Source of the DNA: Pyrinomonas methylaliphatogenes
GTDB lineage: Bacteria; Acidobacteriota; Blastocatellia; Pyrinomonadales; Pyrinomonadaceae
Assembly: GCF_000820845.2 (NCBI RefSeq)
Contig: NZ_CBXV010000001.1
Coordinates: forward strand, 186,001 to 250,000
DNA: 64,000 nt
Direction of reading: 5' to 3'
Part shown: positions 1 through 64,000 of the stretch, piece by piece
Layout: every line of letters starts with the position of its first letter
Numbering within the stretch: the first letter of the stretch is position 1
Notes under the pieces: generated by a model
What the model was told of the DNA's origin: nothing
Database searches by the model: none
Seen by the model: only the letters and a program-made list of their open reading frames with translations
Position numbers and translations under genes: made by a program

Positions 1-854
1 AGGCGACGGCGCGATTCCCTGCCGCGCTGCTTAGTGCGGGTGCGGATGTCCACCAAGTTCTCCACGACGATCACGGTGCCGGGCTGGACGGAATCGACGA
101 TACGCCGACTGAGTACGTGGTCGCAGTCGCGCCGGAAGCGGTTGACCTTCCCGGCCAGCTTACGCAGGTGCCTCTTGGCCGAGCGGGTGCCTTTGCGCTG
201 GAGACTGCGACGGAGCCGGAAGTACCGGCGCTCGATCTCCTTCCAGCGGCGTTTCCCAAAGAAGCGATTGTGGGAGCAGACGGCAGGGCGCGAAAGGCCC
301 ATGTCCACCCCAACGACATCTCCAGACGGCTGAAATTCCACGTCCGGGATCGTAACGACGACATGCAGCCAGAATCGGCCCTTGCGGTAGATCAGGTCGG
401 CGCTATCGAAGCCGACGGCTCGGCCCAGGGTGTGCTGAGCGTGGGGGTCGGCGGCGAATGGCACTTTGAGTCGTCCGGCTACCGAAGACAGGCTGACGAT
501 GCCCTGCGGAAACTTGATGGAATAGGTGCGTGCGTCGTAGCGAATCGGTGTGAGGACTGCATTTGGACAGGACGCCTTGCGCCCCTTCTTTTTCCGCGCG
601 AGAACGGACTTTATCGCCTCCGTCGCCCGGACACGGGCCGCGATGACCAACTGCGCGGGGAGGCTGGGAAATCGCTCACGCAGACCGTGGTACGTGGCGT
701 GGTGCAGCCGGACGCCGTTCTTCTCCCTATTCTCCCAGCCATAGGCCGCAACGGCGTTGAAGCACGCTGTGTGTTGGCGCAGCGTCTGCAGGAGGGCACT
801 GGCCTGTTCGGATGTTGGGCCCAGTCTAAGCCGGATAGTCCGCTGCATGTTCAT
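1..854 (-). CDS. tnpB: TnpB-family IS200/IS605 protein, cut by window edge
   Basis: RNA-guided nuclease of the TnpB/OrfB family carried by IS200/IS605-type elements; the reading frame runs off the window start, so the C-terminus is missing. Counting from the ATG at 854, the visible 284 residues have the family N-terminus (RTIRLRL), a RuvC-I motif GVDMGLS with catalytic Asp184, a basic helical stretch around 200-250 (FGKRRWKEIERRYFRLRR) and a RuvC-II motif VIVVENL with Glu265. The zinc ribbon and third RuvC Asp would lie outside. In-frame ATGs at 866, 854 and 848 are all possible starts and none has a good ribosome binding site. No tnpA is seen on the visible side. The guide RNA expected at the 3' end is outside the window, so activity cannot be judged. 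Confidence 0.9.
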   Translation of the reverse strand, partial: MNMQRTIRLRLGPTSEQASALLQTLRQHTACFNAVAAYGWENREKNGVRLHHATYHGLRERFPSLPAQLVIAARVRATEAIKSVLARKKKGRKASCPNAVLTPIRYDARTYSIKFPQGIVSLSSVAGRLKVPFAADPHAQHTLGRAVGFDSADLIYRKGRFWLHVVVTIPDVEFQPSGDVVGVDMGLSRPAVCSHNRFFGKRRWKEIERRYFRLRRSLQRKGTRSAKRHLRKLAGKVNRFRRDCDHVLSRRIVDSVQPGTVIVVENLVDIRTRTKQRGRESRRR

Positions 855-895
855 ATAGTACAACATTTTGCAAAAAGAGGAAAGCGGCGCCTCCT

Positions 896-916
896 CCCCA
901 TGCCTAAAGGCAGGGG
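896..916 (-). mobile_element. IS200/IS605-type end hairpin upstream of tnpB
   Basis: An imperfect hairpin (CCCC-a-TGCCT-aa-AGGCA-GGGG read on the plus strand) lies about 30-40 bases upstream of the TnpB start. Subterminal hairpins of this kind mark the ends of IS200/IS605 elements, where TnpA recognises single-stranded DNA. I infer that this is the left end of the element; the exact cleavage point cannot be fixed from one end. Confidence 0.65.
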
Positions 917-938
917 TCTCCGCGCCGCCAGGAACTGA

Positions 939-1032
939 TGAGAGGTCGAAAATGAGGCGGGTCGAAAGCGTTGGGCTTCGTAAAACCCAACAGTGTGCTC
1001 CACCGTGAGAGGTCGAAAATGAGGCGGGTCGA
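939..1032. repeat. 27-bp direct repeat pair (939-965 and 1006-1032)
   Basis: A 27-base sequence beginning TGAGAGGTCG and ending GCGGGTCGA occurs identically at 939-965 and 1006-1032, 67 bases apart. The second copy forms the left half of the terminator hairpin at 1021-1049. The first lies between that terminator and the TnpB element end. IS200/IS605 elements do not create target duplications, so the repeat is probably an independent local duplication. Confidence 0.8.
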
Positions 1033-1049
1033 GAGGATCGACCCGCCTC
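1021..1049 (-). terminator. Rho-independent terminator of the two-repeat protein gene
   Basis: Perfect 12-bp stem (GAGGCGGGTCGA pairing with TCGACCCGCCTC) with a five-base loop, eight bases past the stop codon of the minus-strand gene ending at 1057. On that strand the stem is followed by ATTTT. Confidence 0.75.
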
Positions 1050-1056
1050 TCGGCCT

Positions 1057-1647
1057 TTAGGTGGAGCGTTTCGCAGTTCTCTTGATCCTCTCGTGCCGCT
1101 CAAAACGGCGCTCGCGGCGCATGAACAGGCGTGGGTTTTCGGCGACCTCTTTACGCACACCCGGGTGTTTGGCGAGGAAATCGTTCAACGCCGGATGATT
1201 TGCCAAGTAGTTCTGATCATCGATGAGCTTCGGGTTTTTCCTGAGATCCTCAGCGATTTCGGGATGCGCGTCGAGAAAGCGGTCGAAGTTGCGCAGCTCT
1301 TGTCGCGTGATGTCTCCGCCGTGGCGCTCGAAGCGGCGCTCGCGCAGCATGAAATAGCGCGGCGTCTCTTTCAGCTCCTCGCGCACGCCCGGATGTTTGG
1401 CGAGAAAGTCACGCAGCGCCGGATGGGCATCCAAGTACTGTTGGTTATTGACGAGCGTCGGATCCTTTTGCAGATCCGCATCTATTTCCGGATGGACGTC
1501 GAGGAAACGATCGAAATTGCGCAACTCGCGCCGTGTGATATCAGAGTTGCGTTGCCCGTAGACTTGCTCGCTGGCTGCGAGAGCGAGCAGCGAGAGGGCG
1601 AGCGACATAGCGAGCATAAAGGTCTTTTGCCGGATCTTAAGGACCAT
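1057..1647 (-). CDS. Secreted protein of two 70-residue repeats, function unknown
   Basis: A 196-residue protein with a signal peptide (positively charged start, hydrophobic stretch LAMSLALSLLALAA, likely cleavage near VYGQ). The mature part is two copies of a roughly 75-residue unit: 'DITRxELRNFDRFLDxHPEI', then 'NxxYLxxHPAL', then 'DFLAKHPGVRxE' and 'ENPRxFMxRERRFERH'. The units are very similar, which indicates recent duplication. They are highly charged and lack cysteines, consistent with a helical periplasmic or envelope protein. No enzyme motif is visible. The ATG at 1647 follows a GAAAGGAGC ribosome binding site on the minus strand. It is divergent from the chromate transporter and has its own terminator. 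Confidence 0.8.
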   Translation of the reverse strand: MVLKIRQKTFMLAMSLALSLLALAASEQVYGQRNSDITRRELRNFDRFLDVHPEIDADLQKDPTLVNNQQYLDAHPALRDFLAKHPGVREELKETPRYFMLRERRFERHGGDITRQELRNFDRFLDAHPEIAEDLRKNPKLIDDQNYLANHPALNDFLAKHPGVRKEVAENPRLFMRRERRFERHERIKRTAKRST

Positions 1648-1800
1648 TCTCTTCGGCTCCTTTCAAGATGAAGGATTTCGCGCGAAGATAAAGATCGGAG
1701 AGGGTGGGGAGAAGGGGATTCGACCGTTTGGCGACGGTCACTCGTTTAGACGATCGATCTGTCTGAATGGTTGAAAAATCTTCTCCGCGGGGCGAGAGTA

Positions 1801-3210
1801 ATGGAACAGCCCGTTTCTGAGGTCGAGAGGGTTAGGGAATTGAAAGGGCGCGCCGGTCGCCTCGGCGCGCGCGTGCGCTATGGGCGGCGGAAACTCAGAC
1901 GCCTTTCGCGCACGGCGACGCTCGGTGGATTGTTCCTTTCGTTTCTGCGAATAGGAGCTATCGGGTTCGGCGGCGGCTTGGCCGTGCTTGCGCAGATCCG
2001 AACCCTCGTCGTCACCAAACGGCGTTGGTTTACCGAGAGGGAGTTCGCCGAAGCTTTAGCATTGGCGCAGAGCCTGCCCGGAACGAGCGCTGGCAATGCG
2101 GTCACGTACGTCGGGTATCGCCTGTTGGGTTGGCGCGGCGCGGCGGTGGCGATGAGCGGATTCATCTTGCCTTCGATGGCGATGATGATCGGACTGGCGA
2201 TCCTCTATCGCCACTTTCGCGCGTTGCCTGATACGGATCGGCTCTTCCACGGCCTTAATGCGGCCGTCGTCGCGCTTATCGTCGTGACCGCATGGCAGAT
2301 GGGCAAGGCCATTCTCCACAAACGCTGGCAGAGGTGGTTGGCTATTTCGGCCTGTCTGGCTGTCGTGTTCTTCAAAGCGACGGTCATCGAGGTTGTACTG
2401 TTGGCCGGGATTATCGGGATCTACGTCGATTCATATGCCGAGAGGCGATGGCAGAAGTGGCGTCGCATCAGACGGTTGGCCGAAAAGCGGCGCGCGTTGT
2501 TGGCAAGATATGAGGCCGATGGCATGATCAGCGGGTATTTGACGATGCCGCTCGCTGAACTTGAGGCGCGGCGTTCCAAAGCGAAGGAGCCATCTCCGCA
2601 AGAGACCGGGCGGAGAACGGGCGAAAGAGCGCGGGCCGCGGCGACCGCATCGCTTCTCCTGCTTTCGCTTTTCACCAAGCTAACCCTTTTGCTCTCCTTG
2701 GCGGTCGCTTTTCTGCGCATCGGCGCGGTCGCTTTCGGCGGCGGTTTCGCGATGATACCGTTGATCGAAGCGGAAGTGGTCGAAGCGCGCCATTGGTTGA
2801 CGCGGCAAGAGTTTGCCGACGCTACAGCGCTCGGGCAGATCACGCCTGGACCGGTATTGATCTCGGCGACTTTCATCGGTTATCGCGTGGCTGGAGTGAT
2901 CGGTGCGCTGGTGGCCACTTTCAGCATTTTCCTGCCGGCCTTTTTGATGACGATCCTCGCCGGATCGAGTTTGCGACGGTTCCGCTCGAATCGGCAGGTT
3001 CAGGCGTTCTTGCGCGGCGTGGCTCCCGCGGTCGTCGGATTGCTGATCGCTTCGGCGTGGAGCATCGGGCGCGCGGGGATACATACGTGGATCGGGGTGA
3101 GCATTGCGGCATTGGCCATCATCGTTCTGTTGCGATTTCGCCTGAACGCGGCATGGATCGTCTTCGGCGCCGGACTGTTGCGTTTCTTGATAGGCCTTAT
3201 CTTGTGGTGA
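1801..3210 (+). CDS. chrA: Chromate transporter, long-chain CHR family
   Basis: Inner-membrane protein of the CHR family, whose characterised members export chromate. At about 469 residues it is the two-domain form: the signature FLRIGAxxFGGGxAxxxxI occurs in each half (FLRIGAIGFGGGLAVLAQI and FLRIGAVAFGGGFAMIPLI). Each half continues with a W(F/L)T...EFA(E/D)A.ALxQ..PGP/PGT block and a GY motif. The halves are joined by a charged cytoplasmic linker rich in Arg/Lys/Glu. I chose the ATG at 1801, preceded by a GGGGCGAG element, over an in-frame TTG at 1771. The substrate is inferred from the family; some members have no shown chromate role. Confidence 0.85.
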   Translation: MEQPVSEVERVRELKGRAGRLGARVRYGRRKLRRLSRTATLGGLFLSFLRIGAIGFGGGLAVLAQIRTLVVTKRRWFTEREFAEALALAQSLPGTSAGNAVTYVGYRLLGWRGAAVAMSGFILPSMAMMIGLAILYRHFRALPDTDRLFHGLNAAVVALIVVTAWQMGKAILHKRWQRWLAISACLAVVFFKATVIEVVLLAGIIGIYVDSYAERRWQKWRRIRRLAEKRRALLARYEADGMISGYLTMPLAELEARRSKAKEPSPQETGRRTGERARAAATASLLLLSLFTKLTLLLSLAVAFLRIGAVAFGGGFAMIPLIEAEVVEARHWLTRQEFADATALGQITPGPVLISATFIGYRVAGVIGALVATFSIFLPAFLMTILAGSSLRRFRSNRQVQAFLRGVAPAVVGLLIASAWSIGRAGIHTWIGVSIAALAIIVLLRFRLNAAWIVFGAGLLRFLIGLILW

Positions 3211-3326
3211 CGATCGGTGGCTTGGAATTTCGGCGTAGCGCCGCGCCCGTTGGGCGGCTCGAATTCGGGATGATAGGAGCGCGCAAAAAAGAGGGCGCTA
3301 ATGCGCCAGCCAGATGCCTCTGGCCG

Positions 3327-3355
3327 TTGACAATTGTAATGACGCTGGTTACAAT
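3327..3355 (+). promoter_or_regulatory. Sigma-70 promoter of the oxidoreductase operon
   Basis: Perfect -35 TTGACA (3327-3332), 17-base spacer, -10 TACAAT (3350-3355). The predicted start near 3362 leaves about 245 bases of leader before the first oxidoreductase, holding a short ORF and a hairpin. Confidence 0.75.
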
Positions 3356-3406
3356 TCATGGCTCTCGCATTTTCGGGGCGTTTGGTCTTCAGTGGGAGGC
3401 GCAGAG

Positions 3407-3511
3407 ATGATCAGTCTGAGGTTGGCGGGCGAATGTGGCGGTAAGCAGCGAAAGCGCGCTCCGCTTGTGTGGGGTGAAGAGGCGAGGAGTATGCTTTTCG
3501 ATTGGGCCTAA
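3407..3511 (+). CDS. Possible 34-residue leader peptide
   Basis: A short ORF opens with ATG at 3407, seven bases after a good GGGAGG ribosome binding site (3394-3399), and ends with TAA at 3509-3511. It encodes a basic N-terminal half (GGKQRKR) with a single Cys10 and a C-terminal end of LFDWA. It lies wholly between the promoter at 3327-3355 and the terminator-like hairpin at 3543-3570, the usual position of an attenuator leader peptide. No known leader peptide is recognised, and a chance ORF cannot be excluded. The ribosome binding site is the main support. Confidence 0.4.
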   Translation: MISLRLAGECGGKQRKRAPLVWGEEARSMLFDWA

Positions 3512-3542
3512 GAACCGAAGAGGGTCGCAGAAGATCATGATC

Positions 3543-3570
3543 GCGCGTGAAAGCGTTGGCGTTCACGCGC
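3543..3570 (+). terminator. Terminator-like hairpin, possible attenuator
   Basis: Nine-bp perfect stem GCGCGTGAA / TTCACGCGC with a ten-base loop, followed by TTCTTT. It sits between the operon promoter and the first oxidoreductase ATG at 3609, so it either ends a short (about 210-base) transcript or attenuates the operon. Confidence 0.5.
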
Positions 3571-3608
3571 TTCTTTGTGGTCGAAAATTTGAGCGCAGGA
3601 GGCACGAG

Positions 3609-4619
3609 ATGAGAGCTTACGAGGTTAAAGCTTTCGGCCTTGAGAATCTCAGGCCGGTGGAGATCGATGAACCGCGACCCGCGGAGCACGAGGTCGTCGT
3701 CAAGTTTCATGCTGCCTCGCTGAACTATCGGGATTTGATGTTCGTCAAAGGCATTTACAACCCGAAGGCGAAGCTCCCCGCCGTGCCGCTTTCGGATGGC
3801 GCGGGCGAGATCGTGGCCATCGGGTCAGGGGTCACGCGCTGGAAGGTCGGCGATCGCGTCTGCCCGATCTTCGTGCAGGAGTGGATCGAAGGGCCGCCTT
3901 CGGCGCAGAAGAACCGGACTTCGCTCGGCGCAGGTGACCGGCCCGGCGTTTTGCGCGAGTATGGCGCATTCGATGAGAACGCGCTGGTTCGTATCCCGGA
4001 TCACCTCTCTTACGAGGAGGCCGCGACGCTACCTTGTGCGGCAGTAACGGCGTGGAACGCGCTCGTTGTCTCCGGGCGATTGCGCGCGGGCGAAACCGTT
4101 TTGACGCTCGGCACCGGAGGCGTATCGATCTTCGCCTTACAGTTCGCCAAGATGCACGGCGCGCGCGTCGTGATCACGTCGAGCAGCGATGAGAAGCTCG
4201 AACGGGCGAAGGGTTTGGGGGCGGACGAAACGATCAATTACCGCCGTGATCCCGAATGGGATAAGGCTGTGCTGCAGTTAACAGAAGGGATCGGCGTCGA
4301 TCACGTCATAGAACTCGGCGGCGCTGGCACGCTCGCGCAGTCGCTCAACGCGGTGCGCGTCGGCGGGCACGTCGCGCTGATCGGCGTGTTGGCAAGCGGC
4401 GCTGGAGTCGATCCGCGCCGCATCTTGATGAAGAGCGTGCGCGTGCAAGGCGTCTTCGTCGGGTCGCGTCTGATGTTCGAGGAGATGAACCGCGCCATCG
4501 AGATCAACGATCTCCATCCTGTGATCGATCGCGTCTTCTCGTTCGAAGAGGCGCGCGAGGCGCTACGGTACATGGAGAGCGCCGCGCACTTTGGGAAGAT
4601 CGTCATCAAGTTCGGTTGA
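3609..4619 (+). CDS. Zinc-independent MDR alcohol/quinone dehydrogenase
   Basis: A 336-residue medium-chain dehydrogenase/reductase. Residues 1-125 form the GroES-like domain (LNYRDLMFVKG, PLSDGAGEIVAIGSGV); residues 130-300 form the Rossmann fold with the nucleotide-binding segment TLGTGGVSIFALQFA. The structural-zinc cysteine cluster of true alcohol dehydrogenases is absent, pointing to a quinone oxidoreductase or enal/enone reductase-like enzyme using NAD(P)H. The ATG at 3609 follows AGGAGG at 3597-3602; the frame is open further upstream but has no comparable start. It is the first of five oxidoreductases in a row. Confidence 0.85.
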   Translation: MRAYEVKAFGLENLRPVEIDEPRPAEHEVVVKFHAASLNYRDLMFVKGIYNPKAKLPAVPLSDGAGEIVAIGSGVTRWKVGDRVCPIFVQEWIEGPPSAQKNRTSLGAGDRPGVLREYGAFDENALVRIPDHLSYEEAATLPCAAVTAWNALVVSGRLRAGETVLTLGTGGVSIFALQFAKMHGARVVITSSSDEKLERAKGLGADETINYRRDPEWDKAVLQLTEGIGVDHVIELGGAGTLAQSLNAVRVGGHVALIGVLASGAGVDPRRILMKSVRVQGVFVGSRLMFEEMNRAIEINDLHPVIDRVFSFEEAREALRYMESAAHFGKIVIKFG

Positions 4620-4694
4620 ACGTAACGCCTGAGCTGTCAGAAGATTGGTCCAATTCGATTTCACGATGGAAACCAAAGTAAGGAGGATAAGGAA

Positions 4695-5744
4695 GTGCCG
4701 TTACCAACGCGAGGGTATGCGGTCAAGAGCGCTTCCGCGCCGCTCGAACCATTCGATTTCACGCGGCGCGACGTGGGAGCGCGCGACGTTTTGATCGAAA
4801 TCCTTTATTGCGGCATCTGCCATTCGGACATCCATCAAGCGAGGAACGAGTGGGGAAATTCGATCTACCCGATGGTGCCCGGCCATGAGATCGTCGGTCG
4901 CGTCGTGCGCGTCGGAACTGAGGCGACGCGCTTTCGCGAAGGCGATATGGTGGGCGTCGGCGTCTTCGTCGATTCCTGCCGCGAGTGTCGAAGTTGTCGG
5001 GAGGGATTAGAGCAATATTGCGAAAAGGGTTTCGTCCCGACTTACAACGGGTATGAGCGCGATGGCAAAACCCCGACCTACGGTGGGTATTCGACCGCGA
5101 TCGTCGTCGATGAAGCTTACGTTTACCGAATCCCCGCTGGGCTTTCGTTGCCGGGCGTCGCGCCGCTGCTCTGCGCCGGGATCACGACCTATTCGCCGCT
5201 TAGATATTTCGGCGTCGGTGCGGGACAGCGCGTCGGCATCGTCGGTTTGGGCGGACTGGGCCACATGGGCGTGAAATTCGCCGCGGCTTTTGGCGCCGAG
5301 GTGACGGTCTTTAGCACGTCGCCAGCTAAGGAGCGGGACGCGCGGCGGTTGGGCGCGCATCACTTCGTCGTCACGCGCGATGCGCAAAATCTCGCGCCGC
5401 TTGCCAGCAGCTTCGACCTCATCCTCGATACGGTCTCGGCGCCGCACGACATCAACGCGCTTTTGAACCTGTTGCGACGCGATGGCGTGCTGGTGCAGGT
5501 GGGCCTGCCGGAAAAGCCGTTCGAGGTGAACCCGTTCTCGTTGCCCGCGGCGCGGCGGAAGCTAGCTGGATCGAACATCGGGAGTCTGCGCGAAACGCAG
5601 GAGATGCTCGATTACTGCGCCGCGAAGGGGATCGAAGCCGATGTCGAAGTGATCCCGATTCAGCGGGTGAACGAAGCCTACGAGCGCGCGCTCAAGGGTG
5701 ACGTGCGCTACCGCTTCGTCATCGATATGGCAAGCTTGAGGTGA
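4695..5744 (+). CDS. Zinc-dependent alcohol dehydrogenase, CAD/YahK-like
   Basis: A 349-residue NADP(H)-type zinc alcohol dehydrogenase reducing aldehydes to alcohols. Visible features are the catalytic zinc site (CGICHSD, GHE), the structural zinc cluster C-x2-C-x2-C-x7-C (CRECRSCREGLEQYC), and the Rossmann motif GLGGLGHMGVKFA. The arrangement matches the cinnamyl-alcohol dehydrogenase/YahK subgroup. Translation starts at a GTG (4695) preceded by a strong AGGAGGATAAGGAA ribosome binding site. It lies 75 bases after the preceding reductase, consistent with one operon. Confidence 0.9.
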   Translation: MPLPTRGYAVKSASAPLEPFDFTRRDVGARDVLIEILYCGICHSDIHQARNEWGNSIYPMVPGHEIVGRVVRVGTEATRFREGDMVGVGVFVDSCRECRSCREGLEQYCEKGFVPTYNGYERDGKTPTYGGYSTAIVVDEAYVYRIPAGLSLPGVAPLLCAGITTYSPLRYFGVGAGQRVGIVGLGGLGHMGVKFAAAFGAEVTVFSTSPAKERDARRLGAHHFVVTRDAQNLAPLASSFDLILDTVSAPHDINALLNLLRRDGVLVQVGLPEKPFEVNPFSLPAARRKLAGSNIGSLRETQEMLDYCAAKGIEADVEVIPIQRVNEAYERALKGDVRYRFVIDMASLR

Positions 5745-5813
5745 GGGCTAAAAATCGACACGGGCGGGAGTGAGCTTCGCCCAGGTCTTTTGAAAGATGC
5801 GCGGAGGGAGAAT

Positions 5814-6800
5814 ATGCGGAAGCGTCGTTTGGGTAGTCAAGGTTTGGAGGTTTCAGCGATCGGTTTAGGCTGCATGGGGATGTCGGACTTCTACTCCGGG
5901 CGCGATGAACGAGAGGCGATCGCCACGATCCATCGCGCTCTGGAGTTAGGGATAGACTTCCTCGATACGGCCGATATGTATGGGCCGTTTACCAACGAGG
6001 AGTTGGTCGGGCGCGCCATTCGCGGGCGGCGCGATCAAGTGATCATTGCTACCAAATTCGGCAACGTCCGCAGCGCGGACGGTCAATTCCTCGGCGTCAA
6101 CGGTCGCCCCGAGTATGTGATCGCCGCTTGCGAAGCTTCGTTGAAGCGGCTCGGCGTCGAGGTGATCGATCTCTACTATCAGCATCGCGTCGATCCGAAC
6201 ACGCCCATCGAAGAGACGGTCGGGGCGATGGCGCGATTGGTCGAACAGGGCAAGGTGCGTTATCTAGGTTTATCAGAGGCTGGGCCGGCGACGATCCGTC
6301 GAGCACATCGCGTCCATCCGATCACGGCGCTGCAATCGGAGTATTCGCTCTGGAGCCGCGATGTGGAAGATGAGGTGCTCGATGTCTGTCGGGAGTTGGG
6401 CATCGGTTTCGTCGCTTACAGTCCGCTCGGGCGTGGTTTTTTGACTGGGCGTTTCAAGACGTTCGATGATCTGCCGGAGGATGACTCTCGGCGCAATCAT
6501 CCGCGCTTTCAGGGCGAAAATTTTCAGAAGAACCTCGATCTGGTCAAGCGCGTCGAAGAGATCGCGGCGGAGAAGGGATGCACGCCGGCGCAGCTTGCGC
6601 TCGCTTGGGTGCTGGCTCAAGGCGAAGATATCGTGCCGATACCGGGAACGAAGCGGCGGCAGTATCTCGAAGAGAACATCGGCGCACTCGATGTCCGACT
6701 GACGGAAGATGATTTGCGGCGGATCGAAGCGGTCTTCCCCAAAGGCGCCACGGCTGGTGCGCGTTATCCTGAACAGGCCATGCGCTATATCGGTCTGTGA
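5814..6800 (+). CDS. Aldo/keto reductase
   Basis: A 328-residue TIM-barrel NADPH-dependent carbonyl reductase of the YakC/YajO-like group. The catalytic tetrad is intact: Asp51 and Tyr56 in DTADMYG, Lys81 in IATKFG, His124 in YYQHRVD. The C-terminal cofactor motif IPGTKR is present. The ATG at 5814 lies six bases after GGAGGG; an upstream TTG at 5790 is less likely. It probably belongs to the same transcription unit as its neighbours and acts on small aldehydes or ketones; the natural substrate cannot be read from the sequence. Confidence 0.9.
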
Positions 6801-6883
6801 TGCGCCGACACTCTAGCTTTCGGCAACGAATAGAGCGCGAAAACGTTCGCGCCAGGTGATAAGGTTCATCGAGGGAGGGGATC

Positions 6884-7822
6884 ATGGAGATGATGAAGGC
6901 AGTCCGCATTCACCGTTTCGGCGGACCGGAAGTCTTGACGTACGAAGACGCGCCGCGCCCGCAGATTGCTAGCGACGAGTTGCTCGTGCGCGTGCATGGG
7001 GCAGGCGTCAATCCGGTCGATTGGAAGATTCGCGAAGGGAGACTGCAACAGTTCTTGCAGCATAAACTGCCTTTGATCTTGGGTTGGGATTTCTCAGGCG
7101 TCGTCGAAGAGGTGGGCAGCGCCGTCGAAGGGTTTAAGGTCGGCGACGAGGTTTACGCGCGCCCCGACATCCGGCGCGACGGCGCCTATGCCGAGTTCAT
7201 CGCCGTGCGCGCTCGCGAAGTGGCGCTGAAACCGAAAACGCTCGATCACATTCACGCTGCTGCCGTGCCGCTCGCTTCAATCACGGCGTGGGACGCGCTC
7301 ATCAAAACGGCGCGGCTCGAAGCCGGGCAGCGCGTGCTGATTCACGCGGCGGCGGGCGGTGTGGGCCATTTCGCCGTGCAGTTCGCGCGCTGGAGAGGAG
7401 CTTACGTGATCGGGACGGCATCGGCGGCCAATCACGATCTGGTGCGCGAGCTAGGTGCAAACGAGATGATCGACTATCGTGCGGAGCGTTTCGAAGAGAA
7501 GGTGAAAGATGTCGATGTCGTCTTCGATACGGTGGGCGGCGATGTTCAGCGCCGTTCGTGGGGCGTGTTGAAGAAAGGCGGGATGCTCGTTTCGATCGTC
7601 GATCGGCCATCGGAGAAGACGGCTGAGGAGTACGGCGTGCGCGCCGCTTACGTCTTCATCGAGCCGGACGCGGAAGTTTTAAAGCAGGTCGCCGAATTGA
7701 TCGATGCGGGCGTAGTCAAACCCGTCGTTGAGAACATCTTCGCGCTCAGCGAAGCGCGGCGAGCACACGAGCTGAGCCAGAGCGGGCACGTGCGAGGGAA
7801 GATCGTCCTTCGCGTTGCTTGA
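6884..7822 (+). CDS. NADP-dependent MDR quinone/enone oxidoreductase
   Basis: A 312-residue zinc-free MDR of the quinone oxidoreductase type. The N-terminal GroES-like domain has the pattern HGAGVNPVDWKIREG and LGWDFSGVVEEVG. The Rossmann domain holds the AAAGGVGHFAVQFA nucleotide motif. Members reduce quinones or alpha,beta-unsaturated carbonyls with NADPH. A GAGGGAGGGG ribosome binding site precedes the ATG at 6884. It is the second such MDR in the cluster and clearly different from the first, so it is not a tandem duplicate. Confidence 0.88.
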   Translation: MEMMKAVRIHRFGGPEVLTYEDAPRPQIASDELLVRVHGAGVNPVDWKIREGRLQQFLQHKLPLILGWDFSGVVEEVGSAVEGFKVGDEVYARPDIRRDGAYAEFIAVRAREVALKPKTLDHIHAAAVPLASITAWDALIKTARLEAGQRVLIHAAAGGVGHFAVQFARWRGAYVIGTASAANHDLVRELGANEMIDYRAERFEEKVKDVDVVFDTVGGDVQRRSWGVLKKGGMLVSIVDRPSEKTAEEYGVRAAYVFIEPDAEVLKQVAELIDAGVVKPVVENIFALSEARRAHELSQSGHVRGKIVLRVA

Positions 7823-7876
7823 ACGGCGGATCGCATCTGCCGATCCTTTGGTGCTATTTCCGGAGAGGTTGCGAAG

Positions 7877-8941
7877 ATGAGCGAACTGTTCTCTCGATTC
7901 AGGTCGCGTGATGTTGAGTTCCGTAACCGCATCTTCGTGTCGCCGATGTGTCAGTATTCGAGCCGCGACGGGTTGCCGAACGAGTGGCACCTGGTCCATC
8001 TCGGGAGTCGGGCCGTCGGCGGCGCCGGATTGGTGATGGTCGAAGCGACTGCGGTGTCACCTGAGGGGCGCATCTCGCCCGGCGATACGGGCCTGTGGTC
8101 GGATGATCACGCGCAAGCGTTTCGTCCGATCGCGCGATTCATCCGCGCTCAAGGGGCCATCCCCGGAATACAGTTGGCCCATGCCGGACGCAAAGCTTCC
8201 ACCGATCTTCCGTGGCGCGGCGGACGTCCTTTGCGCGAATCTGAAGGCGGATGGCAGACGATCGGGCCAAGCCCCATCCCCTTCGCCGAAGGTTTCCCGC
8301 CGCCGCGCGAGATGAGCGAGCGAGACATCGAGACGGTCATCGCGCAATTTGTCGCCGCCGCGCGGCGCAGCGTCGAAGCCGGATTCGAGGTGATCGAGAT
8401 ACACATGGCGCACGGTTATCTCTTGCACGAATTCCTCTCGCCGCTTTCGAACCATCGCCTTGATCGTTACGGCGGCGATTTCGAAGGGCGCACGCGCTTC
8501 CCGCTGCAAGTGGCGGTGGCCGTGCGCGAAACTGTCCCTGCGTCACTTCCGGTCTTCGTGCGGATTTCGGCGACCGACTGGGCCGAAGGCGGATGGGATC
8601 TTGCGCAATCGGTCGAGTTCGCGCGTCGTTTGAAGGACGTTGGAATAGATCTCATCGATTGTTCGAGCGGCGGACTCGTCCCGAACGTGAAGATACCGGC
8701 AGGACCGGGTTATCAGGTCCCATTCGCGATGGAGATACGCCGCCAAGTCGGCATCCCGACGGGCGCCGTCGGAATGATCCGTAATAGCTGGCAGGCCGAA
8801 CAGATCATCGCCAACGGCGAGGCCGATGTGGTCTTTCTGGCACGCGCGATGCTGCGCGACCCCTACTGGGCGCTCCATGCGGCGCGCGAACTCGGCGTTG
8901 ATATCGAGTGGCCCGTCCAGTACGCGCGGGCGAAAGATTAA
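7877..8941 (+). CDS. Old yellow enzyme, YqjM/NamA type
   Basis: A 354-residue FMN-dependent ene-reductase that reduces activated C=C bonds with NADPH. Diagnostic features of the YqjM class are the N-terminal RNRIFVSPMCQYSS segment with its redox-tuning Cys, EWHLVHLGSRAVGGAGL, GIQLAHAGRKAS and the active-site HMAHGYLLHEFLSPLSNHR. The C-terminal phosphate-binding region GAVGMI...FLARAMLRDP is present. It is the last gene of the five-enzyme run and is followed by the strong terminator at 9058-9089. Together with two quinone reductases, an alcohol dehydrogenase and an aldo/keto reductase it suggests detoxification of reactive electrophiles. Confidence 0.92.
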   Translation: MSELFSRFRSRDVEFRNRIFVSPMCQYSSRDGLPNEWHLVHLGSRAVGGAGLVMVEATAVSPEGRISPGDTGLWSDDHAQAFRPIARFIRAQGAIPGIQLAHAGRKASTDLPWRGGRPLRESEGGWQTIGPSPIPFAEGFPPPREMSERDIETVIAQFVAAARRSVEAGFEVIEIHMAHGYLLHEFLSPLSNHRLDRYGGDFEGRTRFPLQVAVAVRETVPASLPVFVRISATDWAEGGWDLAQSVEFARRLKDVGIDLIDCSSGGLVPNVKIPAGPGYQVPFAMEIRRQVGIPTGAVGMIRNSWQAEQIIANGEADVVFLARAMLRDPYWALHAARELGVDIEWPVQYARAKD

Positions 8942-9057
8942 AGATTGATCTTGAGTGCCGAAAAGAGGCTCGATGCGCACGGGCGTCGCATCCGCAGCGA
9001 ATTGGACGACTGTCGCGCGATTCGTCGCCTGGCGCTAACTCTTTAGCTCGAAGCAAA

Positions 9058-9089
9058 GAGCCTGAGAGAAGATGTCTTCTCTCAGGCTC
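9058..9089 (+). terminator. Strong hairpin terminator after the oxidoreductase operon
   Basis: Perfect 15-bp stem (GAGCCTGAGAGAAGA with its complement) around a TG centre. There is no long T-run. An ATG inside the stem at 9072 is in frame with the next gene but is unlikely to be its start. Confidence 0.7.
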
Positions 9090-9110
9090 ATACTCGTTGC
9101 GGAGTGGAAG

Positions 9111-9803
9111 ATGAAGCGAAAGGCTGAAAGTTCTGGACCAGCATTCCTCTTCGATCTCGACGGCACGCTCATCGATAGCGTCTATCAGCATGTGCTCGCG
9201 TGGCGCGAGGCGTTGGAAGCTGGCGGCATCCGTCTCGCCGTCTGGCGCATACATCGCCAGATAGGGATGAGCGGCGGTCTCTTCATCAATGCCCTTTCGC
9301 GTGAGACGGGACATCGCGTCTCAGCGGAAGAGGCCGAACGGTTGCAACGCATCCATGCGGAAGCCTTCGCCCGCTACGCATCGCAGGTGCGCCCGTTGCC
9401 CGGCGCGCGCGAATTGCTCGAGCATCTCACGCGCGTTCGCATCCCGTGGGCGATTGCGACCAGCGGAAGGCGCGAGAGCGCGCGCCTCTCTTTGGAATTG
9501 CTCGGCGTCGGCGCCGATGCCGTGATCATCACGCGCGATCAGGTGCGACATGCGAAGCCCGATCCTGACCTTTTCATCGCAGCTGCTGAGCGGTTGGGCG
9601 TGGATGTTGCCGACTCAGTCGTTGTCGGTGACAGCGTCTGGGATCTGTTGGCCGCGCGACGCGCGCGCGCGCTCGGCATCGGGCTTCTTTCAGGAGGCTA
9701 CGGGCGCGATGAACTCGAACGGGCCGGCGCGTATCGCGTCTACGACGATCCAGCCGATCTGTTGCGCCATCTGGATGAAGTCGGCGTCAGGGCTTTGGAT
9801 TGA
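9111..9803 (+). CDS. HAD-superfamily phosphatase, phosphoglycolate-phosphatase-like
   Basis: A 230-residue haloacid dehalogenase-fold hydrolase. Motif I is DLDGTLID near the N-terminus (nucleophile Asp in FDLDGT), motif II is ATSGRR, motif III Lys is in HAKPDPDLF, and motif IV is VVGDSVWDLLAARRA. The alpha-helical cap between motifs I and II places it in the subfamily I group with phosphoglycolate phosphatase and beta-phosphoglucomutase. The ATG at 9111 follows CGGAGTGGA; the upstream ATG at 9072 lies inside a terminator stem. The substrate is probably a small phosphorylated sugar or acid and is not assignable. Confidence 0.85.
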   Translation: MKRKAESSGPAFLFDLDGTLIDSVYQHVLAWREALEAGGIRLAVWRIHRQIGMSGGLFINALSRETGHRVSAEEAERLQRIHAEAFARYASQVRPLPGARELLEHLTRVRIPWAIATSGRRESARLSLELLGVGADAVIITRDQVRHAKPDPDLFIAAAERLGVDVADSVVVGDSVWDLLAARRARALGIGLLSGGYGRDELERAGAYRVYDDPADLLRHLDEVGVRALD

Positions 9804-10234
9804 AGATCAGCATTTAGTCGCTTCGGACCTGCGGCTCTCGGGGCCGGCGAATCCTTTCGAGGCCTGGCGGGCCTCCCCTACCACTTAGTTAGCTCCCGCT
9901 CGGGATAAAGAAGAGCTCTGCGGGCCAGGCGCCCGAGCGCAAGCAGATCGTTGCGCTTTAACTCAAGACGGGGCCGTGGCAATTCGACTTTTGGTCTGCG
10001 AAGATGCGCGCTTTCATCTAAATTGGTCTATTTATCTCGAATCATGAGGTCGAGTCGCCCCGATCTTCGATCTCCGAAAGGCGAAGTCGCCGGACTAAAT
10101 CGGCTCCGTCGGAGATGCGATGGCCGGCTGGTTGTGATCCCAACTTGCTTTGGTCAAACATTTGAATATCATCATGGACGAGCAAGTTTGACCATCAGCG
10201 AGATCCGAGATCTTCAAAACGGCAGGGAGAGCGC
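9804..10234 (+). other. 430-bp non-coding leader region before GH105
   Basis: No convincing gene is seen. The stretch contains inverted repeats: ATCTCCGA (10070-10077) with TCGGAGAT (10109-10116), and a longer-spaced operator-like pair at 10151-10194 described separately. No recognised riboswitch core or clear sigma-70 promoter was found. Confidence 0.5.
10151..10194 (+). promoter_or_regulatory. 9-bp inverted repeat upstream of GH105
   Basis: TGGTCAAAC (10151-10159) is the exact reverse complement of GTTTGACCA (10186-10194), with 26 bases between, 41 bases before the GH105 ATG. The sequence differs from the ATCAT-N3-ATGAT site of the rhamnose promoters, so a different regulator or an RNA stem-loop is possible. 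Confidence 0.45.
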
Positions 10235-12151
10235 ATGAGAGCAAAAGTTCTATCTTGGCTTATCCTCGCGCTGTGCTTCGTGGCGAGCGCGCGGGCGCAG
10301 ACTATCTCCGAACGCATGGCCACGTCGGCGATGCAGACGCTTTGGCGTGATGCAGCGAAAGGGGAAGATGGCGCGCCGGCAAGGTGGACCTACGAACACG
10401 GCGTCTTTTTGAAGGGTATCGAGCGCGTGTGGCTCGACACGGGAGATGGGAAGTATTTCCGTTACATCGAGCAGGGAATAGATCGTTTCATCAGCGACGA
10501 TGGAACGATCCGTACCTACAGACTCGACGATTACAACCTAGACAATATCATGCCGGGGCGTCTCTTGTTGACGCTCTACAAGGTGACAGAGCGCGATAAG
10601 TACCGCAAAGCAGCCGCGCTTTTGCGCGAGCAATTGCGGACGCATCCGCGGACTTCCGAAGGCGGTTTCTGGCACAAGAAGATCTATCCGTATCAGATGT
10701 GGCTCGACGGGTTGTATATGGCCGAGCCTTTCTATGCTGAGTATGCGGCCACTTTCGACGAACCGGAAGCTTTCGATGACATTGCCAAGCAGTTCATCCT
10801 GATGGAGCGGCACGCGCGCGATCCGCAGACCGGGTTGCTCTATCACGGTTGGGACGAATCGCGCAAGCAGCGTTGGGCCGATCCTCAAACGGGCCATTCG
10901 CCGAACTTCTGGGGGCGCGCTGTCGGCTGGTACGCGATGGCGCTGGTTGACACTTTGGATTACTTTCCGGCGAATCATCCCAAAAGAGGGGAGCTCGTTG
11001 CGATCCTCAAACGCTTGGCCGAAGCGATCGCAAAATATCAAGATCAACCGTCGGGCTTGTGGTATCAGGTGCTCGATAAGGGGGGCGAACGGGGCAACTA
11101 TCTCGAGGCTTCGGCCTCTTGCATGTTCGTCTACGCTCTGGCCAAAGGCGTGCGGCGCGGTTACTTGCCGGCCTCGTATCTCGATGTCGCGCGCAGAGGC
11201 TATCGGGGGATCCTCGCCCGCTTCGTCAAAGAGGATGCGAGCGGACGCCTGAATCTCGAAGGGACGGTGAGCGTCTCGGGCTTGGGCGGCAATCCCTATC
11301 GTGATGGAAGCTACGAGTACTACTTGAGCGAGAAGGTCGTGACCAACGATCCGAAGGGGATCGGCGCTTTCCTCATGGCGAGCGCTGAGATGGAGATCGC
11401 CGATAAAGCTGCAGTAGGCCGCGGCAAGGTCGTCACGCTGGACTACTACTTCAACAACGAGTGGAAACGCGATGGGCTGGGCCGCCTCGTCACTTGGCAC
11501 TACAAGTGGGAGGAGATGGCCAACGGCGGCTTTTCGCTCTGGGGACACATCTTCCGAACTTTCGGCGTGGAGACGCGCGCGCTTCGCGAAGCGCCGACGC
11601 GCGAGCGTTTACAAGGAACTGACATCTACATCATCGTCGATCCGGACACGCCGCAAGAGACGCCGAATCCACACTACATCGAGCGTCCGCATATCGAGGC
11701 GATCGAGGAGTGGGTCAGATCGGGCGGCGTGCTCGTCCTTTTGGGAAATGATGTCGGCAATGCCGAATTCGATCATCTCAACGAGTTAGCCGGGCGTTTC
11801 GGCATCGAGTTCAACAAGGACAGTCGCAACCGCGTGCCGGACGGCGACTTCGATGCCGGAAAGATCGTCGTCCCTGCGAGCCATCCGATCTTTCGGACGG
11901 CGCGCAATCTCTTCCTGAAAGAGATTTCGACTCTGTCGGTGCGTCCTCCGGCAAGGCCCGTGCTCGAAGATAAAGGCGACGTGATCATGGCCGTCGCGAA
12001 ACACGGAAAGGGAACGGTCTTCGCGCTCGGCGATCCTTGGCTTTACAACGAATACGTGGATGGAAGGAAGTTGCCGCCGCGGTTCGACAACTACAAAGCG
12101 GCGCAAGATCTGACCCGTTGGTTGATCCAGCAGGCTTCGGAGCGCAAGTAA
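10235..12151 (+). CDS. Secreted GH105 unsaturated rhamnogalacturonyl hydrolase with C-terminal extension
   Basis: It removes the unsaturated galacturonyl residue left at the non-reducing end of rhamnogalacturonan oligosaccharides after lyase cleavage. A signal peptide occupies residues 1-22 (ends ASARAQ). The (alpha/alpha)6 barrel spans about 25-395 with DNIMPG (Asp103), MWLDGLYM (catalytic Asp158 by analogy with YteR) and YHGWDES. At 638 residues it is far longer than the usual 350-400. The last 200 residues, starting near IFRTFGVETRAL, are a separate alpha/beta domain of the DUF4350/glutamine-amidotransferase-like type (VRSGGVLVLLGND, GKGTVFALGDPWLYNEY). An ATG at 10235 preceded by CAGGGAGAGC is used. 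The cupin gene follows after 49 bases. Confidence 0.92.
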   Translation: MRAKVLSWLILALCFVASARAQTISERMATSAMQTLWRDAAKGEDGAPARWTYEHGVFLKGIERVWLDTGDGKYFRYIEQGIDRFISDDGTIRTYRLDDYNLDNIMPGRLLLTLYKVTERDKYRKAAALLREQLRTHPRTSEGGFWHKKIYPYQMWLDGLYMAEPFYAEYAATFDEPEAFDDIAKQFILMERHARDPQTGLLYHGWDESRKQRWADPQTGHSPNFWGRAVGWYAMALVDTLDYFPANHPKRGELVAILKRLAEAIAKYQDQPSGLWYQVLDKGGERGNYLEASASCMFVYALAKGVRRGYLPASYLDVARRGYRGILARFVKEDASGRLNLEGTVSVSGLGGNPYRDGSYEYYLSEKVVTNDPKGIGAFLMASAEMEIADKAAVGRGKVVTLDYYFNNEWKRDGLGRLVTWHYKWEEMANGGFSLWGHIFRTFGVETRALREAPTRERLQGTDIYIIVDPDTPQETPNPHYIERPHIEAIEEWVRSGGVLVLLGNDVGNAEFDHLNELAGRFGIEFNKDSRNRVPDGDFDAGKIVVPASHPIFRTARNLFLKEISTLSVRPPARPVLEDKGDVIMAVAKHGKGTVFALGDPWLYNEYVDGRKLPPRFDNYKAAQDLTRWLIQQASERK

Positions 12152-12200
12152 GCAGCATCGCGCAGAACAATCATCGCATAAATTCTGATGGAGAGAGAGA

Positions 12201-12731
12201 ATGAGATTAAGAGGCGGACGAGTAGCAAAGGCTGTCTTCATCATGATGCTTTGGGCGGCGTGTAGTTGGGCACAAGGGGGAGCGGCGCGCGGGCCGCGTT
12301 CTCCAGCACGCTCTCCGCTGGTCCTCTCCGGTCAATCTTTGAGCGATCTGGAACGAAAGATCGCCGGAGCCAACCGGACCGAAGAGCTCTTTGGCGGAGA
12401 AGGGATGCAGTTGCGCGTCGCCGTGCAGCATGAGAAGGACAAGCCGGCTGGGCCGGCCGAAGTTCATGACGATTCGGACGATGTTTACTACGTTCTCGAT
12501 GGGGCGGCGACGCTTGTGCTCGGCGGCGCGCTCGACTCGCCGCGCGAGGTCGAGCCGGGCGAGTGGCGCGGCGCGCGCATCATCGGCGGTCAAACTTTCG
12601 AGGTGAAGAAGGGCGATCTCATCATCGTCCCGCGCGGCACGCCGCATCAGCGCAGCACGGTCGGCAAGGACTTTTCGATGATACTGATCAAAATCTTCGC
12701 TTCGCCGGTTCGCGCGGCGGGCACAAGATAG
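12201..12731 (+). CDS. Secreted cupin-domain protein
   Basis: A 176-residue single-domain cupin with a signal peptide (MRLRGGRVAKAVFIMM... ending SWAQG). The cupin core shows VYYVLDGAATLVLGG and GDLIIVPRGTPHQ, with possible metal ligands His in EVHDD and HQ. It lies 49 bases after GH105 and a terminator follows it. Cytoplasmic cupins such as KdgF linearise unsaturated galacturonate, and a related role on the GH105 product outside the cytoplasm is an attractive guess. The protein could equally bind sugars without catalysis. Confidence 0.7.
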   Translation: MRLRGGRVAKAVFIMMLWAACSWAQGGAARGPRSPARSPLVLSGQSLSDLERKIAGANRTEELFGGEGMQLRVAVQHEKDKPAGPAEVHDDSDDVYYVLDGAATLVLGGALDSPREVEPGEWRGARIIGGQTFEVKKGDLIIVPRGTPHQRSTVGKDFSMILIKIFASPVRAAGTR

Positions 12732-12749
12732 CTTCACGTCCGTAAGGGA

Positions 12750-12782
12750 GCGCGCCCCCGAACGAGGATCTTCGGGAGCGCA
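12750..12782 (+). terminator. Hairpin terminator after the cupin gene
   Basis: GCGCgCCCCCGAA pairs with TTCGGGaGCGC across a short loop, about 20 bases past the cupin stop. It is a diverged copy of the terminator at 13878-13908. Confidence 0.6.
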
Positions 12783-12788
12783 CTTCGT

Positions 12789-12857
12789 TTTAGCGTTCAA
12801 AAGATCGAACTGGGTTTGGCGCGATGGTCCGGCGTCGGCAGGCGCGTGCGGCTGATG
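12789..12857 (-). pseudogene. Decayed copy of the TonB-dependent receptor 3' end
   Basis: This stretch matches the last codons and stop region of the intact receptor gene at about 13917-14003 almost base for base, except for an 11-base and a 7-base deletion, neither a multiple of three. The homology extends through the adjoining terminator and fades after about 12857. It is the remnant of a second receptor gene on the minus strand. Confidence 0.75.
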
Positions 12858-13079
12858 GTGCTGAAGATTGCGCTGACCGGTCCGTGAGGTTCGTCTCCTC
12901 GGCTGTAGAACCGCTGCGCGGTGCCCGTCGCTTCGCTTGCGGGCGTTTCTCCTCCCAACGGCGCCGATGTGCGTGGTGTAAGTCCAGCTCGCTCCAGCAG
13001 ATCGATTCTGATTCTCGCGCAAGAGAGCGGCGCAACAGCATCATCAGGTTTCAGTTCTTGTTTGGTTGGTGCGGGAGTC

Positions 13080-13187
13080 CCGCTTTGAAAGCGATCGGTT
13101 TTCGAAAAAATGGCGCTATGAGTTCGTTCCCTTATCGGCGACGGAAGAAGTTCCGCTTTGAAAGCGATCGGTTTTCGAAAAAAATGG
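13080..13187. repeat. Direct repeat pair upstream of the DUF433 gene
   Basis: A 34-35 base unit (CCGCTTTGAAAGCGATCGG, then TTTTCGAAAA and TGG) occurs at 13080-13113 and 13153-13187, 73 bases apart, differing only by A6 versus A7. Each unit holds two palindromic cores, GCTTTGAAAGC and TTTTCGAAAA. The pair ends 55 bases before the antitoxin-type gene and may be its operator. Confidence 0.7.
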
Positions 13188-13241
13188 TCGATGTCTGTGT
13201 TACCATGGGGTCATGTGGGGTGGAGCGGATAGGAGGAGATG

Positions 13242-13469
13242 ATGAAGTTTGCGCGAATCACCACTGATCCGAATCGGATGGGCGGAGTCCCGTGCATTCG
13301 AGATTTACGAATTCCGGTCGCGACGATCGTCGCGATGGTGGCTGACGGGATGAGCGAACAAGAGATTCTCGAGGCCTATCCTGATCTGGAATCCGAGGAT
13401 ATACGCGAAGCGCTCCGCTACGCGGCCGAGGCCGTGCAAGAGCGCGAGCTGCCCTTGAGGGTGTCATGA
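13242..13469 (+). CDS. DUF433 antitoxin-type protein
   Basis: A 75-residue DUF433 protein (family pattern GVPCIRDLRIPVATIVAMVADGMSEQEILEAYPDLESEDI), a small helix-turn-helix-like protein usually encoded directly before a PIN-like toxin. Two ATGs are adjacent (13239, 13242); the second has better spacing from AGGAGG at 13231-13236. The stop overlaps the start of the next gene in ATGA, indicating translational coupling. By analogy it binds and neutralises the downstream protein and may repress its own promoter, possibly at the repeats at 13080-13187. Confidence 0.85.
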   Translation: MKFARITTDPNRMGGVPCIRDLRIPVATIVAMVADGMSEQEILEAYPDLESEDIREALRYAAEAVQERELPLRVS

Positions 13470-13843
13470 GGTTGCTCGTCGACAACGCATTGTCCCCTCG
13501 CGTTGCCGAAGGGTTGCGTCAGGCTGGGTTCGATGCTGTGCACGTTCGGGATTATGGATTGCAGACCGCCGATGACGCCGAGATCTTCGAACGAGCGGCA
13601 CGTGAAGATCGCATCATCTTATCTGCCGATACGGATTTTGGCGCGTTGTTGGCTCGATGGGCGAGCGCGAAGCCATCGCTCATCCTTCTACGGAGGATCT
13701 CAGAGCGCAGACCCGAAGAGCAGGTCCGCCTGCTTCTGGCGAATCTGCCCAGCATAAGTGATGATCTTGAGAAAGGATGCGTTGTGGTTATCGAGGACGC
13801 CCGAGTGAGAATCCGCAAACTACCTATTGCTGGGAACGACTGA
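13466..13843 (+). CDS. DUF5615 PIN-like toxin-type protein
   Basis: A 125-residue protein of the DUF5615/Mut7-C-like PIN fold: LLVDNALSPRVAEGLRQAGFDAVHV at the N-terminus carries the first acidic residue, ILSADTDFGALL the central acidic pair and GCVVVIEDARVRIRKLP the C-terminal strand. These proteins are predicted ribonucleases paired with DUF433 partners. The start overlaps the preceding stop by four bases. Toxicity is inferred, not shown. The pair is bounded by two copies of a receptor 3' end, which suggests that it arrived by recombination. Confidence 0.82.
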   Translation: MRLLVDNALSPRVAEGLRQAGFDAVHVRDYGLQTADDAEIFERAAREDRIILSADTDFGALLARWASAKPSLILLRRISERRPEEQVRLLLANLPSISDDLEKGCVVVIEDARVRIRKLPIAGND

Positions 13844-13877
13844 CCGTTTGAGGATGAGGAGCCTAACAAGCAGGCGA

Positions 13878-13908
13878 GCGCGCTTCCGAGAAGACTTCGG
13901 AAGCGCGC
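13878..13908. terminator. Bidirectional terminator between toxin and receptor genes
   Basis: Stem GCGCGCTTCCGA / TCGGAAGCGCGC with a seven-base loop, lying between the convergent ends of the DUF5615 gene (13843) and the minus-strand receptor (13922). Confidence 0.75.
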
Positions 13909-13921
13909 TTCGTCTTAGCGT

Positions 13922-16900
13922 TCAAAAGATCAGCTTTAGCGCGAACTGGATTTGGCGCGATGATCCGGCGTCGCCCGTCGGCAGGCGCGTGCGGCTGATG
14001 ACGCCGAAGGTCGAACTGCCGACTTGCGCGACGTTGCCCGGCGGGCCGAAGTTCGCATGGTTGAACAGATCGAAGAACTCCGCGCGGAATTGCAGGCGCG
14101 TGCTTTCAGTGAAGTTGAAGTTCCTGATGACGGAAAAGTCCGTGTTGTTGAAGGCTGGACCGATGATCGTGTTGCGCCCAAGGCTGCCGAAATGGAAGAC
14201 GGTCTGCCCGTTAACCAACGCTGCTGGAAGCGCGAAAGCCGCTCCCGTGGGGCAAACGCTCGGCGCGCGCGGATCGCACACGGTGTTCGTGAACCATTGA
14301 TTGGGACTTCCGATGACCTGTACCGGACCGATCAGATCGGGCCTGATCGTCGCCACGCCGGTAAACGACGCGATGTTAGCTCCGCCGATAGACGTCCCAG
14401 CGATGGGAAGCGGGTTGCCGGCGACGATGTTGATCGGATTGCCGCTTTGCGCTTGGACGATCGTTGCCAATTGCCAGCCTCTGACTAGGAAATTGCGCTG
14501 GAAAGGAAGTTCATAGATGGCGCTGATGACGAAACGGTGGCGCGCGTCGAAGTCCGAAAGACCACGATCAGCGCGCACGTTGTAGCTGTTCTGCACGACC
14601 GTGCCTTGCGAGTTGAGGGAGTTGTAGTCGAGCGACTTCGACCACGTGTAGGAGGCGTTGAATTGCAGGCCGCGCGCGAATCGCTTGTTCGCCGTCGCCC
14701 ACAGCGCGTTATAACTGGAATTGCCGGAGCTTTCGTTCTGCAAGATGTTGCCGAGCGCGACGCCCGGGAGGATTGGGCTCGCGGATGAAACGGTCGGATA
14801 GGGGCGCACGCCGTTGATGAATTGATTGATGTTGCGTTGCAGGCGAAGATGCGTGCCTTTCGATCCGAAATAACCGACCATCACGCCGAGGCCCGGCGTA
14901 ACCTCGCGTTGTACGTTCAGGTTCCACGATTGAACGTAGGCATTGACGAAACCGTGATCGACCGTCACGGGCACGAGGCCCGTCGCGCGCGCGGCATTGA
15001 GGAGATTGGCGTAGCTCGTCGTTCCCGGACCGGAGAAGGCAACGCGCGTCGCCAGCGGTGGATTGGATGCCGTTGGCGTGACGAGGTTGGTCACTGGTTG
15101 GTCCACCAGAATGGCGTAGGCGAGGCGCACGCTGGTCCGCCCGTCTTTGAACGGATCCCACGCCAGTCCAACTCGCGGCTGAAAGTTCTTGTTGTTGGTT
15201 TGGTAGACTTGATCGATGTCTGATCCGACGCGGCGAAGCGATCCGGTTCGCGGGTCGAAGACGACGAATCGGTCATACCTTTCCGTCGGCGTCATGTTCC
15301 AGTCGTAGCGCAAGCCGAGTTCGAGCGTCACATTAGGGAGCCACTTGTAGTTGTCTTGGACGAAAAGGCCAAAGGCGCCTTGCGCGATGCTGCTCGAGGG
15401 CGCGCCGAGCGTGACGCCGAAAGTGCTCGCGGCGCCGCGACTGAAATCGGCGATGCTGTTGAAGCCGATCGTCCCGACGTCGCGGTTGAAGTTATTGTTA
15501 TAAAATCGCCGCCATTCGCCGCCGAATTTGAACGAGTGATTGCCGCGCAAGTAGCTCAGCGTATCGGAAACGACGAAGGTCGTGTCGCCGCGTCCCTGCG
15601 GGAAGCCGGCAGGCCCTCCAAAATTGAGTCCAATCCCGCCGATGGTGATCTGCGGAAGGCCCAAGGGCTCGTTTATTCCGTTGCTGATCCCGAAACTGGC
15701 CGGGTTAAGCTGCGCGTTCGGTTGGAAGGTGATGAAGATGCGGTTGAAGCCGAAACGGGCCTCGTTCACCGTGTTCGCGTTGAAAGTGTGGGTTAGATTA
15801 AGCGTCAGTAGTTGACGGCGCGAACGGCGTGTGTCGCCGAAGCCGGGGATCGTATTGCCTTGCAGCGTCGGCTCGATGCGCAGATCGCGTTGGAAAGCAT
15901 AATAACCGTGAAGGCGGTCTTGCGGCGAGAGGTTATGGCTTATATCGAGCGTCCACTGGTCCAGATCTACCGGCGCCGTGGCTGAACCGATGAAACGCCC
16001 TTCGCCGCGCGGTCCCGTCGCGTTCGCCCGCGGGATCAGGTCAAGTAGCTTGCGCGAGGTCGGATCGGTGACTTGCGCGCGCTCGTCATCGCGCAGAACG
16101 CCGCTGTTGATCGTCAACCCTTGGCGCTGTCGGAGCCCTTCGTAGCTGAAGAAGAAGAAGGTCTTGTTCTTGCCGCGATAACCGAAGACTGGACCGCCTT
16201 CGCCAAAGCGCGGCAAGTAGATGGGGCCGCCGAGCGCAACGCCGAACTGATTGCGTTTGAACGGCGGTTTGTTCGCCCCATCGAAAAAGTTGCGCGCATC
16301 GAGCGCGTCGTTGCGCAGGAACTCGAAGATCTCGCCGTGAAATTCGTTCGTGCCCGATCGCGTCGCGATATTGACGACGGCGCCGGAGTTGCGCCCATAT
16401 TCGGCGCTAAAGGTCGAATTATCGGCTTTGAACTCCTGCACGGTGTTGATCGACGGCTGGAAGGTGATCTGATTCTGCACCATGTCGTTGAGGTTGATGC
16501 CGTTGATCTGGAAATTGACCGTATCTTCGCGATTGCCCGCCGTGTTGAAAGCGAAAGAGCCTTGGCCGCGCACCGGAGCCGTCAAAAATCCGTTCTGCGG
16601 CGGCGCGACCGAGCCGGGAAGCAACAATCCGAGGTCCACGAAGTGTCGCCCGTTAAGCGGGATATCTTGCACCGTGCGCTGATTGATGACGGTGCCGACC
16701 GAAGTGGTCGCCGTCTCGATGGCCGGAGCGTCGGAACTGACGGTCACTTCCTGCGTGACGCTTCCAACTGCCAGTTGAAAATTCTGCACAACCGTGCGCG
16801 CCACCTCGATAGTCACTCCGTTGACGACTTGCGTTTGAAAGCCCTGCGCCTGCACTTCGATGCGATAGGTGCCCGGCGGCAGCGCGGCCACCTGGTAGTT

Positions 16901-17107
16901 GCCCTCAGCATCGGTCTGCGCTGTGCGTTCAAGACCAGTCGCTTCGTTGCGCACGGTGATGCGCGCGCCGGATATAACCGCGCCCTGTTGGTCCGTCACC
17001 GTCCCTTGCAACGTGGCGGTCGATTGGGCATATGAATGAACGCTCAGGGCGGAAAATAGGGCCGCTAAGAAGAAACAGACTTTCCACGCGAAGTTGTGAT
17101 CAGACAT
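13922..17107 (-). CDS. TonB-dependent receptor, Oar-like
   Basis: An outer-membrane receptor of about 1061 residues. After a signal peptide (ALFSALSVHSYAQ) comes a carboxypeptidase-regulatory-like beta-sandwich (TATLQGTVTDQQGAVISGA, PPGTYRIEVQAQGF), then a plug-like domain (DIPLNGRHFVDLGLLLPG, GRNSGAVVNIATRSGTNEFHG) and a long beta-barrel ending in LKLIF with a terminal Phe. Such proteins import large ligands with TonB energy. Its position next to pectin enzymes suggests a rhamnogalacturonan oligosaccharide ligand. I use the ATG at 17107, after AAAGGGGAA, rather than the longer frame from 17161. A palindrome and possible promoter lie upstream at 17206-17246. Confidence 0.9.
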   Translation of the reverse strand: MSDHNFAWKVCFFLAALFSALSVHSYAQSTATLQGTVTDQQGAVISGARITVRNEATGLERTAQTDAEGNYQVAALPPGTYRIEVQAQGFQTQVVNGVTIEVARTVVQNFQLAVGSVTQEVTVSSDAPAIETATTSVGTVINQRTVQDIPLNGRHFVDLGLLLPGSVAPPQNGFLTAPVRGQGSFAFNTAGNREDTVNFQINGINLNDMVQNQITFQPSINTVQEFKADNSTFSAEYGRNSGAVVNIATRSGTNEFHGEIFEFLRNDALDARNFFDGANKPPFKRNQFGVALGGPIYLPRFGEGGPVFGYRGKNKTFFFFSYEGLRQRQGLTINSGVLRDDERAQVTDPTSRKLLDLIPRANATGPRGEGRFIGSATAPVDLDQWTLDISHNLSPQDRLHGYYAFQRDLRIEPTLQGNTIPGFGDTRRSRRQLLTLNLTHTFNANTVNEARFGFNRIFITFQPNAQLNPASFGISNGINEPLGLPQITIGGIGLNFGGPAGFPQGRGDTTFVVSDTLSYLRGNHSFKFGGEWRRFYNNNFNRDVGTIGFNSIADFSRGAASTFGVTLGAPSSSIAQGAFGLFVQDNYKWLPNVTLELGLRYDWNMTPTERYDRFVVFDPRTGSLRRVGSDIDQVYQTNNKNFQPRVGLAWDPFKDGRTSVRLAYAILVDQPVTNLVTPTASNPPLATRVAFSGPGTTSYANLLNAARATGLVPVTVDHGFVNAYVQSWNLNVQREVTPGLGVMVGYFGSKGTHLRLQRNINQFINGVRPYPTVSSASPILPGVALGNILQNESSGNSSYNALWATANKRFARGLQFNASYTWSKSLDYNSLNSQGTVVQNSYNVRADRGLSDFDARHRFVISAIYELPFQRNFLVRGWQLATIVQAQSGNPINIVAGNPLPIAGTSIGGANIASFTGVATIRPDLIGPVQVIGSPNQWFTNTVCDPRAPSVCPTGAAFALPAALVNGQTVFHFGSLGRNTIIGPAFNNTDFSVIRNFNFTESTRLQFRAEFFDLFNHANFGPPGNVAQVGSSTFGVISRTRLPTGDAGSSRQIQFALKLIF

Positions 17108-17205
17108 TTCCCCTTTGTACCTCCGAGTTGAGATCCGATCATCGACCGGGACTCTTCGCAAGCTGGAAGCGTGCAGATTGCGGTTGGCGTTGGACGTTCA
17201 AGCGG

Positions 17206-17246
17206 ATGATAGCATGCGGGATCCTGTTTCGAAAGAACCGATCCCG
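17206..17246 (-). promoter_or_regulatory. Promoter with nested palindrome for the receptor gene
   Basis: CGGGATC (17217-17223) pairs with GATCCCG (17240-17246) around an inner TTTCGAAA centre. On the minus strand a TATCAT -10-like box sits at 17206-17211 just after it, so the palindrome would cover the -35 region. This is about 100 bases before the receptor start at 17107. Confidence 0.45.
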
Positions 17247-17314
17247 CGATCTTCTCTCAGATTCAGTTCCGTTCGGCTTCCAGAGCGCGACGGTCGCGCA
17301 GCTAGCCTGTCATT

Positions 17315-18145
17315 TCAGTTTCGAAGCTCAGCGCTGTCCGCTTTGAATGCGGGAACGCCCTTGGCTTTGGCGGAGAAGAACCGGCAAAGCTCGCAACGCT
17401 TCAACCCTTTCAATCCCGAAATGACGCACTCGGCGTTCAATTCGGCTCCGGCTGGCGTGGTGTGCGTGTGCTCGTCAGCGAAGAGCGCGTTCACTTTTTC
17501 AGGGCCCATCTTCTCGTAGCGTCGCGCGATGATCTCGTTGAGATCGACGAACGGCACACCTTCGGCGCGCGCCACTTGTTTGGCCCATAGCCCATAATCG
17601 CGCGAGGCGCGCACTATCTGCCCATCTTTCCAGATCTTGCGCGGGATGGGCGAAAGGACGATGGGCGTTGCGCCCTTCGCCTTAGCGTCGCGGATGTATT
17701 TGCGCAAGTACCAGCCATAGGTGTGGACCACCTCGTGCTTCTTCGTCAGAAGGTTATCTATCTCGATCGTCTCTTCGCCGATGCCGCGGATCGTGCCGCG
17801 CGCGCGTTGCGTGTCGTTGATCGGACCAGCATCGTTGTGACCGAACTGCATGAGGACGAAATCTCCCGGCTTGAGTTGCGCGAGGATCTCGTCCCACCGC
17901 CCCTCGGTCAGGAAGGTGCGACTGCTGCGCCCGCCGATGGCGCGGTTGACGACGTTGATCTTCTGCGGATCAAAGTATGCTGCGATCGGATCGCCCCATC
18001 CTTGCTGGCCCGGCGTGGTCGTTCTCACGGTCGAATCGCCGATAATGAAGAGGGTCGGAAGGCGCGGGTTGACCTTCTCCTGCTGTGCCGCCGTAACGAC
18101 GGAAAAGATGATGACGAAGAACGAAATCAAGAATGCTCTCCGCAT
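17315..18145 (-). CDS. Rhamnogalacturonan acetylesterase, CE12-like SGNH
   Basis: A 276-residue secreted SGNH hydrolase that removes acetyl groups from rhamnogalacturonan. A signal peptide covers about 1-20. Block I is IIGDSTVR (catalytic Ser38), block II has GGRSSRTF, block III GHND, and block V is DEHTHTTPAGAE with the catalytic Asp and His. This matches the YesT/RhgT family. The start at 18145 follows an AAGGAGGAAT ribosome binding site. It is the last gene of the minus-strand hydrolase run. Confidence 0.92.
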   Translation of the reverse strand: MRRAFLISFFVIIFSVVTAAQQEKVNPRLPTLFIIGDSTVRTTTPGQQGWGDPIAAYFDPQKINVVNRAIGGRSSRTFLTEGRWDEILAQLKPGDFVLMQFGHNDAGPINDTQRARGTIRGIGEETIEIDNLLTKKHEVVHTYGWYLRKYIRDAKAKGATPIVLSPIPRKIWKDGQIVRASRDYGLWAKQVARAEGVPFVDLNEIIARRYEKMGPEKVNALFADEHTHTTPAGAELNAECVISGLKGLKRCELCRFFSAKAKGVPAFKADSAELRN

Positions 18146-18223
18146 TTTAAGATTCCTCCTTTTCGGTGATCTTGGCGCGGTCATGCCGCGCGTTCAAGTT
18201 CTGTCGATCTGCGGTCGTGAAAA

Positions 18224-18316
18224 AAGCCGTCTTGTAAGGCGCGCATTTCGACCCGATGTGGTTCAGGCGTCGCGCCGGTTGCAGGCGAGCGGCACAAGCC
18301 GCCTTGTAAGGCGCGC
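18224..18316. repeat. 21-bp repeat pair between GH31 and CE12 genes
   Basis: AAGCCGTCTTGTAAGGCGCGC (shown here by its ends AAGCCG and GGCGCGC) at 18224-18244 recurs with one mismatch at 18296-18316, 72 bases apart. The second copy contains the perfect palindrome CCTTGTAAGG. The 207-base intergenic stretch holds no other feature I can identify. Confidence 0.7.
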
Positions 18317-18352
18317 CGCCGACCCTTCGAATTCCGACAGCGCGCTTCCTGC

Positions 18353-20449
18353 TCATTTTGGCTCTCGGGTGAACCACGCTTTCACCTCCGCTTCCAGCGC
18401 CTTCAGATCGGGTCGCCTTTCAGCGATGGCGAGCGATTCGCGGTATTCACGTTCGAGATCGCCGAGGTCGAGTTTCGCGCCGTCGCGGATGAAGATCGGG
18501 ATCTGATAGAGTTCAGCGCGCACTTTGATCGTCTGTCCACCTTCGTAGACTTTTTCGGGATGCCACGCATCACGCCATTTCGCGCCTCGCGGCAGATAGA
18601 CCTCTTGCACTCGTCGCCCTTTCTCCCAGATGGGCGAGACCAGAATGTCCGGACCGTAAAGATAGGTCCACCAGTTGGTCCACGCCTCCGGCGCGCGCGG
18701 ATCGATGAGGAAAAGCGGCCTGACGATGGGCATCCCGGTTTCGTGCGCTTCGCGGGCGCAAGCGTAGCTATAATCCGCCAGCTTCTCGTGCAAACGTGCA
18801 TAGAGCCGCCAGATGGCGATCAACGTCGTGTCGTAGCTCGGTTGGCGCGGCAGATTCCAGAACCCGACGTTGCGCGTCGGTCCGACCTCCATGATCGGCG
18901 TAAAAGCGCTGAAAGCGAGCCAGCGACCGCAGACCTCCTGCTCTAGCAATTGCTGGTTATAACCGCAGGTGTCCGATCCCCAGTTCGGATAGCCCATCAC
19001 AGCGGCGCGTTGCACGGCGATGATCGAAGCGCGCAAGCCTTCTTGCGTCCCGCCGATGTCTCCGCCCCAGAAGACGCCGTAAGGCGAGCTGCCCGTGTAG
19101 GCGGCGCGCGGCATCAGGATAAAATCGTCGCCACGATGTGTGCGCGCTACGTCGTAGGTCGCTTTGAGATAGAGCACCGGATAGATGTTGCGGTTCTGGC
19201 GGATCGAGCGGCCATCGAAGACGCGCGATGGGCCATCATCTGGGATATCCTCTTCGCCGCGGTCGAGCTTGAAACCGGCAACGCCGAGCCGTAAGAGTTT
19301 CTCGACGCCGCTTTGCCAAAAAGCTTTCGCCTGTGGGTTAGTGAAATCGACGAGCGGGTAGTTGTTCCCGTTAGGCGGGCGCTTCTGGTCCGGGAGGTTG
19401 TAACCCTTGGCCAGCGCCTCTTCGGCCATCTTGCCTTGAAAGAACGGGCCGATCCAAAGGACCGTTCGGATCCCTTGTTCGTTCAACCAGCGGACCATGG
19501 CGGCGAAATTCGGGAGCCGTTTCGGATCTATCTCGAAATCGTCGTATCCCCACAGCCCTGTCCCCCACGGGCGATCTATCCAGTAGACGCCGCACGGGAT
19601 GCCGAACGCCTTCATCATCAAGATGTCTTCCATCACTTCGGAGTTGAACGGTCCGGTGACGGGCGTCCCATCGTAATAGGTTGCGCGGTGCGTGTGCTCA
19701 TCGCGCCAGCGCCATGGAGCGTAGATCCAGCGCGGCGGTAAAATAGGTGGTCCAGCTTCGAGCGCGTGCGCGCGCACGAGTCGCGCTGGATCGCGCGCCG
19801 TGTAGATCTTCAGCTCGAGCGCCGGACCCTCGAACTCGATGCGAACGCGCCTGGGATCGCTCGCCGCGAAGTCGAAGCGACCGGGCCACTCGCTCCGAAC
19901 GAACACGGCGTAGCCGCGCGATGAGAGGTAGAACGGAGCGTAAACAGAAGTGGTCGGCTTGAGGATCATCTCAACCTGCTGACCGCGCAAATCCATCGCC
20001 GCCCGTAGACCCGGCGCCCACGAAGCGGCCTGTGGGCCATCGACGACGCGCTCCATCAGACCCGTATAGTACTCGTCGGGAGCGGCTTCGATGCTCAACC
20101 CCCACTTGGCGATGTCGGACGCAGGCGCGGCGCTCATGCGTAAAAGGAAATCATCCCCTTCCCGCTCGACCGAAAGCCTGACGGCGCGCCCATCGGGCAT
20201 CTTCGCTTCGCTCGCTCCGCGGTCGCGCGCGCGGGCCGTAAGCTCCGCGGGGAGCGGGAAGCGTTCGCCGCCCTTTGTTTCGTAGAAAAAACCGTCGAGC
20301 AGAAGAGAACGATCCTTGCGTTCGCTGCGCGCATCGAGTTGATCTGAGCGCAAGACGAGCGCGGCGCCGCTCCTTTCGATTTGCGATCGCGCTTCACCGC
20401 ACACGAACGCGAGAAGCAATAGAGCGTAAACTTTTGTCATCATCATCAT
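18353..20449 (-). CDS. Secreted GH31 glycoside hydrolase
   Basis: A protein of about 698 residues with a signal peptide (TKVYALLLLAFVCGEARSQ). The GH31 barrel carries the nucleophile Asp396 in GFKLDRGEE and the acid/base Asp464 in WGGDIGGTQEG, plus the substrate motif YWIDRPWG and a C-terminal beta-domain (GPDILVSPIWEKG). GH31 includes alpha-glucosidases, alpha-xylosidases and alpha-galactosidases; the neighbours suggest a pectin side-chain sugar. Several consecutive ATGs (20449-20438) follow GAAGAG; an ATG at 20476 is also in frame but has a poorly spaced ribosome binding site. Confidence 0.9.
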   Translation of the reverse strand: MMMMTKVYALLLLAFVCGEARSQIERSGAALVLRSDQLDARSERKDRSLLLDGFFYETKGGERFPLPAELTARARDRGASEAKMPDGRAVRLSVEREGDDFLLRMSAAPASDIAKWGLSIEAAPDEYYTGLMERVVDGPQAASWAPGLRAAMDLRGQQVEMILKPTTSVYAPFYLSSRGYAVFVRSEWPGRFDFAASDPRRVRIEFEGPALELKIYTARDPARLVRAHALEAGPPILPPRWIYAPWRWRDEHTHRATYYDGTPVTGPFNSEVMEDILMMKAFGIPCGVYWIDRPWGTGLWGYDDFEIDPKRLPNFAAMVRWLNEQGIRTVLWIGPFFQGKMAEEALAKGYNLPDQKRPPNGNNYPLVDFTNPQAKAFWQSGVEKLLRLGVAGFKLDRGEEDIPDDGPSRVFDGRSIRQNRNIYPVLYLKATYDVARTHRGDDFILMPRAAYTGSSPYGVFWGGDIGGTQEGLRASIIAVQRAAVMGYPNWGSDTCGYNQQLLEQEVCGRWLAFSAFTPIMEVGPTRNVGFWNLPRQPSYDTTLIAIWRLYARLHEKLADYSYACAREAHETGMPIVRPLFLIDPRAPEAWTNWWTYLYGPDILVSPIWEKGRRVQEVYLPRGAKWRDAWHPEKVYEGGQTIKVRAELYQIPIFIRDGAKLDLGDLEREYRESLAIAERRPDLKALEAEVKAWFTREPK

Positions 20450-20501
20450 CTCTTCGGTCGAAATCAGTTTCATCACTGCGTTTGCTTCTCTTCCTCTAAC
20501 G

Positions 20502-21788
20502 TCAATTGCCCAAAGGTTTCGGCCCGAGCTGCGTTGGGCTTGCCGGCAGCTTGAAGCTCTCCGGCGGATCAGGATGATGCGGATCGAACGGGCGAACGTC
20601 GTTGGCCAAATAACGGACTAAATCCAGGTCGCTCCGCCTGATCCCTTCGATGACGGCGCGCGCAAGCTCGTATGCCCCGTAGGCGTTATGATGCGTATTG
20701 TCGCCCTCTTTGAAAGCGAGTTTAGAGCGTTCTGGCCCGAGCGCTTCGTAAAAAGCTTCGCTCATGGCGTTCAAATCGATCAGCGGCACGTTGAGCTCGC
20801 GCGCCACTTGGCGCATCGCCTTCGGGTAATCGCCGTGCGAGTTGATTATCTTGCCAGTCGCATCGAACGTTCGACGGTGGACCGGCGTGATGAGCACAGG
20901 GATCCCGCCGCGTTGGCGCGCCCTTTCGACGAAAAGGCGCAGCGCTTCTTTGTAGGTCGTAAACGGCCCGCCGCCTTTCTCCTTCTCATCGTTGTGGCCA
21001 TATTGGATGAGCAGATAATCGCCCGGCTTCATCGCGCTTAGTACTTTGTCGAGCCGATGCGCGGCGAGCGAGCTGCGAAGCGATTCACCCGATTCGGCGT
21101 GATTGGCGATGGCGATTGCGGGACCGAAGAAGCGCGGAAGCATCTGGCCCCAACTGCTATATGGTTCGAGCGGTTGATCGCAGACGGTCGAATCGCCGAG
21201 CAGAAAGACGGTCGGAACATCGGCGCGGCTTATCTCGAGCGCGGCGATAGCCGGATGCTCGCCATTGAATTCGAGCGTCAATCTCTCGTCCCACGCCCAC
21301 GCCTCGATCTCTTTTTCGCGCTCTTTCAATCGGACCTCGCCGTCGCCTGTGATGTGCGGCGTGCGAACGTTTACGACGAACTCTCGCGTCTGAAATTGGC
21401 CCGGAGCGGTCTCGACCCGTTCGAGCATCAAGCGGCGCAATTCGGCTTTGACGGTCGTCGCCGTCGCCTCCCTGGCATCGCCGAGGATGATCTTCACGCG
21501 ATAGTTGCCTTCGGGAAGCGCGACCGAAAAGAAGAATGGGCGATCACTCGTGCAAAGATCACGGCGCAGATCATCTGGTCCACCGCGGTCCAAGCATGAG
21601 ATGTGCGCTCCGGGTTCAAATCCATAACCGCGCCTCTTGCTGTACACGGTCGTCGGCAGAACTTGCGTATAACCGGAAGCGACCGGACCGGAACCGAAAT
21701 CGAATTTGAGATGGAGCGGTCGCGTCGAAGCGCGGGCTTCGGCGAATGTGCTGGCGAGAAAGATGAACGCGATAAGAATGGTGCGCAT
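20502..21788 (-). CDS. SGNH esterase with N-terminal carbohydrate-binding-like domain
   Basis: A 428-residue secreted protein. After the signal peptide (ending AEARAS), residues 25-175 form a beta-rich domain (LKFDFGSGPVASGYTQV, GNYRVKIILGD) like the galactose-binding-fold N-terminus seen in some rhamnogalacturonan acetylesterases. Residues 180-400 form the SGNH domain: FLLGDSTVCDQ with the Ser, GHNDE, and NTHHNAYGAYELA with the His. It is likely a second pectin or rhamnogalacturonan acetylesterase with different specificity from the 17315 gene. The ATG at 21788 fits the signal peptide; an in-frame TTG at 21803 is less likely. Confidence 0.85.
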   Translation of the reverse strand: MRTILIAFIFLASTFAEARASTRPLHLKFDFGSGPVASGYTQVLPTTVYSKRRGYGFEPGAHISCLDRGGPDDLRRDLCTSDRPFFFSVALPEGNYRVKIILGDAREATATTVKAELRRLMLERVETAPGQFQTREFVVNVRTPHITGDGEVRLKEREKEIEAWAWDERLTLEFNGEHPAIAALEISRADVPTVFLLGDSTVCDQPLEPYSSWGQMLPRFFGPAIAIANHAESGESLRSSLAAHRLDKVLSAMKPGDYLLIQYGHNDEKEKGGGPFTTYKEALRLFVERARQRGGIPVLITPVHRRTFDATGKIINSHGDYPKAMRQVARELNVPLIDLNAMSEAFYEALGPERSKLAFKEGDNTHHNAYGAYELARAVIEGIRRSDLDLVRYLANDVRPFDPHHPDPPESFKLPASPTQLGPKPLGN

Positions 21789-21878
21789 CCTTTTGCTTCT
21801 CAAGGTAGAGCGCTTCCGTCTCGGCGCGAAGCTCGAAAGGGCAGCGCCTCGTTTTTGAGGCGCTGCCGCGTCTTAAAG

Positions 21879-24506
21879 TTACGGGGTCGCTGTGATCACC
21901 GTCGCAGCTTCTGCCAGTCCTTCCGCTTGGGCGCGCACGCGGATCGTGCCAGCGCGCCCCGTCGAGCGCACGATGACGAGGCAGAGGCCATTGAAGGCTC
22001 TCATCTCGTTCGCTTTAAACGGCATGTGGCTCGTCGCGTCGCCGTTCGCGACGGCGACGATCTCGCCCGGCCCGTCAATATGGAAGCGTATGAGATTGTG
22101 CGTGCGCGGGACCGTCAGTCCATCGCGGTCGGTGATGCGGACGGTGATGAAAGCGAGATCCTTGCGATCGGCGCGAATCCGCACGCGATCCGGGTTGAGA
22201 GAGACTCGCGCGGCTGGCCCGGTCGTGCGCACCGTAGTTTCGGCCCATTTCCGTCCGTTCTTGTAGGCGACGGCGCGCAAGCTCCCCGGCTCGTATACGA
22301 CATCATCCCACCGTAACCGGTACTGGCCCGGCCCTTTCTTGCGCCGCCCGAGCGAGCGCCCGTTCAAGAAAAGCTCCACTTCGTCGCCCGACGTGTAAAC
22401 GTGCACGGGCACGTTCTGACCGATTCGTTCGGGCCAGTTCCAGTGCGGCAGGATATGGACCATCGGAAGGTCTGGACGCCAGCGGGCTTGGTAGAGGTAG
22501 AAGCGATCCTTGGGGAAACCGCAAAGATCGATGATCCCGAAGTAGGAGCTGCGCGAGGGGACGCTGATCTTGCCACGCTCGCGCAACTCGCGCTCGGCAC
22601 GCGCGCGCAATTCCGCGTCGGTGAAGGCGAGCATGGTGGTCGAGTCTCCGCCGTAAGGCGTCGGCTCGCCAAGATAGTCGAACCCGGTCCAGACGAATTC
22701 GCCTGCGACGAACGGATATTGATCTTGCGCCGCAAATTCGGTGTCAGGCGTCGTCGCCCAAGGTGGCGCGTAAAGGTCGTAGGAGCTGACTTGAAAATTG
22801 AAGAACCCTTTGCTTTTGTCGTCCGAAACAGGGAAGAAGTATTCGCCGCGGGAGCTGACGGTCGAAGCCGTCTCCGAGGCGACGAGCGGTATGTTTGGAT
22901 TCGCTCGCCTGAACTTCCCGTACTCCATCGGTTTGTAGTTGTAGCCGAAAACATCGACTATCTTCTGAAAGCCGTTATAGCCGGCTTCCGTGAAGTTGCA
23001 CGCTGCCGTCACGGGGCGCGTCGGATCTTCTTCGTGCGCGATGCGGACAAGCTCCGTGGCGATCTGGATGCCTTCGGGAGAATTCTGTTCGAGTATCTCG
23101 TTGCCGATGCTCCAGAGGATGATCGACGGATGGTTCCGGTCGCGTCGGAGTTGCGCGCGCCAATCCTTCTCGTGCCAATCATCGAACAGCAGATGGTAAT
23201 CGTTCTCTTTCTTCCCGCGACGCCAGCAATCGAAAGCTTCATCCATCACGAGGAAACCCATGCGATCGCAGAGATCAAGCAGTTCCGGCGCCGGCGGATT
23301 GTGGCTCGTGCGGATGGCGTTAGCGCCCATCTCTTTGAGCAGCTCAAGCTGGCGTTCGAGAGCGCGCACGTTAAGCGCCGTGCCCAGCGGTCCGAGATCG
23401 TGATGGTTGCAGACGCCCTGAATCTTCACCCGCTTGCCGTTGAGCAAGAAGCCTTGTTGCGCATCGAAGCGGATCGTGCGCACGCCGAACCGCGTCTCGT
23501 ACTCATCGACGGGGCGACCGTTCGCGATGACGGTCGTCACCGCGACGTAGAGATTCGGGTTCTCGATGCTCCACAGCTTGGGCGCGCGTATCTTGGCTTG
23601 CGCGACCGCGCTACCGTTCGCGCCGGAAGCGACGCTGATCTCGACCGGTTGCGCGACGGCGACCGTTGCCGGAAGCGGTCGGCCATCGGCTCCGAGTTGG
23701 TGAATGCGCGTCCTGATGGTGACAGCGGCGGGAGCGGGCGACGCGTTCGCGACCGTCACTTCGACGTTGACGGTGGCCGAGGTGGGCGAAACTTCCGGCG
23801 TCGTCACGTATGTCCCCCAGTGAGCGACATGCACGGGCCCCGTCTCGACCAGCCAGACGTTGCGGTAGATGCCGCCTCCCGGATACCAGCGCGAGCTTTC
23901 CGGCGGATTGTCCAGCCGTATGGCGAGGACGTTCTCGCGGCCCGGCTCAATGTATGGCGTCAGGTCCAAAGCGAACGAAGCGTAACCGTAGGGCCAGCCG
24001 CCGACGAACCGGCCGTTCAACCACACAAGCGCGTAGGCCATCGCGCCGTCTATCTCCAAAAGGAAACGCCGACCGTCGCTGGAGCGCGGGACGGTGAAAT
24101 GCTTTCTATACCAACCGACTCCCCACCATGGGAGTTTGCCCGATTCTCCCGGATACTCCTGCTTGAAAGGTCCTTCGATCCCCCAATCGTGCGGGAGTTC
24201 GACCGGCTGCCAGTCGCGATCGTCGAAATCTGGGCGCGTGTAGGCGACCTCTTCCCCCAGATTGCCGCTCGGTCGCTCGCGCCTTTTCGTCGGATCGCGC
24301 GTAAATTCGTTGCCCGTCGCCAGCACCCACTCTTTGATCCGCGCGTAACTTAAGACGCCTTCCGCTCCGGGCGGATCGCCCTTGCGAAATCGCCAATCGG
24401 AATTGAAAGACACGCGCTCGCGTAAAACGGCGCCCTCTGCGCCCACGATGAGCAGAGCGATGACGAAAGCCGCTCGCCAGATTTTGGATACCGTCTCTTT
24501 CTTCAC
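21879..24506 (-). CDS. Secreted GH2 beta-glycosidase, DUF4982-type
   Basis: An 875-residue enzyme of the Bacteroides-type GH2 beta-galactosidase/beta-glucuronidase group. The order is signal peptide, jelly-roll (FNSDWRFRKG, WWGVGWYRKHF), immunoglobulin-like domain, TIM barrel with acid/base Glu470 in WSIGNEI and nucleophile Glu545 in ASETAS, then DUF4982 and a C-terminal Ig-like domain (TVRTTGPAARVSLN). The start is a GTG at 24506 behind GGAGGAG. Probable role: removal of beta-galactosyl or glucuronosyl side chains from pectin. Exact specificity cannot be read. Confidence 0.9.
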   Translation of the reverse strand: MKKETVSKIWRAAFVIALLIVGAEGAVLRERVSFNSDWRFRKGDPPGAEGVLSYARIKEWVLATGNEFTRDPTKRRERPSGNLGEEVAYTRPDFDDRDWQPVELPHDWGIEGPFKQEYPGESGKLPWWGVGWYRKHFTVPRSSDGRRFLLEIDGAMAYALVWLNGRFVGGWPYGYASFALDLTPYIEPGRENVLAIRLDNPPESSRWYPGGGIYRNVWLVETGPVHVAHWGTYVTTPEVSPTSATVNVEVTVANASPAPAAVTIRTRIHQLGADGRPLPATVAVAQPVEISVASGANGSAVAQAKIRAPKLWSIENPNLYVAVTTVIANGRPVDEYETRFGVRTIRFDAQQGFLLNGKRVKIQGVCNHHDLGPLGTALNVRALERQLELLKEMGANAIRTSHNPPAPELLDLCDRMGFLVMDEAFDCWRRGKKENDYHLLFDDWHEKDWRAQLRRDRNHPSIILWSIGNEILEQNSPEGIQIATELVRIAHEEDPTRPVTAACNFTEAGYNGFQKIVDVFGYNYKPMEYGKFRRANPNIPLVASETASTVSSRGEYFFPVSDDKSKGFFNFQVSSYDLYAPPWATTPDTEFAAQDQYPFVAGEFVWTGFDYLGEPTPYGGDSTTMLAFTDAELRARAERELRERGKISVPSRSSYFGIIDLCGFPKDRFYLYQARWRPDLPMVHILPHWNWPERIGQNVPVHVYTSGDEVELFLNGRSLGRRKKGPGQYRLRWDDVVYEPGSLRAVAYKNGRKWAETTVRTTGPAARVSLNPDRVRIRADRKDLAFITVRITDRDGLTVPRTHNLIRFHIDGPGEIVAVANGDATSHMPFKANEMRAFNGLCLVIVRSTGRAGTIRVRAQAEGLAEAATVITATP

Positions 24507-24619
24507 TTTTGAGCGCTCCTCCAACGTGACGATGGATCGAAAAGCGATCTCGAACAAAAACGATTCCGCGCCGTTTTGTCAAGATGTTCGCTCGCTGATC
24601 ATGAGCGACGCGCGCGCCG

Positions 24620-27600
24620 TCAAGGGCGAGTGGCGCGCCGCGGCATCGGGCGATCGGGCGCTTCATCCACATCTGGACTGGCGGAGCGCTGGCGTTGGTA
24701 GCGAATCGAACCGTCGCCGTTTTCGCCAAGCGGTGGTCCGGCGTAGATGACGGCCAGTTCCGCGAGCGCTGCCGTCTGGTCATCGGCGAAGCCGGAGAGC
24801 GCAACCAGTTTCAGATGGCGCGTCGTGATCGTTTGCGCGAAAGCGATCCGCTGCGGCGCGAAGGTCGAGACCAGTTCGCCGCGCTTCACCTCATGCCAAG
24901 TCGCCCCATCGTCGCTCGCCAAAAGTAGATACTCGCGTATGTCGCCCTCGTGTTCGCGGTGATTCTGACGCGGCATAATGACGACTCCCGAGATGGCGGT
25001 CGGCGATGGGAAGCGGATCACTAGTTCGTGTGGATAAGGGTGCCGAGAGGAGAACCAGTACGTGTTCGGATCGCCATCTATCGCGCGAGCGGCATCGCCC
25101 TCGTCGGCGTGGGCTGTCGCGCCGAGTTTGCTCATGATGCGCGTGTCAAAGAGCAGCCCGCGTATGGCTGAAGCCGCGACGCTCACGCGCGGCTGAAAAC
25201 GCGCGCTCGCCATGTAATCGAGCAATGAACGGCGCAGTTGACGCGCCGCCGGGCGCTCCGCCAGACGATCGATGAGGTCGATGGCGCTCACCAGCAAGCG
25301 ACCGCGCCCGACGCGGCATTCGAAGATCACGCCGAGTTTGTAGTTCCGGTTCCAATCATCTATCGCGTAGACGACGGGTTCGAGTTCGCGCGGCAGCGAG
25401 TCGAGATTGATGGCGCGCACGCCGCGGATGAGATCCGCCCATTGCCAATCGAAATATGAGCGGGTCGGAAAGCGCGCGAAGGCCGGATGGCGTTCATCTA
25501 TCCAGAGGCCGAGCATCCGACTCCAAGCCGGATTCATCTGCCGGTTCCAGAAGATCGGCACGACGTCGAGCGGCGGGCTGGTCCAGTCTAGATCGGCGAC
25601 GCGCGGGATGAAGAGCACTTTGCCGCCTTCGGCAAGGCGCGTTTCCGCTTCTTCCCATGATCGCGTGATCAGAATGTCGCGCGGTGCGGTTGTGTCCACG
25701 CGCGCCGGATAGATCCAGAAATCCCAATCGTTCTCCGCTTGCGTGCCGCGCAATCCGACGATCAGCCGATAAGCGCGCGGCGCCGGAAACTTCGCCAGCT
25801 CAACCTCGATCTTGCCGAGCGGGATGTTCTTGCCGATGGGGATCGTGCGCTTCGGCCATTCGCCTTGCGCGACGATCTTGCCGTCGGAATCGGCGATCTT
25901 CCAATAGGGCGTCGCCTTTTCGAGCGGCGCCGGCCCATAATGGGCGATCTCCACATCAACCGCGAAAAGATCGTCGGTCGTGAAGACGCGACTTGGTAAA
26001 CGGGCGAGCGGCACCGTCGGACCGCAGAAGCGACGGAACTCTTCCGCCGTCACATAGCCTTTCTGCTCCCAGAACGGATCGAGCACGCCGACGAGCGCCG
26101 TGCCTTGGCCCAAATAGTCATGCAGATCGAGCAGTTGAAAGCCGCTCAGCCCGGGCGTGCGCAAGTTGGCTTCGATCTCCTCTTTGTAGCACGCGAGTTG
26201 AAAGCGCCCGGAGGCGAAGGCGAAATCCTTGTCTTTCGCCAGAAGCCCATGCGCCGCCATCGACGCGCGAAAGATCTCGTAGTTGCCCGGGCGCAGATAG
26301 CCAGTGAACTTCTTGATCACGTCGTAATCTGGATAGGCGCTCCATTGACCCAGTTCATGCACGATCACGGGCACGTCAACGCCGCGCAACGAACGCGAGT
26401 AATCGAGCCCGAACCAAGCCGACGGGCCGCGCAGCATGTTCGGCCCGATGCGATGAACGGCCAAGTAATCGGCTCCCTTGACCGGTCCGGGCGCATCGAT
26501 CAAAGACCACCCGGTGCCGGTCGTGTAGAGCCGGCGCGGATCTTCGCGCCTGAAATGCTCGACCCAGCGAGGCAAAGCCTCTTTCCATCTCCCGCTCGGC
26601 TCATTGCTCGGCGAAAGGAGCATGAACGATGGGTGATTCCCGTAAGCGCGAATCATCCGCTCGGTCTCTTCATAAAGCATGCGCTCCATCTCCGTGCCCG
26701 GGCTGATCGCGTTCCACATCCCGGCTTCCGGTTGCAGATAGAAACCTAGTTCATCCGCCGCGATGAAGGCCGCTTCCGGCGGACAGAAGGAGTGAAAGCG
26801 CATGTGATTCAGGCCCCAGGATTGACAGAGGCGGATGAGCCGCCGCCAGTACTCGACATCCGTCGGCGGATAACCGGTCAAAGGGAAATCCCCGCCGTGA
26901 TGCGTCCCGCGAAAGATGATGGGGCGCCCGTTGAGCAAAAAGCGCGTGCCATCGGCGCGCAGGCTCCTCAGGCCGAAGGTCACTTGGCGCGTGTCGTCGG
27001 CCCCATCGCCCACAAGTCGCACGGTGAGCTTCTGCAACGCTGGGTTGAACTCATCCCACGTTTGCGCGTTCTGGTCCAACGCGATCTCAAGCTCGGCGCT
27101 CCCACCTTGGGCGCCCCACGAAGCCGGAACGCTCGCCCCGTTCACCGTGAGCGTGCCGGTGCCGGCCCGACCCGTGATGTTGCCGATCTGAACCTTGACG
27201 CGCGCTGAGCGCTTCTCGATATCGGGAAAGACCTGCACGTCGTCGAGCCACACGGGCGTCGTCGCCTGAAGCTCGATCCGCCCGACGATGCCGTTCCACG
27301 TCCCGCCCAGCGAATCGGAGACGCTGTGCGCGTCCGGGCGATAAGGCATGATCAACCGATTGTCGATGCGGATCGTCAAACGGTGTTTCCCAGTAGTTAA
27401 CTGGCCGAGTTCGTAAACGTGCGGCGCGACCAAACTGCGGCAAGAACCGATCTCGCGATCGTCAAGCCAGACGGTCGTCTCCCAATGAGGCCGCTCCAGA
27501 AAGAGCGCGATCCGTTTCCCGGACCAGGCAGCGGGAATCTCTAGGTCGCGCTGATACCACGCCGGGCCAAGATAGTGGCGCGGCGGTTGCGCAAGAAAAG

Positions 27601-27919
27601 GCACGCGAACGTTGCCCGGTTGCGCCGCCGCCCGATACTCGGCGCGCAAGTACCAGTGGCGATCATAGAGCGACAGCACCCATGGCGTCGCCGTGCTGAT
27701 CTCGTCGCCATAACCTTGCTCCTGAAGCGAGCCGGGAAGGCGGATCCGATCCGCAAGGTCGCGCGCAAACCAGCGCCCTTCGATGCCTTGGTCGTGCGGG
27801 TCGAGCGCGAATCGCCACGCGCCCGCCAGATCCAACCGCGCTTGGGCCGTCGAAGCGGATGCCGAAAGCAGGATCAGCGCGATGGATGCGAGAAACGGCG
27901 AAGAACGATAGGTCGGCAT
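24620..27919 (-). CDS. Secreted GH2-like enzyme with C-terminal F5/8-type domain
   Basis: A 1099-residue secreted protein with a cleavable signal (LLSASASTAQA), GH2 sugar-binding domain (DLAGAWRFALD, WYQRDLEIP, WLDDREIGSC), Ig-like domain and TIM barrel with acid/base Glu440 in LLSPSNEPSG and nucleophile Glu522 in VIVHELGQW. A region of unknown fold follows, then an F5/8 type C (CBM32-like) domain at about 935-1060 (AIDGDPNTYWFSS, GVVIMPRQN). The active site is intact but differs from classic GH2 motifs, so specificity may be unusual. It is the first gene of the minus-strand hydrolase operon, 32 bases after the predicted transcription start. Confidence 0.85.
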   Translation of the reverse strand: MPTYRSSPFLASIALILLSASASTAQARLDLAGAWRFALDPHDQGIEGRWFARDLADRIRLPGSLQEQGYGDEISTATPWVLSLYDRHWYLRAEYRAAAQPGNVRVPFLAQPPRHYLGPAWYQRDLEIPAAWSGKRIALFLERPHWETTVWLDDREIGSCRSLVAPHVYELGQLTTGKHRLTIRIDNRLIMPYRPDAHSVSDSLGGTWNGIVGRIELQATTPVWLDDVQVFPDIEKRSARVKVQIGNITGRAGTGTLTVNGASVPASWGAQGGSAELEIALDQNAQTWDEFNPALQKLTVRLVGDGADDTRQVTFGLRSLRADGTRFLLNGRPIIFRGTHHGGDFPLTGYPPTDVEYWRRLIRLCQSWGLNHMRFHSFCPPEAAFIAADELGFYLQPEAGMWNAISPGTEMERMLYEETERMIRAYGNHPSFMLLSPSNEPSGRWKEALPRWVEHFRREDPRRLYTTGTGWSLIDAPGPVKGADYLAVHRIGPNMLRGPSAWFGLDYSRSLRGVDVPVIVHELGQWSAYPDYDVIKKFTGYLRPGNYEIFRASMAAHGLLAKDKDFAFASGRFQLACYKEEIEANLRTPGLSGFQLLDLHDYLGQGTALVGVLDPFWEQKGYVTAEEFRRFCGPTVPLARLPSRVFTTDDLFAVDVEIAHYGPAPLEKATPYWKIADSDGKIVAQGEWPKRTIPIGKNIPLGKIEVELAKFPAPRAYRLIVGLRGTQAENDWDFWIYPARVDTTAPRDILITRSWEEAETRLAEGGKVLFIPRVADLDWTSPPLDVVPIFWNRQMNPAWSRMLGLWIDERHPAFARFPTRSYFDWQWADLIRGVRAINLDSLPRELEPVVYAIDDWNRNYKLGVIFECRVGRGRLLVSAIDLIDRLAERPAARQLRRSLLDYMASARFQPRVSVAASAIRGLLFDTRIMSKLGATAHADEGDAARAIDGDPNTYWFSSRHPYPHELVIRFPSPTAISGVVIMPRQNHREHEGDIREYLLLASDDGATWHEVKRGELVSTFAPQRIAFAQTITTRHLKLVALSGFADDQTAALAELAVIYAGPPLGENGDGSIRYQRQRSASPDVDEAPDRPMPRRATRP

Positions 27920-27953
27920 ATCGATCCGTCATGAGGGGATGGTCGAGCTTAAA

Positions 27954-27985
27954 GATCATAATATCATCTTTCGAGATTATGACAA
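27954..27985 (-). promoter_or_regulatory. Divergent promoter of the hydrolase operon with operator over the -10
   Basis: On the minus strand: -35 TTGTCA (27980-27985), 16-base spacer, -10 TATTAT (27958-27963). The -10 lies within GATGATATTATGATC (27954-27968), a relative of the palindrome at the rhaD and receptor promoters. A bound regulator would block this promoter. Confidence 0.65.
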
Positions 27986-28011
27986 GTTCGCGCTCGCCGG
28001 TTCTGTGTTGA

Positions 28012-28062
28012 GATGATATCGTCATCTTATGATCTTGCAATTTCTCGCGCCTTGGCTATACT
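28012..28062 (+). promoter_or_regulatory. rhaD promoter with two palindromic operators
   Basis: Operator GTCAT-CTT-ATGATC (28021-28034) abuts the -35 TTGCAA (28035-28040); a 16-base spacer and -10 TATACT (28057-28062) follow. A second inverted repeat, GATGA-N5-TCATC (28012-28026), overlaps its left side. The same layout occurs at 52701 and 56842. Confidence 0.75.
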
Positions 28063-28112
28063 TGACCCTCGTTCAGCGAAAAGTCGAAGGGGGCCGAAAC
28101 GGCTGGAGGATG

Positions 28113-30299
28113 ATGGAGAGAGAGTTCAAGCATGTCAAATATCTGTGGCGCGACGAGGAGGTCGCCGGCCTTTCGCCGCTCGATCGGTTGGTCTATCGCT
28201 CAAATAAACTCGGCGAAGACATCACCCTGACCAACACGGGCGGCGGCAACACCTCGGCGAAGCTCATCGAGAGGGATCCGCTCACCGGCGAAGAGGTCGA
28301 GATCCTGTGGGTCAAGGGATCGGGCGGCGATCTCAGAACGGCCAAGCGCGACGGGTTCGCCTCGCTCTACTTGGACAAAGTGCGCGCGATGAAGGCGCTT
28401 TACCTTCGCCATCCGGAGCGCGGGCCGAAGACTCCCGTCGAAGATGCGATGTACCCGCTCTATGCGCATTGCGTCTACAATTTGAATCCGCGCGCCTGTT
28501 CGATCGACACGCCGCTTCACACTTTCGTCCCTTACAAGCATGTGGATCACTTGCATCCGAACGCCGTGATCGCGATTGCCGCCTCTGTCAATCAGGAGCG
28601 GCTGTGTCGCACAATTTACGGCGACGATGTGATCTACGTCCCGTGGCAGCGACCGGGTTTCGATCTCGGATTGAAGATCGAGCAGTTGATCAAGGATCAT
28701 CCGCGCGCCCGCGGCGTCCTGCTCGGTCATCACGGCATGAGCTCCTGGAGCGATGATGACAAGACCTGTTACGAGACGGCGCTCGAGATCGTCGAGCGTG
28801 CGGCGCGCTATATCGCCGAGCGCGATCGCGGCGAGCGGACTTTCGGCGGTTTGAGGTACCGGCCCATCTCGGATGGCGAACGGCGCAGGATTCAGGTCGA
28901 GATCATCCCGTGGTTGCGCGGGCAGCTTTCGGTTGAAAGGCGTTTCGTCGCGACGGTGCAGGATGATGAGCGGGCGCTGTGGTTTGTCAACAGCGTCGAG
29001 GGGCCGCGATTGGCCGAACTCGGCACGTCATGCCCGGACCATTTCCTGCGGACTAAGATCAAGCCCCTATTTGTCGATTGGGATCCCGAAAGCGGCGACG
29101 TCGAACGCTTGAAGGGCTTGCTCGGCGAGGGGCTTGAGCGATATCGGCGCGACTATGCGGCTTACTATAACCGTTGTCGGCGTCCAGATTCGCCGCCGAT
29201 GCGCGATCCCAATCCGACAGTGATCTTGATCCCCGGACTCGGCATGATCGCTTGGGGCAAGAACAAGAGCGAGTCGCGCATGACGGCGGAGTTCTACAAT
29301 TGCGCCATCGAGGTGATGCGCGGCGCTGAGGCGATCGACGAATACGAAGCGCTCGATGAGCAGGAAGCCTTTGACATCGAGTATTGGTCATTAGAAGAGG
29401 CCAAGCTCCGCCGTCTGCCGCCGGAGAAGGAGTTAGATCGGCAAGTGGCCGTCATCATCGGCGCCGGTTCCGGCATCGGGCGGGCGGCGGCGCACCGTCT
29501 ATCGAAGGAAGGGGCGCACGTCGTCTGCGTGGATTTGGATGAAGAGGCGGCCCAGCGCACGGCGCAGGAGATCGTCGCCGTGCGCGGCGAAGGGCTCGGC
29601 GTCGCCGGTTCAGGGATCAGCGGTTGCGGGCCGGCGATCGGTTTGCGGTGTGATCTGACGGATCGGCGCACGATCGCGCGCGCCTTTGAAGACGCGATCC
29701 TCGCCTTTGGCGGGATAGATGCGGTCATCGTCACGGCGGGCATCTTCGTCCCGCCGGACCGGGCCGGGCGCGTCTCGGATGAGGATTGGGCGCGCACCTT
29801 CGCCATCAACGTCACGGGCGCGTACATCGTCGCCGACGAAGCGCGACGGGTCTTCGAGCGGCAGAGTTTGAAGGGCGGGAGCATCGTTTTGACGACGAGC
29901 GCCAACGCTGTCGTCGCGAAGAAGGGAAGTTTGGCGTATGACGCGAGCAAAGCGGCGGCCAACCATCTCGTGCGCGAGTTAGCCGTTGAGCTTGCGCCGC
30001 TCGTGCGCGTCAACGCGGTGGCGCCGGCCACGGTCGTCCGTGGAAGCGCGATGTTCCCGCGCGATCGGGTCATCGCTTCGCTGGCGAAGTACGGGATTCC
30101 GTTTGATGAGAGCGAGTCAACCGATGTCTTGCGCGAGAAGTTGGCGAACTTCTACGCGCAACGGTCGTTGCTTAACGTGCCGATCGAGCCGGAGGATCAG
30201 GCCGAGGCGATCTTCTTGCTCGTCTCCGCGCGCCTTGGCAAAACGACTGGGCACATCATTCCGGTCGATGGCGGTTTGCAGGATGGGTTCTTGCGCTAG
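28113..30299 (+). CDS. rhaD: Bifunctional rhamnulose-1-phosphate aldolase/lactaldehyde dehydrogenase
   Basis: A fusion of 728 residues. The N-terminal class II aldolase half splits L-rhamnulose-1-phosphate into DHAP and L-lactaldehyde (TNTGGGNTSAKL, zinc-site segment HVDHLHPNAV, GHHGMSSW). The C-terminal short-chain dehydrogenase half (VIIGAGSGIGRAAA; catalytic YDASK) would oxidise L-lactaldehyde to L-lactate with NAD. This is the RhaEW-type arrangement. The frame is open upstream to 28029, but that point lies inside the promoter. ATG 28113 (or 28110) next to GGAGG is the realistic start. It is the first gene of the plus-strand rhamnose operon. Confidence 0.93.
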   Translation: MEREFKHVKYLWRDEEVAGLSPLDRLVYRSNKLGEDITLTNTGGGNTSAKLIERDPLTGEEVEILWVKGSGGDLRTAKRDGFASLYLDKVRAMKALYLRHPERGPKTPVEDAMYPLYAHCVYNLNPRACSIDTPLHTFVPYKHVDHLHPNAVIAIAASVNQERLCRTIYGDDVIYVPWQRPGFDLGLKIEQLIKDHPRARGVLLGHHGMSSWSDDDKTCYETALEIVERAARYIAERDRGERTFGGLRYRPISDGERRRIQVEIIPWLRGQLSVERRFVATVQDDERALWFVNSVEGPRLAELGTSCPDHFLRTKIKPLFVDWDPESGDVERLKGLLGEGLERYRRDYAAYYNRCRRPDSPPMRDPNPTVILIPGLGMIAWGKNKSESRMTAEFYNCAIEVMRGAEAIDEYEALDEQEAFDIEYWSLEEAKLRRLPPEKELDRQVAVIIGAGSGIGRAAAHRLSKEGAHVVCVDLDEEAAQRTAQEIVAVRGEGLGVAGSGISGCGPAIGLRCDLTDRRTIARAFEDAILAFGGIDAVIVTAGIFVPPDRAGRVSDEDWARTFAINVTGAYIVADEARRVFERQSLKGGSIVLTTSANAVVAKKGSLAYDASKAAANHLVRELAVELAPLVRVNAVAPATVVRGSAMFPRDRVIASLAKYGIPFDESESTDVLREKLANFYAQRSLLNVPIEPEDQAEAIFLLVSARLGKTTGHIIPVDGGLQDGFLR

Positions 30300-30326
30300 T
30301 GATCTTCGCGTCTTGGAGGAGACCGT

Positions 30327-31619
30327 ATGGGATTCGAGATCGACGATGAGTTCATCGCGAAGCAGAATCGCAAGCTGGAAGCGGAGCTGGAAACCGATTA
30401 TGCGCACCTCGGCGAGGTGTTGCGCCGCAGAGGGATCGATATCGAAGAGGTGACGAAGAGGGCGCAAGCGTTTCGCGTCGCGTTGCCTTCATGGGGCGTG
30501 GGCACGGGTGGGACGCGCTTTGCCCGTTTCCCGGGGCCGGGCGAGCCGCGCGACATCTACGACAAGCTGGAAGATTGCGCGACCATCTTCAAGCTCGTGC
30601 GCGTGACGCCGTCGGTTTCGCTTCACATCCCGTGGGATAAGGCGGACGATCTGCGCGCTTTGCGCGAATTTGCCTCTTCGCGCGGCCTCAGCTTCGATGC
30701 GATGAACTCGAACACGTTTCAGGACCAACCGGACCAGCGGCTCTCTTACAAGTTCGGTAGCCTCACGCATCCCGATCGCGCCGTGCGCGAACAGGCGATC
30801 GCGCACAACATCGAATGTATAGAGATAGGCCGAGCCTTGGGATCGCGCGCGCTGACCGTTTGGATAGGCGATGGGGGAAACTTCCCCGGGCAGATAGACT
30901 TTCGGCGCGCGCTCGAACGCTATCTTGAGAGCATGGGCGAGATCTACGCCGCCCTGCCCGATGATTGGCGCCTCTTTATCGAATATAAGCTTTATGAGCC
31001 GGCCTTCTATTCGACCGTCATCAATGATTGGGGGACGGCTTACTACTGCGCGTGCCGTTTGGGCGAGAAGGCCTTCTGTCTCGTCGATCTGGGGCATCAT
31101 GCGCCGAATTCGAACGTCGAGATGATCGTCGCGCGCCTCGTTCAATTTGGCAAGCTCGGCGGGTTCCATTTCAACGACAGCAAATACGGCGATGATGATC
31201 TCGATGCGGGTTCGATCAAGCCTTTTCAGCTCTTCCTCATCTTCAACGAACTGGTCGCTGCCGAGCTTGAAGGGGCATCGGGATTCGATCCGAGCTACAT
31301 GATCGACGAGTCGCACAACGTGACCGATCCTATCGAATCGTTGATGATGAGCGCGATGGAGATCGTGCGCGCTTACGTGCAAGCCACGCTCGTCGAACGC
31401 GAAGCGCTCCGCGAAGCGCAAGACGCTTGCGACGCGATCGCCGCGCTGGCGACGCTCAAGCGCGCCTTCAACACGGATGTGACGCCGATTCTGGCGATGG
31501 CACGGCGACGCGCGGGCGGCGCGATCGACCCGATCGCCGTCTATCGCGCGAGCAACTATCGTCAGCGCAAAGCGGAAGAGCGCCCGGTCAGCAAGGGGAC
31601 GTTCGCTGGAATAGTCTGA
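30327..31619 (+). CDS. rhaI: L-rhamnose isomerase, RhaI type
   Basis: A 430-residue TIM-barrel isomerase converting L-rhamnose to L-rhamnulose, of the Pseudomonas stutzeri/Bacillus RhaI class rather than E. coli RhaA. Seen in the sequence are SLHIPWDKADD, the metal ligands in FIEYKLYEPAFYSTV, LVDLGHHAPNSNVE, and GGFHFNDSKYGDDDLDAGS. The ATG at 30327 follows TTGGAGGAGACC. It lies 27 bases after rhaD, within the operon. Confidence 0.95.
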   Translation: MGFEIDDEFIAKQNRKLEAELETDYAHLGEVLRRRGIDIEEVTKRAQAFRVALPSWGVGTGGTRFARFPGPGEPRDIYDKLEDCATIFKLVRVTPSVSLHIPWDKADDLRALREFASSRGLSFDAMNSNTFQDQPDQRLSYKFGSLTHPDRAVREQAIAHNIECIEIGRALGSRALTVWIGDGGNFPGQIDFRRALERYLESMGEIYAALPDDWRLFIEYKLYEPAFYSTVINDWGTAYYCACRLGEKAFCLVDLGHHAPNSNVEMIVARLVQFGKLGGFHFNDSKYGDDDLDAGSIKPFQLFLIFNELVAAELEGASGFDPSYMIDESHNVTDPIESLMMSAMEIVRAYVQATLVEREALREAQDACDAIAALATLKRAFNTDVTPILAMARRRAGGAIDPIAVYRASNYRQRKAEERPVSKGTFAGIV

Positions 31620-31754
31620 GCGCATTTCAAAAGCGCGCCGGTCAGAGAAGCTTAAATCTTCAGGTCGTTCATGCGTGGCGCGCCAGCCGTTGCTAGAAGG
31701 GCGCGGGATGCTTTCGCTCATTGAACCTTTTCTGCTGATCGGCAAAGTGTGAAG

Positions 31755-33248
31755 ATGGGTGAAGATGCGTTGCACATCGCCGTCGATCTCGGGGCCGGTA
31801 GCGGGCGCGTCTTCCTCGTCCGCTTCGGAGAGGAGGAGTTGAGGCTCGATGAGGTGCGGCGGTTCCACTATCCGCCGGTGGAGTCCGAGGGCCATTTGCG
31901 GTGGGATCTTCTGCGCATCTTCGACGAGATCAAAGCTGGAATCCATGCTGCCGCTTCGCGCGCGCGCCATTCGCATCGCCCCATCTCGAGCATCGGCGTT
32001 GATAGTTGGGGCGTCGATTACGGCCTTGTAGATGCCGATGGGCAATTGGTCGAGCTTCCGGTCTGCTATCGTGACGCGCGCACGCGCGGCGTGATGGAAG
32101 AGGTCTTCGCGCAGGTGCCGCGCGCCGAGATCTTCGCCCGCACTGGGATACAGTTCCTTCCGTTTAATACGCTTTTTCAGCTCTACGCGCACGCGCGCGA
32201 AGGGTTGCCGAAGGGCGCGCGCAAGTTGTTGTTGATCCCCGATCTCATTAATCTCTTTCTGACCGGGCGCGCGGCGAGCGAATGGACCAACGCGACGACG
32301 ACGCAATTGGTCAATGCGCGCACGCGCGCATGGGATCGGGAGCTGGCGGAGAGGCTGGATCTTCCGGTCCAGCTGCTGGCTGAAATCGTCCCCGCGGGGA
32401 CTGACTTAGGGCGATTGAAGAAGGGATTGGCCGATGAGCTAGGGTGCGGTGATGTGCGCATCGTCGCTCCGGCCACGCACGATACTGGAAGCGCGGTCGT
32501 CGGCACGCCGCTCGAAGAAGGCTGGGCCTATATCTCTTCGGGGACGTGGTCGTTGGTCGGCGTCGAACTGGACCAGCCATTGATCAACGACGATGTGGCG
32601 CGCTGCAATCTGACCAACGAAGGCGGAGCATTCGGGACCGTTCGCTTTCTGAAGAACGTGATGGGGCTGTGGATCTTCGAAAGGTGCCGCGCCGAGTGGG
32701 GCGGTGGAGATTACGGCGCGCTGCTTCGCGAAGTGTCGGAGATCGATGAGCCCGTGCCACTCATCTTCCCCGATGATGGGCGGTTTCTCAATCCGCCGAG
32801 CATGTTGGAGGCGATCCGCGCGCAGCTCGAAGAGACGGGGCAACGCGCGGCGTCGGAACCGGCGGTGGTTGCCAAGACGGTGCTCGATTCCTTGGCTTTG
32901 CGTTACGCTTCGGTTCTGCGCGTGATCGAGCGTCTGACCGGAAGGCGGATCTCCGGAGTGCGGATCGTCGGCGGCGGAAGTCGCAACGACTATCTCAATC
33001 AAGCGACGGCGAATGCGACCGGTTTGCCCATCATCGCTGGTCCGGTGGAGGCGACCGTCATCGGCAATGCGGCGGTGCAAGCGATCTTTGCCGGTCGTTT
33101 CCCTTCGCTCGCGGAAGCGCGGCGGCATGTTGCGCGGCATTGCGAGGCGAGGGAGTTTGCGCCGCGCGAGGGGTGGGATGAAGCGAGGCGCCTTTACGCC
33201 GAGGTCGAGGCGCGATACGAAATGGCGAATGAAAGCGCGGCGCGTTGA
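31755..33248 (+). CDS. rhaB: Rhamnulokinase
   Basis: A 497-residue FGGY-family sugar kinase that phosphorylates L-rhamnulose at O1. The ATPase fold motifs are complete: VDLGAGSGRVF (phosphate 1), IGVDSWGVDYGLVD (catalytic Asp region), THDTGSAVVG, SSGTWSLVG and the C-terminal adenosine motif VGGGSRNDYLNQ. GTG 31749 and ATG 31755 are both possible starts, two codons apart, and neither has a strong ribosome binding site. Spacing of about 130 bases from rhaI suggests the same transcript. No rhamnose mutarotase gene was found in the window. Confidence 0.95.
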   Translation: MGEDALHIAVDLGAGSGRVFLVRFGEEELRLDEVRRFHYPPVESEGHLRWDLLRIFDEIKAGIHAAASRARHSHRPISSIGVDSWGVDYGLVDADGQLVELPVCYRDARTRGVMEEVFAQVPRAEIFARTGIQFLPFNTLFQLYAHAREGLPKGARKLLLIPDLINLFLTGRAASEWTNATTTQLVNARTRAWDRELAERLDLPVQLLAEIVPAGTDLGRLKKGLADELGCGDVRIVAPATHDTGSAVVGTPLEEGWAYISSGTWSLVGVELDQPLINDDVARCNLTNEGGAFGTVRFLKNVMGLWIFERCRAEWGGGDYGALLREVSEIDEPVPLIFPDDGRFLNPPSMLEAIRAQLEETGQRAASEPAVVAKTVLDSLALRYASVLRVIERLTGRRISGVRIVGGGSRNDYLNQATANATGLPIIAGPVEATVIGNAAVQAIFAGRFPSLAEARRHVARHCEAREFAPREGWDEARRLYAEVEARYEMANESAAR

Positions 33249-33367
33249 GCGCCATCGGTGAGGATCACCAAGCGATCGCTAGCTTGCGAGACAGGATCAG
33301 GCATCATCGGCAAGGGGATTGGCAACCCGCTTGCGACCGGAATGATTTTCGAGGCCGCCCGAGTTAA

Positions 33368-34654
33368 ATGAGGAAGGAGAGTTTCATCCATCCGCGCGAT
33401 GAGATCATGCGGACGATGGATCGCATCTATCGTTACCGCATGACGACGACATCCGGCGGCAACATATCTTTGCGCGAGGAGGATGGCGCGATTTGGATCA
33501 CGCCCGCGGGCGTCGATAAGGGTAACTTGCGGCGCGAGGATATCGTTTGCGTGCGGCCCGACGGCAGCGTCGAAGGGCGCCATCGTCCATCGTCGGAACT
33601 CCCTTTTCATCGAAAGATCTACGAGGCGCGTTCGGACCTGCACGCCATCGTGCACGCGCACGCGGTCGCGCTCGTCGCTTTCAGCATCACGCGACAGGTG
33701 CCAAATACGCTCCTCTTTCATCAGGCGTGGCGCGTTTGCGGGCAAGTCGCTTTCGTGCCCTACGCGCTGCCGGGAAGCGATGAGTTGGGCGAGCGGATCG
33801 CGCGCGCGTTCGCCGCGGGAGCGGATTGTGCTGTGCTCGAAAATCACGGCGTGGTCGTCGGCGGGCGCGATCTTCAGCAAGCTTTCCAGCGCTTTGAGAC
33901 TCTGGAGTTTGTCGCCAAGACGATCATCAAGGCGCGACTTCTCGGCGAGGTGCGCTATCTGGACCGGTCGGCGGCGGAACTCGGCGAACGGGTCACGCCG
34001 TTAGATGAGTTCGAGCGCGAACCGCCGACCAATCGCGAGAAGGAGTTGCGCCGCGAACTGGCTGAGTTCATGCGGCGCGGCTATCAGCAGCGGCTTTTCA
34101 TCAGCACGGCGGGAAGCTTTTCGGCGCGCGTCGATGAGGATTCTTTCATCATCACGCCTTTCGAAGCGGATCGGCATGCGTTGCGCGCTGAAGATTTCGT
34201 CCTCATCCGCGGCGGCAAGTGTGAAGCGGGCAAGCGCCCGAGCCGGGCCAGCCGCAACCATCAGGCGATCTATGCGCGCCATCCCGAAGTGGGAGCGATT
34301 CTGAACGCTTCGCCTGTGAACGCGATGGCTTTCGGCGTCACCGATGCGCCGCTCGATTCGCGCACCATTCCGGAAAGTTACCTGTTGCTGCGCGATATCG
34401 CGCGCATCCCGTACGGCGTGCAGTTTGTCAGGCCAGATGATTTGGCCGCGCGTGTGAGCGCGCGCTCTCCGGTCGCGTTGCTCGAAAACGATGGTGCGTT
34501 AGTGCTCGGAAGAAGCATCCTCGAAGCTTTCGACCGGTTGGAAGTGTTGGAATCGACGGCTGAATCTTTGATCAACGGGCGATTGCTCGGCGCGATCGCG
34601 CCGATGTCGGATGAGACGATCGAGGAGTTAAAGCGGCGTTTCGCCCTCGCCTGA
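33368..34654 (+). CDS. Tandem class II aldolase/adducin protein with degenerate second domain
   Basis: A 428-residue protein made of two class II aldolase domains. The first (1-205) keeps Glu77 in SSELPFH and zinc ligands His97, His99 (VHAHAV) and His160 (ENHG). In the second (225-425) the matching positions read Asn313-Ala-Ser315 (NASPVNA) and Asp374 (ENDG), so it cannot bind zinc in the usual way. The N-terminal half may act on a fuculose- or rhamnulose-phosphate-like substrate; the C-terminal half is likely structural or regulatory. Its place between rhaB and the transporter suggests a second route for deoxy-sugar phosphates. The start codon has a weak ribosome binding site. Confidence 0.85.
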   Translation: MRKESFIHPRDEIMRTMDRIYRYRMTTTSGGNISLREEDGAIWITPAGVDKGNLRREDIVCVRPDGSVEGRHRPSSELPFHRKIYEARSDLHAIVHAHAVALVAFSITRQVPNTLLFHQAWRVCGQVAFVPYALPGSDELGERIARAFAAGADCAVLENHGVVVGGRDLQQAFQRFETLEFVAKTIIKARLLGEVRYLDRSAAELGERVTPLDEFEREPPTNREKELRRELAEFMRRGYQQRLFISTAGSFSARVDEDSFIITPFEADRHALRAEDFVLIRGGKCEAGKRPSRASRNHQAIYARHPEVGAILNASPVNAMAFGVTDAPLDSRTIPESYLLLRDIARIPYGVQFVRPDDLAARVSARSPVALLENDGALVLGRSILEAFDRLEVLESTAESLINGRLLGAIAPMSDETIEELKRRFALA

Positions 34655-34674
34655 AGTTGGACCGGGTTGTTGCG

Positions 34675-36162
34675 ATGAAGCCTTTGCTACAGGTTCGCGC
34701 CATCGACAAATCTTATGCCGGCGTGCAGGCGTTGCGCGATGCTCATCTGGAGCTGTTTGCGGGCGAAGTTCATGCGCTCGTCGGCGAAAACGGGGCCGGG
34801 AAATCGACGCTCATCAAGATCATCACCGGGGCGGTCGAGCCGGACGGCGGCGAGATCTGGTTGAACGGGCAGCGTGTGGCGGAGATTTCGCCGCGCCGCG
34901 CCAAAGAGCTCGGCATCGCCGCCATCTACCAGCAGCCGGCGCTCTTTCCCGAGTTGAGCGTTGCCGAGAACATCGCGCTCGGACTGGAAAGCGGTGGGTT
35001 GTTGGCGCGCGTCAATTGGCGCGCGCGGCGGCAGCAGGCCGCTGCGCTTCTCGCGCGAGTCGGGGCGCGCATCTTACCCGACCGCGAGGCTGGGGCGCTC
35101 ACGATGGCCGAGCAGCAATTGGTTGAAATCGCGCGCGCCATCGGCGCACGCTCACGCATCCTCATCATGGATGAGCCGACCGCTGCGCTTTCTGAAGAAG
35201 AGACGCGCCATCTTTTTCGCGTCATCGGCGAACTTCGCGATGCAGGCGTTGCCGTCATCTACATCTCGCATCGATTGGAGGAGCTTTCGGCGATCGCGGA
35301 TCGCGTCACGGTTTTGCGCGACGGGCGGACCATCGGAACCTATCGGATGGAAGAATTGGACCGCCAACAGTTGATCCGTTTGATGGTCGGGCGCGAGCTT
35401 TCGGCGGTCTTCCCGTGGCGCGCGCGCAAGTTGGGCGAGCCGGTCCTCGAGTTATGTGACTTCGGATCATCAACCGCGGGGATCGAGAACATCAATCTCA
35501 CCGTGCATGCCGGAGAGATCGTCGGGTTGGCGGGGCTTGTCGGCGCTGGAAGGACCGAGCTTGCGCGCGCGATCTTCGGCCTTGTGCCCGCCGATCGCGG
35601 CGAACTGCGTTTGCGCGGCGTGCCCGTCAGGATCGGCGATCCGACGCAAGCTATCGCTTGCGGCATCGCCTATCTGCCCGAGGACCGGCAGCGTCACGGC
35701 GTCATCCCGGAGATGGCCATCAGCGCCAATATCACGCTCGCTTCGCTCGACGCGCTCGCCAGCCCGTGGGGGATGGATTTTCGACGTGAACGTGCGATCG
35801 CCGCCCATTACGTTCAGCGGCTCGGCATCAAGACGCCGTCCATCTATGCGCCGGTCCAGACGCTCTCCGGCGGAAATCAGCAGAAGGTCGCGCTCGGTCG
35901 TTGGCTGGCGACCGAGCCGCAGGTCATCATTCTCGACGAGCCGACGCAGGGCGTGGATGTCGGCACGAAAGCGGAGATCCACCGGTTGATGATCGAGTTG
36001 GCAGCGCAAGGCGCGGCGATCCTGATGATCTCTTCGGAAATGCCGGAGCTACTCGGGATGAGCGATCGCATCGCCGTGATGCGCGAGGGAACCATCGTCG
36101 CACAGCTTGCGCGCGAAGAGGCGACGCAGGAGCGCGTGCTCGCGCTCGCCTTGGGCCAGTAG
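34675..36162 (+). CDS. Sugar ABC transporter ATP-binding protein, CUT2 type
   Basis: A 495-residue duplicated ATPase that powers the sugar importer. The first half has Walker A GENGAGKST, signature-like LTMAEQQLVEIARA and Walker B ILIMDEPTAAL. The second half has the degenerate P-loop GLVGAGRTELAR usual for CUT2 ATPases, signature LSGGNQQKVALGRW and Walker B IILDEPTQGVD. I use the ATG at 34675 (MKPLLQVRAIDKSY) because an in-frame TTG at 34657 adds no conserved residues. It starts 20 bases after the aldolase. Genomic context points to L-rhamnose. Confidence 0.93.
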   Translation: MKPLLQVRAIDKSYAGVQALRDAHLELFAGEVHALVGENGAGKSTLIKIITGAVEPDGGEIWLNGQRVAEISPRRAKELGIAAIYQQPALFPELSVAENIALGLESGGLLARVNWRARRQQAAALLARVGARILPDREAGALTMAEQQLVEIARAIGARSRILIMDEPTAALSEEETRHLFRVIGELRDAGVAVIYISHRLEELSAIADRVTVLRDGRTIGTYRMEELDRQQLIRLMVGRELSAVFPWRARKLGEPVLELCDFGSSTAGIENINLTVHAGEIVGLAGLVGAGRTELARAIFGLVPADRGELRLRGVPVRIGDPTQAIACGIAYLPEDRQRHGVIPEMAISANITLASLDALASPWGMDFRRERAIAAHYVQRLGIKTPSIYAPVQTLSGGNQQKVALGRWLATEPQVIILDEPTQGVDVGTKAEIHRLMIELAAQGAAILMISSEMPELLGMSDRIAVMREGTIVAQLAREEATQERVLALALGQ

Positions 36163-36298
36163 CGCGCCACGTCGTCGGATGTGAAGTTCGTCCGTTCGCG
36201 CGGAGAACGTGCGGTCAGAGCGGGGAAAGCCCATTGCTCGCGTTCGGCGTTTCGGAAAAGGGGCGCGATCCGCGATCGGTTCGCGAAGCTTTCATTCG

Positions 36299-37252
36299 AT
36301 GAAGAGCGTGATCTGGAGTCGTTACAAGCGTGAGTTGGCCGCTGCGGTCGCCTATCTCGCGTTGCTGGTCGCGGTCGGCGCGGTCGCGCCGTCGTTTTAC
36401 AGCGCGGCGAACCTGCGCGATCTTCTCGTCAACAACGCGCCCGTGTTGATCGTCGCCACGGGGATGACGATGGTGATCATCGTCCGCGAGATAGATATTT
36501 CGGTCGGCTCGCAGTTCGCCGTTTGCAGCGTAGTTGCCGGGTTGCTCGCCAAGGCGGGCGCACCCATTCCGTTGCTCATCCCGGCGCTCATCGCGGTCGG
36601 GGCGGCGATGGGCGCGTTGAACGGATGGCTGATCGGACGCTTACGCATCCCTTCGATCATCGCGACGTTGGCGATGTACGTCGCTTGGCGCGATGCGTTG
36701 CGGTGGGCCACACAAGGGGCTTGGGTGCAGGGTTTGCCGGACGATTTTCAATGGTTCGGGTTGGGCCAGTCGCGAGGCCAATGGTTGATCGTCGCGGCGG
36801 CGATCGCGCTCCTTGTCTTCTTCGCTTGGGCATTGCGCAACTTGAGGGCGGGGCGCGCCCTCTACGCGGTCGGCTCGCAACGTGAGGCCGCGCGCCTTTT
36901 GGGCTTGAACCCTTCGGCGCTCGTCTTCGGCGTCTTCACGTTGATGGGAGCTTTGGTCGGACTGGCCGCATTGCTCAACGCCGTGCGTTTTGCCACCGTG
37001 CCGAGCAACGCCGGGACGGGGCTGGAGTTGAAGGCGATCGCCTCAGTGGTGGTCGGCGGCACGGCCATCTCGGGCGGGCGCGGCACGCTCATCGGCACGC
37101 TCATCGGCACGGCGCTTTTGGGCACGACGGGGACGGCGCTCACTTTCGCCGGCATCAATCCCTTCTGGGAGAAAGCGATGCAGGGAGCGATCATCCTCGT
37201 CGCTTTGATCTCGGAAGTCGCGCTGGGGCGTTTGACGCATGAACCTCGATAA
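36299..37252 (+). CDS. Sugar ABC transporter permease, CUT2 type
   Basis: A 317-residue inner-membrane permease with eight to ten hydrophobic segments. The family signatures are MTMVIIVREIDISVGSQ near residue 60 and ASVVVGGTAISGGRGTLIGTLIGT near 245. The frame is open upstream to 36209, but the conserved protein begins at ATG 36299. The ribosome binding site is poor, suggesting coupling to the ATPase gene. It overlaps the next permease gene by 14 bases and would pair with it in the transporter. Confidence 0.9.
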   Translation: MKSVIWSRYKRELAAAVAYLALLVAVGAVAPSFYSAANLRDLLVNNAPVLIVATGMTMVIIVREIDISVGSQFAVCSVVAGLLAKAGAPIPLLIPALIAVGAAMGALNGWLIGRLRIPSIIATLAMYVAWRDALRWATQGAWVQGLPDDFQWFGLGQSRGQWLIVAAAIALLVFFAWALRNLRAGRALYAVGSQREAARLLGLNPSALVFGVFTLMGALVGLAALLNAVRFATVPSNAGTGLELKAIASVVVGGTAISGGRGTLIGTLIGTALLGTTGTALTFAGINPFWEKAMQGAIILVALISEVALGRLTHEPR

Positions 37253-39323
37253 GGTAGTTCCCATGCCGATTAAGACCGAAGGATCATGGCGCGCGCGCCT
37301 GTTCCCGAACAACGAGTGGGCGCTTGTACTCGTCATCGCGGTCGAATGCGCCATCTTCGGCGCGACGGGGAGGAACTTTCTCACCGCGGCCAACGGTTTC
37401 GAAGTGGCGCGGCTCGGCGTCGAACTCGGATTGATCGCTTTTGCGCTCACGCCGATCATCATCACGGGCGGAATAGATCTATCGGTTGGCTCGATGATGG
37501 CGCTCGCTGCCGTCGTCCTCGGCGGGTTGTGGCGGGACGGACATTGGCCTCTGCCTGCGGCTGTTTTGGCGGCGCTCGGCGTTGGGCTCGCGGGCGGCGG
37601 CTTGAACGCGCTGCTCATCGCGCGTTTCCGTTTCCCGCCGCTGATCGTCACGCTCGGCACCTTCTCGCTCTTTCGCGGCATCGCCGAAGGTTTGACGCGC
37701 GGCATCGAAAACTACAGCGGATTTGATCCGAGGTTCCTCTTCTGGGGGCAGGGTTATGTCGGCGGGCTCATCCCCACGCAACTTTTCGTCTTGGTCAGCG
37801 TCTTCCTCTTTTACGCGCACCTAGTGCATCGCACGGCATTCGGGCGTAGCTTGCGCGCCATCGGTTTCTCGGCGGAAGGCGCGCGTTACGCCGGGATCAG
37901 GGTCGCGCGACAGCTCGCTTGCTTGTACGTCCTGTCGGGATTCGTTTCAGCGCTCGCAGCCATAATCTACGTCGCGCACTTGGGGCAGGCGAAATCGGAT
38001 GCGGGCACGGGATACGAACTGATGGCGATCACATCTGTGGTCATCGGCGGAACTTCAATCTTCGGCGGACATGGCACCATCTGGGGGACGGCGCTCGGCC
38101 TCTTCGCCATCGTCATCTTGCAGAATGGATTGCGTTTGAGCGGGCAACCCGCCGAACTCGCCGGCGTGCTGACGGGAGCTCTGTTGATCGCGACGATCCT
38201 CATCGATCGCGTCGTGCGACGCCCGAAGGCGCCGCAGGTCGCACAAATGAATGCGGAGGAGAACACGGAAGTGAGGAATTCGCAAATCGCCGTTTTAAGC
38301 ATCGTCATCTTACTTGCGGCGTTGATCGTCGCCGGAAGCAATTGGTTTTTAATCAATTCGCTTCGCCGCGAACTGAGATCGGCAACTGGCGAGCGAGCGA
38401 CGGCTGGGCCTGCCGCTCATCGCACCGTCATCGCCATGATGCCGAAGGCGAAGGGCGATCCATACTTCATCAGTTGCAAGCAGGGCGCGGATGAGGCGGC
38501 GCGCGAGCTCGGCGTCGAACTCCTTTGGGATGGGCCGACCGAACTCGATCCGGCGAAGCAGAATGAGGTGGTCGAGGCGTGGATCACGCGCGGAGTGGAT
38601 GCCATCGCCGTCAGCGTCGAGAACCGCGTCGGCATCTCGACCGTGTTACGCAAAGCGCGCGAGCGCGGCATCAAGGTGTTAACGTGGGATGCCGACGCCG
38701 AACGCGATGCCCGCGACTTCTTCGTCAACCAAGCGACGCCGCAGGGCATCGGTTACACTTTGACCGACGAAGCGGCACGCATCCTCGGCGGTCGAGGCGA
38801 GTTCGCCATCATCACCGCGTCTTTGAGCGCCGCCAATCAGAACGAATGGATCAAGTACATCAAGGAACGACTGGCCCAGAAATATCCCGATCTGAAACTG
38901 GTGGCGATTCAACCGAGCGAAGGCGATCGCGACCGGGCTTTTGCCGAAACGCAGACCGTGCTCAAAGTCTATCCGAACGTGCGATTGATCATGGCGATCG
39001 CCGCGCCTGCCGTTCCCGGCGCTGCCGAAGCGGTCAAACAGGCGGGCCGCCGCGATGTGAAAGTGATCGGCCTGTCGTTGCCGAGCATGTGCCGGACGTA
39101 CATCCACGAGGGCATCATCGAAAGCATCGTGCTGTGGAACACGCGCGATCTAGGGTATTTGACGGTTTATGCGGCGCAAGCGGCAGCCACGGGGCGGCTC
39201 AAACGCGGCGATCGTCAACTAGAGGCCGGACGCTTAGGCAGAGTCGAAGTCGCCGACGATGAAGTGCGTTTGGGCGCGCCGTTCATCTTCAACCGTGAGA
39301 ACATAGATCGGTTCGATTTTTGA
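37239..39323 (+). CDS. Fused permease and periplasmic sugar-binding protein
   Basis: A 694-residue fusion. Residues 1-335 are a CUT2 permease (IIITGGIDLSVGSMMALAA, SVVIGGTSIFGGHGTIWGTALG). An extra membrane segment follows at about 345-370 (IAVLSIVILLAALIVAGSNWF). Residues 395-694 are a Peripla_BP_4 sugar-binding domain (VIAMMPKAKGDPYFISCKQGADEAARELG, VDAIAVS, KVLTWDADAE) as in rhamnose-binding RhaS. The binding domain is thus tethered to the outer face of the membrane, one per permease chain. No separate binding-protein gene occurs in the operon. The start at 37239 overlaps the preceding gene; ATG 37263 is an alternative. Confidence 0.9.
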   Translation: MNLDKVVPMPIKTEGSWRARLFPNNEWALVLVIAVECAIFGATGRNFLTAANGFEVARLGVELGLIAFALTPIIITGGIDLSVGSMMALAAVVLGGLWRDGHWPLPAAVLAALGVGLAGGGLNALLIARFRFPPLIVTLGTFSLFRGIAEGLTRGIENYSGFDPRFLFWGQGYVGGLIPTQLFVLVSVFLFYAHLVHRTAFGRSLRAIGFSAEGARYAGIRVARQLACLYVLSGFVSALAAIIYVAHLGQAKSDAGTGYELMAITSVVIGGTSIFGGHGTIWGTALGLFAIVILQNGLRLSGQPAELAGVLTGALLIATILIDRVVRRPKAPQVAQMNAEENTEVRNSQIAVLSIVILLAALIVAGSNWFLINSLRRELRSATGERATAGPAAHRTVIAMMPKAKGDPYFISCKQGADEAARELGVELLWDGPTELDPAKQNEVVEAWITRGVDAIAVSVENRVGISTVLRKARERGIKVLTWDADAERDARDFFVNQATPQGIGYTLTDEAARILGGRGEFAIITASLSAANQNEWIKYIKERLAQKYPDLKLVAIQPSEGDRDRAFAETQTVLKVYPNVRLIMAIAAPAVPGAAEAVKQAGRRDVKVIGLSLPSMCRTYIHEGIIESIVLWNTRDLGYLTVYAAQAAATGRLKRGDRQLEAGRLGRVEVADDEVRLGAPFIFNRENIDRFDF

Positions 39324-39447
39324 AGCCCATCGCAATTCGACGCGCAAAAGGGCGACGCAAACGCGGGAGCCCCGCCGAACCATTTGGTTCCCTGCTTGCT
39401 GAAAAGCAGTCAGGAGTAACTTCAATCGCCAAATGAAAAGAAGGGTC

Positions 39448-39478
39448 TTGACATCGGGGGGGGGGGGATCTGTTAACT
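39448..39478 (+). promoter_or_regulatory. Promoter with a twelve-G tract in the spacer
   Basis: Perfect -35 TTGACA (39448-39453), then TC and twelve consecutive Gs (39456-39467), then TGTTAACT (39471-39478) where a weak -10 would sit (17-19 base spacing). It lies 47 bases before the small peptide gene. Slippage in the tract would change promoter spacing. Confidence 0.6.
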
Positions 39479-39524
39479 TCTCGTCCGAGGTTTAAATTCC
39501 TCATCCAACCACAGGAGGTGAACA

Positions 39525-39719
39525 ATGCTTAAGCTTTTGACCTCACTGCTGCTGGGAATAGTTCTGGCTGCGGCGACTGTTTTCGCTTGTCCCGACATGA
39601 TCAGGGTGAGCGATGGGCAATCGGTACAGGTATGTACTCTATCAGCCCAATATTACATAAATGGCGTCGAGTTCTGCGAATACACTTGCAGCGCTCCGAT
39701 CGTTGTTCAGGCACAATGA
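39525..39719 (+). CDS. Small exported four-cysteine peptide
   Basis: A 64-residue protein with a very good ribosome binding site (CAGGAGGTGAAC) and a clear signal sequence (LLTSLLLGIVLAAATVFA). Cleavage would leave a peptide of about 43 residues with Cys22, Cys37, Cys51 and Cys55, enough for two disulfides. Cys22 directly after VFA resembles a lipobox except for Phe at -2, so it may instead be a lipoprotein. I recognise no family. It precedes a membrane-anchored thioredoxin-like protein, which could handle its cysteines, and it is driven by the poly-G promoter. Confidence 0.7.
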   Translation: MLKLLTSLLLGIVLAAATVFACPDMIRVSDGQSVQVCTLSAQYYINGVEFCEYTCSAPIVVQAQ

Positions 39720-39742
39720 ACTTAAGTGAAGAACGCTGTGGC

Positions 39743-39853
39743 GACCTCGTTTTACGAGGTCACGCTTGATTAAACGAGGTGCAGACGCAAAAGTGCTCGA
39801 TAAGCGCGACCAAGTCCTCGGAGAGACGAGGCCGCCTTCGATCAAACGAGGTG
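39743..39853 (+). repeat. Hairpin and repeats after the small peptide gene
   Basis: A GACCTCG / CGAGGTC hairpin (39743-39761) lies 24 bases past the peptide stop. The unit GAT(T/C)AAACGAGGTG then occurs twice, at 39768-39781 and 39840-39853, 72 bases apart. The hairpin lacks a T-run, so termination there would be partial at best. Confidence 0.55.
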
Positions 39854-39900
39854 TGGGATGTGTGGTCAAGCCTCCCACGCCTCGTATGTTGCGCGATGGT

Positions 39901-40426
39901 ATGGCACGGCAATCTCTATTGATACCGCTCCTCGTTGCATCGGCATCTTTTCTATTCGCGTATGGTCTCTTTAGTCGATATAGACTCGAGGGAAAGCTTG
40001 ACGCTTCTTCTCTTCTAGGAAAGCGCGTTTCGTCGATTCCTTTAAAAGATCTCCGATCGGGGGAAGATCTTGCCAGTCGATTGGAGAAGGGTGATGCCTT
40101 GCTAATCTACTTGTTACCCGGATGCGAGGCTTGCGAAAAGGAATTAGGATTTCTGATCGGTTCTTCAATCTTCAAAAATAGAGAGTTGCAAATCTACGGG
40201 GTGATGCTCCAAGACAGAGTTAGCGCCGAGCAATACGTCGAGGCGAACAGATTGAGTTTTCCGATTCTGCTAGATGAGGGTGGTAGACTTCGTCAGCGAT
40301 CGGATCTAAAATTTTTTTCCGGCGAATCTGAGACTCAAAGATGGGGTTGTTTGCGAAGCCTGGTTCGGGTTTGAGCCCGATGAAGTTAAGCTCAAACGGC
40401 ATCTTTTTCCATCTCGTTGCGAGTAG
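39901..40426 (+). pseudogene. Membrane-anchored thioredoxin-like protein, frameshifted in a T7 run
   Basis: The frame from ATG 39901 gives an N-terminal membrane anchor (LLIPLLVASASFLFAYGLF) and a thioredoxin-like domain with a CxxC motif (LPGCEACEKE), then ends at 40374 with a tail unlike the fold. Seven Ts at 40312-40318 mark the break. Removing one T joins the frame to a natural-looking end (LRLKDGVVCEAWFGFEPDEVKLK) that stops at 40426, 14 bases before the next gene. It may be a phase-variable gene, a true mutation or a sequencing error. Its role could be disulfide chemistry for the preceding cysteine peptide. The start lacks a clear ribosome binding site; ATG 39886 is an alternative. Base composition is more AT-rich than the surroundings. 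Confidence 0.65.
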
Positions 40427-40440
40427 TCCGAGGGTGGGTG

Positions 40441-41325
40441 ATGAAACCGAACGCGCGCTTTAAGTTCTTCGCACGATCCGTCGCAATCCTGCTAGTCTTC
40501 ACCGCGATGTTGACGTTCGGGGAGCAGCGCTCTGCTCAACAGAAGGACGAGTCGAGTTCATACTTGAGAGCGGAACAGGTGCTCGAAGCGGCGCGACAAG
40601 CGACGCGGTTGAAAGCTATGGACATCAAGGGTTTGTCGCTTCGCACGCGAACGGAGATCTCTGAGCCTTATCCGGAAGATTTCCTGCGGTCCTATCCGCA
40701 GTTTCGAAACCAAAGGAATCAGATGATCACAGATGGCGAGTTGAGCATCAGCTTTCCGGATAAGATCCGGCAGAGGATGGAGATGACGTTCGTTTCGAAC
40801 CAGCAGGTTCTGGAAAGAGTTCTCAATGGAGACCGCTATGCGCAAAGATCGGAGATCTACGTTGATGGGAAGCCGCTCAACTTCACGGCGAATAATCTGA
40901 TTCAAAAGAGCGAACAGGAGAAGATCGCTGACTTCAAAAACAGCGCGTTTCTTATGATCTTTCCCATAACGCTTGAATACTCCTGGTATGCGCCGCTGCG
41001 ATTCAAGTACGTCGGAGTGGCTGAGGCGAAGGAGGGGCGGGCTGATGTGATTGAAACCGCGCTTCCAAATGGATCTACATATCGTCTCTTCTTCGATCAG
41101 AAGACTCATCTTCTGTTGCTGATGAGTGAAATGTCGAAAGATGGCCGTGAGGCCGAACGCAGATATTTCTTCTCCGATTACCGGAACGTTGATGGGCTGC
41201 TGATCGCTCACAAGGTCACCGTCGAGAAGGGAAAGGAAGTAGTCGGCGAGCGCCAGATCAAGAGCGTGCAGATCAATCCGACGTTTAAGCCGGATCATTA
41301 CCTTGTAAAGGGAAAGTCGAATTAA
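40441..41325 (+). CDS. Exported LolA/lipoprotein-sorting-like protein
   Basis: A 294-residue secreted protein with a signal segment (VAILLVFTAMLTFGEQRSA). The body resembles outer-membrane lipoprotein-sorting proteins: a helix ending EQVLEAARQAT, then antiparallel strands of the type GLSLRTRTEI, GELSISFPDKIRQRMEM, YRLFFDQKTHLLLLM and RRYFFSDYRNVDGLLIAHKV. The closing YFSDYRxVDGLxxPHxxxxx-like segment is common in Acidobacteria homologues. The ATG at 40441 has GAGGGTGGGTG before it. It lies six bases before the receptor gene and is probably co-transcribed with it. Confidence 0.65.
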   Translation: MKPNARFKFFARSVAILLVFTAMLTFGEQRSAQQKDESSSYLRAEQVLEAARQATRLKAMDIKGLSLRTRTEISEPYPEDFLRSYPQFRNQRNQMITDGELSISFPDKIRQRMEMTFVSNQQVLERVLNGDRYAQRSEIYVDGKPLNFTANNLIQKSEQEKIADFKNSAFLMIFPITLEYSWYAPLRFKYVGVAEAKEGRADVIETALPNGSTYRLFFDQKTHLLLLMSEMSKDGREAERRYFFSDYRNVDGLLIAHKVTVEKGKEVVGERQIKSVQINPTFKPDHYLVKGKSN

Positions 41326-41331
41326 GGGCGC

Positions 41332-43943
41332 ATGAGGCGCGCGTTCAGGCGGTTTCTCGGTCCCCTCTTGCTGGCTTTTTGTTTGGCCGCTCAGGCACAA
41401 GAACGGCAACAGACAGGGATGCTGCGCATTTTCGTCGTCGATCCAGCCCGAGCGCAGATCGCAGGTGCGACCGTGCGCCTTAAAAACGAGCGCGGCGAGC
41501 AGGTGGGTGAAACTAAAACTTCCGCAACACAACCGGCGGTCTTCAACAAGCTCGGGCCTGGGAACTACTTTTTAGAGGTCGAAGCTCCAAATTTCAAAGC
41601 TCGTTCGAGCGCGGTAGAAGTTAAACGCGGCGTAAACGATCTCACGATCGAACTCGAGATCGCTGAGCTAAAAGAGAGAGTCGAGGTTCAGCCCGATGCT
41701 GTGGAGCGCGCGCTCGATCCGAAAGAGGGGGCCTTGACGAACTTTCTATCTCGCGAGCAGATCGATGCTTTGCCCGACGATCCGCAAGAGTTGGAGCGGG
41801 TTTTGCGCGAGATCGCTGGCCAAGACGCAGTCATTCGCGTCGATGGTTTTACAGGCGGCAGGTTGCCGCCGAAGTCACAGATAGCTTCGATTAAAATCAT
41901 CCGCAGCAATTTCGATGCGGAGTTCCATGAAGCCGGTACCCCGCTCATCGATGTCACAACTCGCGCTGGCGGCGCGAATTGGTACGGATCCTTAGCGGGG
42001 CGCTTCAATGATGAGGCATTGAACGCGCGCTATCCATTGGCCGCGCAGCGACGTCCAGCGCAGCTAAAAAACTTCGATGGATTCATCAGCGGTCCGCTCG
42101 TCAAGAACAAGACCTCGTTGACGCTCTTTGCCTTCGGCAATGACTCCTTCGATACCGCGGAGATCAACGCTTTCCTCCCGGGAGGCAGGTTCAGTGATGG
42201 GGTGCGGCGGACCAATAGATTCCTCTATTACTCCGTTCGGCTGATTCACAATCTGTCGCAAACCCACTCGCTCAATCTCAGTTATAACGGCAACGGCGTC
42301 AGGTTGGAGGGGCAAGGCGTCGGTGGATTGAATCTTCCCGAACGCGCTTTCAAGACCAACAGCTCGACTCAACAAATCAGATTCTCTGAATCCGGTCCGT
42401 TCGGGCGCTCTCTCTTCAACGAGCTCCGCTCTCAGTTCACCGACGATCTGTCGAAATCGCGCCCGGCCCATCGGTCGCCGGCGGTCAACGTGCTCGGCGC
42501 ATTCAATGGTGGCGGCGCTGGAGTCGAAAACAATGATCGCCGACAGAATCTCTATCTCGCCGATAATCTGCTATTCGCTCTCGGCAGTCATGCCATGAAG
42601 ATAGGCTTGCTGTTTGAACGGGAGAGCGTAAGGCGGACGTCTGCTGACGGCATCAACGGAGCTTTCACTTTCTCAAGTCTAGAAGATTTCTTGCGTGGGC
42701 GTCCGGCGATCTTCGTCCAGCGGCGCGCCGCGAGTTCTGTCGCTTTCGCGCAGAGTCAGTTGGGCATATTCGTTCAAGATGATGTGCGGTTACACAAGAG
42801 CCTATCGCTCGTTTTGGGCTGCGCTATGAGTGGCAGAGCGTTCTGAAGGATCGTGACAACTTCTCGCCGCGCATAAGTCTCTCTTGGGCGCTCGATAAGC
42901 GTGGGAAGGTGGTCCTTCGCGGCGGTGCGGGCGTGTTCTATGTGTGGTTGAATTCGCGAGATTACGCGACGATACTGAGCCGCGGGAGCGATCAACCAGG
43001 CGAAACGATCATCATAAACCCAAGTTTCCCCGATCCGTTTGCGTCGCTTTCCTCTTCACCCGAAAACCTGCCCAAAAACTTCTGGACCATCGCCCGGGAT
43101 CTGAAGAATCCATCCATCGGGGTTTCGTCATTTGGCGTCGAGATGCGCCCGAGGCGCAATCTCACGCTGCAGGTGCTCTACCGTTTCGCGCGCGGCGTGC
43201 ATCAGTTCCGAAGCAGAGATGTTAATGCGCCGATAGGCGGAAGAAGGCCGAATCCGTCTTTCGGCCAGATCATACAGATTGAGTCATCGGCCTTTTTCGC
43301 CCGGCACGCACTCGAAGTCAACGTCAGCGGCGGATTCACGCCCAGATTCTCCTATGCCTTGAGCTACACTTTAGCGAAAGAGATCTCCGATGCCGATGGC
43401 ATCTTCAGCCTCCCTTCGAATAGCTACGATTTGAGGCGTGACCGCTCGGTTTCAAATTTGGACCAGCGGCATCGCTTCTATGCTTTCGGCAGTTGGAAGA
43501 TAAGAAACGGCCTGACCATCTCGGTTAGTTGCCGTGCCGCCTCTCCGCTGCCCTATACGGTGACGACAGGGAAGGATGATAACGGCGATGCGATATTCAA
43601 TGATCGTCCGCCCGGAGTCGGGCGCAACAGCTTGCGCGGTAGTTGGCAGCGACAATGCGATGCGAATCTCGGTTGGACGATCTACTGGGGAGAGCGAGAT
43701 GCGGCTGATTCCGGGACTGGTCCACGAACGCTGATTTTAAGCGGGAGCGAAGCGGCGGCGGGGACCTTCGACGTAAATTCGAAAAAGAGATTCTCGCTGC
43801 GCTTTTACGCCGCCGCGACCAATGTCTTCAATCAAACAAACCGTCAAAGCTTCATCGGCGTGTTGACCTCACCTCTTTTCGGTCAGGCGATCGCCGCCGA
43901 TCAGCCGAGACGAGTTGAGCTCGGGATGAGATTCAGTTTCTGA
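41332..43943 (+). pseudogene. TonB-dependent receptor broken by a one-base frameshift
   Basis: The first part (41332-42846) has a signal peptide, a carboxypeptidase-regulatory-like domain (MLRIFVVDPARAQIAGATVRLK), a plug-like region (VIRVDGFTGGRLP) and the first barrel strands. At the GGG at 42816-42818 the frame shifts. One missing base would join GIFVQDDVRLHKSLSLVLG to LRYEWQSVLKDRDNFSPRISLSW in the other frame. That frame runs to the stop at 43943 and ends in a typical RRVELGMRFSF. The restored protein would be about 870 residues, shorter than the other receptors here. It may be inactive, or the break may be an error. Confidence 0.75.
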
Positions 43944-44160
43944 ATCCTTATTACAATCACGCGAGCCATTCGGCGCTTCTCGCTATATCGGAACGATGTT
44001 CATGCCTTCGGGGCTGGATGGGCCGCAGGATGCAGCGCCGCTAGTTGGCTGGGGCGTCCACCGGCTTCTTCTTGGCGGGTGACGTTCGCGCGCGGGATTT
44101 GGTATAAATCCCGTTTGTCGATTCGCCGCTCCAATCGCTCCGATCGAGAGAGAGAAGCCG

Positions 44161-44934
44161 ATGAGTTTTCATGTGCGCGTTTTGAAGATGGGAGAATGTG
44201 AAGTGGCTGGCCCGGAAGTTTACTGGATGAGCCACTGGCATGAGTGGGTGAAACTCTACTTCTGGATGGTCCTGATTCAAGGCGATGGGATCACGGCGAT
44301 CATCAACACCGGACCGCCGGATGATCTCGGCGAACTCAACGCGCGGTGGAGCGCGACATTTGGCGAGCGCGGCAAACTCGTGCGCGCCGAAGATGAGCGC
44401 CCGCTCGCTGCGCTCGGCGCGCTCGGCATCCGGCCCGAGGATGTCGATTACGTTTTGATCACGCCGCTGCAGATCTACGCGACGGCGAACATACAGCTTT
44501 TCAAAAACGCGCAAGTGTGCATCTCGAAGCGCGGATGGATCGAAGATTTCCATGCCGAAAAGTTCCCGCTTCACGTCCCACGCCACCTGCGCTTGTCGGA
44601 TGAGACTTTGCGTTATCTGTTGTTCGAGGGGCGCGAGCGCCTGCGCCTCGTCGAGGACGAAGATGAGATCATCCCCGGCATCAGATGCTTTTGGGCGGGC
44701 GTGCACCATCGCTCTTCGATGTGCTATATCATTGAGACCGCGCGCGGTAGGGTTGCCGTTTCGGATTGCGTCTTCAAGTACGATAATCTGGAGCAGATGA
44801 TCCCGCTCGGCATACAGGAGAGCATGGAAGAGTTCTATCGCACGTGCCGGCGCATCAAGCGCGAGGCGGATATCTTCATCCCGCTCTACGAACCGGAGGT
44901 CGCGCGCCGACATCCGCAAGGGATCATCGCGTGA
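44161..44934 (+). CDS. MBL-fold protein lacking the canonical metal site
   Basis: A 257-residue protein with the fold of AHL-lactonase-like metallo-beta-lactamase relatives (MVLIQGDGITAIINTGPP, EDVDYVLIT at 93-101, VHHRSSMCYIIETARGRVAVSDCVFKYDN). Where active members have THxHxDH, this one has Thr101-Pro-Leu-Gln-Ile-Tyr-Ala, so all four metal ligands of the motif are lost. The downstream HH and SDC positions remain. A GAGAGAGAGAAG element precedes the ATG. It is followed by an SDR and the GntR regulator. It may be a non-metal hydrolase or a binding protein, and its substrate is unknown. Confidence 0.75.
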   Translation: MSFHVRVLKMGECEVAGPEVYWMSHWHEWVKLYFWMVLIQGDGITAIINTGPPDDLGELNARWSATFGERGKLVRAEDERPLAALGALGIRPEDVDYVLITPLQIYATANIQLFKNAQVCISKRGWIEDFHAEKFPLHVPRHLRLSDETLRYLLFEGRERLRLVEDEDEIIPGIRCFWAGVHHRSSMCYIIETARGRVAVSDCVFKYDNLEQMIPLGIQESMEEFYRTCRRIKREADIFIPLYEPEVARRHPQGIIA

Positions 44935-44986
44935 GCTTTCGCGCCACGATCTTTCACCGGTCGCCGCAAAGGCGGCATAGGTCAGA

Positions 44987-45751
44987 ATGAGCGAGCGTTT
45001 GAGCGGAAAAGTTGCGATCATCACCGGCGGCGCTTCAGGGATAGGACGCGCGACGGCCATCCTCTTTGCCGAAGAGGGCGCGCGCGTCGTCATCGCCGAT
45101 GTAAACGAAACGGCGGGCGCGCGCGTCGCCGCCGAGATCGAAGGGCGAGGCGGCAAAGCCCTGTTCGTGCCGACCGATGTCGCACAAGAGGCGGATGCTC
45201 GGCGCGCGTGCGAGCGGACTCTGAGCGTCTATGGTCAACTCGATATACTGGTCAATAGCGCGGCGATCTTCAGTTTCAGGGGATTGACGACGTCCGTCGC
45301 CGAATGGCAGCGTTCGTTAAGCGTGAACGTCATCGGGACGGCGCTCATGAGCCGTCATGCTGCAGAAGCGATGAAAAATCGCGGCGGCGCGATCGTCAAC
45401 CTCGGCTCGATTTCGAGCTTCGTCGCTCAACCTTCCTTTATCCCTTACAGCGCGACCAAAGCGGCGATCGTGCAGATGACGCGCAACATGGCGATGGATC
45501 TCGCGCCTTTCAACATCCGCGTCAATTGCGTCTGCCCGGGAACGATCCTGACGCCGGCGAGCGACGATTACGTCAAACAGGCCGGCATGAACCTCGAGCA
45601 GTATATCGCCGCCGAGAGCGAGAAGACTTTGCTCAAAAGAGTCGGTCAGCCGCGCGAAGTCGCCTGCGCGATCCTTTTCCTCGCCTCGGACGAAGCTTCG
45701 TTCATCACCGGGACCTATCTGCTGGTCGACGGCGGTTACACGGCGAAGTGA
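44987..45751 (+). CDS. Short-chain dehydrogenase/reductase
   Basis: A 254-residue classical SDR. The cofactor motif is TGGASGIGRA with Asp at the end of the second strand (VIADVN), which favours NAD. NSAAI follows, and the active site has Ser in LGSISS with Tyr-x-x-x-Lys (YSATK). The C-terminal LVDGGYT is typical. Sequence alone does not separate sugar dehydrogenases from other SDRs. Context next to rhamnose genes suggests a sugar or hydroxy-acid substrate. It lies 52 bases after the MBL-fold gene and both may form one unit. Confidence 0.88.
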   Translation: MSERLSGKVAIITGGASGIGRATAILFAEEGARVVIADVNETAGARVAAEIEGRGGKALFVPTDVAQEADARRACERTLSVYGQLDILVNSAAIFSFRGLTTSVAEWQRSLSVNVIGTALMSRHAAEAMKNRGGAIVNLGSISSFVAQPSFIPYSATKAAIVQMTRNMAMDLAPFNIRVNCVCPGTILTPASDDYVKQAGMNLEQYIAAESEKTLLKRVGQPREVACAILFLASDEASFITGTYLLVDGGYTAK

Positions 45752-45794
45752 GAGGGCACGTTCGCCCATCCGCGGGGCGAGTCTGAATATTCGC

Positions 45795-45838
45795 ATATCA
45801 TCTTATAACCTTGTAATGCTTCGATGATCGTGTGATAA
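45795..45838 (+). promoter_or_regulatory. GntR gene promoter with degraded operator
   Basis: ATATCAT-CTT-ATAAC-C (45795-45810) abuts a -35 TTGTAA (45811-45816); a 16-base spacer and a -10-like TGATAA (45833-45838) follow. The layout copies the rhaD and receptor promoters, with two mismatches in the right half-site. Confidence 0.55.
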
Positions 45839-45897
45839 TGTGTCCCGCGTTCGTGTCGGGAAGAGTCGAAGACTTCTTGAGCGCGGGAGGATTTCCG

Positions 45898-46593
45898 GTG
45901 GAAGCGAAAGAGCGGATGTTGAAGTTGATCCAACCGATTTCGAAGAAGGATCAGGTTGTGTTGGCGATCAAAGAGGCGATCCTTTCCGGCGCCATCGCTC
46001 CGGGCGATCAGATCGTCGAAAGTCGGCTCGCGCAGCAGCTAGGGACGGGGATACCGCTGGTCCGCGAAGCGCTCATCGAGCTCGAGCATCAGGGATTCGT
46101 GCAGAAGACACCGTATAAGGGAACGACCGTCACCAAACTCGGGCCGAGCGAGATCCGTCAGATCTTCGAGCTGCGCGTCGAGCTCGAAGCGCTCGCCGTT
46201 CAATGGGCGAAAGAGAAGGCGACGGAAGAGGATCTTGCCGAGCTGCAGAGTCTCGTCAAGAAGATGAAGCGCGCCGCGACGGATCTCGAACTCGATCTTT
46301 TTTACGAGAACGATCTGGCATTTCATCGCAAGTTGTGGCAGATATCAGGCAACGTCTATCTGGCCGATGCGTTGGAGAGGATCGTCGTTCCGCTCTTCGC
46401 TTTCTTCGTGATGAAGACCAAGCGTCGGCGCGAATCTTACGTCGAGAGCGCCAATTCGCACGCGAAGATCGCGGAAGCGATGCGCAGCGCGAGCGCGAGC
46501 GAACTGCGTCGTTTGATGAAGCGCTCGCTCGCCAGCTGGCAGGATGAGATGCTCGAACTTCTCTTCAAGGAAGAAGAACCGCAAAAGTCATAG
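45898..46593 (+). CDS. GntR-family regulator with FCD domain
   Basis: A 231-residue transcription factor of the FadR subfamily. Residues 10-75 form the winged helix (VLAIKEAILSGAIAPGDQIVESRLAQQLG, VREALIELEHQGFVQKTPYKGTTV). Residues 85-220 form the all-helical FCD ligand domain with the metal-site pattern NDLAFHRKLW and SANSHAKIAEAM. The GTG at 45898 has GGGAGG seven bases upstream; the open frame from 45832 overlaps the promoter. Given the operator-like sequence before its own gene and at four other promoters in the window, I infer that it controls rhamnogalacturonan/rhamnose use, probably as a repressor released by a pathway intermediate. Confidence 0.88.
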   Translation: MEAKERMLKLIQPISKKDQVVLAIKEAILSGAIAPGDQIVESRLAQQLGTGIPLVREALIELEHQGFVQKTPYKGTTVTKLGPSEIRQIFELRVELEALAVQWAKEKATEEDLAELQSLVKKMKRAATDLELDLFYENDLAFHRKLWQISGNVYLADALERIVVPLFAFFVMKTKRRRESYVESANSHAKIAEAMRSASASELRRLMKRSLASWQDEMLELLFKEEEPQKS

Positions 46594-46773
46594 CTCTGCG
46601 CCTGAAGGCGAACGCTTCCAGCGCCGGACGATTCGGTGAGATGGGGGAGATGTTCGCCGAAATCGTCGCGTGTGGACCGAGGCCGATCGCTGCGCTTCGG
46701 AGCGCGAGACCGTTGACTGGGGCTTTTTGAAAGTCGATATTGGCGCGTCGATGCGCTTTCGTTTCGAAAGGAC

Positions 46774-49548
46774 ATGGCCGAAAAGATCTCTCTTCGCACG
46801 GCATTCTCTTTGCTCATCTTCGTCTCGCTTCTTTCGACGAATATCCGCGCCGATCTTGGCGACCTCGAGCGCGGGTTTGAGCGCCCGCCCGACGATTGTC
46901 GGATCATGATGCGCTGGTGGTGGTTCGGTCCAGCGGTGACGACGCGCGAACTCGAACGCGAGATGCGGTTGATGAAAGATGGGGGCATCGGCGGGTTCGA
47001 AGTGCAGCCCGTCTATCCGCTCTTGCCTGACGATCCGGTCAACGGATTTCGCAACCTCCCTTTCCTCTCTGACGAGTTCATCGCCGCGCTGCGCTTCACT
47101 TACGAGAAGGCGCGAGAGTTGGGCTTGCGGATGGATCTGACGCTCGGCAGCGGGTGGCCGTTCGGCGGCCCACAGGTTGGGATCAGCGATGCCGCCGGGA
47201 TGTTGCGCGTCGAACGCGCCAAAGTCCGTGCCGGAGAAAGGCGCGTTCCGTTGCCATACGTCACATCGGGAGAGAGGTTGATCGCCATCTTCGTCGCCCG
47301 TACGGATGAGCGCGGCGAACTCATCGCGAGCAGTCTGCGTGAGATCACGGAGACCAGAGATGGGGCGGTTTATCTCGATGGTGAGGATGCGCCGCGCGAA
47401 TTGCTGTTTTTCATCTCGAGTCGGACCGGGATGCAGGTCAAGCGTCCGGCTGTGGGTGCCGAAGGTTACGTGCTCAACCATCTGGACCGGTCGGCGGTCG
47501 AAAGGTATTTGCAGAACGTCGGCGAGCGTTTGCTGAGCGCGTTCCCGTCGGGAGCGCCGTATGCCGTCTTCTGCGATAGCCTAGAAGTTTACAATCAAGA
47601 CTGGACCGATGATCTGCTCGAAGAGTTTAGGAGGCGACGCGGTTACGACCTGAAGCCGTATCTGCCAGCTTTGGTCGCGGACATCGGTCCGCAGACGGCG
47701 GCGATCCGGCACGATTGGGCGAAGACGCTGACCGAACTGCTCAACGAGCGCTTTCTGGCGCCGCTCGAGTCATGGGCGGCGCGGCACGCGACGCGCGTTC
47801 GCGCGCAGGTCTACGGTGTTCCCGCCGCGGTGCTTTCGAGCAACGCGCGCATTGATCTGCCGGAAGGCGAAGGTCATCAGTGGCGCTCGTTGAGCGCGAC
47901 GCGCTGGGCCTCTTCCGCCTCGCACATCTACGGGCGTCAGGTGACCTCATCGGAAACTTGGACGTGGCTGCACTCGCCCGTTTTTCGCGCCACTCCGCTC
48001 GACGTCAAGGCCGAAGCCGATCTTCACTTCCTGCAGGGCATCAACCAGTTGATCGGGCACGGCTGGCCCTATACGGCGGAAGGCGTCGAATATCCGGGAT
48101 GGCGGTTTTACGCCGCCGGAGTCTTCAACGAGAAGAACCCGTGGTGGATCGTCATGCCGGATCTCGCGCTCTACTTGCAACGGCTGAGTTTCATGATGCG
48201 ACAGGGGCGCCCGGTTAACGACGTCGCCATCTATCTGCCGACCGATGATGCGTGGGCGCGCTCTTCCGCCGGGCGCGTGAACATGATCGAGCACTTGCGC
48301 GCCGCGGTTGGCCCAGATGTGGTCGCGCGCGTGCTCGAGGCCGGGTACGGATTCGATTTCTTCGATGATGAAGCTTTGATGCGCGCCGGGCGCATCGAAC
48401 GCGGCGCTCTCGTCCTCGGCGATAACCGCTACCGCATCGTGATCTTGCCGGGAGTCGAGCGCATCCCGCTAGAGACGTTGCGCCGGTTGGAAGATTTCGC
48501 GCGAAGCGGCGGCGTGCTCGTCGCCACACGGCGACGCCCGAGCCTGGCGCCGGGTTTCGCGGCGAGCGAGGAGGAGAGGCGCGCCATCGAGGATGTTTCG
48601 CGCCGATTGTTCGAAGGCGAAGGAGCCCCGGCGCGCTTCATCCCCATGGAGGATCAGGGTTTGACCTCCGCGCTTCAGACGCTCGCGCAACCCGACGTGC
48701 AGCTTTCGCCGAAGATCTCCGAGATAGGTTTCGTACATCGTCGAACTGACGATGCTGAGATCTATCTCCTCGTCAACACATCGAACGCGAGGCGAATATT
48801 CAAAGCGACTTTCCGTGTGCAGAAGGGGCGAGCCGAGCGTTGGGATCCGTTGACTGGGCGCCGCATCGCCATCGAAGCGGAACGAACGCCACAGGGCTTG
48901 AGCGTCGCGTTGGATCTTGCGCCCTATGAATCGTGCCTGATCGTCTTCACTGACCGCGCGCTGCCGATTGCGCGAAATGACGAGCTTCAGATCGGCGCGC
49001 TCGATTTGAGTTCCGATTGGAATGTCGCGTTCGCTGGCGGCCCATCGATTCAGATGCGCGAACTTCGCTCGTGGACCGAGTTGGAAGCGACGCGCTATTT
49101 CTCGGGCACGGCGACGTATGAGAAAGAGTTCGATCTGCCGGCTGAATTCGCGCGCTCGGGCGTGCGCGTCAAGCTGGATTTGGGCGAAGGCCGCGCGCTC
49201 GAACCGAAGATTCTGCGCTCGGGGATGCAGGCTTGGTACGAGGGGCCGGTGCGCGAAGCGGCGGTCGTTTACGTCAACGGTCAGCGCGTCGGTTCCGTCT
49301 GGGCTCCGCCATACGCGCTCGACGTGACGGGTTTTTTGCGGCCTGGGCGAAACCGGATTCACATCGAGGTCGCCAATCTCGCAGTTAACTACATGGCCGG
49401 GCGCAAACTTCCCGATTACCGGCTGCTTAACTTGCGCTACGGCGAACGCTTCCAACCGCAGGATATGGACAAGATCCAAACGGTGCCAGCCGGATTGTTC
49501 GGCCCCATACGTCTGATCGCTACGCGAGACCGCGCCGCCGGTCGATAG
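46774..49548 (+). CDS. Secreted GH106 alpha-L-rhamnosidase
   Basis: A 924-residue enzyme that releases L-rhamnose from pectic oligosaccharides. A signal peptide comes first ([14 protein letters not shown]). The GH106 core is recognisable from [68 protein letters not shown] and HGWPYTAEG. The C-terminal beta-sandwich carries [22 protein letters not shown]. The length is slightly below the roughly 1000 usual for the family. The ATG at 46774 follows GAAAGGAC. It lies downstream of the GntR gene and immediately before another GH2 enzyme. Confidence 0.93.
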
Positions 49549-49615
49549 GGAAGCGCTTTACGGAGACGATCGAGTCAGGCTGAACGATCTTTCAGAGTCG
49601 AAGCTATATTTCGAA

Positions 49616-52591
49616 ATGATCGCATCAGGTCGCATCATCAAAAGCGCCCTTCGTTTAATATTCGTCGTCGCTTGCGCGACTGCGGTCAGCTTTGCGGCCT
49701 CGCCGCCCAGAAGAAAGTTCAATTTCAATGTGGACTGGAAGATCTGGGTCGGAGACCTGCCTAACGCGGCGGATCCGGACTTCGATGATTCGAAGTGGAG
49801 GACCGTCACTTTGCCTTATGCGTGGAACGAGGACGATGCCTTTAGGAAAGATATCAAAGATCTGCCCACGGGGATCGCCTGGTACCGCAAGCATTTCAAG
49901 CTGCCGGAGAGATTCCGCGGGAAGAAGATATTTCTGGAGTTCGAAGGCATCAGGCAAGCCGGCGACTTCTACCTCAACGGCCAGCACATCGGACTGAGCG
50001 AAAACGGCGCGATGGCCTTCGGTTTCGACATCACGGACTACGTGAAATTTGGCGGTGAGGAGAACGTGCTTGCGGCGCGCATCGATAACGATTGGAACTA
50101 CAGGGAGCGCGCCACGCGCACGAAGTTTCAGTGGCAAGATCGAAATTTCAACGCCAATTACGGCGGGATCGTCAAGAACGTCTATCTGCATGTGACGGAG
50201 AGGCTCTATCAAACTTTGCCGCTCTACTCCTCGCTGGGGACGGTTGGCGTTTACATCTACGCGGACGATTTCGCTATCCCGAAGGGTGAGGCGACGATCC
50301 ATGCTGAATCACAGATCAAAAATGAAGAGGATGTTACCCGCGAGGTTCAATTCGAAGTCGAGCTATTAGATCTCGACGGGAAATTGGTAGCGCGCTTTGC
50401 GGGTGAGCGAATCGCCATCGCGCCGGGGGAGGTGAAGATCGTTCGCGCCGCGAGTCGTATAAGCGGCTTGCGCTTCTGGAGTTGGGGATATGGTTACCTT
50501 TACACGGTGCGAACCATTTTGCTGGTGAATGAGCGCCCCGTAGATGTTGTGGAGACAAAAACGGGCTTTCGGAAGACCGAGTTCAAAGATGGGATGCTTT
50601 ATCTCAACGATCGAGCGATTCACATCCATGGTTACGCGCAACGATCGACCAATGAATGGCCCGCCGTGGGATCGGCTGTGCCGGCTTGGTTGAGCGATTA
50701 CAGCAACGGTTTGATGGTTGAGGGCAATGCCAATCTCGTCCGTTGGATGCACGTCACCCCTTGGAAACAGGATATCGAAAGCTGCGATCGCGTCGGATTG
50801 ATGGAGGCGATGCCGGCGGGAGACGCCGAAAGCGATGTCAGCGGCGTGCAGTGGGAGCAACGGAAAGCGTTGATGCGCGATGCCATCATCTACAATCGCA
50901 ACAATCCGAGCATCATCTTCTATGAATGCGGGAACAAAGGGATCAGCGAAGAGCATATGAGGGAGATGAAGGAGATACGCGATCTGTATGATCCTCACGG
51001 AGGGCGAGCCATCGGCGCCCGCGAGATGTTGGATAGCAAAGTCGCCGAATACGGCGGCGAAATGCTCTACGTCAATAAGAGCGCGACTAGGCCATTGTGG
51101 GCGATGGAGTATTCACGTGACGAGGGGCTGCGCAAGTATTGGGACGATTTCACTCCGCCATACCACAAAGATGGCGATGGGCCGCCTTACAACGGACAGC
51201 CGGCTCAGGCCTATAACCGGAATATGGAATCGCACGCCGTGGAAGACGTCTTGCGATGGTATGACTATTGGGAACAGAGGCCCGGCACCGGCAAGCGCGT
51301 CAACGCTGGCGGCGTCAATATCATCTTCTCCGATACTAATACTCACCATCGCGGCTCGGAAAACTATCGGACCAGTGGCGAAGTGGATGCGGTTCGGATC
51401 AAGAAGCAGAACTTCTATGCCAACCAGGTGATGTGGGATGGATGGGTCGATGTCGAAAGGCCGCGCATACACATCATCGGACATTGGAACTACCGCCCCG
51501 GAGTGGTGAAGGATGTCTATGTCGTCTCGTCCGCCGTGAGGGTCGAGTTGAAGCTGAACGGGCGTTCGTTGGGTTGGGGCGAGCAAAGTCATCGTTTTCT
51601 GTTCGCCTTCCATCGCGTGAAGTGGGAGCCGGGGATGTTGGAGGCTATCGGCTACGACGCGAACGGGAGGATCGTCTGCACCGCACAGGTGAAGACCGCG
51701 GGACCGCCCGCGGCCATCCGCTTGACCCAAATTGAAAGGCCGACTGCATGGGTCGCCGATGGACATGACCTGGCGCTGATCGAGGTGGAGGTCGTGGATG
51801 CGGAAGGTAACAGATGCCCTGCGGCGCTGAACCTGATCCATTTCGACATCGAAGGACCCGCTGAGTGGAGGGGAGGAATAGCTCAGGGGCCGAATAACTA
51901 CATCCTTTCAAAGGATCTGCCGGTTGAAGGCGGAGTCAATAGAGTCCTGATCCGTTCGAGAAGACAACCGGGCCTTGTCACCGTCAAAGCGACGGCGGAT
52001 GGTTTGCGCTCGGCAGCGCTTGCGCTGGTTTCGAAACCCTTTCCCGCTCAGGACGGCCTCAGCCAGATACTCCCTTCCGATGGACTCCCATCTCGCTTAG
52101 ATCGTGGGCCGACGCCGATGAGTCCGTCGTTCAAAATGACGCGCATCCCGGTCAAAATCCTGCGCGCCGTGGCTAGAGCGAATGCGGAGCGAGCGCAGGC
52201 CAGTTTTGATGATAACGAACGCACGGCTTGGACGAACGACGGAAAGCTTTCAACCGCATGGATCGAATACGAACTTGCAAAAGAGGCAACCGTAAGCGAG
52301 ATCGTTCTCAAATTGAATAATTTCCGCACTAAGACCCATCCGCTCGTCGTCACCGTCGATGGACGCGAGGTCTTCAGAGGGATGACGGCCGTTAGTTACG
52401 GATACTACACGATCAGATGTAGACCCCATAAAGGTCGGCGAGTCAAGATACAGCTGTCATCCGCGGTCGAACAGAAATACCTTCCTACGACTGAACTGTC
52501 GGGCAAAAAACTGAGCGATGGCCTCACCGAAGGAGCCGCCAGTGAGTTGGGTATCATCGAGGCGGAGATCTATGAGGGCGCGTCACCATAG
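49616..52591 (+). CDS. Secreted GH2-family protein with altered acid/base motif
   Basis: A 991-residue protein with signal peptide (ACATAVSFAAS), GH2 jelly-roll (FNFNVDWKIWVGD, GIAWYRKHFKLPE), Ig-like domain and TIM barrel. C-terminal parts include a DUF4982-like segment, an Ig-like region and an F5/8-like domain at about 860-985 (ARANAERAQASFDDNERTAW). Where GH2 enzymes have W-x-x-G-N-E, this one has FYECGN440-K441, so the usual acid/base Glu is Lys. A candidate nucleophile is Glu498 in WAMEYSR. Glu437 in YEC could replace the missing residue, or the enzyme may use a different mechanism or only bind. The ribosome binding site is weak; 67 bases separate it from GH106. Confidence 0.82.
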   Translation: MIASGRIIKSALRLIFVVACATAVSFAASPPRRKFNFNVDWKIWVGDLPNAADPDFDDSKWRTVTLPYAWNEDDAFRKDIKDLPTGIAWYRKHFKLPERFRGKKIFLEFEGIRQAGDFYLNGQHIGLSENGAMAFGFDITDYVKFGGEENVLAARIDNDWNYRERATRTKFQWQDRNFNANYGGIVKNVYLHVTERLYQTLPLYSSLGTVGVYIYADDFAIPKGEATIHAESQIKNEEDVTREVQFEVELLDLDGKLVARFAGERIAIAPGEVKIVRAASRISGLRFWSWGYGYLYTVRTILLVNERPVDVVETKTGFRKTEFKDGMLYLNDRAIHIHGYAQRSTNEWPAVGSAVPAWLSDYSNGLMVEGNANLVRWMHVTPWKQDIESCDRVGLMEAMPAGDAESDVSGVQWEQRKALMRDAIIYNRNNPSIIFYECGNKGISEEHMREMKEIRDLYDPHGGRAIGAREMLDSKVAEYGGEMLYVNKSATRPLWAMEYSRDEGLRKYWDDFTPPYHKDGDGPPYNGQPAQAYNRNMESHAVEDVLRWYDYWEQRPGTGKRVNAGGVNIIFSDTNTHHRGSENYRTSGEVDAVRIKKQNFYANQVMWDGWVDVERPRIHIIGHWNYRPGVVKDVYVVSSAVRVELKLNGRSLGWGEQSHRFLFAFHRVKWEPGMLEAIGYDANGRIVCTAQVKTAGPPAAIRLTQIERPTAWVADGHDLALIEVEVVDAEGNRCPAALNLIHFDIEGPAEWRGGIAQGPNNYILSKDLPVEGGVNRVLIRSRRQPGLVTVKATADGLRSAALALVSKPFPAQDGLSQILPSDGLPSRLDRGPTPMSPSFKMTRIPVKILRAVARANAERAQASFDDNERTAWTNDGKLSTAWIEYELAKEATVSEIVLKLNNFRTKTHPLVVTVDGREVFRGMTAVSYGYYTIRCRPHKGRRVKIQLSSAVEQKYLPTTELSGKKLSDGLTEGAASELGIIEAEIYEGASP

Positions 52592-52700
52592 GAGGTGAAG
52601 CCAAGTCGGGATGCAAGTGGGCGATGTAGAGGACGACTGGGATTGCGACTTCAGCCCGCGAGAGAGGGAGCGGGCCGTGCGCCATCGGCGCGATTCAAAC

Positions 52701-52742
52701 ATCATAATATGATCTTGCGTTCTTAAAAAAAGACGATATAAT
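52701..52742 (+). promoter_or_regulatory. Receptor promoter with ATCAT-N3-ATGAT operator
   Basis: ATCAT-AAT-ATGATC (52701-52714) abuts -35 TTGCGT (52715-52720); a 16-base spacer (TCTTAAAAAAAGACGA) and -10 TATAAT (52737-52742) follow. It is nearly identical to the promoter at 56842-56884. Confidence 0.8.
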
Positions 52743-53182
52743 CGATCCTCTTCCAAAGGCTTAGGCCAGATGTCCGGCATAGCAAATCGGTGAAAGGTTA
52801 AACCAAAAACGCCGAACAGTCCGTCAGTTGGAGAGAAGTTGATCTACTAGTTTCCGTATGAGTCGAGATGATTTGTATGTTGGTTGAACCATTTGAGTGT
52901 GATCCGATCTATTGGTTTGAGAAAAGATCTTGACAGCCGCGGGCCATTGACGCAAAATGGGCGCCCATCGGGCGAGTCGAAGGGCCATTTTTGTTCAAAC
53001 GCCTAACATAGACCCGAAGGCGAGATTGCGTTTTGGGCCTCGCGAAAGATTTTAATGCGACAGCCATGGGTGGAAGCGAAGCGCTGGCTTTCGCCCGTCG
53101 TGCGATCTGGCCACGAGGCAGCGTACCTTCCTGCATTGGTTCGAATCAAGGGGCAAAGCATGCGAGTTTTTAGGAGGAGAAG
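52743..53182 (+). other. Long leader with second promoter and attenuator-like hairpin
   Basis: No gene is seen in this 440-base leader. A second promoter-like pair, TTGACA (52930-52935) and CAAAAT (52953-52958) with a 17-base spacer, overlaps a perfect 12-bp palindrome ATGGGCGCCCAT (52957-52968). The region 52954-52992 can fold into a hairpin with outer arms AAAATGG/CCATTTT and a T-run, like a terminator. Confidence 0.45.
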
Positions 53183-56100
53183 ATGAGACTGTTAATCTGT
53201 AAACCGGTGAACGCGCTCGTCATCGCGCTCGTCGCCGCGGTCATCCTCTGTTGTCCGCTCAAAGCGGCTGCTCAAGAGACGCGCGGCACAATCCGTGGCA
53301 CGGTGACGGATCAGAACGGAGCGGCGGTGCCAGGTGCCGTTGTCACCGTAACGGATCTGGCCCGCGGAACCTCGATCACGTTGACGACGAACGGCGAAGG
53401 CTTCTATCAGGCGACCTATCTTCTGCCCGGAACGTACCGGATCACGGTCGAGAGCTCCGGGTTTAAAAAGTACATGCAGAGCAACGTCGTGTTGCAGATC
53501 GGGCAGACGATCGAACAGGACGTGACGCTCGAAGTCGGAGGGACGCAAGAGGTGGTCAACGTCACGACCGATAATCCACCTCTCGAGACGGCCAAATCCG
53601 ATTTGAGTCAGACGGTCGATCGGAAGCGGATCTCGGAGCTGCCTTTGGTCCACGGCGATCCGTATACGTTGATCAGTCTATCGCCCGGCGTTTCGTTCAC
53701 GGGCAGCGCGCGGCTCGATCGCCCGTTTGAGCCGACACACATCGTCGGCTACGCGATCGATGGGACGCGCGGCAACCGCAGCGATTTGACGATCGACGGC
53801 GCGCCGAGCACGGCGACGGCCAATGCCAACGAGGTCATCGCCTCGTATGTCCCGCCGACCGACATCATCCAGGAGTTCAAGGTGCAGACGGCGACCTTCG
53901 ATGCGCAGTTCGGCAACACCGAAGGCGGCGTCACCAGCATCAGCATCAAATCGGGCACCAACCAGCTTCACGGTTCGATCTACTATTGGACGGAACCGGG
54001 AGGATTGGCGGCGAACGACTTTTTCGGCAATTCGCGCGGCCAAGCGCGGCCCTACACGTACTCGAACCGTTTCGGCGGAAACGTCAACGGTCCGGTCTAT
54101 CTCCCGTGGCTCTATAACGGTCGCGATCGAACCTTCTTCCTCTTCGGTTACGAGGGGATCAGGGATTCGCGCCCGCGTTTCGATGCCGGCGCGAACACCT
54201 TCGTTCCGACCGAGGCCTTGCGTAACGGAGACTTCTCGGCTTACGCGAGCAACATCACGATCTACAACCCGTACACGCGGCGTCCGAACCCGAACGCGCC
54301 AGGTCAGTACATCGCCGATCCGTTCCCGGGGAACATCATCCCGCAGAACCTGATCAGCCCGGTGGCGAAGGCGATCTTGAAATACTACTCGCTTCCCAAG
54401 CAACCGGGGCTTCTCGGCAACATCTTCGATTCCACGTTGACCGAAAAGACCGATCCTTACGATAACTTCACCTTCCGTGTGGACCAGGTGGTCAACAGCA
54501 AGAATCGGCTCTTCGTGCGCGGCAGTTGGTATAACCGCGACAGCCACTACAACGATTACATGGGGACGCCGGCGACCGGCGTGAACTTCAAATTCATCTC
54601 GCGCCAAGGGGTGATCGATGACGTACATGCGTTCAATGCGACGACCGTGTTGAACGTGCGATACGGCTACAATCGCTTCATCCGTTGGCAAGATCAAGAA
54701 GAGGATGCGCGCGGATTCGATCTGACGTTGCTCGGATTCCCAGCCTATTACAACAACCTCGTGCCTGCTGATGTCCGACGGTTCCCGCGCTTCGATTTCC
54801 CAGCGAACACGATCTTGGGGACGGGGTTTTCGAACGAGTTCAGGCCGAACGACATCCACTCTTTCTCGGCCATCTTGAACAAGACGATCACCACACATTC
54901 GGTGAAATTCGGCGGCGAGTTGCGCATCTATCGCGAGGACTCGCGCTTTACGAGCAATGACCAGACAGGGCAGTTCATCTTCGACAACACCTACACGCGA
55001 CAGAACAGCGCGAGCGGCACGGACTGGAACGGGCTGCAAGCCTTCGCCGCATTCCTTCTGGGTTTGCCGACGACGATGCAGATCGTTCGGCGCGCCGATT
55101 ATTCCGAGTACTCGAAGACGTGGGGCTTCTTCGTCCAAGACGATTGGCGCGTCAATAGCCGTCTGACGCTGAACCTCGGCTTGCGTTATGAAGTGGAGAC
55201 GCCGCTCGTCGAGCGAAACAACAAGAGCGTTTCGGGGTTCGATTTCAATTACGTGCAGCCGGTCGAGGCGATCGCCCGGGCCAGACTGGCCGCCAATCCC
55301 GTGCAGGGGATCGATCCGAATAACTTCAACGTCCGAGGCGGATTGCTCTTCGCCGGCAAAGATACGGGAAGCGGTCTTTACGAGACGCCGAAAGACACGT
55401 TCCTGCCGCGACTCGGTTTCGCCTATCAGTTGAACGATAAGACCGTCCTGCGCGGCGGATTCGGCCTCTTCGCCGGCTTCCTCGGCCAAAGGCGCGGCGA
55501 CGTGATCCAGCCCGGTTACACGCGCACGACCGTCATGCCTTTGACCGTGAATGCCAACGGCGCGCCGATCCCCTATTCGATGTCCGCGCCGTTTGCTAAC
55601 ATCACGATCCTCGAACCGGTCGGCAACGCCTTGGGGCGCCAGACCGGCTTGGGAACCAGCATCTCGTTCTTCAATCAGCATCCGAAAGTCTCGAAGCAAG
55701 CGCGTTGGCAGATCGGCATTCAGCGTGAGTTGCCTGGCGGTTTCGTCGCCGAGGCCGTCTATGTCGGCAACTACGGCTATGACATCGAAATCTCGCGCAA
55801 CATCAACGCGCTGCCCAATCAGTACTTGAATACGGACAACTTCCGCAGCGCGGCGATGAACAGCACGAACTCGTTCTTGACGGCGCAGGTGCCGAACCCG
55901 TTTGCCGGCTTGCCGGAGTTCCAAGGGACGTCGCTCTTCAATGCGACGATCGCGCGCTCGCAGTTGCTGCGGCCTTACCCGCAGTTCGGCGACATCACGA
56001 CGACGAACAATGACGGGAAGTCTTGGTACAACGCCGGCCAGTTCTCCTTGCAGAAGCGCTTCTCGCAAGGCTACACGGTGCAGCTGAGCTACACCTTCTC

Positions 56101-56716
56101 GAAGTGGCTGCAGGCGACCGAGTACTTGAACGCGGGCGATCCAAAACCGACGAAGATGATCTCGGATCAGGATGCGCCGCATCGATTGTCGGTGAGCTGG
56201 ATCTACTCGCCGCCTTTCGGCAAAGGGCGACGGTTCCTTTCGGAACCGAACTGGCTGCTGAACGCGCTCGTCGGCGGATGGCAACTGCAGGGCGTCTATA
56301 CCTACCAGAGCGGATTCCCGGTCAATTTCTCGAACGACGCCTTTTACAACGGCGGCAAAATCTCCATCGACCATCCGACGGTCAGTCGTTGGTTCAACAC
56401 GGATGCCTTCACCTCGGTGTTGAACGCCAGCTCGAACGCCGCGACGCCCGTTTCGCACCTGCGGACATTGCCTTTCCGCTTCAGCGATGTGCGCGTCGAT
56501 CCGATCAACAACGTCGATCTCTCTTTGCTCAAGGATATCTTCTTCCGCGAGGAGATGCGTTTGCAGTTGCGGTTCGAGGCGATCAACGCCTTCAACGAAC
56601 CGCTCTTCCCGGGGCCGGTCGTCAATCCGACCTCGCCGACCTTCGGCCAAATCTCGGCCTCGAACCAGAACAATTACGCGCGGCGCGTTCAGCTCGGGAT
56701 CAAATTCCTCTTTTAG
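53183..56716 (+). CDS. TonB-dependent receptor, Oar-like
   Basis: An outer-membrane receptor of 1177 residues. A signal peptide (VILCCPLKAAAQ) is followed by a carboxypeptidase-regulatory domain (TRGTIRGTVTDQNGAAVPGAVVTV, LPGTYRITVESSGFKK), a plug (ISELPLVHGDPYTLISLSPGV, FGNTEGGVTSISIKSGTNQLHG) and a large barrel ending RRVQLGIKFLF with a terminal Phe. The ATG at 53183 follows TTAGGAGGAGAAG. Its promoter carries the rhamnose-type operator, so it probably imports the oligosaccharide that induces the pathway. The intrinsic terminator at 56741 closes it. Confidence 0.93.
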   Translation: MRLLICKPVNALVIALVAAVILCCPLKAAAQETRGTIRGTVTDQNGAAVPGAVVTVTDLARGTSITLTTNGEGFYQATYLLPGTYRITVESSGFKKYMQSNVVLQIGQTIEQDVTLEVGGTQEVVNVTTDNPPLETAKSDLSQTVDRKRISELPLVHGDPYTLISLSPGVSFTGSARLDRPFEPTHIVGYAIDGTRGNRSDLTIDGAPSTATANANEVIASYVPPTDIIQEFKVQTATFDAQFGNTEGGVTSISIKSGTNQLHGSIYYWTEPGGLAANDFFGNSRGQARPYTYSNRFGGNVNGPVYLPWLYNGRDRTFFLFGYEGIRDSRPRFDAGANTFVPTEALRNGDFSAYASNITIYNPYTRRPNPNAPGQYIADPFPGNIIPQNLISPVAKAILKYYSLPKQPGLLGNIFDSTLTEKTDPYDNFTFRVDQVVNSKNRLFVRGSWYNRDSHYNDYMGTPATGVNFKFISRQGVIDDVHAFNATTVLNVRYGYNRFIRWQDQEEDARGFDLTLLGFPAYYNNLVPADVRRFPRFDFPANTILGTGFSNEFRPNDIHSFSAILNKTITTHSVKFGGELRIYREDSRFTSNDQTGQFIFDNTYTRQNSASGTDWNGLQAFAAFLLGLPTTMQIVRRADYSEYSKTWGFFVQDDWRVNSRLTLNLGLRYEVETPLVERNNKSVSGFDFNYVQPVEAIARARLAANPVQGIDPNNFNVRGGLLFAGKDTGSGLYETPKDTFLPRLGFAYQLNDKTVLRGGFGLFAGFLGQRRGDVIQPGYTRTTVMPLTVNANGAPIPYSMSAPFANITILEPVGNALGRQTGLGTSISFFNQHPKVSKQARWQIGIQRELPGGFVAEAVYVGNYGYDIEISRNINALPNQYLNTDNFRSAAMNSTNSFLTAQVPNPFAGLPEFQGTSLFNATIARSQLLRPYPQFGDITTTNNDGKSWYNAGQFSLQKRFSQGYTVQLSYTFSKWLQATEYLNAGDPKPTKMISDQDAPHRLSVSWIYSPPFGKGRRFLSEPNWLLNALVGGWQLQGVYTYQSGFPVNFSNDAFYNGGKISIDHPTVSRWFNTDAFTSVLNASSNAATPVSHLRTLPFRFSDVRVDPINNVDLSLLKDIFFREEMRLQLRFEAINAFNEPLFPGPVVNPTSPTFGQISASNQNNYARRVQLGIKFLF

Positions 56717-56740
56717 GCTCGGGCCGAAAGGTCGGATGAG

Positions 56741-56773
56741 AGGGGGCGGAAGGTCTTCCGCCCCCTCTTTTCG
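56741..56773 (+). terminator. Rho-independent terminator of the first large receptor gene
   Basis: Perfect 12-bp stem AGGGGGCGGAAG / CTTCCGCCCCCT with a tight loop, followed by CTTTTCG, 25 bases past the receptor stop. Confidence 0.9.
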
Positions 56774-56841
56774 TCTCTCCGAGCCGCATCCTCAGAGGAT
56801 TCCGTCAGCGGGCGGCGAATCGCGCGCCTCCGGCAATTCAA

Positions 56842-56884
56842 AAGATCATATTATGATCTTGCATTCTTAAAAAAAGGTGATATA
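56842..56884 (+). promoter_or_regulatory. Second receptor promoter with perfect operator
   Basis: GATCAT-ATT-ATGATC (56842-56856), the most symmetric copy in the window, abuts -35 TTGCAT (56857-56862); a 16-base spacer (TCTTAAAAAAAGGTGA) and -10 TATAAT (56879-56884) follow. Confidence 0.85.
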
Positions 56885-57174
56885 ATCCGCTTCGCTCTGC
56901 GCCGCACCGGCGCGCGGTTCATCTCGCAAAAAAAGGCGTCGAGCCCGACGAAGAAGAGTTTGCGTCTGCACGGCTGGGAACGTCCGCTTCGCTGACGAAC
57001 GCAAGACGATCGGTGGGCGATCTGTTCGCCAGCGCCGCGATTTTCGGCGCTGGGAGTGCGCGCGTTCGTCTTGCGGCGGTGAGTTTATCGTGCGGATCTC
57101 ACTGGGCCAGCGAGGGAGTCACACGGATCGAGGCTGGAGCGTCCGTGAAACGAATCTTAAGGAGGAGTAGACAC
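56885..57174 (+). other. Untranslated leader of the second large receptor
   Basis: The 290-base leader contains no gene I can support. It holds one perfect eight-bp hairpin, CAGCGCCG / CGGCGCTG (57030-57052), about 120 bases before the start codon. The receptor frame is open upstream to 57013 but lacks a signal peptide there. Confidence 0.5.
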
Positions 57175-60100
57175 ATGCGCCTGACGCGAGTGTTCATCGC
57201 TATGGTCTTCTCGGTTTGCGCCGCGTTCGCGCAGACCAACAAAGGTGGCATCAGCGGGACGGTCTTCGATCCCAATGGTGCGGCGGTCGCTGGCGCGACG
57301 GTGACGATCACCAATCTCGGCACGAATCAAAGCATACAGGTGACGACTTCGGAGAGCGGCGCCTATTCGGTGTCGAATCTCGATCCGGTCACCTATAGCG
57401 TAACGGTCGAGGCCGCTGGCTTCAAAAGGGCGGTCGTCGAGCGTGTGAAGGTCGACACGGCGGTCACGACGACCGTTAACGTGACATTGGAGCTAGGCGG
57501 CCTCGGCGAGCAGGTGACGGTCGTTTCCGATGCGCCGCTCATCAACGTCGAATCCGGGACGACGAGTCAGACGGTGATCGAGCGTGAGATTCAGGACATC
57601 CCGCTTAACAACCGGAGCGTATTGGATCTGGCCGTGACGTTGCCGAACGTCTCGGGCGATGCCGGTAGCGAGGATCCGACAGTGACATCGGGGCAGCCTG
57701 TCCCCGGATTCAATTTGAGTTTGAACGGCGGGCGGCCCGGCAGCACCGTGATCTTAGCCGATGGCGTCAACAACACGGGCGTCGGCATCGCGCGCGCCGT
57801 GGTGAGTTTCACGCCGGAGACAGTACAAGAATTCACGGTGCAGACCTCGGCTTACGATGCTTCTTTCGGCAGCACGGGCGGCGGCGTGATCAACGCGACG
57901 ACCAAGTCGGGGACGAACAGATTCAATGGCGTGGCGCTCTGGTACACGCGCAATCCGGCGACCAACGCGCGCGTCTGGACACAAGGGAGCGTCCGTCCGC
58001 CGAACAACCTGCGCTACAATCAAGTCTCGGTCACGGTCGGTGGGCCGGTCTATTTGCCGCGCTTTGGCGAAGGCGGGCCTTTCTGGTATGACGGACACAA
58101 TCGCACCTTCTTCTTCTTCGCGTATGAGCCGCGGTGGCGACGCGATTTCGTCGTGACCGACGCGCTTTTGCCGACCGACGCGATGCGCGCCGGCGATTTC
58201 AGCAATCTGGTGCGCTTGAGCAACGGTTGGGCGCCGAAGGATGTGGTGGCTCAGTTTCCGCAGATTCAAAATCAAATCATAGATCCGAATCCGGCCATCT
58301 ACCGGCAGTTCAATTTGGATCCGGTGACGCGCCGTTTGACGCCGATCATCTTGCAGTCGGGCCAGACCTATCCGCAATTCAGCTACAACGGGCGTTTGAA
58401 CGTCATCCCGCCAGAGTATTTGGATCCGACGGCGTTGAAGGCCTTGCAGTATCTGCCGCATGCTGGCAGCTATTTCATCAACAACAGCGGGCAGCTTGCC
58501 AACTACATCGTCAACCGTTTCGTTCGACAGGACGAGACGCGCTATACGTTACGTTTGGACCACAACTTCACAGCGAGCAATCGCGCCAACTTCCGATTGA
58601 CCGTGACGCCAGCCATCGGTTTGAGAGGGTTCGGCAGCGACGTGAACGGTAACACGGGCGTTTACAGCGACGCCAAGCAGATCGTCATCGGCGACAATCA
58701 CACTTTCTCGCCGCGAGTGGTCAACGATCTGCGTCTGAGTTATACGCGCGGCGTCTTCAGCGAAGATTTCTGGCCCGAGTTTTCGATCAAAGGCGGGCGC
58801 AATCTCGCGACCGAGCTCGGCATCCCGAGCTTGACGGCGGGCGGCATCCCGCTCTTCAACACGAACGCCGATGGCGTCAACGCTTTCGCCTCGATCGGTT
58901 CATCGGGTTCGACCAACAACTTCAACGTCGAGGAACGCTATAACATCAACGACACGATCTATTGGACGCGCGGCAATATGAGCTGGAAATTCGGCGTAGA
59001 TCTATCGCATGCGCTGCTGAACGTTATCCCGTTCTTCGGCGCGACGGGTGGGCGCTGGGATTTCCGTGTCGTCAACACGAGCAGCAACCGCACAGCCAAC
59101 ACGACCGCTGGCGGCAACGTCTTTGCCAGTCTCCTGCTCGGCGTTCCCAATCAGGTGCTCGCGCGCCCATTGCTCATCCCATACTACTACCGTTGGAACA
59201 GCGCGGCGGCCTTTGTGCAAGACGATTGGAAAGTGCGTCCCAATCTGACTTTGAATTTGGGATTGCGATATTCGCTGCAACTGCCGCGCACGGAGAAGAA
59301 CAACCTGCAGGGCGTCTTCCTGCCGGAACTCGCCAAAGAGTTTCCGTTGCCTACTCCGATCACGGTTGCGGGGCGGACCTTCACGACGGCGCTCGTGCCG
59401 CCGTTTGCTTTCGCCGGGCGTGGCGGGCGTTCGAAGTACATCTTCCCGCCCAACTATCTCGATTTCGAGCCGCGTTTTGGATTCGCTTGGAATCCGGGCG
59501 TGCCCGGTTGGATGAGAGGGCGTTCGCTTGTGATCCGTGGCGGTTATGGTCTTTCGCACCTTCCGCTGACGGGTAACAATCGATTGCCTAATCCTGATTT
59601 CGGGGCGACCAACACGATCAGCACGACGGCCACCGGGTCAACTGGGGCGGTCGATCCGACGCAGCCCGTGCGGATGTGTTGCAATCCGCCTCTTTACAAC
59701 CCGGTTTCGCCCGAAGCGGCGCTCAACATCCCGCCTGACGGCTTGATCTATCTCAACAGCCTCGCCATCCCTGGCTTTGCCGTTCCCAAAGATGTCAAGA
59801 CTCCTTATGTGCAGAACTGGAACTTGACTTTGCAGTACGAGCCGATTCGCAATCTGGTCGTCGAGATCGCTTATGTCGGAAGCAAAGGGACGCATCTCTT
59901 CATGCCGCTCATAAACCTCAATCCGCGCGATTTCGATTTCGTCGAGTTGCTCAATGCGAACAACATCAATCCCGACAACACGCGCACGGATCCGCTCGGC
60001 CGTCGAGGGTTGAATGGCGCCGTTCTCTCGATCCCGAATGGGACACTGGGCTCGAGGTATTTGGGCTTCGATCGTCTCTTCGAGTTCTATGATACCTCGG

Positions 60101-61167
60101 CCAATAGCATCTATCATGCTGGCTATATCAGCGTGCGGCGGCGCGTCTCGCGCGGGTTGACTTTGAATGCCAACTACACGTATGGCAAGTCGATAGACGA
60201 CGCATCGGATGCCAGTCCCGACACTCGCGTCTTGGCGGTGCCGAGCGTTCAAGGGCACGTCAGCTTCGGTGCCCCGCGCAGCGCGGATCGCGCCGTTTCG
60301 ACCTTCGACATCAAACACAACTTCAATACCACTTTCATCTACGATCTGCCTTTCGGGCGCGGACGGCAGTTCCTCGCGCACGCCAACCCGCTAGTCGAGG
60401 GAACGCTCGGCGGGTGGACCGTCTCGGGCGTCTTCCGCTTGCAGGGTGGGACGCCGTTTGTGCCTTCGATCGTCGATGCGAACGGTTTGAGCGGTATTAC
60501 GCACACGATCCGTCCGGACATCGTTCCCGGTGTGCCGCTGAAAAACCCGCTTTGGTCTCCAAACTGTCGCGTCGGTCAGACTTGCGAGCCGTACATCAAT
60601 CCAGCGGCCTTCATGCGCCCGGTGAAAGGGGAACTCGGCAATGCGCCGCGCACGCTCGATGTTCGTGGGCCGATGCAGCAGTTCTTCGACTTCTCATTCC
60701 AGAAGAACTTCCCGCTCCCGTGGATCGGAGAGGATGGACGGCGGCGCGTGCAGTTCCGCGTCGATCTGATCAACGCCTTCAACCATCCGGTCTTCCGTTT
60801 GAACAATCTGGATTTCATGGGAATGCCGGATGAGACGCCGCTTTCGGCTGCCGAGTACGATGCGTGGGTCGCTTTTTCGCCTTCAACTAGGCCAGCGCGC
60901 TCGACGCCGGCAGGCGCACAGCTCTTCTCGACCATTCAAAGCTTCATCACGAGCAATCGTTTGCCGAGCGGCGCGTTACCGCCCGATTACTATCACATCC
61001 GATTGCCGCAAGGGTTCGCGACGCGCGATCCGAACTCGTTCGACATCAGCACGCTTGAAGGTTTCAAGCTCTTCCGTTTGCGGAAGGCTTATAGTCCAAA
61101 CTTCGGGACGCTGCGCGAGCTCGGCAATCCGCGTTACATCCAATTTGGTATTAAGATCTACTTCTGA
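57175..61167 (+). CDS. TonB-dependent receptor, Oar-like, large
   Basis: At 1330 residues this is the largest receptor in the window. The ATG at 57175, after AAGGAGGAG, gives a clean signal peptide (FIAMVFSVCAAFAQ). Then come the carboxypeptidase-regulatory domain (GGISGTVFDPNGAAVAGATVTI), plug (IQDIPLNNRSVLDLAVTLP, STGGGVINATTKSGTNRFNG) and a barrel ending RYIQFGIKIYF. Two adjacent receptors with nearly identical promoters but different barrels suggest two related ligands, for example different pectic oligosaccharides. Its terminator overlaps the beginning of the next gene. Confidence 0.93.
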   Translation: MRLTRVFIAMVFSVCAAFAQTNKGGISGTVFDPNGAAVAGATVTITNLGTNQSIQVTTSESGAYSVSNLDPVTYSVTVEAAGFKRAVVERVKVDTAVTTTVNVTLELGGLGEQVTVVSDAPLINVESGTTSQTVIEREIQDIPLNNRSVLDLAVTLPNVSGDAGSEDPTVTSGQPVPGFNLSLNGGRPGSTVILADGVNNTGVGIARAVVSFTPETVQEFTVQTSAYDASFGSTGGGVINATTKSGTNRFNGVALWYTRNPATNARVWTQGSVRPPNNLRYNQVSVTVGGPVYLPRFGEGGPFWYDGHNRTFFFFAYEPRWRRDFVVTDALLPTDAMRAGDFSNLVRLSNGWAPKDVVAQFPQIQNQIIDPNPAIYRQFNLDPVTRRLTPIILQSGQTYPQFSYNGRLNVIPPEYLDPTALKALQYLPHAGSYFINNSGQLANYIVNRFVRQDETRYTLRLDHNFTASNRANFRLTVTPAIGLRGFGSDVNGNTGVYSDAKQIVIGDNHTFSPRVVNDLRLSYTRGVFSEDFWPEFSIKGGRNLATELGIPSLTAGGIPLFNTNADGVNAFASIGSSGSTNNFNVEERYNINDTIYWTRGNMSWKFGVDLSHALLNVIPFFGATGGRWDFRVVNTSSNRTANTTAGGNVFASLLLGVPNQVLARPLLIPYYYRWNSAAAFVQDDWKVRPNLTLNLGLRYSLQLPRTEKNNLQGVFLPELAKEFPLPTPITVAGRTFTTALVPPFAFAGRGGRSKYIFPPNYLDFEPRFGFAWNPGVPGWMRGRSLVIRGGYGLSHLPLTGNNRLPNPDFGATNTISTTATGSTGAVDPTQPVRMCCNPPLYNPVSPEAALNIPPDGLIYLNSLAIPGFAVPKDVKTPYVQNWNLTLQYEPIRNLVVEIAYVGSKGTHLFMPLINLNPRDFDFVELLNANNINPDNTRTDPLGRRGLNGAVLSIPNGTLGSRYLGFDRLFEFYDTSANSIYHAGYISVRRRVSRGLTLNANYTYGKSIDDASDASPDTRVLAVPSVQGHVSFGAPRSADRAVSTFDIKHNFNTTFIYDLPFGRGRQFLAHANPLVEGTLGGWTVSGVFRLQGGTPFVPSIVDANGLSGITHTIRPDIVPGVPLKNPLWSPNCRVGQTCEPYINPAAFMRPVKGELGNAPRTLDVRGPMQQFFDFSFQKNFPLPWIGEDGRRRVQFRVDLINAFNHPVFRLNNLDFMGMPDETPLSAAEYDAWVAFSPSTRPARSTPAGAQLFSTIQSFITSNRLPSGALPPDYYHIRLPQGFATRDPNSFDISTLEGFKLFRLRKAYSPNFGTLRELGNPRYIQFGIKIYF

Positions 61168-61230
61168 GCGTGGGGCGAGGTGAGGATGGGCATCTTGCGA
61201 TCATGCCTTGGGGAGAGGAGGGATCGAGCT

Positions 61231-61266
61231 AGGCGAGATGCGATGAAGATCGCATCTCGCCTTTTT
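61231..61266 (+). terminator. Terminator containing the next gene's start codon
   Basis: Perfect 14-bp stem AGGCGAGATGCGAT / ATCGCATCTCGCCT with loop GAAG and five Ts, 64 bases past the receptor stop. The ATG of the following gene (61243-61245) spans the end of the left arm and the loop. Confidence 0.8.
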
Positions 61267-63420
61267 CTATGGGCGATCCTCTTTTCATCGTTCATTGCCG
61301 TTTCGAGTTCGGCGCAACCTTCCTACCGGCGGATACTCTTCGACCGTAATGCGCATCCCGCCGTGCGCTCAGCGGCGGAGATCTTGGCGCGCAAGCTCGG
61401 GCTTTCGACCGAAGAGATCGTCAGCGTGGACCAGAGCGCGCTCCCGCGCCGCGGAGAGATCGTGCTCGAGGTCGCGGCGGATCTTTCTCCGGACCAGTTG
61501 AAAGAGCTTGGCCCGAAAGCCAGATCGTTGAAGTATGACGGTTACATGATCGCTTTTCGGGATGGCGGCGCGCTCATCTGCGGGGCGCGTCCCCGCTCGC
61601 TGCTTTACGCGGCGGGGGATTGGCGACTTTGGAAAGATATATCGGCGGGCGACTTCGTGCGTGAACCTTCATTCGCCATTCGCACCGGACAATATGATGA
61701 GAATCGCTCGGTCGCCGAGTATGTCGCCGAACTGGGCGTCAACGTCATCATCGGAAAGCCGAACGATCACGTCGTCACGCTCAGGGAGACCTTGCCTGAA
61801 GTTTATGCGCGCCTCGACCCACAAGAGAAAGAAAGGCTCGAGGCGGCGCGTGCGGCGCGCATGCGGGAGAATCTGGAGTTGGCGCGAGCGTGTCACGATG
61901 CGGATGTAGATTTCTATGCTTTTCTTTTCGGCAGCGATTTCGCCCGCTGGTCGCCTGCGCTTTATCGTGCGGCTTTGAAGGCGTTCCCTTCGATCAGAGG
62001 CGTCGCGGCGCCATCCTCTTTCGAGAAGGCCTCTTTGTGCCCATCCGATCCGCTGACATGGAAGCTCGTGCGCGCATACATCGAAGACCTCATCGCGCAG
62101 ACCGGAGCCGATGGTCTCTACGTGACTTTCTGGGATCATTATGGCCTTTATTGTCAGGATGAGCGTTGCCGTCATAATGGATTGAACAAGTTCCCGAATG
62201 AGCTTTACGAAGCGGTCAAGCAGTACGATGCGGCTTTGCGGCCTTTGAAGAAGAGGCTCGTCGTGCGCACGTGGTCCTCGGGCGTGCCGCACTGGTTGCG
62301 GGGCGAGTTCGTCCATGCGCCCGGTTACGGCCATTTCGGCGGCACGGGCGTCGAATTGTGGGGGCGCGTCATTCGCGAGACGCCGCCCGACATAATCCTT
62401 CAAACGAAGGTCTACAACGCCGATTGTCAACCTGACGCTCCTTTCAGTCCGCTGATCGGACAAGCCAGACCGCACGCGGAGATCGCTGAATACCAGATTT
62501 CCGGTCAGACCATCGGCCGTTTCTACTTTCCGGCTTCGACCGTGGACTACATTGCGCGCACGATGCGCCGCGTCCATGAGTTGGTGGGAGGCGAAGGCGG
62601 GGTCAACATCTTTCCGGGCGGCACGCGACAATCGAACTATTCGGTCTTCGATGACATCTTGAACAGCGTGAACCTGTACGCTTGGCGGGAGCTTTCTTGG
62701 AACGTCAACGCCAACGTCGAAAAGATCTGGACCGATTGGGCGCTCCCCATTTATGGCGAACGCGCCGTTCCGCACGTCATCGAAGCGCTGCGCCTTTCGG
62801 AAGAGGCCGTCTATCGCACCTTCTCGACGCTCGGCATGGGGTCGGAAACTAACTCATCTTTTGCCGAAAACATCGAGCGACGCGAGACGTTGCTCAAATA
62901 CACGAACCGTTACTACCTGCCCGAATATGCGCGATTTCTTGAGCCGACCAAAGAGAACATCGAGCGCGTCATCGCGGAGAAAGAGGAGAACTTACGCCGC
63001 ATAGATCGAATGTTCGCGGCGTTGGAGCGCGCGCGTCCCCACTTGCGTGCTGAACAGTATGCGGAGATGCGGACGCGATTCGATTGGCTGAAGGAATATG
63101 CCATTTGCGCGCGTTACCTCGATGAGAGTCTGTGGCGCTATCGCTACTTGCGCCATCTCGCTTCGATGTTGACGACCGATCCCGAGCAGCTCAAATACAT
63201 CGCCGCCGCCTACGATGCCGTGATGGAGCACGAGAAGCGCCTTTTCCGTTACGATCCGGCGCAGAAATTCAGTTGCTATAACACGACCTTGGGCCAGTTG
63301 CGAATCAAACCGTCGCTCGGCAGCCCGGTGCCGTTGATGAAAGAGCTTTACGAGAAATCGAAGCAGTTGATCGAAAGCGCGGTTGGACCGGACTATTTGC
63401 CAACCGAATGGCTTCGCTGA
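61243..63420 (+). CDS. Secreted glycosidase-like protein, uncharacterised
   Basis: A 725-residue protein with a signal peptide (LFLWAILFSSFIAVSSSAQ). The N-terminal 100 residues resemble the GH20b-like/GH67-type accessory domain (AHPAVRSAAEILARKLGLS, GEIVLEVAADLS, GYMIAFRDGGALICGARPRSLLYA). A barrel-like region follows with LYVTFWDHYGLYCQDERC, VRTWSSGVPHW and ILQTKVYNADCQPD, and a helical C-terminus. This arrangement recalls alpha-glucuronidase and hexosaminidase relatives, but I cannot assign a family. The start lies inside a terminator hairpin; the longer frame from GTG 61180 lacks a signal peptide at its end. Neighbours suggest a role on pectin oligosaccharides containing uronic acid. Confidence 0.65.
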   Translation: MKIASRLFLWAILFSSFIAVSSSAQPSYRRILFDRNAHPAVRSAAEILARKLGLSTEEIVSVDQSALPRRGEIVLEVAADLSPDQLKELGPKARSLKYDGYMIAFRDGGALICGARPRSLLYAAGDWRLWKDISAGDFVREPSFAIRTGQYDENRSVAEYVAELGVNVIIGKPNDHVVTLRETLPEVYARLDPQEKERLEAARAARMRENLELARACHDADVDFYAFLFGSDFARWSPALYRAALKAFPSIRGVAAPSSFEKASLCPSDPLTWKLVRAYIEDLIAQTGADGLYVTFWDHYGLYCQDERCRHNGLNKFPNELYEAVKQYDAALRPLKKRLVVRTWSSGVPHWLRGEFVHAPGYGHFGGTGVELWGRVIRETPPDIILQTKVYNADCQPDAPFSPLIGQARPHAEIAEYQISGQTIGRFYFPASTVDYIARTMRRVHELVGGEGGVNIFPGGTRQSNYSVFDDILNSVNLYAWRELSWNVNANVEKIWTDWALPIYGERAVPHVIEALRLSEEAVYRTFSTLGMGSETNSSFAENIERRETLLKYTNRYYLPEYARFLEPTKENIERVIAEKEENLRRIDRMFAALERARPHLRAEQYAEMRTRFDWLKEYAICARYLDESLWRYRYLRHLASMLTTDPEQLKYIAAAYDAVMEHEKRLFRYDPAQKFSCYNTTLGQLRIKPSLGSPVPLMKELYEKSKQLIESAVGPDYLPTEWLR

Positions 63421-63522
63421 AGCGGCTCTGTGTGGTGGAGAGCGGACGGTCGCGATGAACGACAGCTTTCGGCGGAGTGCGATGATTCGAATTAGCTTCC
63501 ATCCGTTTAGGAGGTCACGACG

Positions 63523-64000
63523 ATGAGAAACCGGACCGATCTTTCCCGAAATTCTTTGGCTCTCATCTCGCTTTTAATTTTCGCTAGGTGCGTTCGGGCG
63601 CAAGTCGAGCCGCCGCGCGAGTGGATCGATCCCGACACGGGCCATCGCGTCATCCGTTTGTCGGAAGAGCCGGGCAGTCAGAGCCTCTACTTCCACCAGA
63701 ACGCTTATACGCCCGATGGCCGCAAGTTGATCATCTCGACGCCGACGGGGATCGCCGCTGTCGATCTTCAGACGCGCGCTGTCGAGAAGATCGTCGAAGG
63801 GCGCGTGCGCATCATCATGGTCGGAAGGAAGACCGGCAGCGTCTACTACATGCGAGGCAACGTCGTTTACGCGACCGATCCGCGAACGCGCGCGACGCGT
63901 GAAGTCGCCAAGCTTCCGCCGCGCGCTTCAGTTTCAACGGTCAACGCCGATGAGACGTTGCTCGCCGGGGCCATCACCGAAGGCGCGTTCGACGCCAGAC
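63523..64000 (+). CDS. Oligogalacturonate lyase-like protein (PL22), cut by window edge
   Basis: The first 159 residues are visible. A good ribosome binding site (AGGAGGTCACGACG) precedes ATG 63523. A signal peptide ends at CVRAQ, then the start of a beta-propeller: WIDPDTGHRVIRLSEEPGSQSLYFHQNAYTPDG (a His-containing first blade typical of oligogalacturonate lyase), KLIISTPTGIAAVDL and VYYMRGNVVYATDP. These enzymes cleave di- or oligogalacturonate to unsaturated or keto sugars. An exported form is unusual, since classical Ogl is cytoplasmic. Catalytic residues lie beyond the window. Confidence 0.8.
   Translation, partial: MRNRTDLSRNSLALISLLIFARCVRAQVEPPREWIDPDTGHRVIRLSEEPGSQSLYFHQNAYTPDGRKLIISTPTGIAAVDLQTRAVEKIVEGRVRIIMVGRKTGSVYYMRGNVVYATDPRTRATREVAKLPPRASVSTVNADETLLAGAITEGAFDAR

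Follow-up and report, generated by a model that had tools for sequence, protein, structure and literature searches.

Which regulator controls the rhamnose/rhamnogalacturonan locus of Pyrinomonas methylaliphatogenes, and can a single operator serve its catabolic, uptake and degradation genes? The locus is contained in the window analysed here, a stretch of 64,000 nucleotides at 186001-250000 of contig C1 in a 3.79 Mb genome (Table 1). Judging by order and spacing, the genes from the rhaI-type isomerase to the sugar ABC transporter are probably part of a rha operon, while the leftward genes from GH2b to the OMP receptor probably form one operon of their own. According to Pfam, another GH2 gene is also found to the right of gntR, beside the GH106 gene and the two large receptors. 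The gntR gene itself starts at GTG 45898 or, from comparison with relatives, at ATG 45916. Two further frames are of separate interest: at 37239-39323 a sugar ABC permease is fused to a periplasmic binding protein in one frame of 694 residues, with similar full-length matches in loci L049 and L056, and 44161-44934 encodes a 257-residue protein without a Pfam match, whose counterparts in L056 and L058, likewise close to gntR, are 64-74% identical.

Table 1. Genes and operator-promoter elements of the locus (window coordinates)
Feature	Position	Strand	Basis
GH2b, GH2a, GDSL esterase, GH31, GDSL esterase, OMP receptor	13922..27919	-	Pfam
Fifth operator copy AAGATCATAATATCATCTT	27952..27970		One of the three best genome-wide matches to the 19-bp palindrome
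Leftward promoter TTGTCA-N16-TATTAT of the glycosidase/esterase genes	27958..27985	-	Sequence; -10 inside operator copy 27952-27970
rha operon operator and promoter, CGTCATCTTATGATC-TTGCAA-N16-TATACT (operator 28020-28034, -35 TTGCAA 28035-28040, -10 TATACT 28057-28062)	28020..28062	+	Sequence, pattern search
rhaEW, fused class II aldolase and short-chain dehydrogenase	28122..30299	+	Pfam; orthologs 74-77% identical
rhaI-type isomerase, FGGY kinase, class II aldolase, sugar ABC transporter	30327..39323	+	Pfam
gntR degraded operator, -35 TTGTAA, N17, -10 GATAAT	45796..45839	+	Sequence; perfect or near-perfect counterparts 5' of gntR in six relatives
GntR/FCD regulator (gntR)	45898..46593	+	Pfam GntR 1.4e-13, FCD 8.8e-23; orthologs; modelled fold
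GH106 alpha-L-rhamnosidase, after gntR	46774..49548	+	Pfam 6.3e-72
Receptor 1 operator and promoter, CATCATAATATGATC-TTGCGT-N16-TATAAT	52700..52742	+	Sequence, pattern search
Outer-membrane receptor 1, carboxypeptidase-regulatory domain and beta barrel	53183..56716	+	Pfam OMP_b-brl_4 2.7e-200
Receptor 2 operator (perfect palindrome) and promoter, GATCATATTATGATC-TTGCAT-N16-TATAAT	56844..56886	+	Sequence, pattern search
Outer-membrane receptor 2, same kind as receptor 1	57013..61167	+	Pfam OMP_b-brl_4 2.7e-171

One operator is common to the three kinds of genes, with sites at rhaEW, GH2b, gntR and both receptors. An earlier note on this DNA described RTCAT-N3-ATGAT-C set directly against a -35 hexamer beginning with TTG, followed by N16 and the -10, and before rhaEW and both receptor genes this arrangement can be read directly. 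Some details differ: the gene called rhaD is indeed preceded by the module, but by Pfam it is a RhaEW-type aldolase/dehydrogenase fusion, and the receptor 2 module is present but was ended at 56884, 2 bases short of 56886. The degraded copy ahead of gntR is likewise present (TATCATCTTATAACC-TTGTAA at 45796-45816), but not with the N16 spacer proposed for it, the better -10 being GATAAT at N17; this site makes autoregulation of gntR probable. The list of sites was also incomplete, as the copy at 27952-27970 had been missed. This copy covers the -10 of the divergent GH2b promoter, and relaxed 18-19 bp searches of the genome return the same locus first, plus this site. The first ATG of the rhaEW frame (28029) falls within the operator, so that the true start must lie downstream. 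A second element over the rhaEW site (28011-28028, AGATGATATCGTCATCTT) has two mismatches and shifted half-sites and was judged unproven, and a weak resemblance 5' of a GH88/105 gene (10157; matrix score 10.2) was not counted.

The identical phasing claimed for unlinked promoters holds for rhaEW and the receptors, but the receptor promoters match each other over about 45 bp including the spacer, with proteins that are 28% identical. They are probably one duplicated promoter unit and are therefore counted as one case.

The element is rare. Pattern searches of the 3,788,560-base genome for RTCAT-N3-ATGAT-CTTG (RTCATNNNATGATCTTG) gave three exact copies, all in the window (rhaEW and both receptors), against about 0.017 expected from base composition, and a reversed-pattern control allowing up to one mismatch gave 0 matches. 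Run with this longer element, the whole-genome motif scan proposed in the earlier note speaks against random occurrence. TTGNNN-N16 followed by a -10 of at least 5/6 matches is found at only 8 of 127,940 window positions, among them the GH2b promoter and all three exact sites. The short core alone, with one mismatch, matches 10 times in the window compared to 4.9 expected, a count that 7 of 100 shuffles reach; since this enrichment is only marginal, the core alone was dropped as evidence, and the case for significance relies on the longer element and on genome-wide counts. A looser pattern (GATCATNNNATGATC, one mismatch, 13 genomes) was too noisy to interpret. Of 162 genomes of the class, only two contain the exact core GATCATANTATGATC: this genome, at receptor 2, and G149, where the exact palindrome sits 37 bp ahead of gntR. 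Another site in G149 (contig C375), with the same core as 27954, has no rhamnose gene nearby and was judged a chance match.

That the GntR/FCD protein encoded at 45898 reads the operator, as the earlier note inferred, is supported by a matrix test on relatives. Orthologs of gntR (E <= 1e-60) are found in 13 of the 162 genomes, and those carriers that have a name belong to the Acidobacteriota, with Pyrinomonadaceae and Blastocatellia records among them. A matrix was trained on four window sites, excluding that of gntR, and applied to 169,542 bases from 11 relatives carrying gntR. The six best matches all lie in the intergenic region directly 5' of gntR, one per genome in six genomes (G049, -101; G149, -49; G141, -418; G133, -431; G041, -427; G053, -215). 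Their scores of 24.0-16.0 compare with a maximum of 15.0 in 311,572 bases of control loci, which were scored in one orientation, a choice that matters little as the matrix was built symmetric. The stretches of up to 500 bases 5' of gntR account for about 3% of the bases scanned, and chance would hardly place all six best matches there. Furthermore, searches of the whole genomes ranked the gntR site first, alone or tied, in five of the six. G149, which holds the nearest ortholog, has GH2b, a perfect operator and gntR-rhaEW-rhaI-rhaB-ABC in succession, the same divergon as at 27920-28110 here but with gntR as the first gene of the operon. The start codon of this gntR lies about 14 bases past the predicted -10 (L049:2460-2520), which suggests a nearly leaderless transcript.

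The confirmed sites in relatives are located at gntR, including this gntR-led rha operon and gntR genes beside the sugar ABC transporter. The further proposal that sugar catabolism and outer-membrane import fall under one operator fits the sites here, those at receptor promoters being seen in this genome only; gntR itself adjoins receptor genes in G049, G051, G053 and G070. No such site was found 5' of gntR in five orthologs (G045, G157, G159, G051, G070), whose recognition helices differ.

These differences center on position 45, defined by alignment to what we take to be the Escherichia coli FadR sequence and anchored by the shared R49-E50; in the predicted model it starts the recognition helix (residues 45-58). 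The Arg of FadR is replaced by Ile in the window's GntR protein and by Ile/Val in G149, G133, G141, G053 and G049; the site is present in all six. G041, which has the site, carries Thr at position 45, as do G045, G157 and G159, which lack it; G051 and G070, also without the site, carry Gln. Arg45 is retained in the two remaining FCD proteins of this genome. The six Ile/Val proteins form one clade (support 91/92) and hence represent one correlated change rather than many, for which reason the statistical association of Ile/Val with the operator (Fisher p = 0.008) was set aside. The Thr-type orthologs of G045, G159 and G157 stand in a common neighbourhood (L053, L055, L057) without rhamnose genes or operator, and probably differ in role and use a different operator.

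FCD operators usually have the form TKGT-N3-ACMA, with the recognition-helix Arg making the main base-specific contact to G (PMC4494728). A GT...AC core read by such an Arg is not what is found here, where the core is AT-N3-AT and residue 45 is Ile; the site thus differs from FadR GTnnnAC, as had been noted, and the loss of Arg45 would match the exchange of GT-N3-AC for AT-N3-AT. The 3-base gap between the inner dinucleotides is retained (TCAT-NNN-ATGA in the window and at orthologs), with GntR as its presumed binder. Both the GntR winged helix-turn-helix and the C-terminal FCD domain score above the Pfam cut-offs, and the modelled fold matches FCD structures. Since departures from this core have been described (BioR, NanR; PMC4494728), membership in the FCD subfamily rests on the protein domains.

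The same scan ahead of rhaEW in relatives, also proposed earlier, gave a divided result: the site is kept at the gntR-led rha operon of G149, but was not found in the rhaEW upstream regions of 20 other genomes of the class (best matrix score 7.8), and at rha genes it is absent where gntR is absent or unlinked. G053 and G159 carry gntR and rhaEW unlinked and have no site at rhaEW, so control of rha is not universal for this regulator. Eleven of the 20 relatives have GGTTAAGCGGTTT ahead of rhaEW instead (L074-L081, L083-L085), which looks like a LacI-family box. In G023 and G017, GGTTAAGCGGTTT is present and the GH2b/rhaEW divergon is kept; in G146 a LacI-like gene lies directly ahead of rhaEW. 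The same divergon with different elements between lineages indicates that its regulator was apparently replaced, in one direction or the other. Three loci of genus g9 (L079, L080, L083) have TTGGT-NNN-ACCAA-like palindromes 5' of rhaEW, the classic FCD operator form, and no reader protein for these was found nearby.

The reading that we favour, with somewhat more confidence than doubt, is that the palindrome is the operator of GntR/FCD and that this protein is a ligand-released repressor with an altered helix. The operator would be a 15-19 bp palindrome, (AA)GATCAT-ANT-ATGATC(TT), through which GntR would control its own gene, the rha operon, the divergent rhamnogalacturonan glycosidase/esterase genes and the two outer-membrane receptors. 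The ligand-free dimer would block RNA polymerase at the -35 (rha, gntR, receptors) or the -10 (GH2b), and a rhamnose catabolite or oligosaccharide, the presumed ligand, would release it. The protein would keep the 3-base half-site spacing of the FadR-subfamily and, without the G-reading Arg, read AT-N3-AT. The sequences show the sites, their restriction to the locus, the footprint at gntR orthologs and the altered helix; binding by GntR, repression and the ligand are what we infer.

The direction of control can be weighed from operator placement. Measured from the inferred start, the operator is centred at -42 to -44 in eight promoters of five genomes (four here; G149, G133, G049, G053), the promoter call being ambiguous in G149, G133 and G141. 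For G041 the centre is at about -57, and for GH2b at about -10. Provided that GntR binds, repression is fairly likely, favoured by the position of the operator over the -35 or -10, by -10 hexamers near consensus and by autoregulation; activation or dual action would be possible but is not what we expect, although the constant -42/-44 placement beside weak -35 hexamers (3-4/6 matches) also fits a class II activator. FadR activates fabA from about -40, which counts for the same GntR acting on the same operator as a class II-type activator from -42 at rha, gntR and the receptors, perhaps while repressing GH2b at -10. The site over the GH2b -10, the G041 placement and the near-consensus -10 hexamers argue against this, as does the fact that most FCD catabolic regulators repress, and we regard such an activator as rather unlikely. 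More doubtful still is a fuller scenario in which an FCD clade swapped Arg for Ile/Val, gained the AT-N3-AT operator and displaced a LacI-type regulator at GH2b/rhaEW, to act as a class II-type activator at -42 and a repressor at the divergent -10.

A regulator encoded elsewhere (of LacI, ROK or AraC type, for example) might instead read the operator, with gntR as just one target. The degraded site of gntR in this genome would suit this, as would the LacI and ROK genes that relatives have at rha and the AraC, DeoR and LacI families of known rhamnose regulators (PMC3870299). Yet the footprint tracks gntR across contexts (sugar ABC transporter, receptors, rha) rather than rha, the 20 rhaEW loci without a linked gntR are without the site, and the 3-base half-site spacing is of FCD type (PMC4494728), making an outside regulator improbable. 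A copied promoter segment combined with AT-rich promoter composition, with no regulator involved, could account for the receptor pair and for the marginal enrichment of the short core. However, the rhaEW and gntR promoters do not have the spacer common to the receptors, only about 0.02 copies are expected genome-wide against the three found, and the recurrence of the site at gntR in six other genomes makes this explanation very unlikely.

If the preferred reading, a GntR/FCD repressor on its own operator, is true, this family joins those known for rhamnose, and a regulator-operator pair becomes available for Acidobacteriota. These bacteria form a large soil phylum, for which almost no regulon literature was found in open access. 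The locus would also offer a compact test of FCD base-specificity change, with one helix residue and one core base, and close relatives that place this divergon under different operators would illustrate regulator replacement clearly. A survey of rhamnose regulons from 2013 covers AraC-type RhaS/RhaR, DeoR-type RhaR and LacI-type RhaR/RhiR/RhmR and mentions neither GntR nor Acidobacteria (PMC3870299), in C. bescii DeoR proteins are the predicted regulators (PMC8579813), and no GntR-type rhamnose regulator was found in the open-access literature.

Compared to the FadR-subfamily (TKGT-N3-ACMA, PMC4494728), the system has the same GntR winged helix and FCD domain, a palindrome with a 3-base spacer, divergon sites and autoregulation, but differs in its AT-N3-AT core instead of GT-N3-AC and in Ile/Val instead of Arg at position 45; the main text of that paper contains no 'rhamn', so rhamnose is not among the regulons it discusses. 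BioR (FCD, operator TTATMKATAA; PMC4494728) likewise has a palindrome without GT/AC, but with another half-site, a 2-base spacer and biotin genes in alpha-proteobacteria as targets. The best fold and sequence matches of GntR are VanR-type FCD repressors and relatives (Atu1419, 6za3 with DNA; PmiR, 7xp1; McbR, 4p9f; TM0439, 3sxy), which are about 19-25% identical and, judging by record titles, are not rhamnose regulators. The known rhamnose regulators (PMC3870299) also place uptake, catabolism and oligosaccharide degradation under one regulator, but belong to unrelated protein families and use other operators. On the sequence evidence, the regulator described here would thus be of a known kind, with a new operator and a new regulon.
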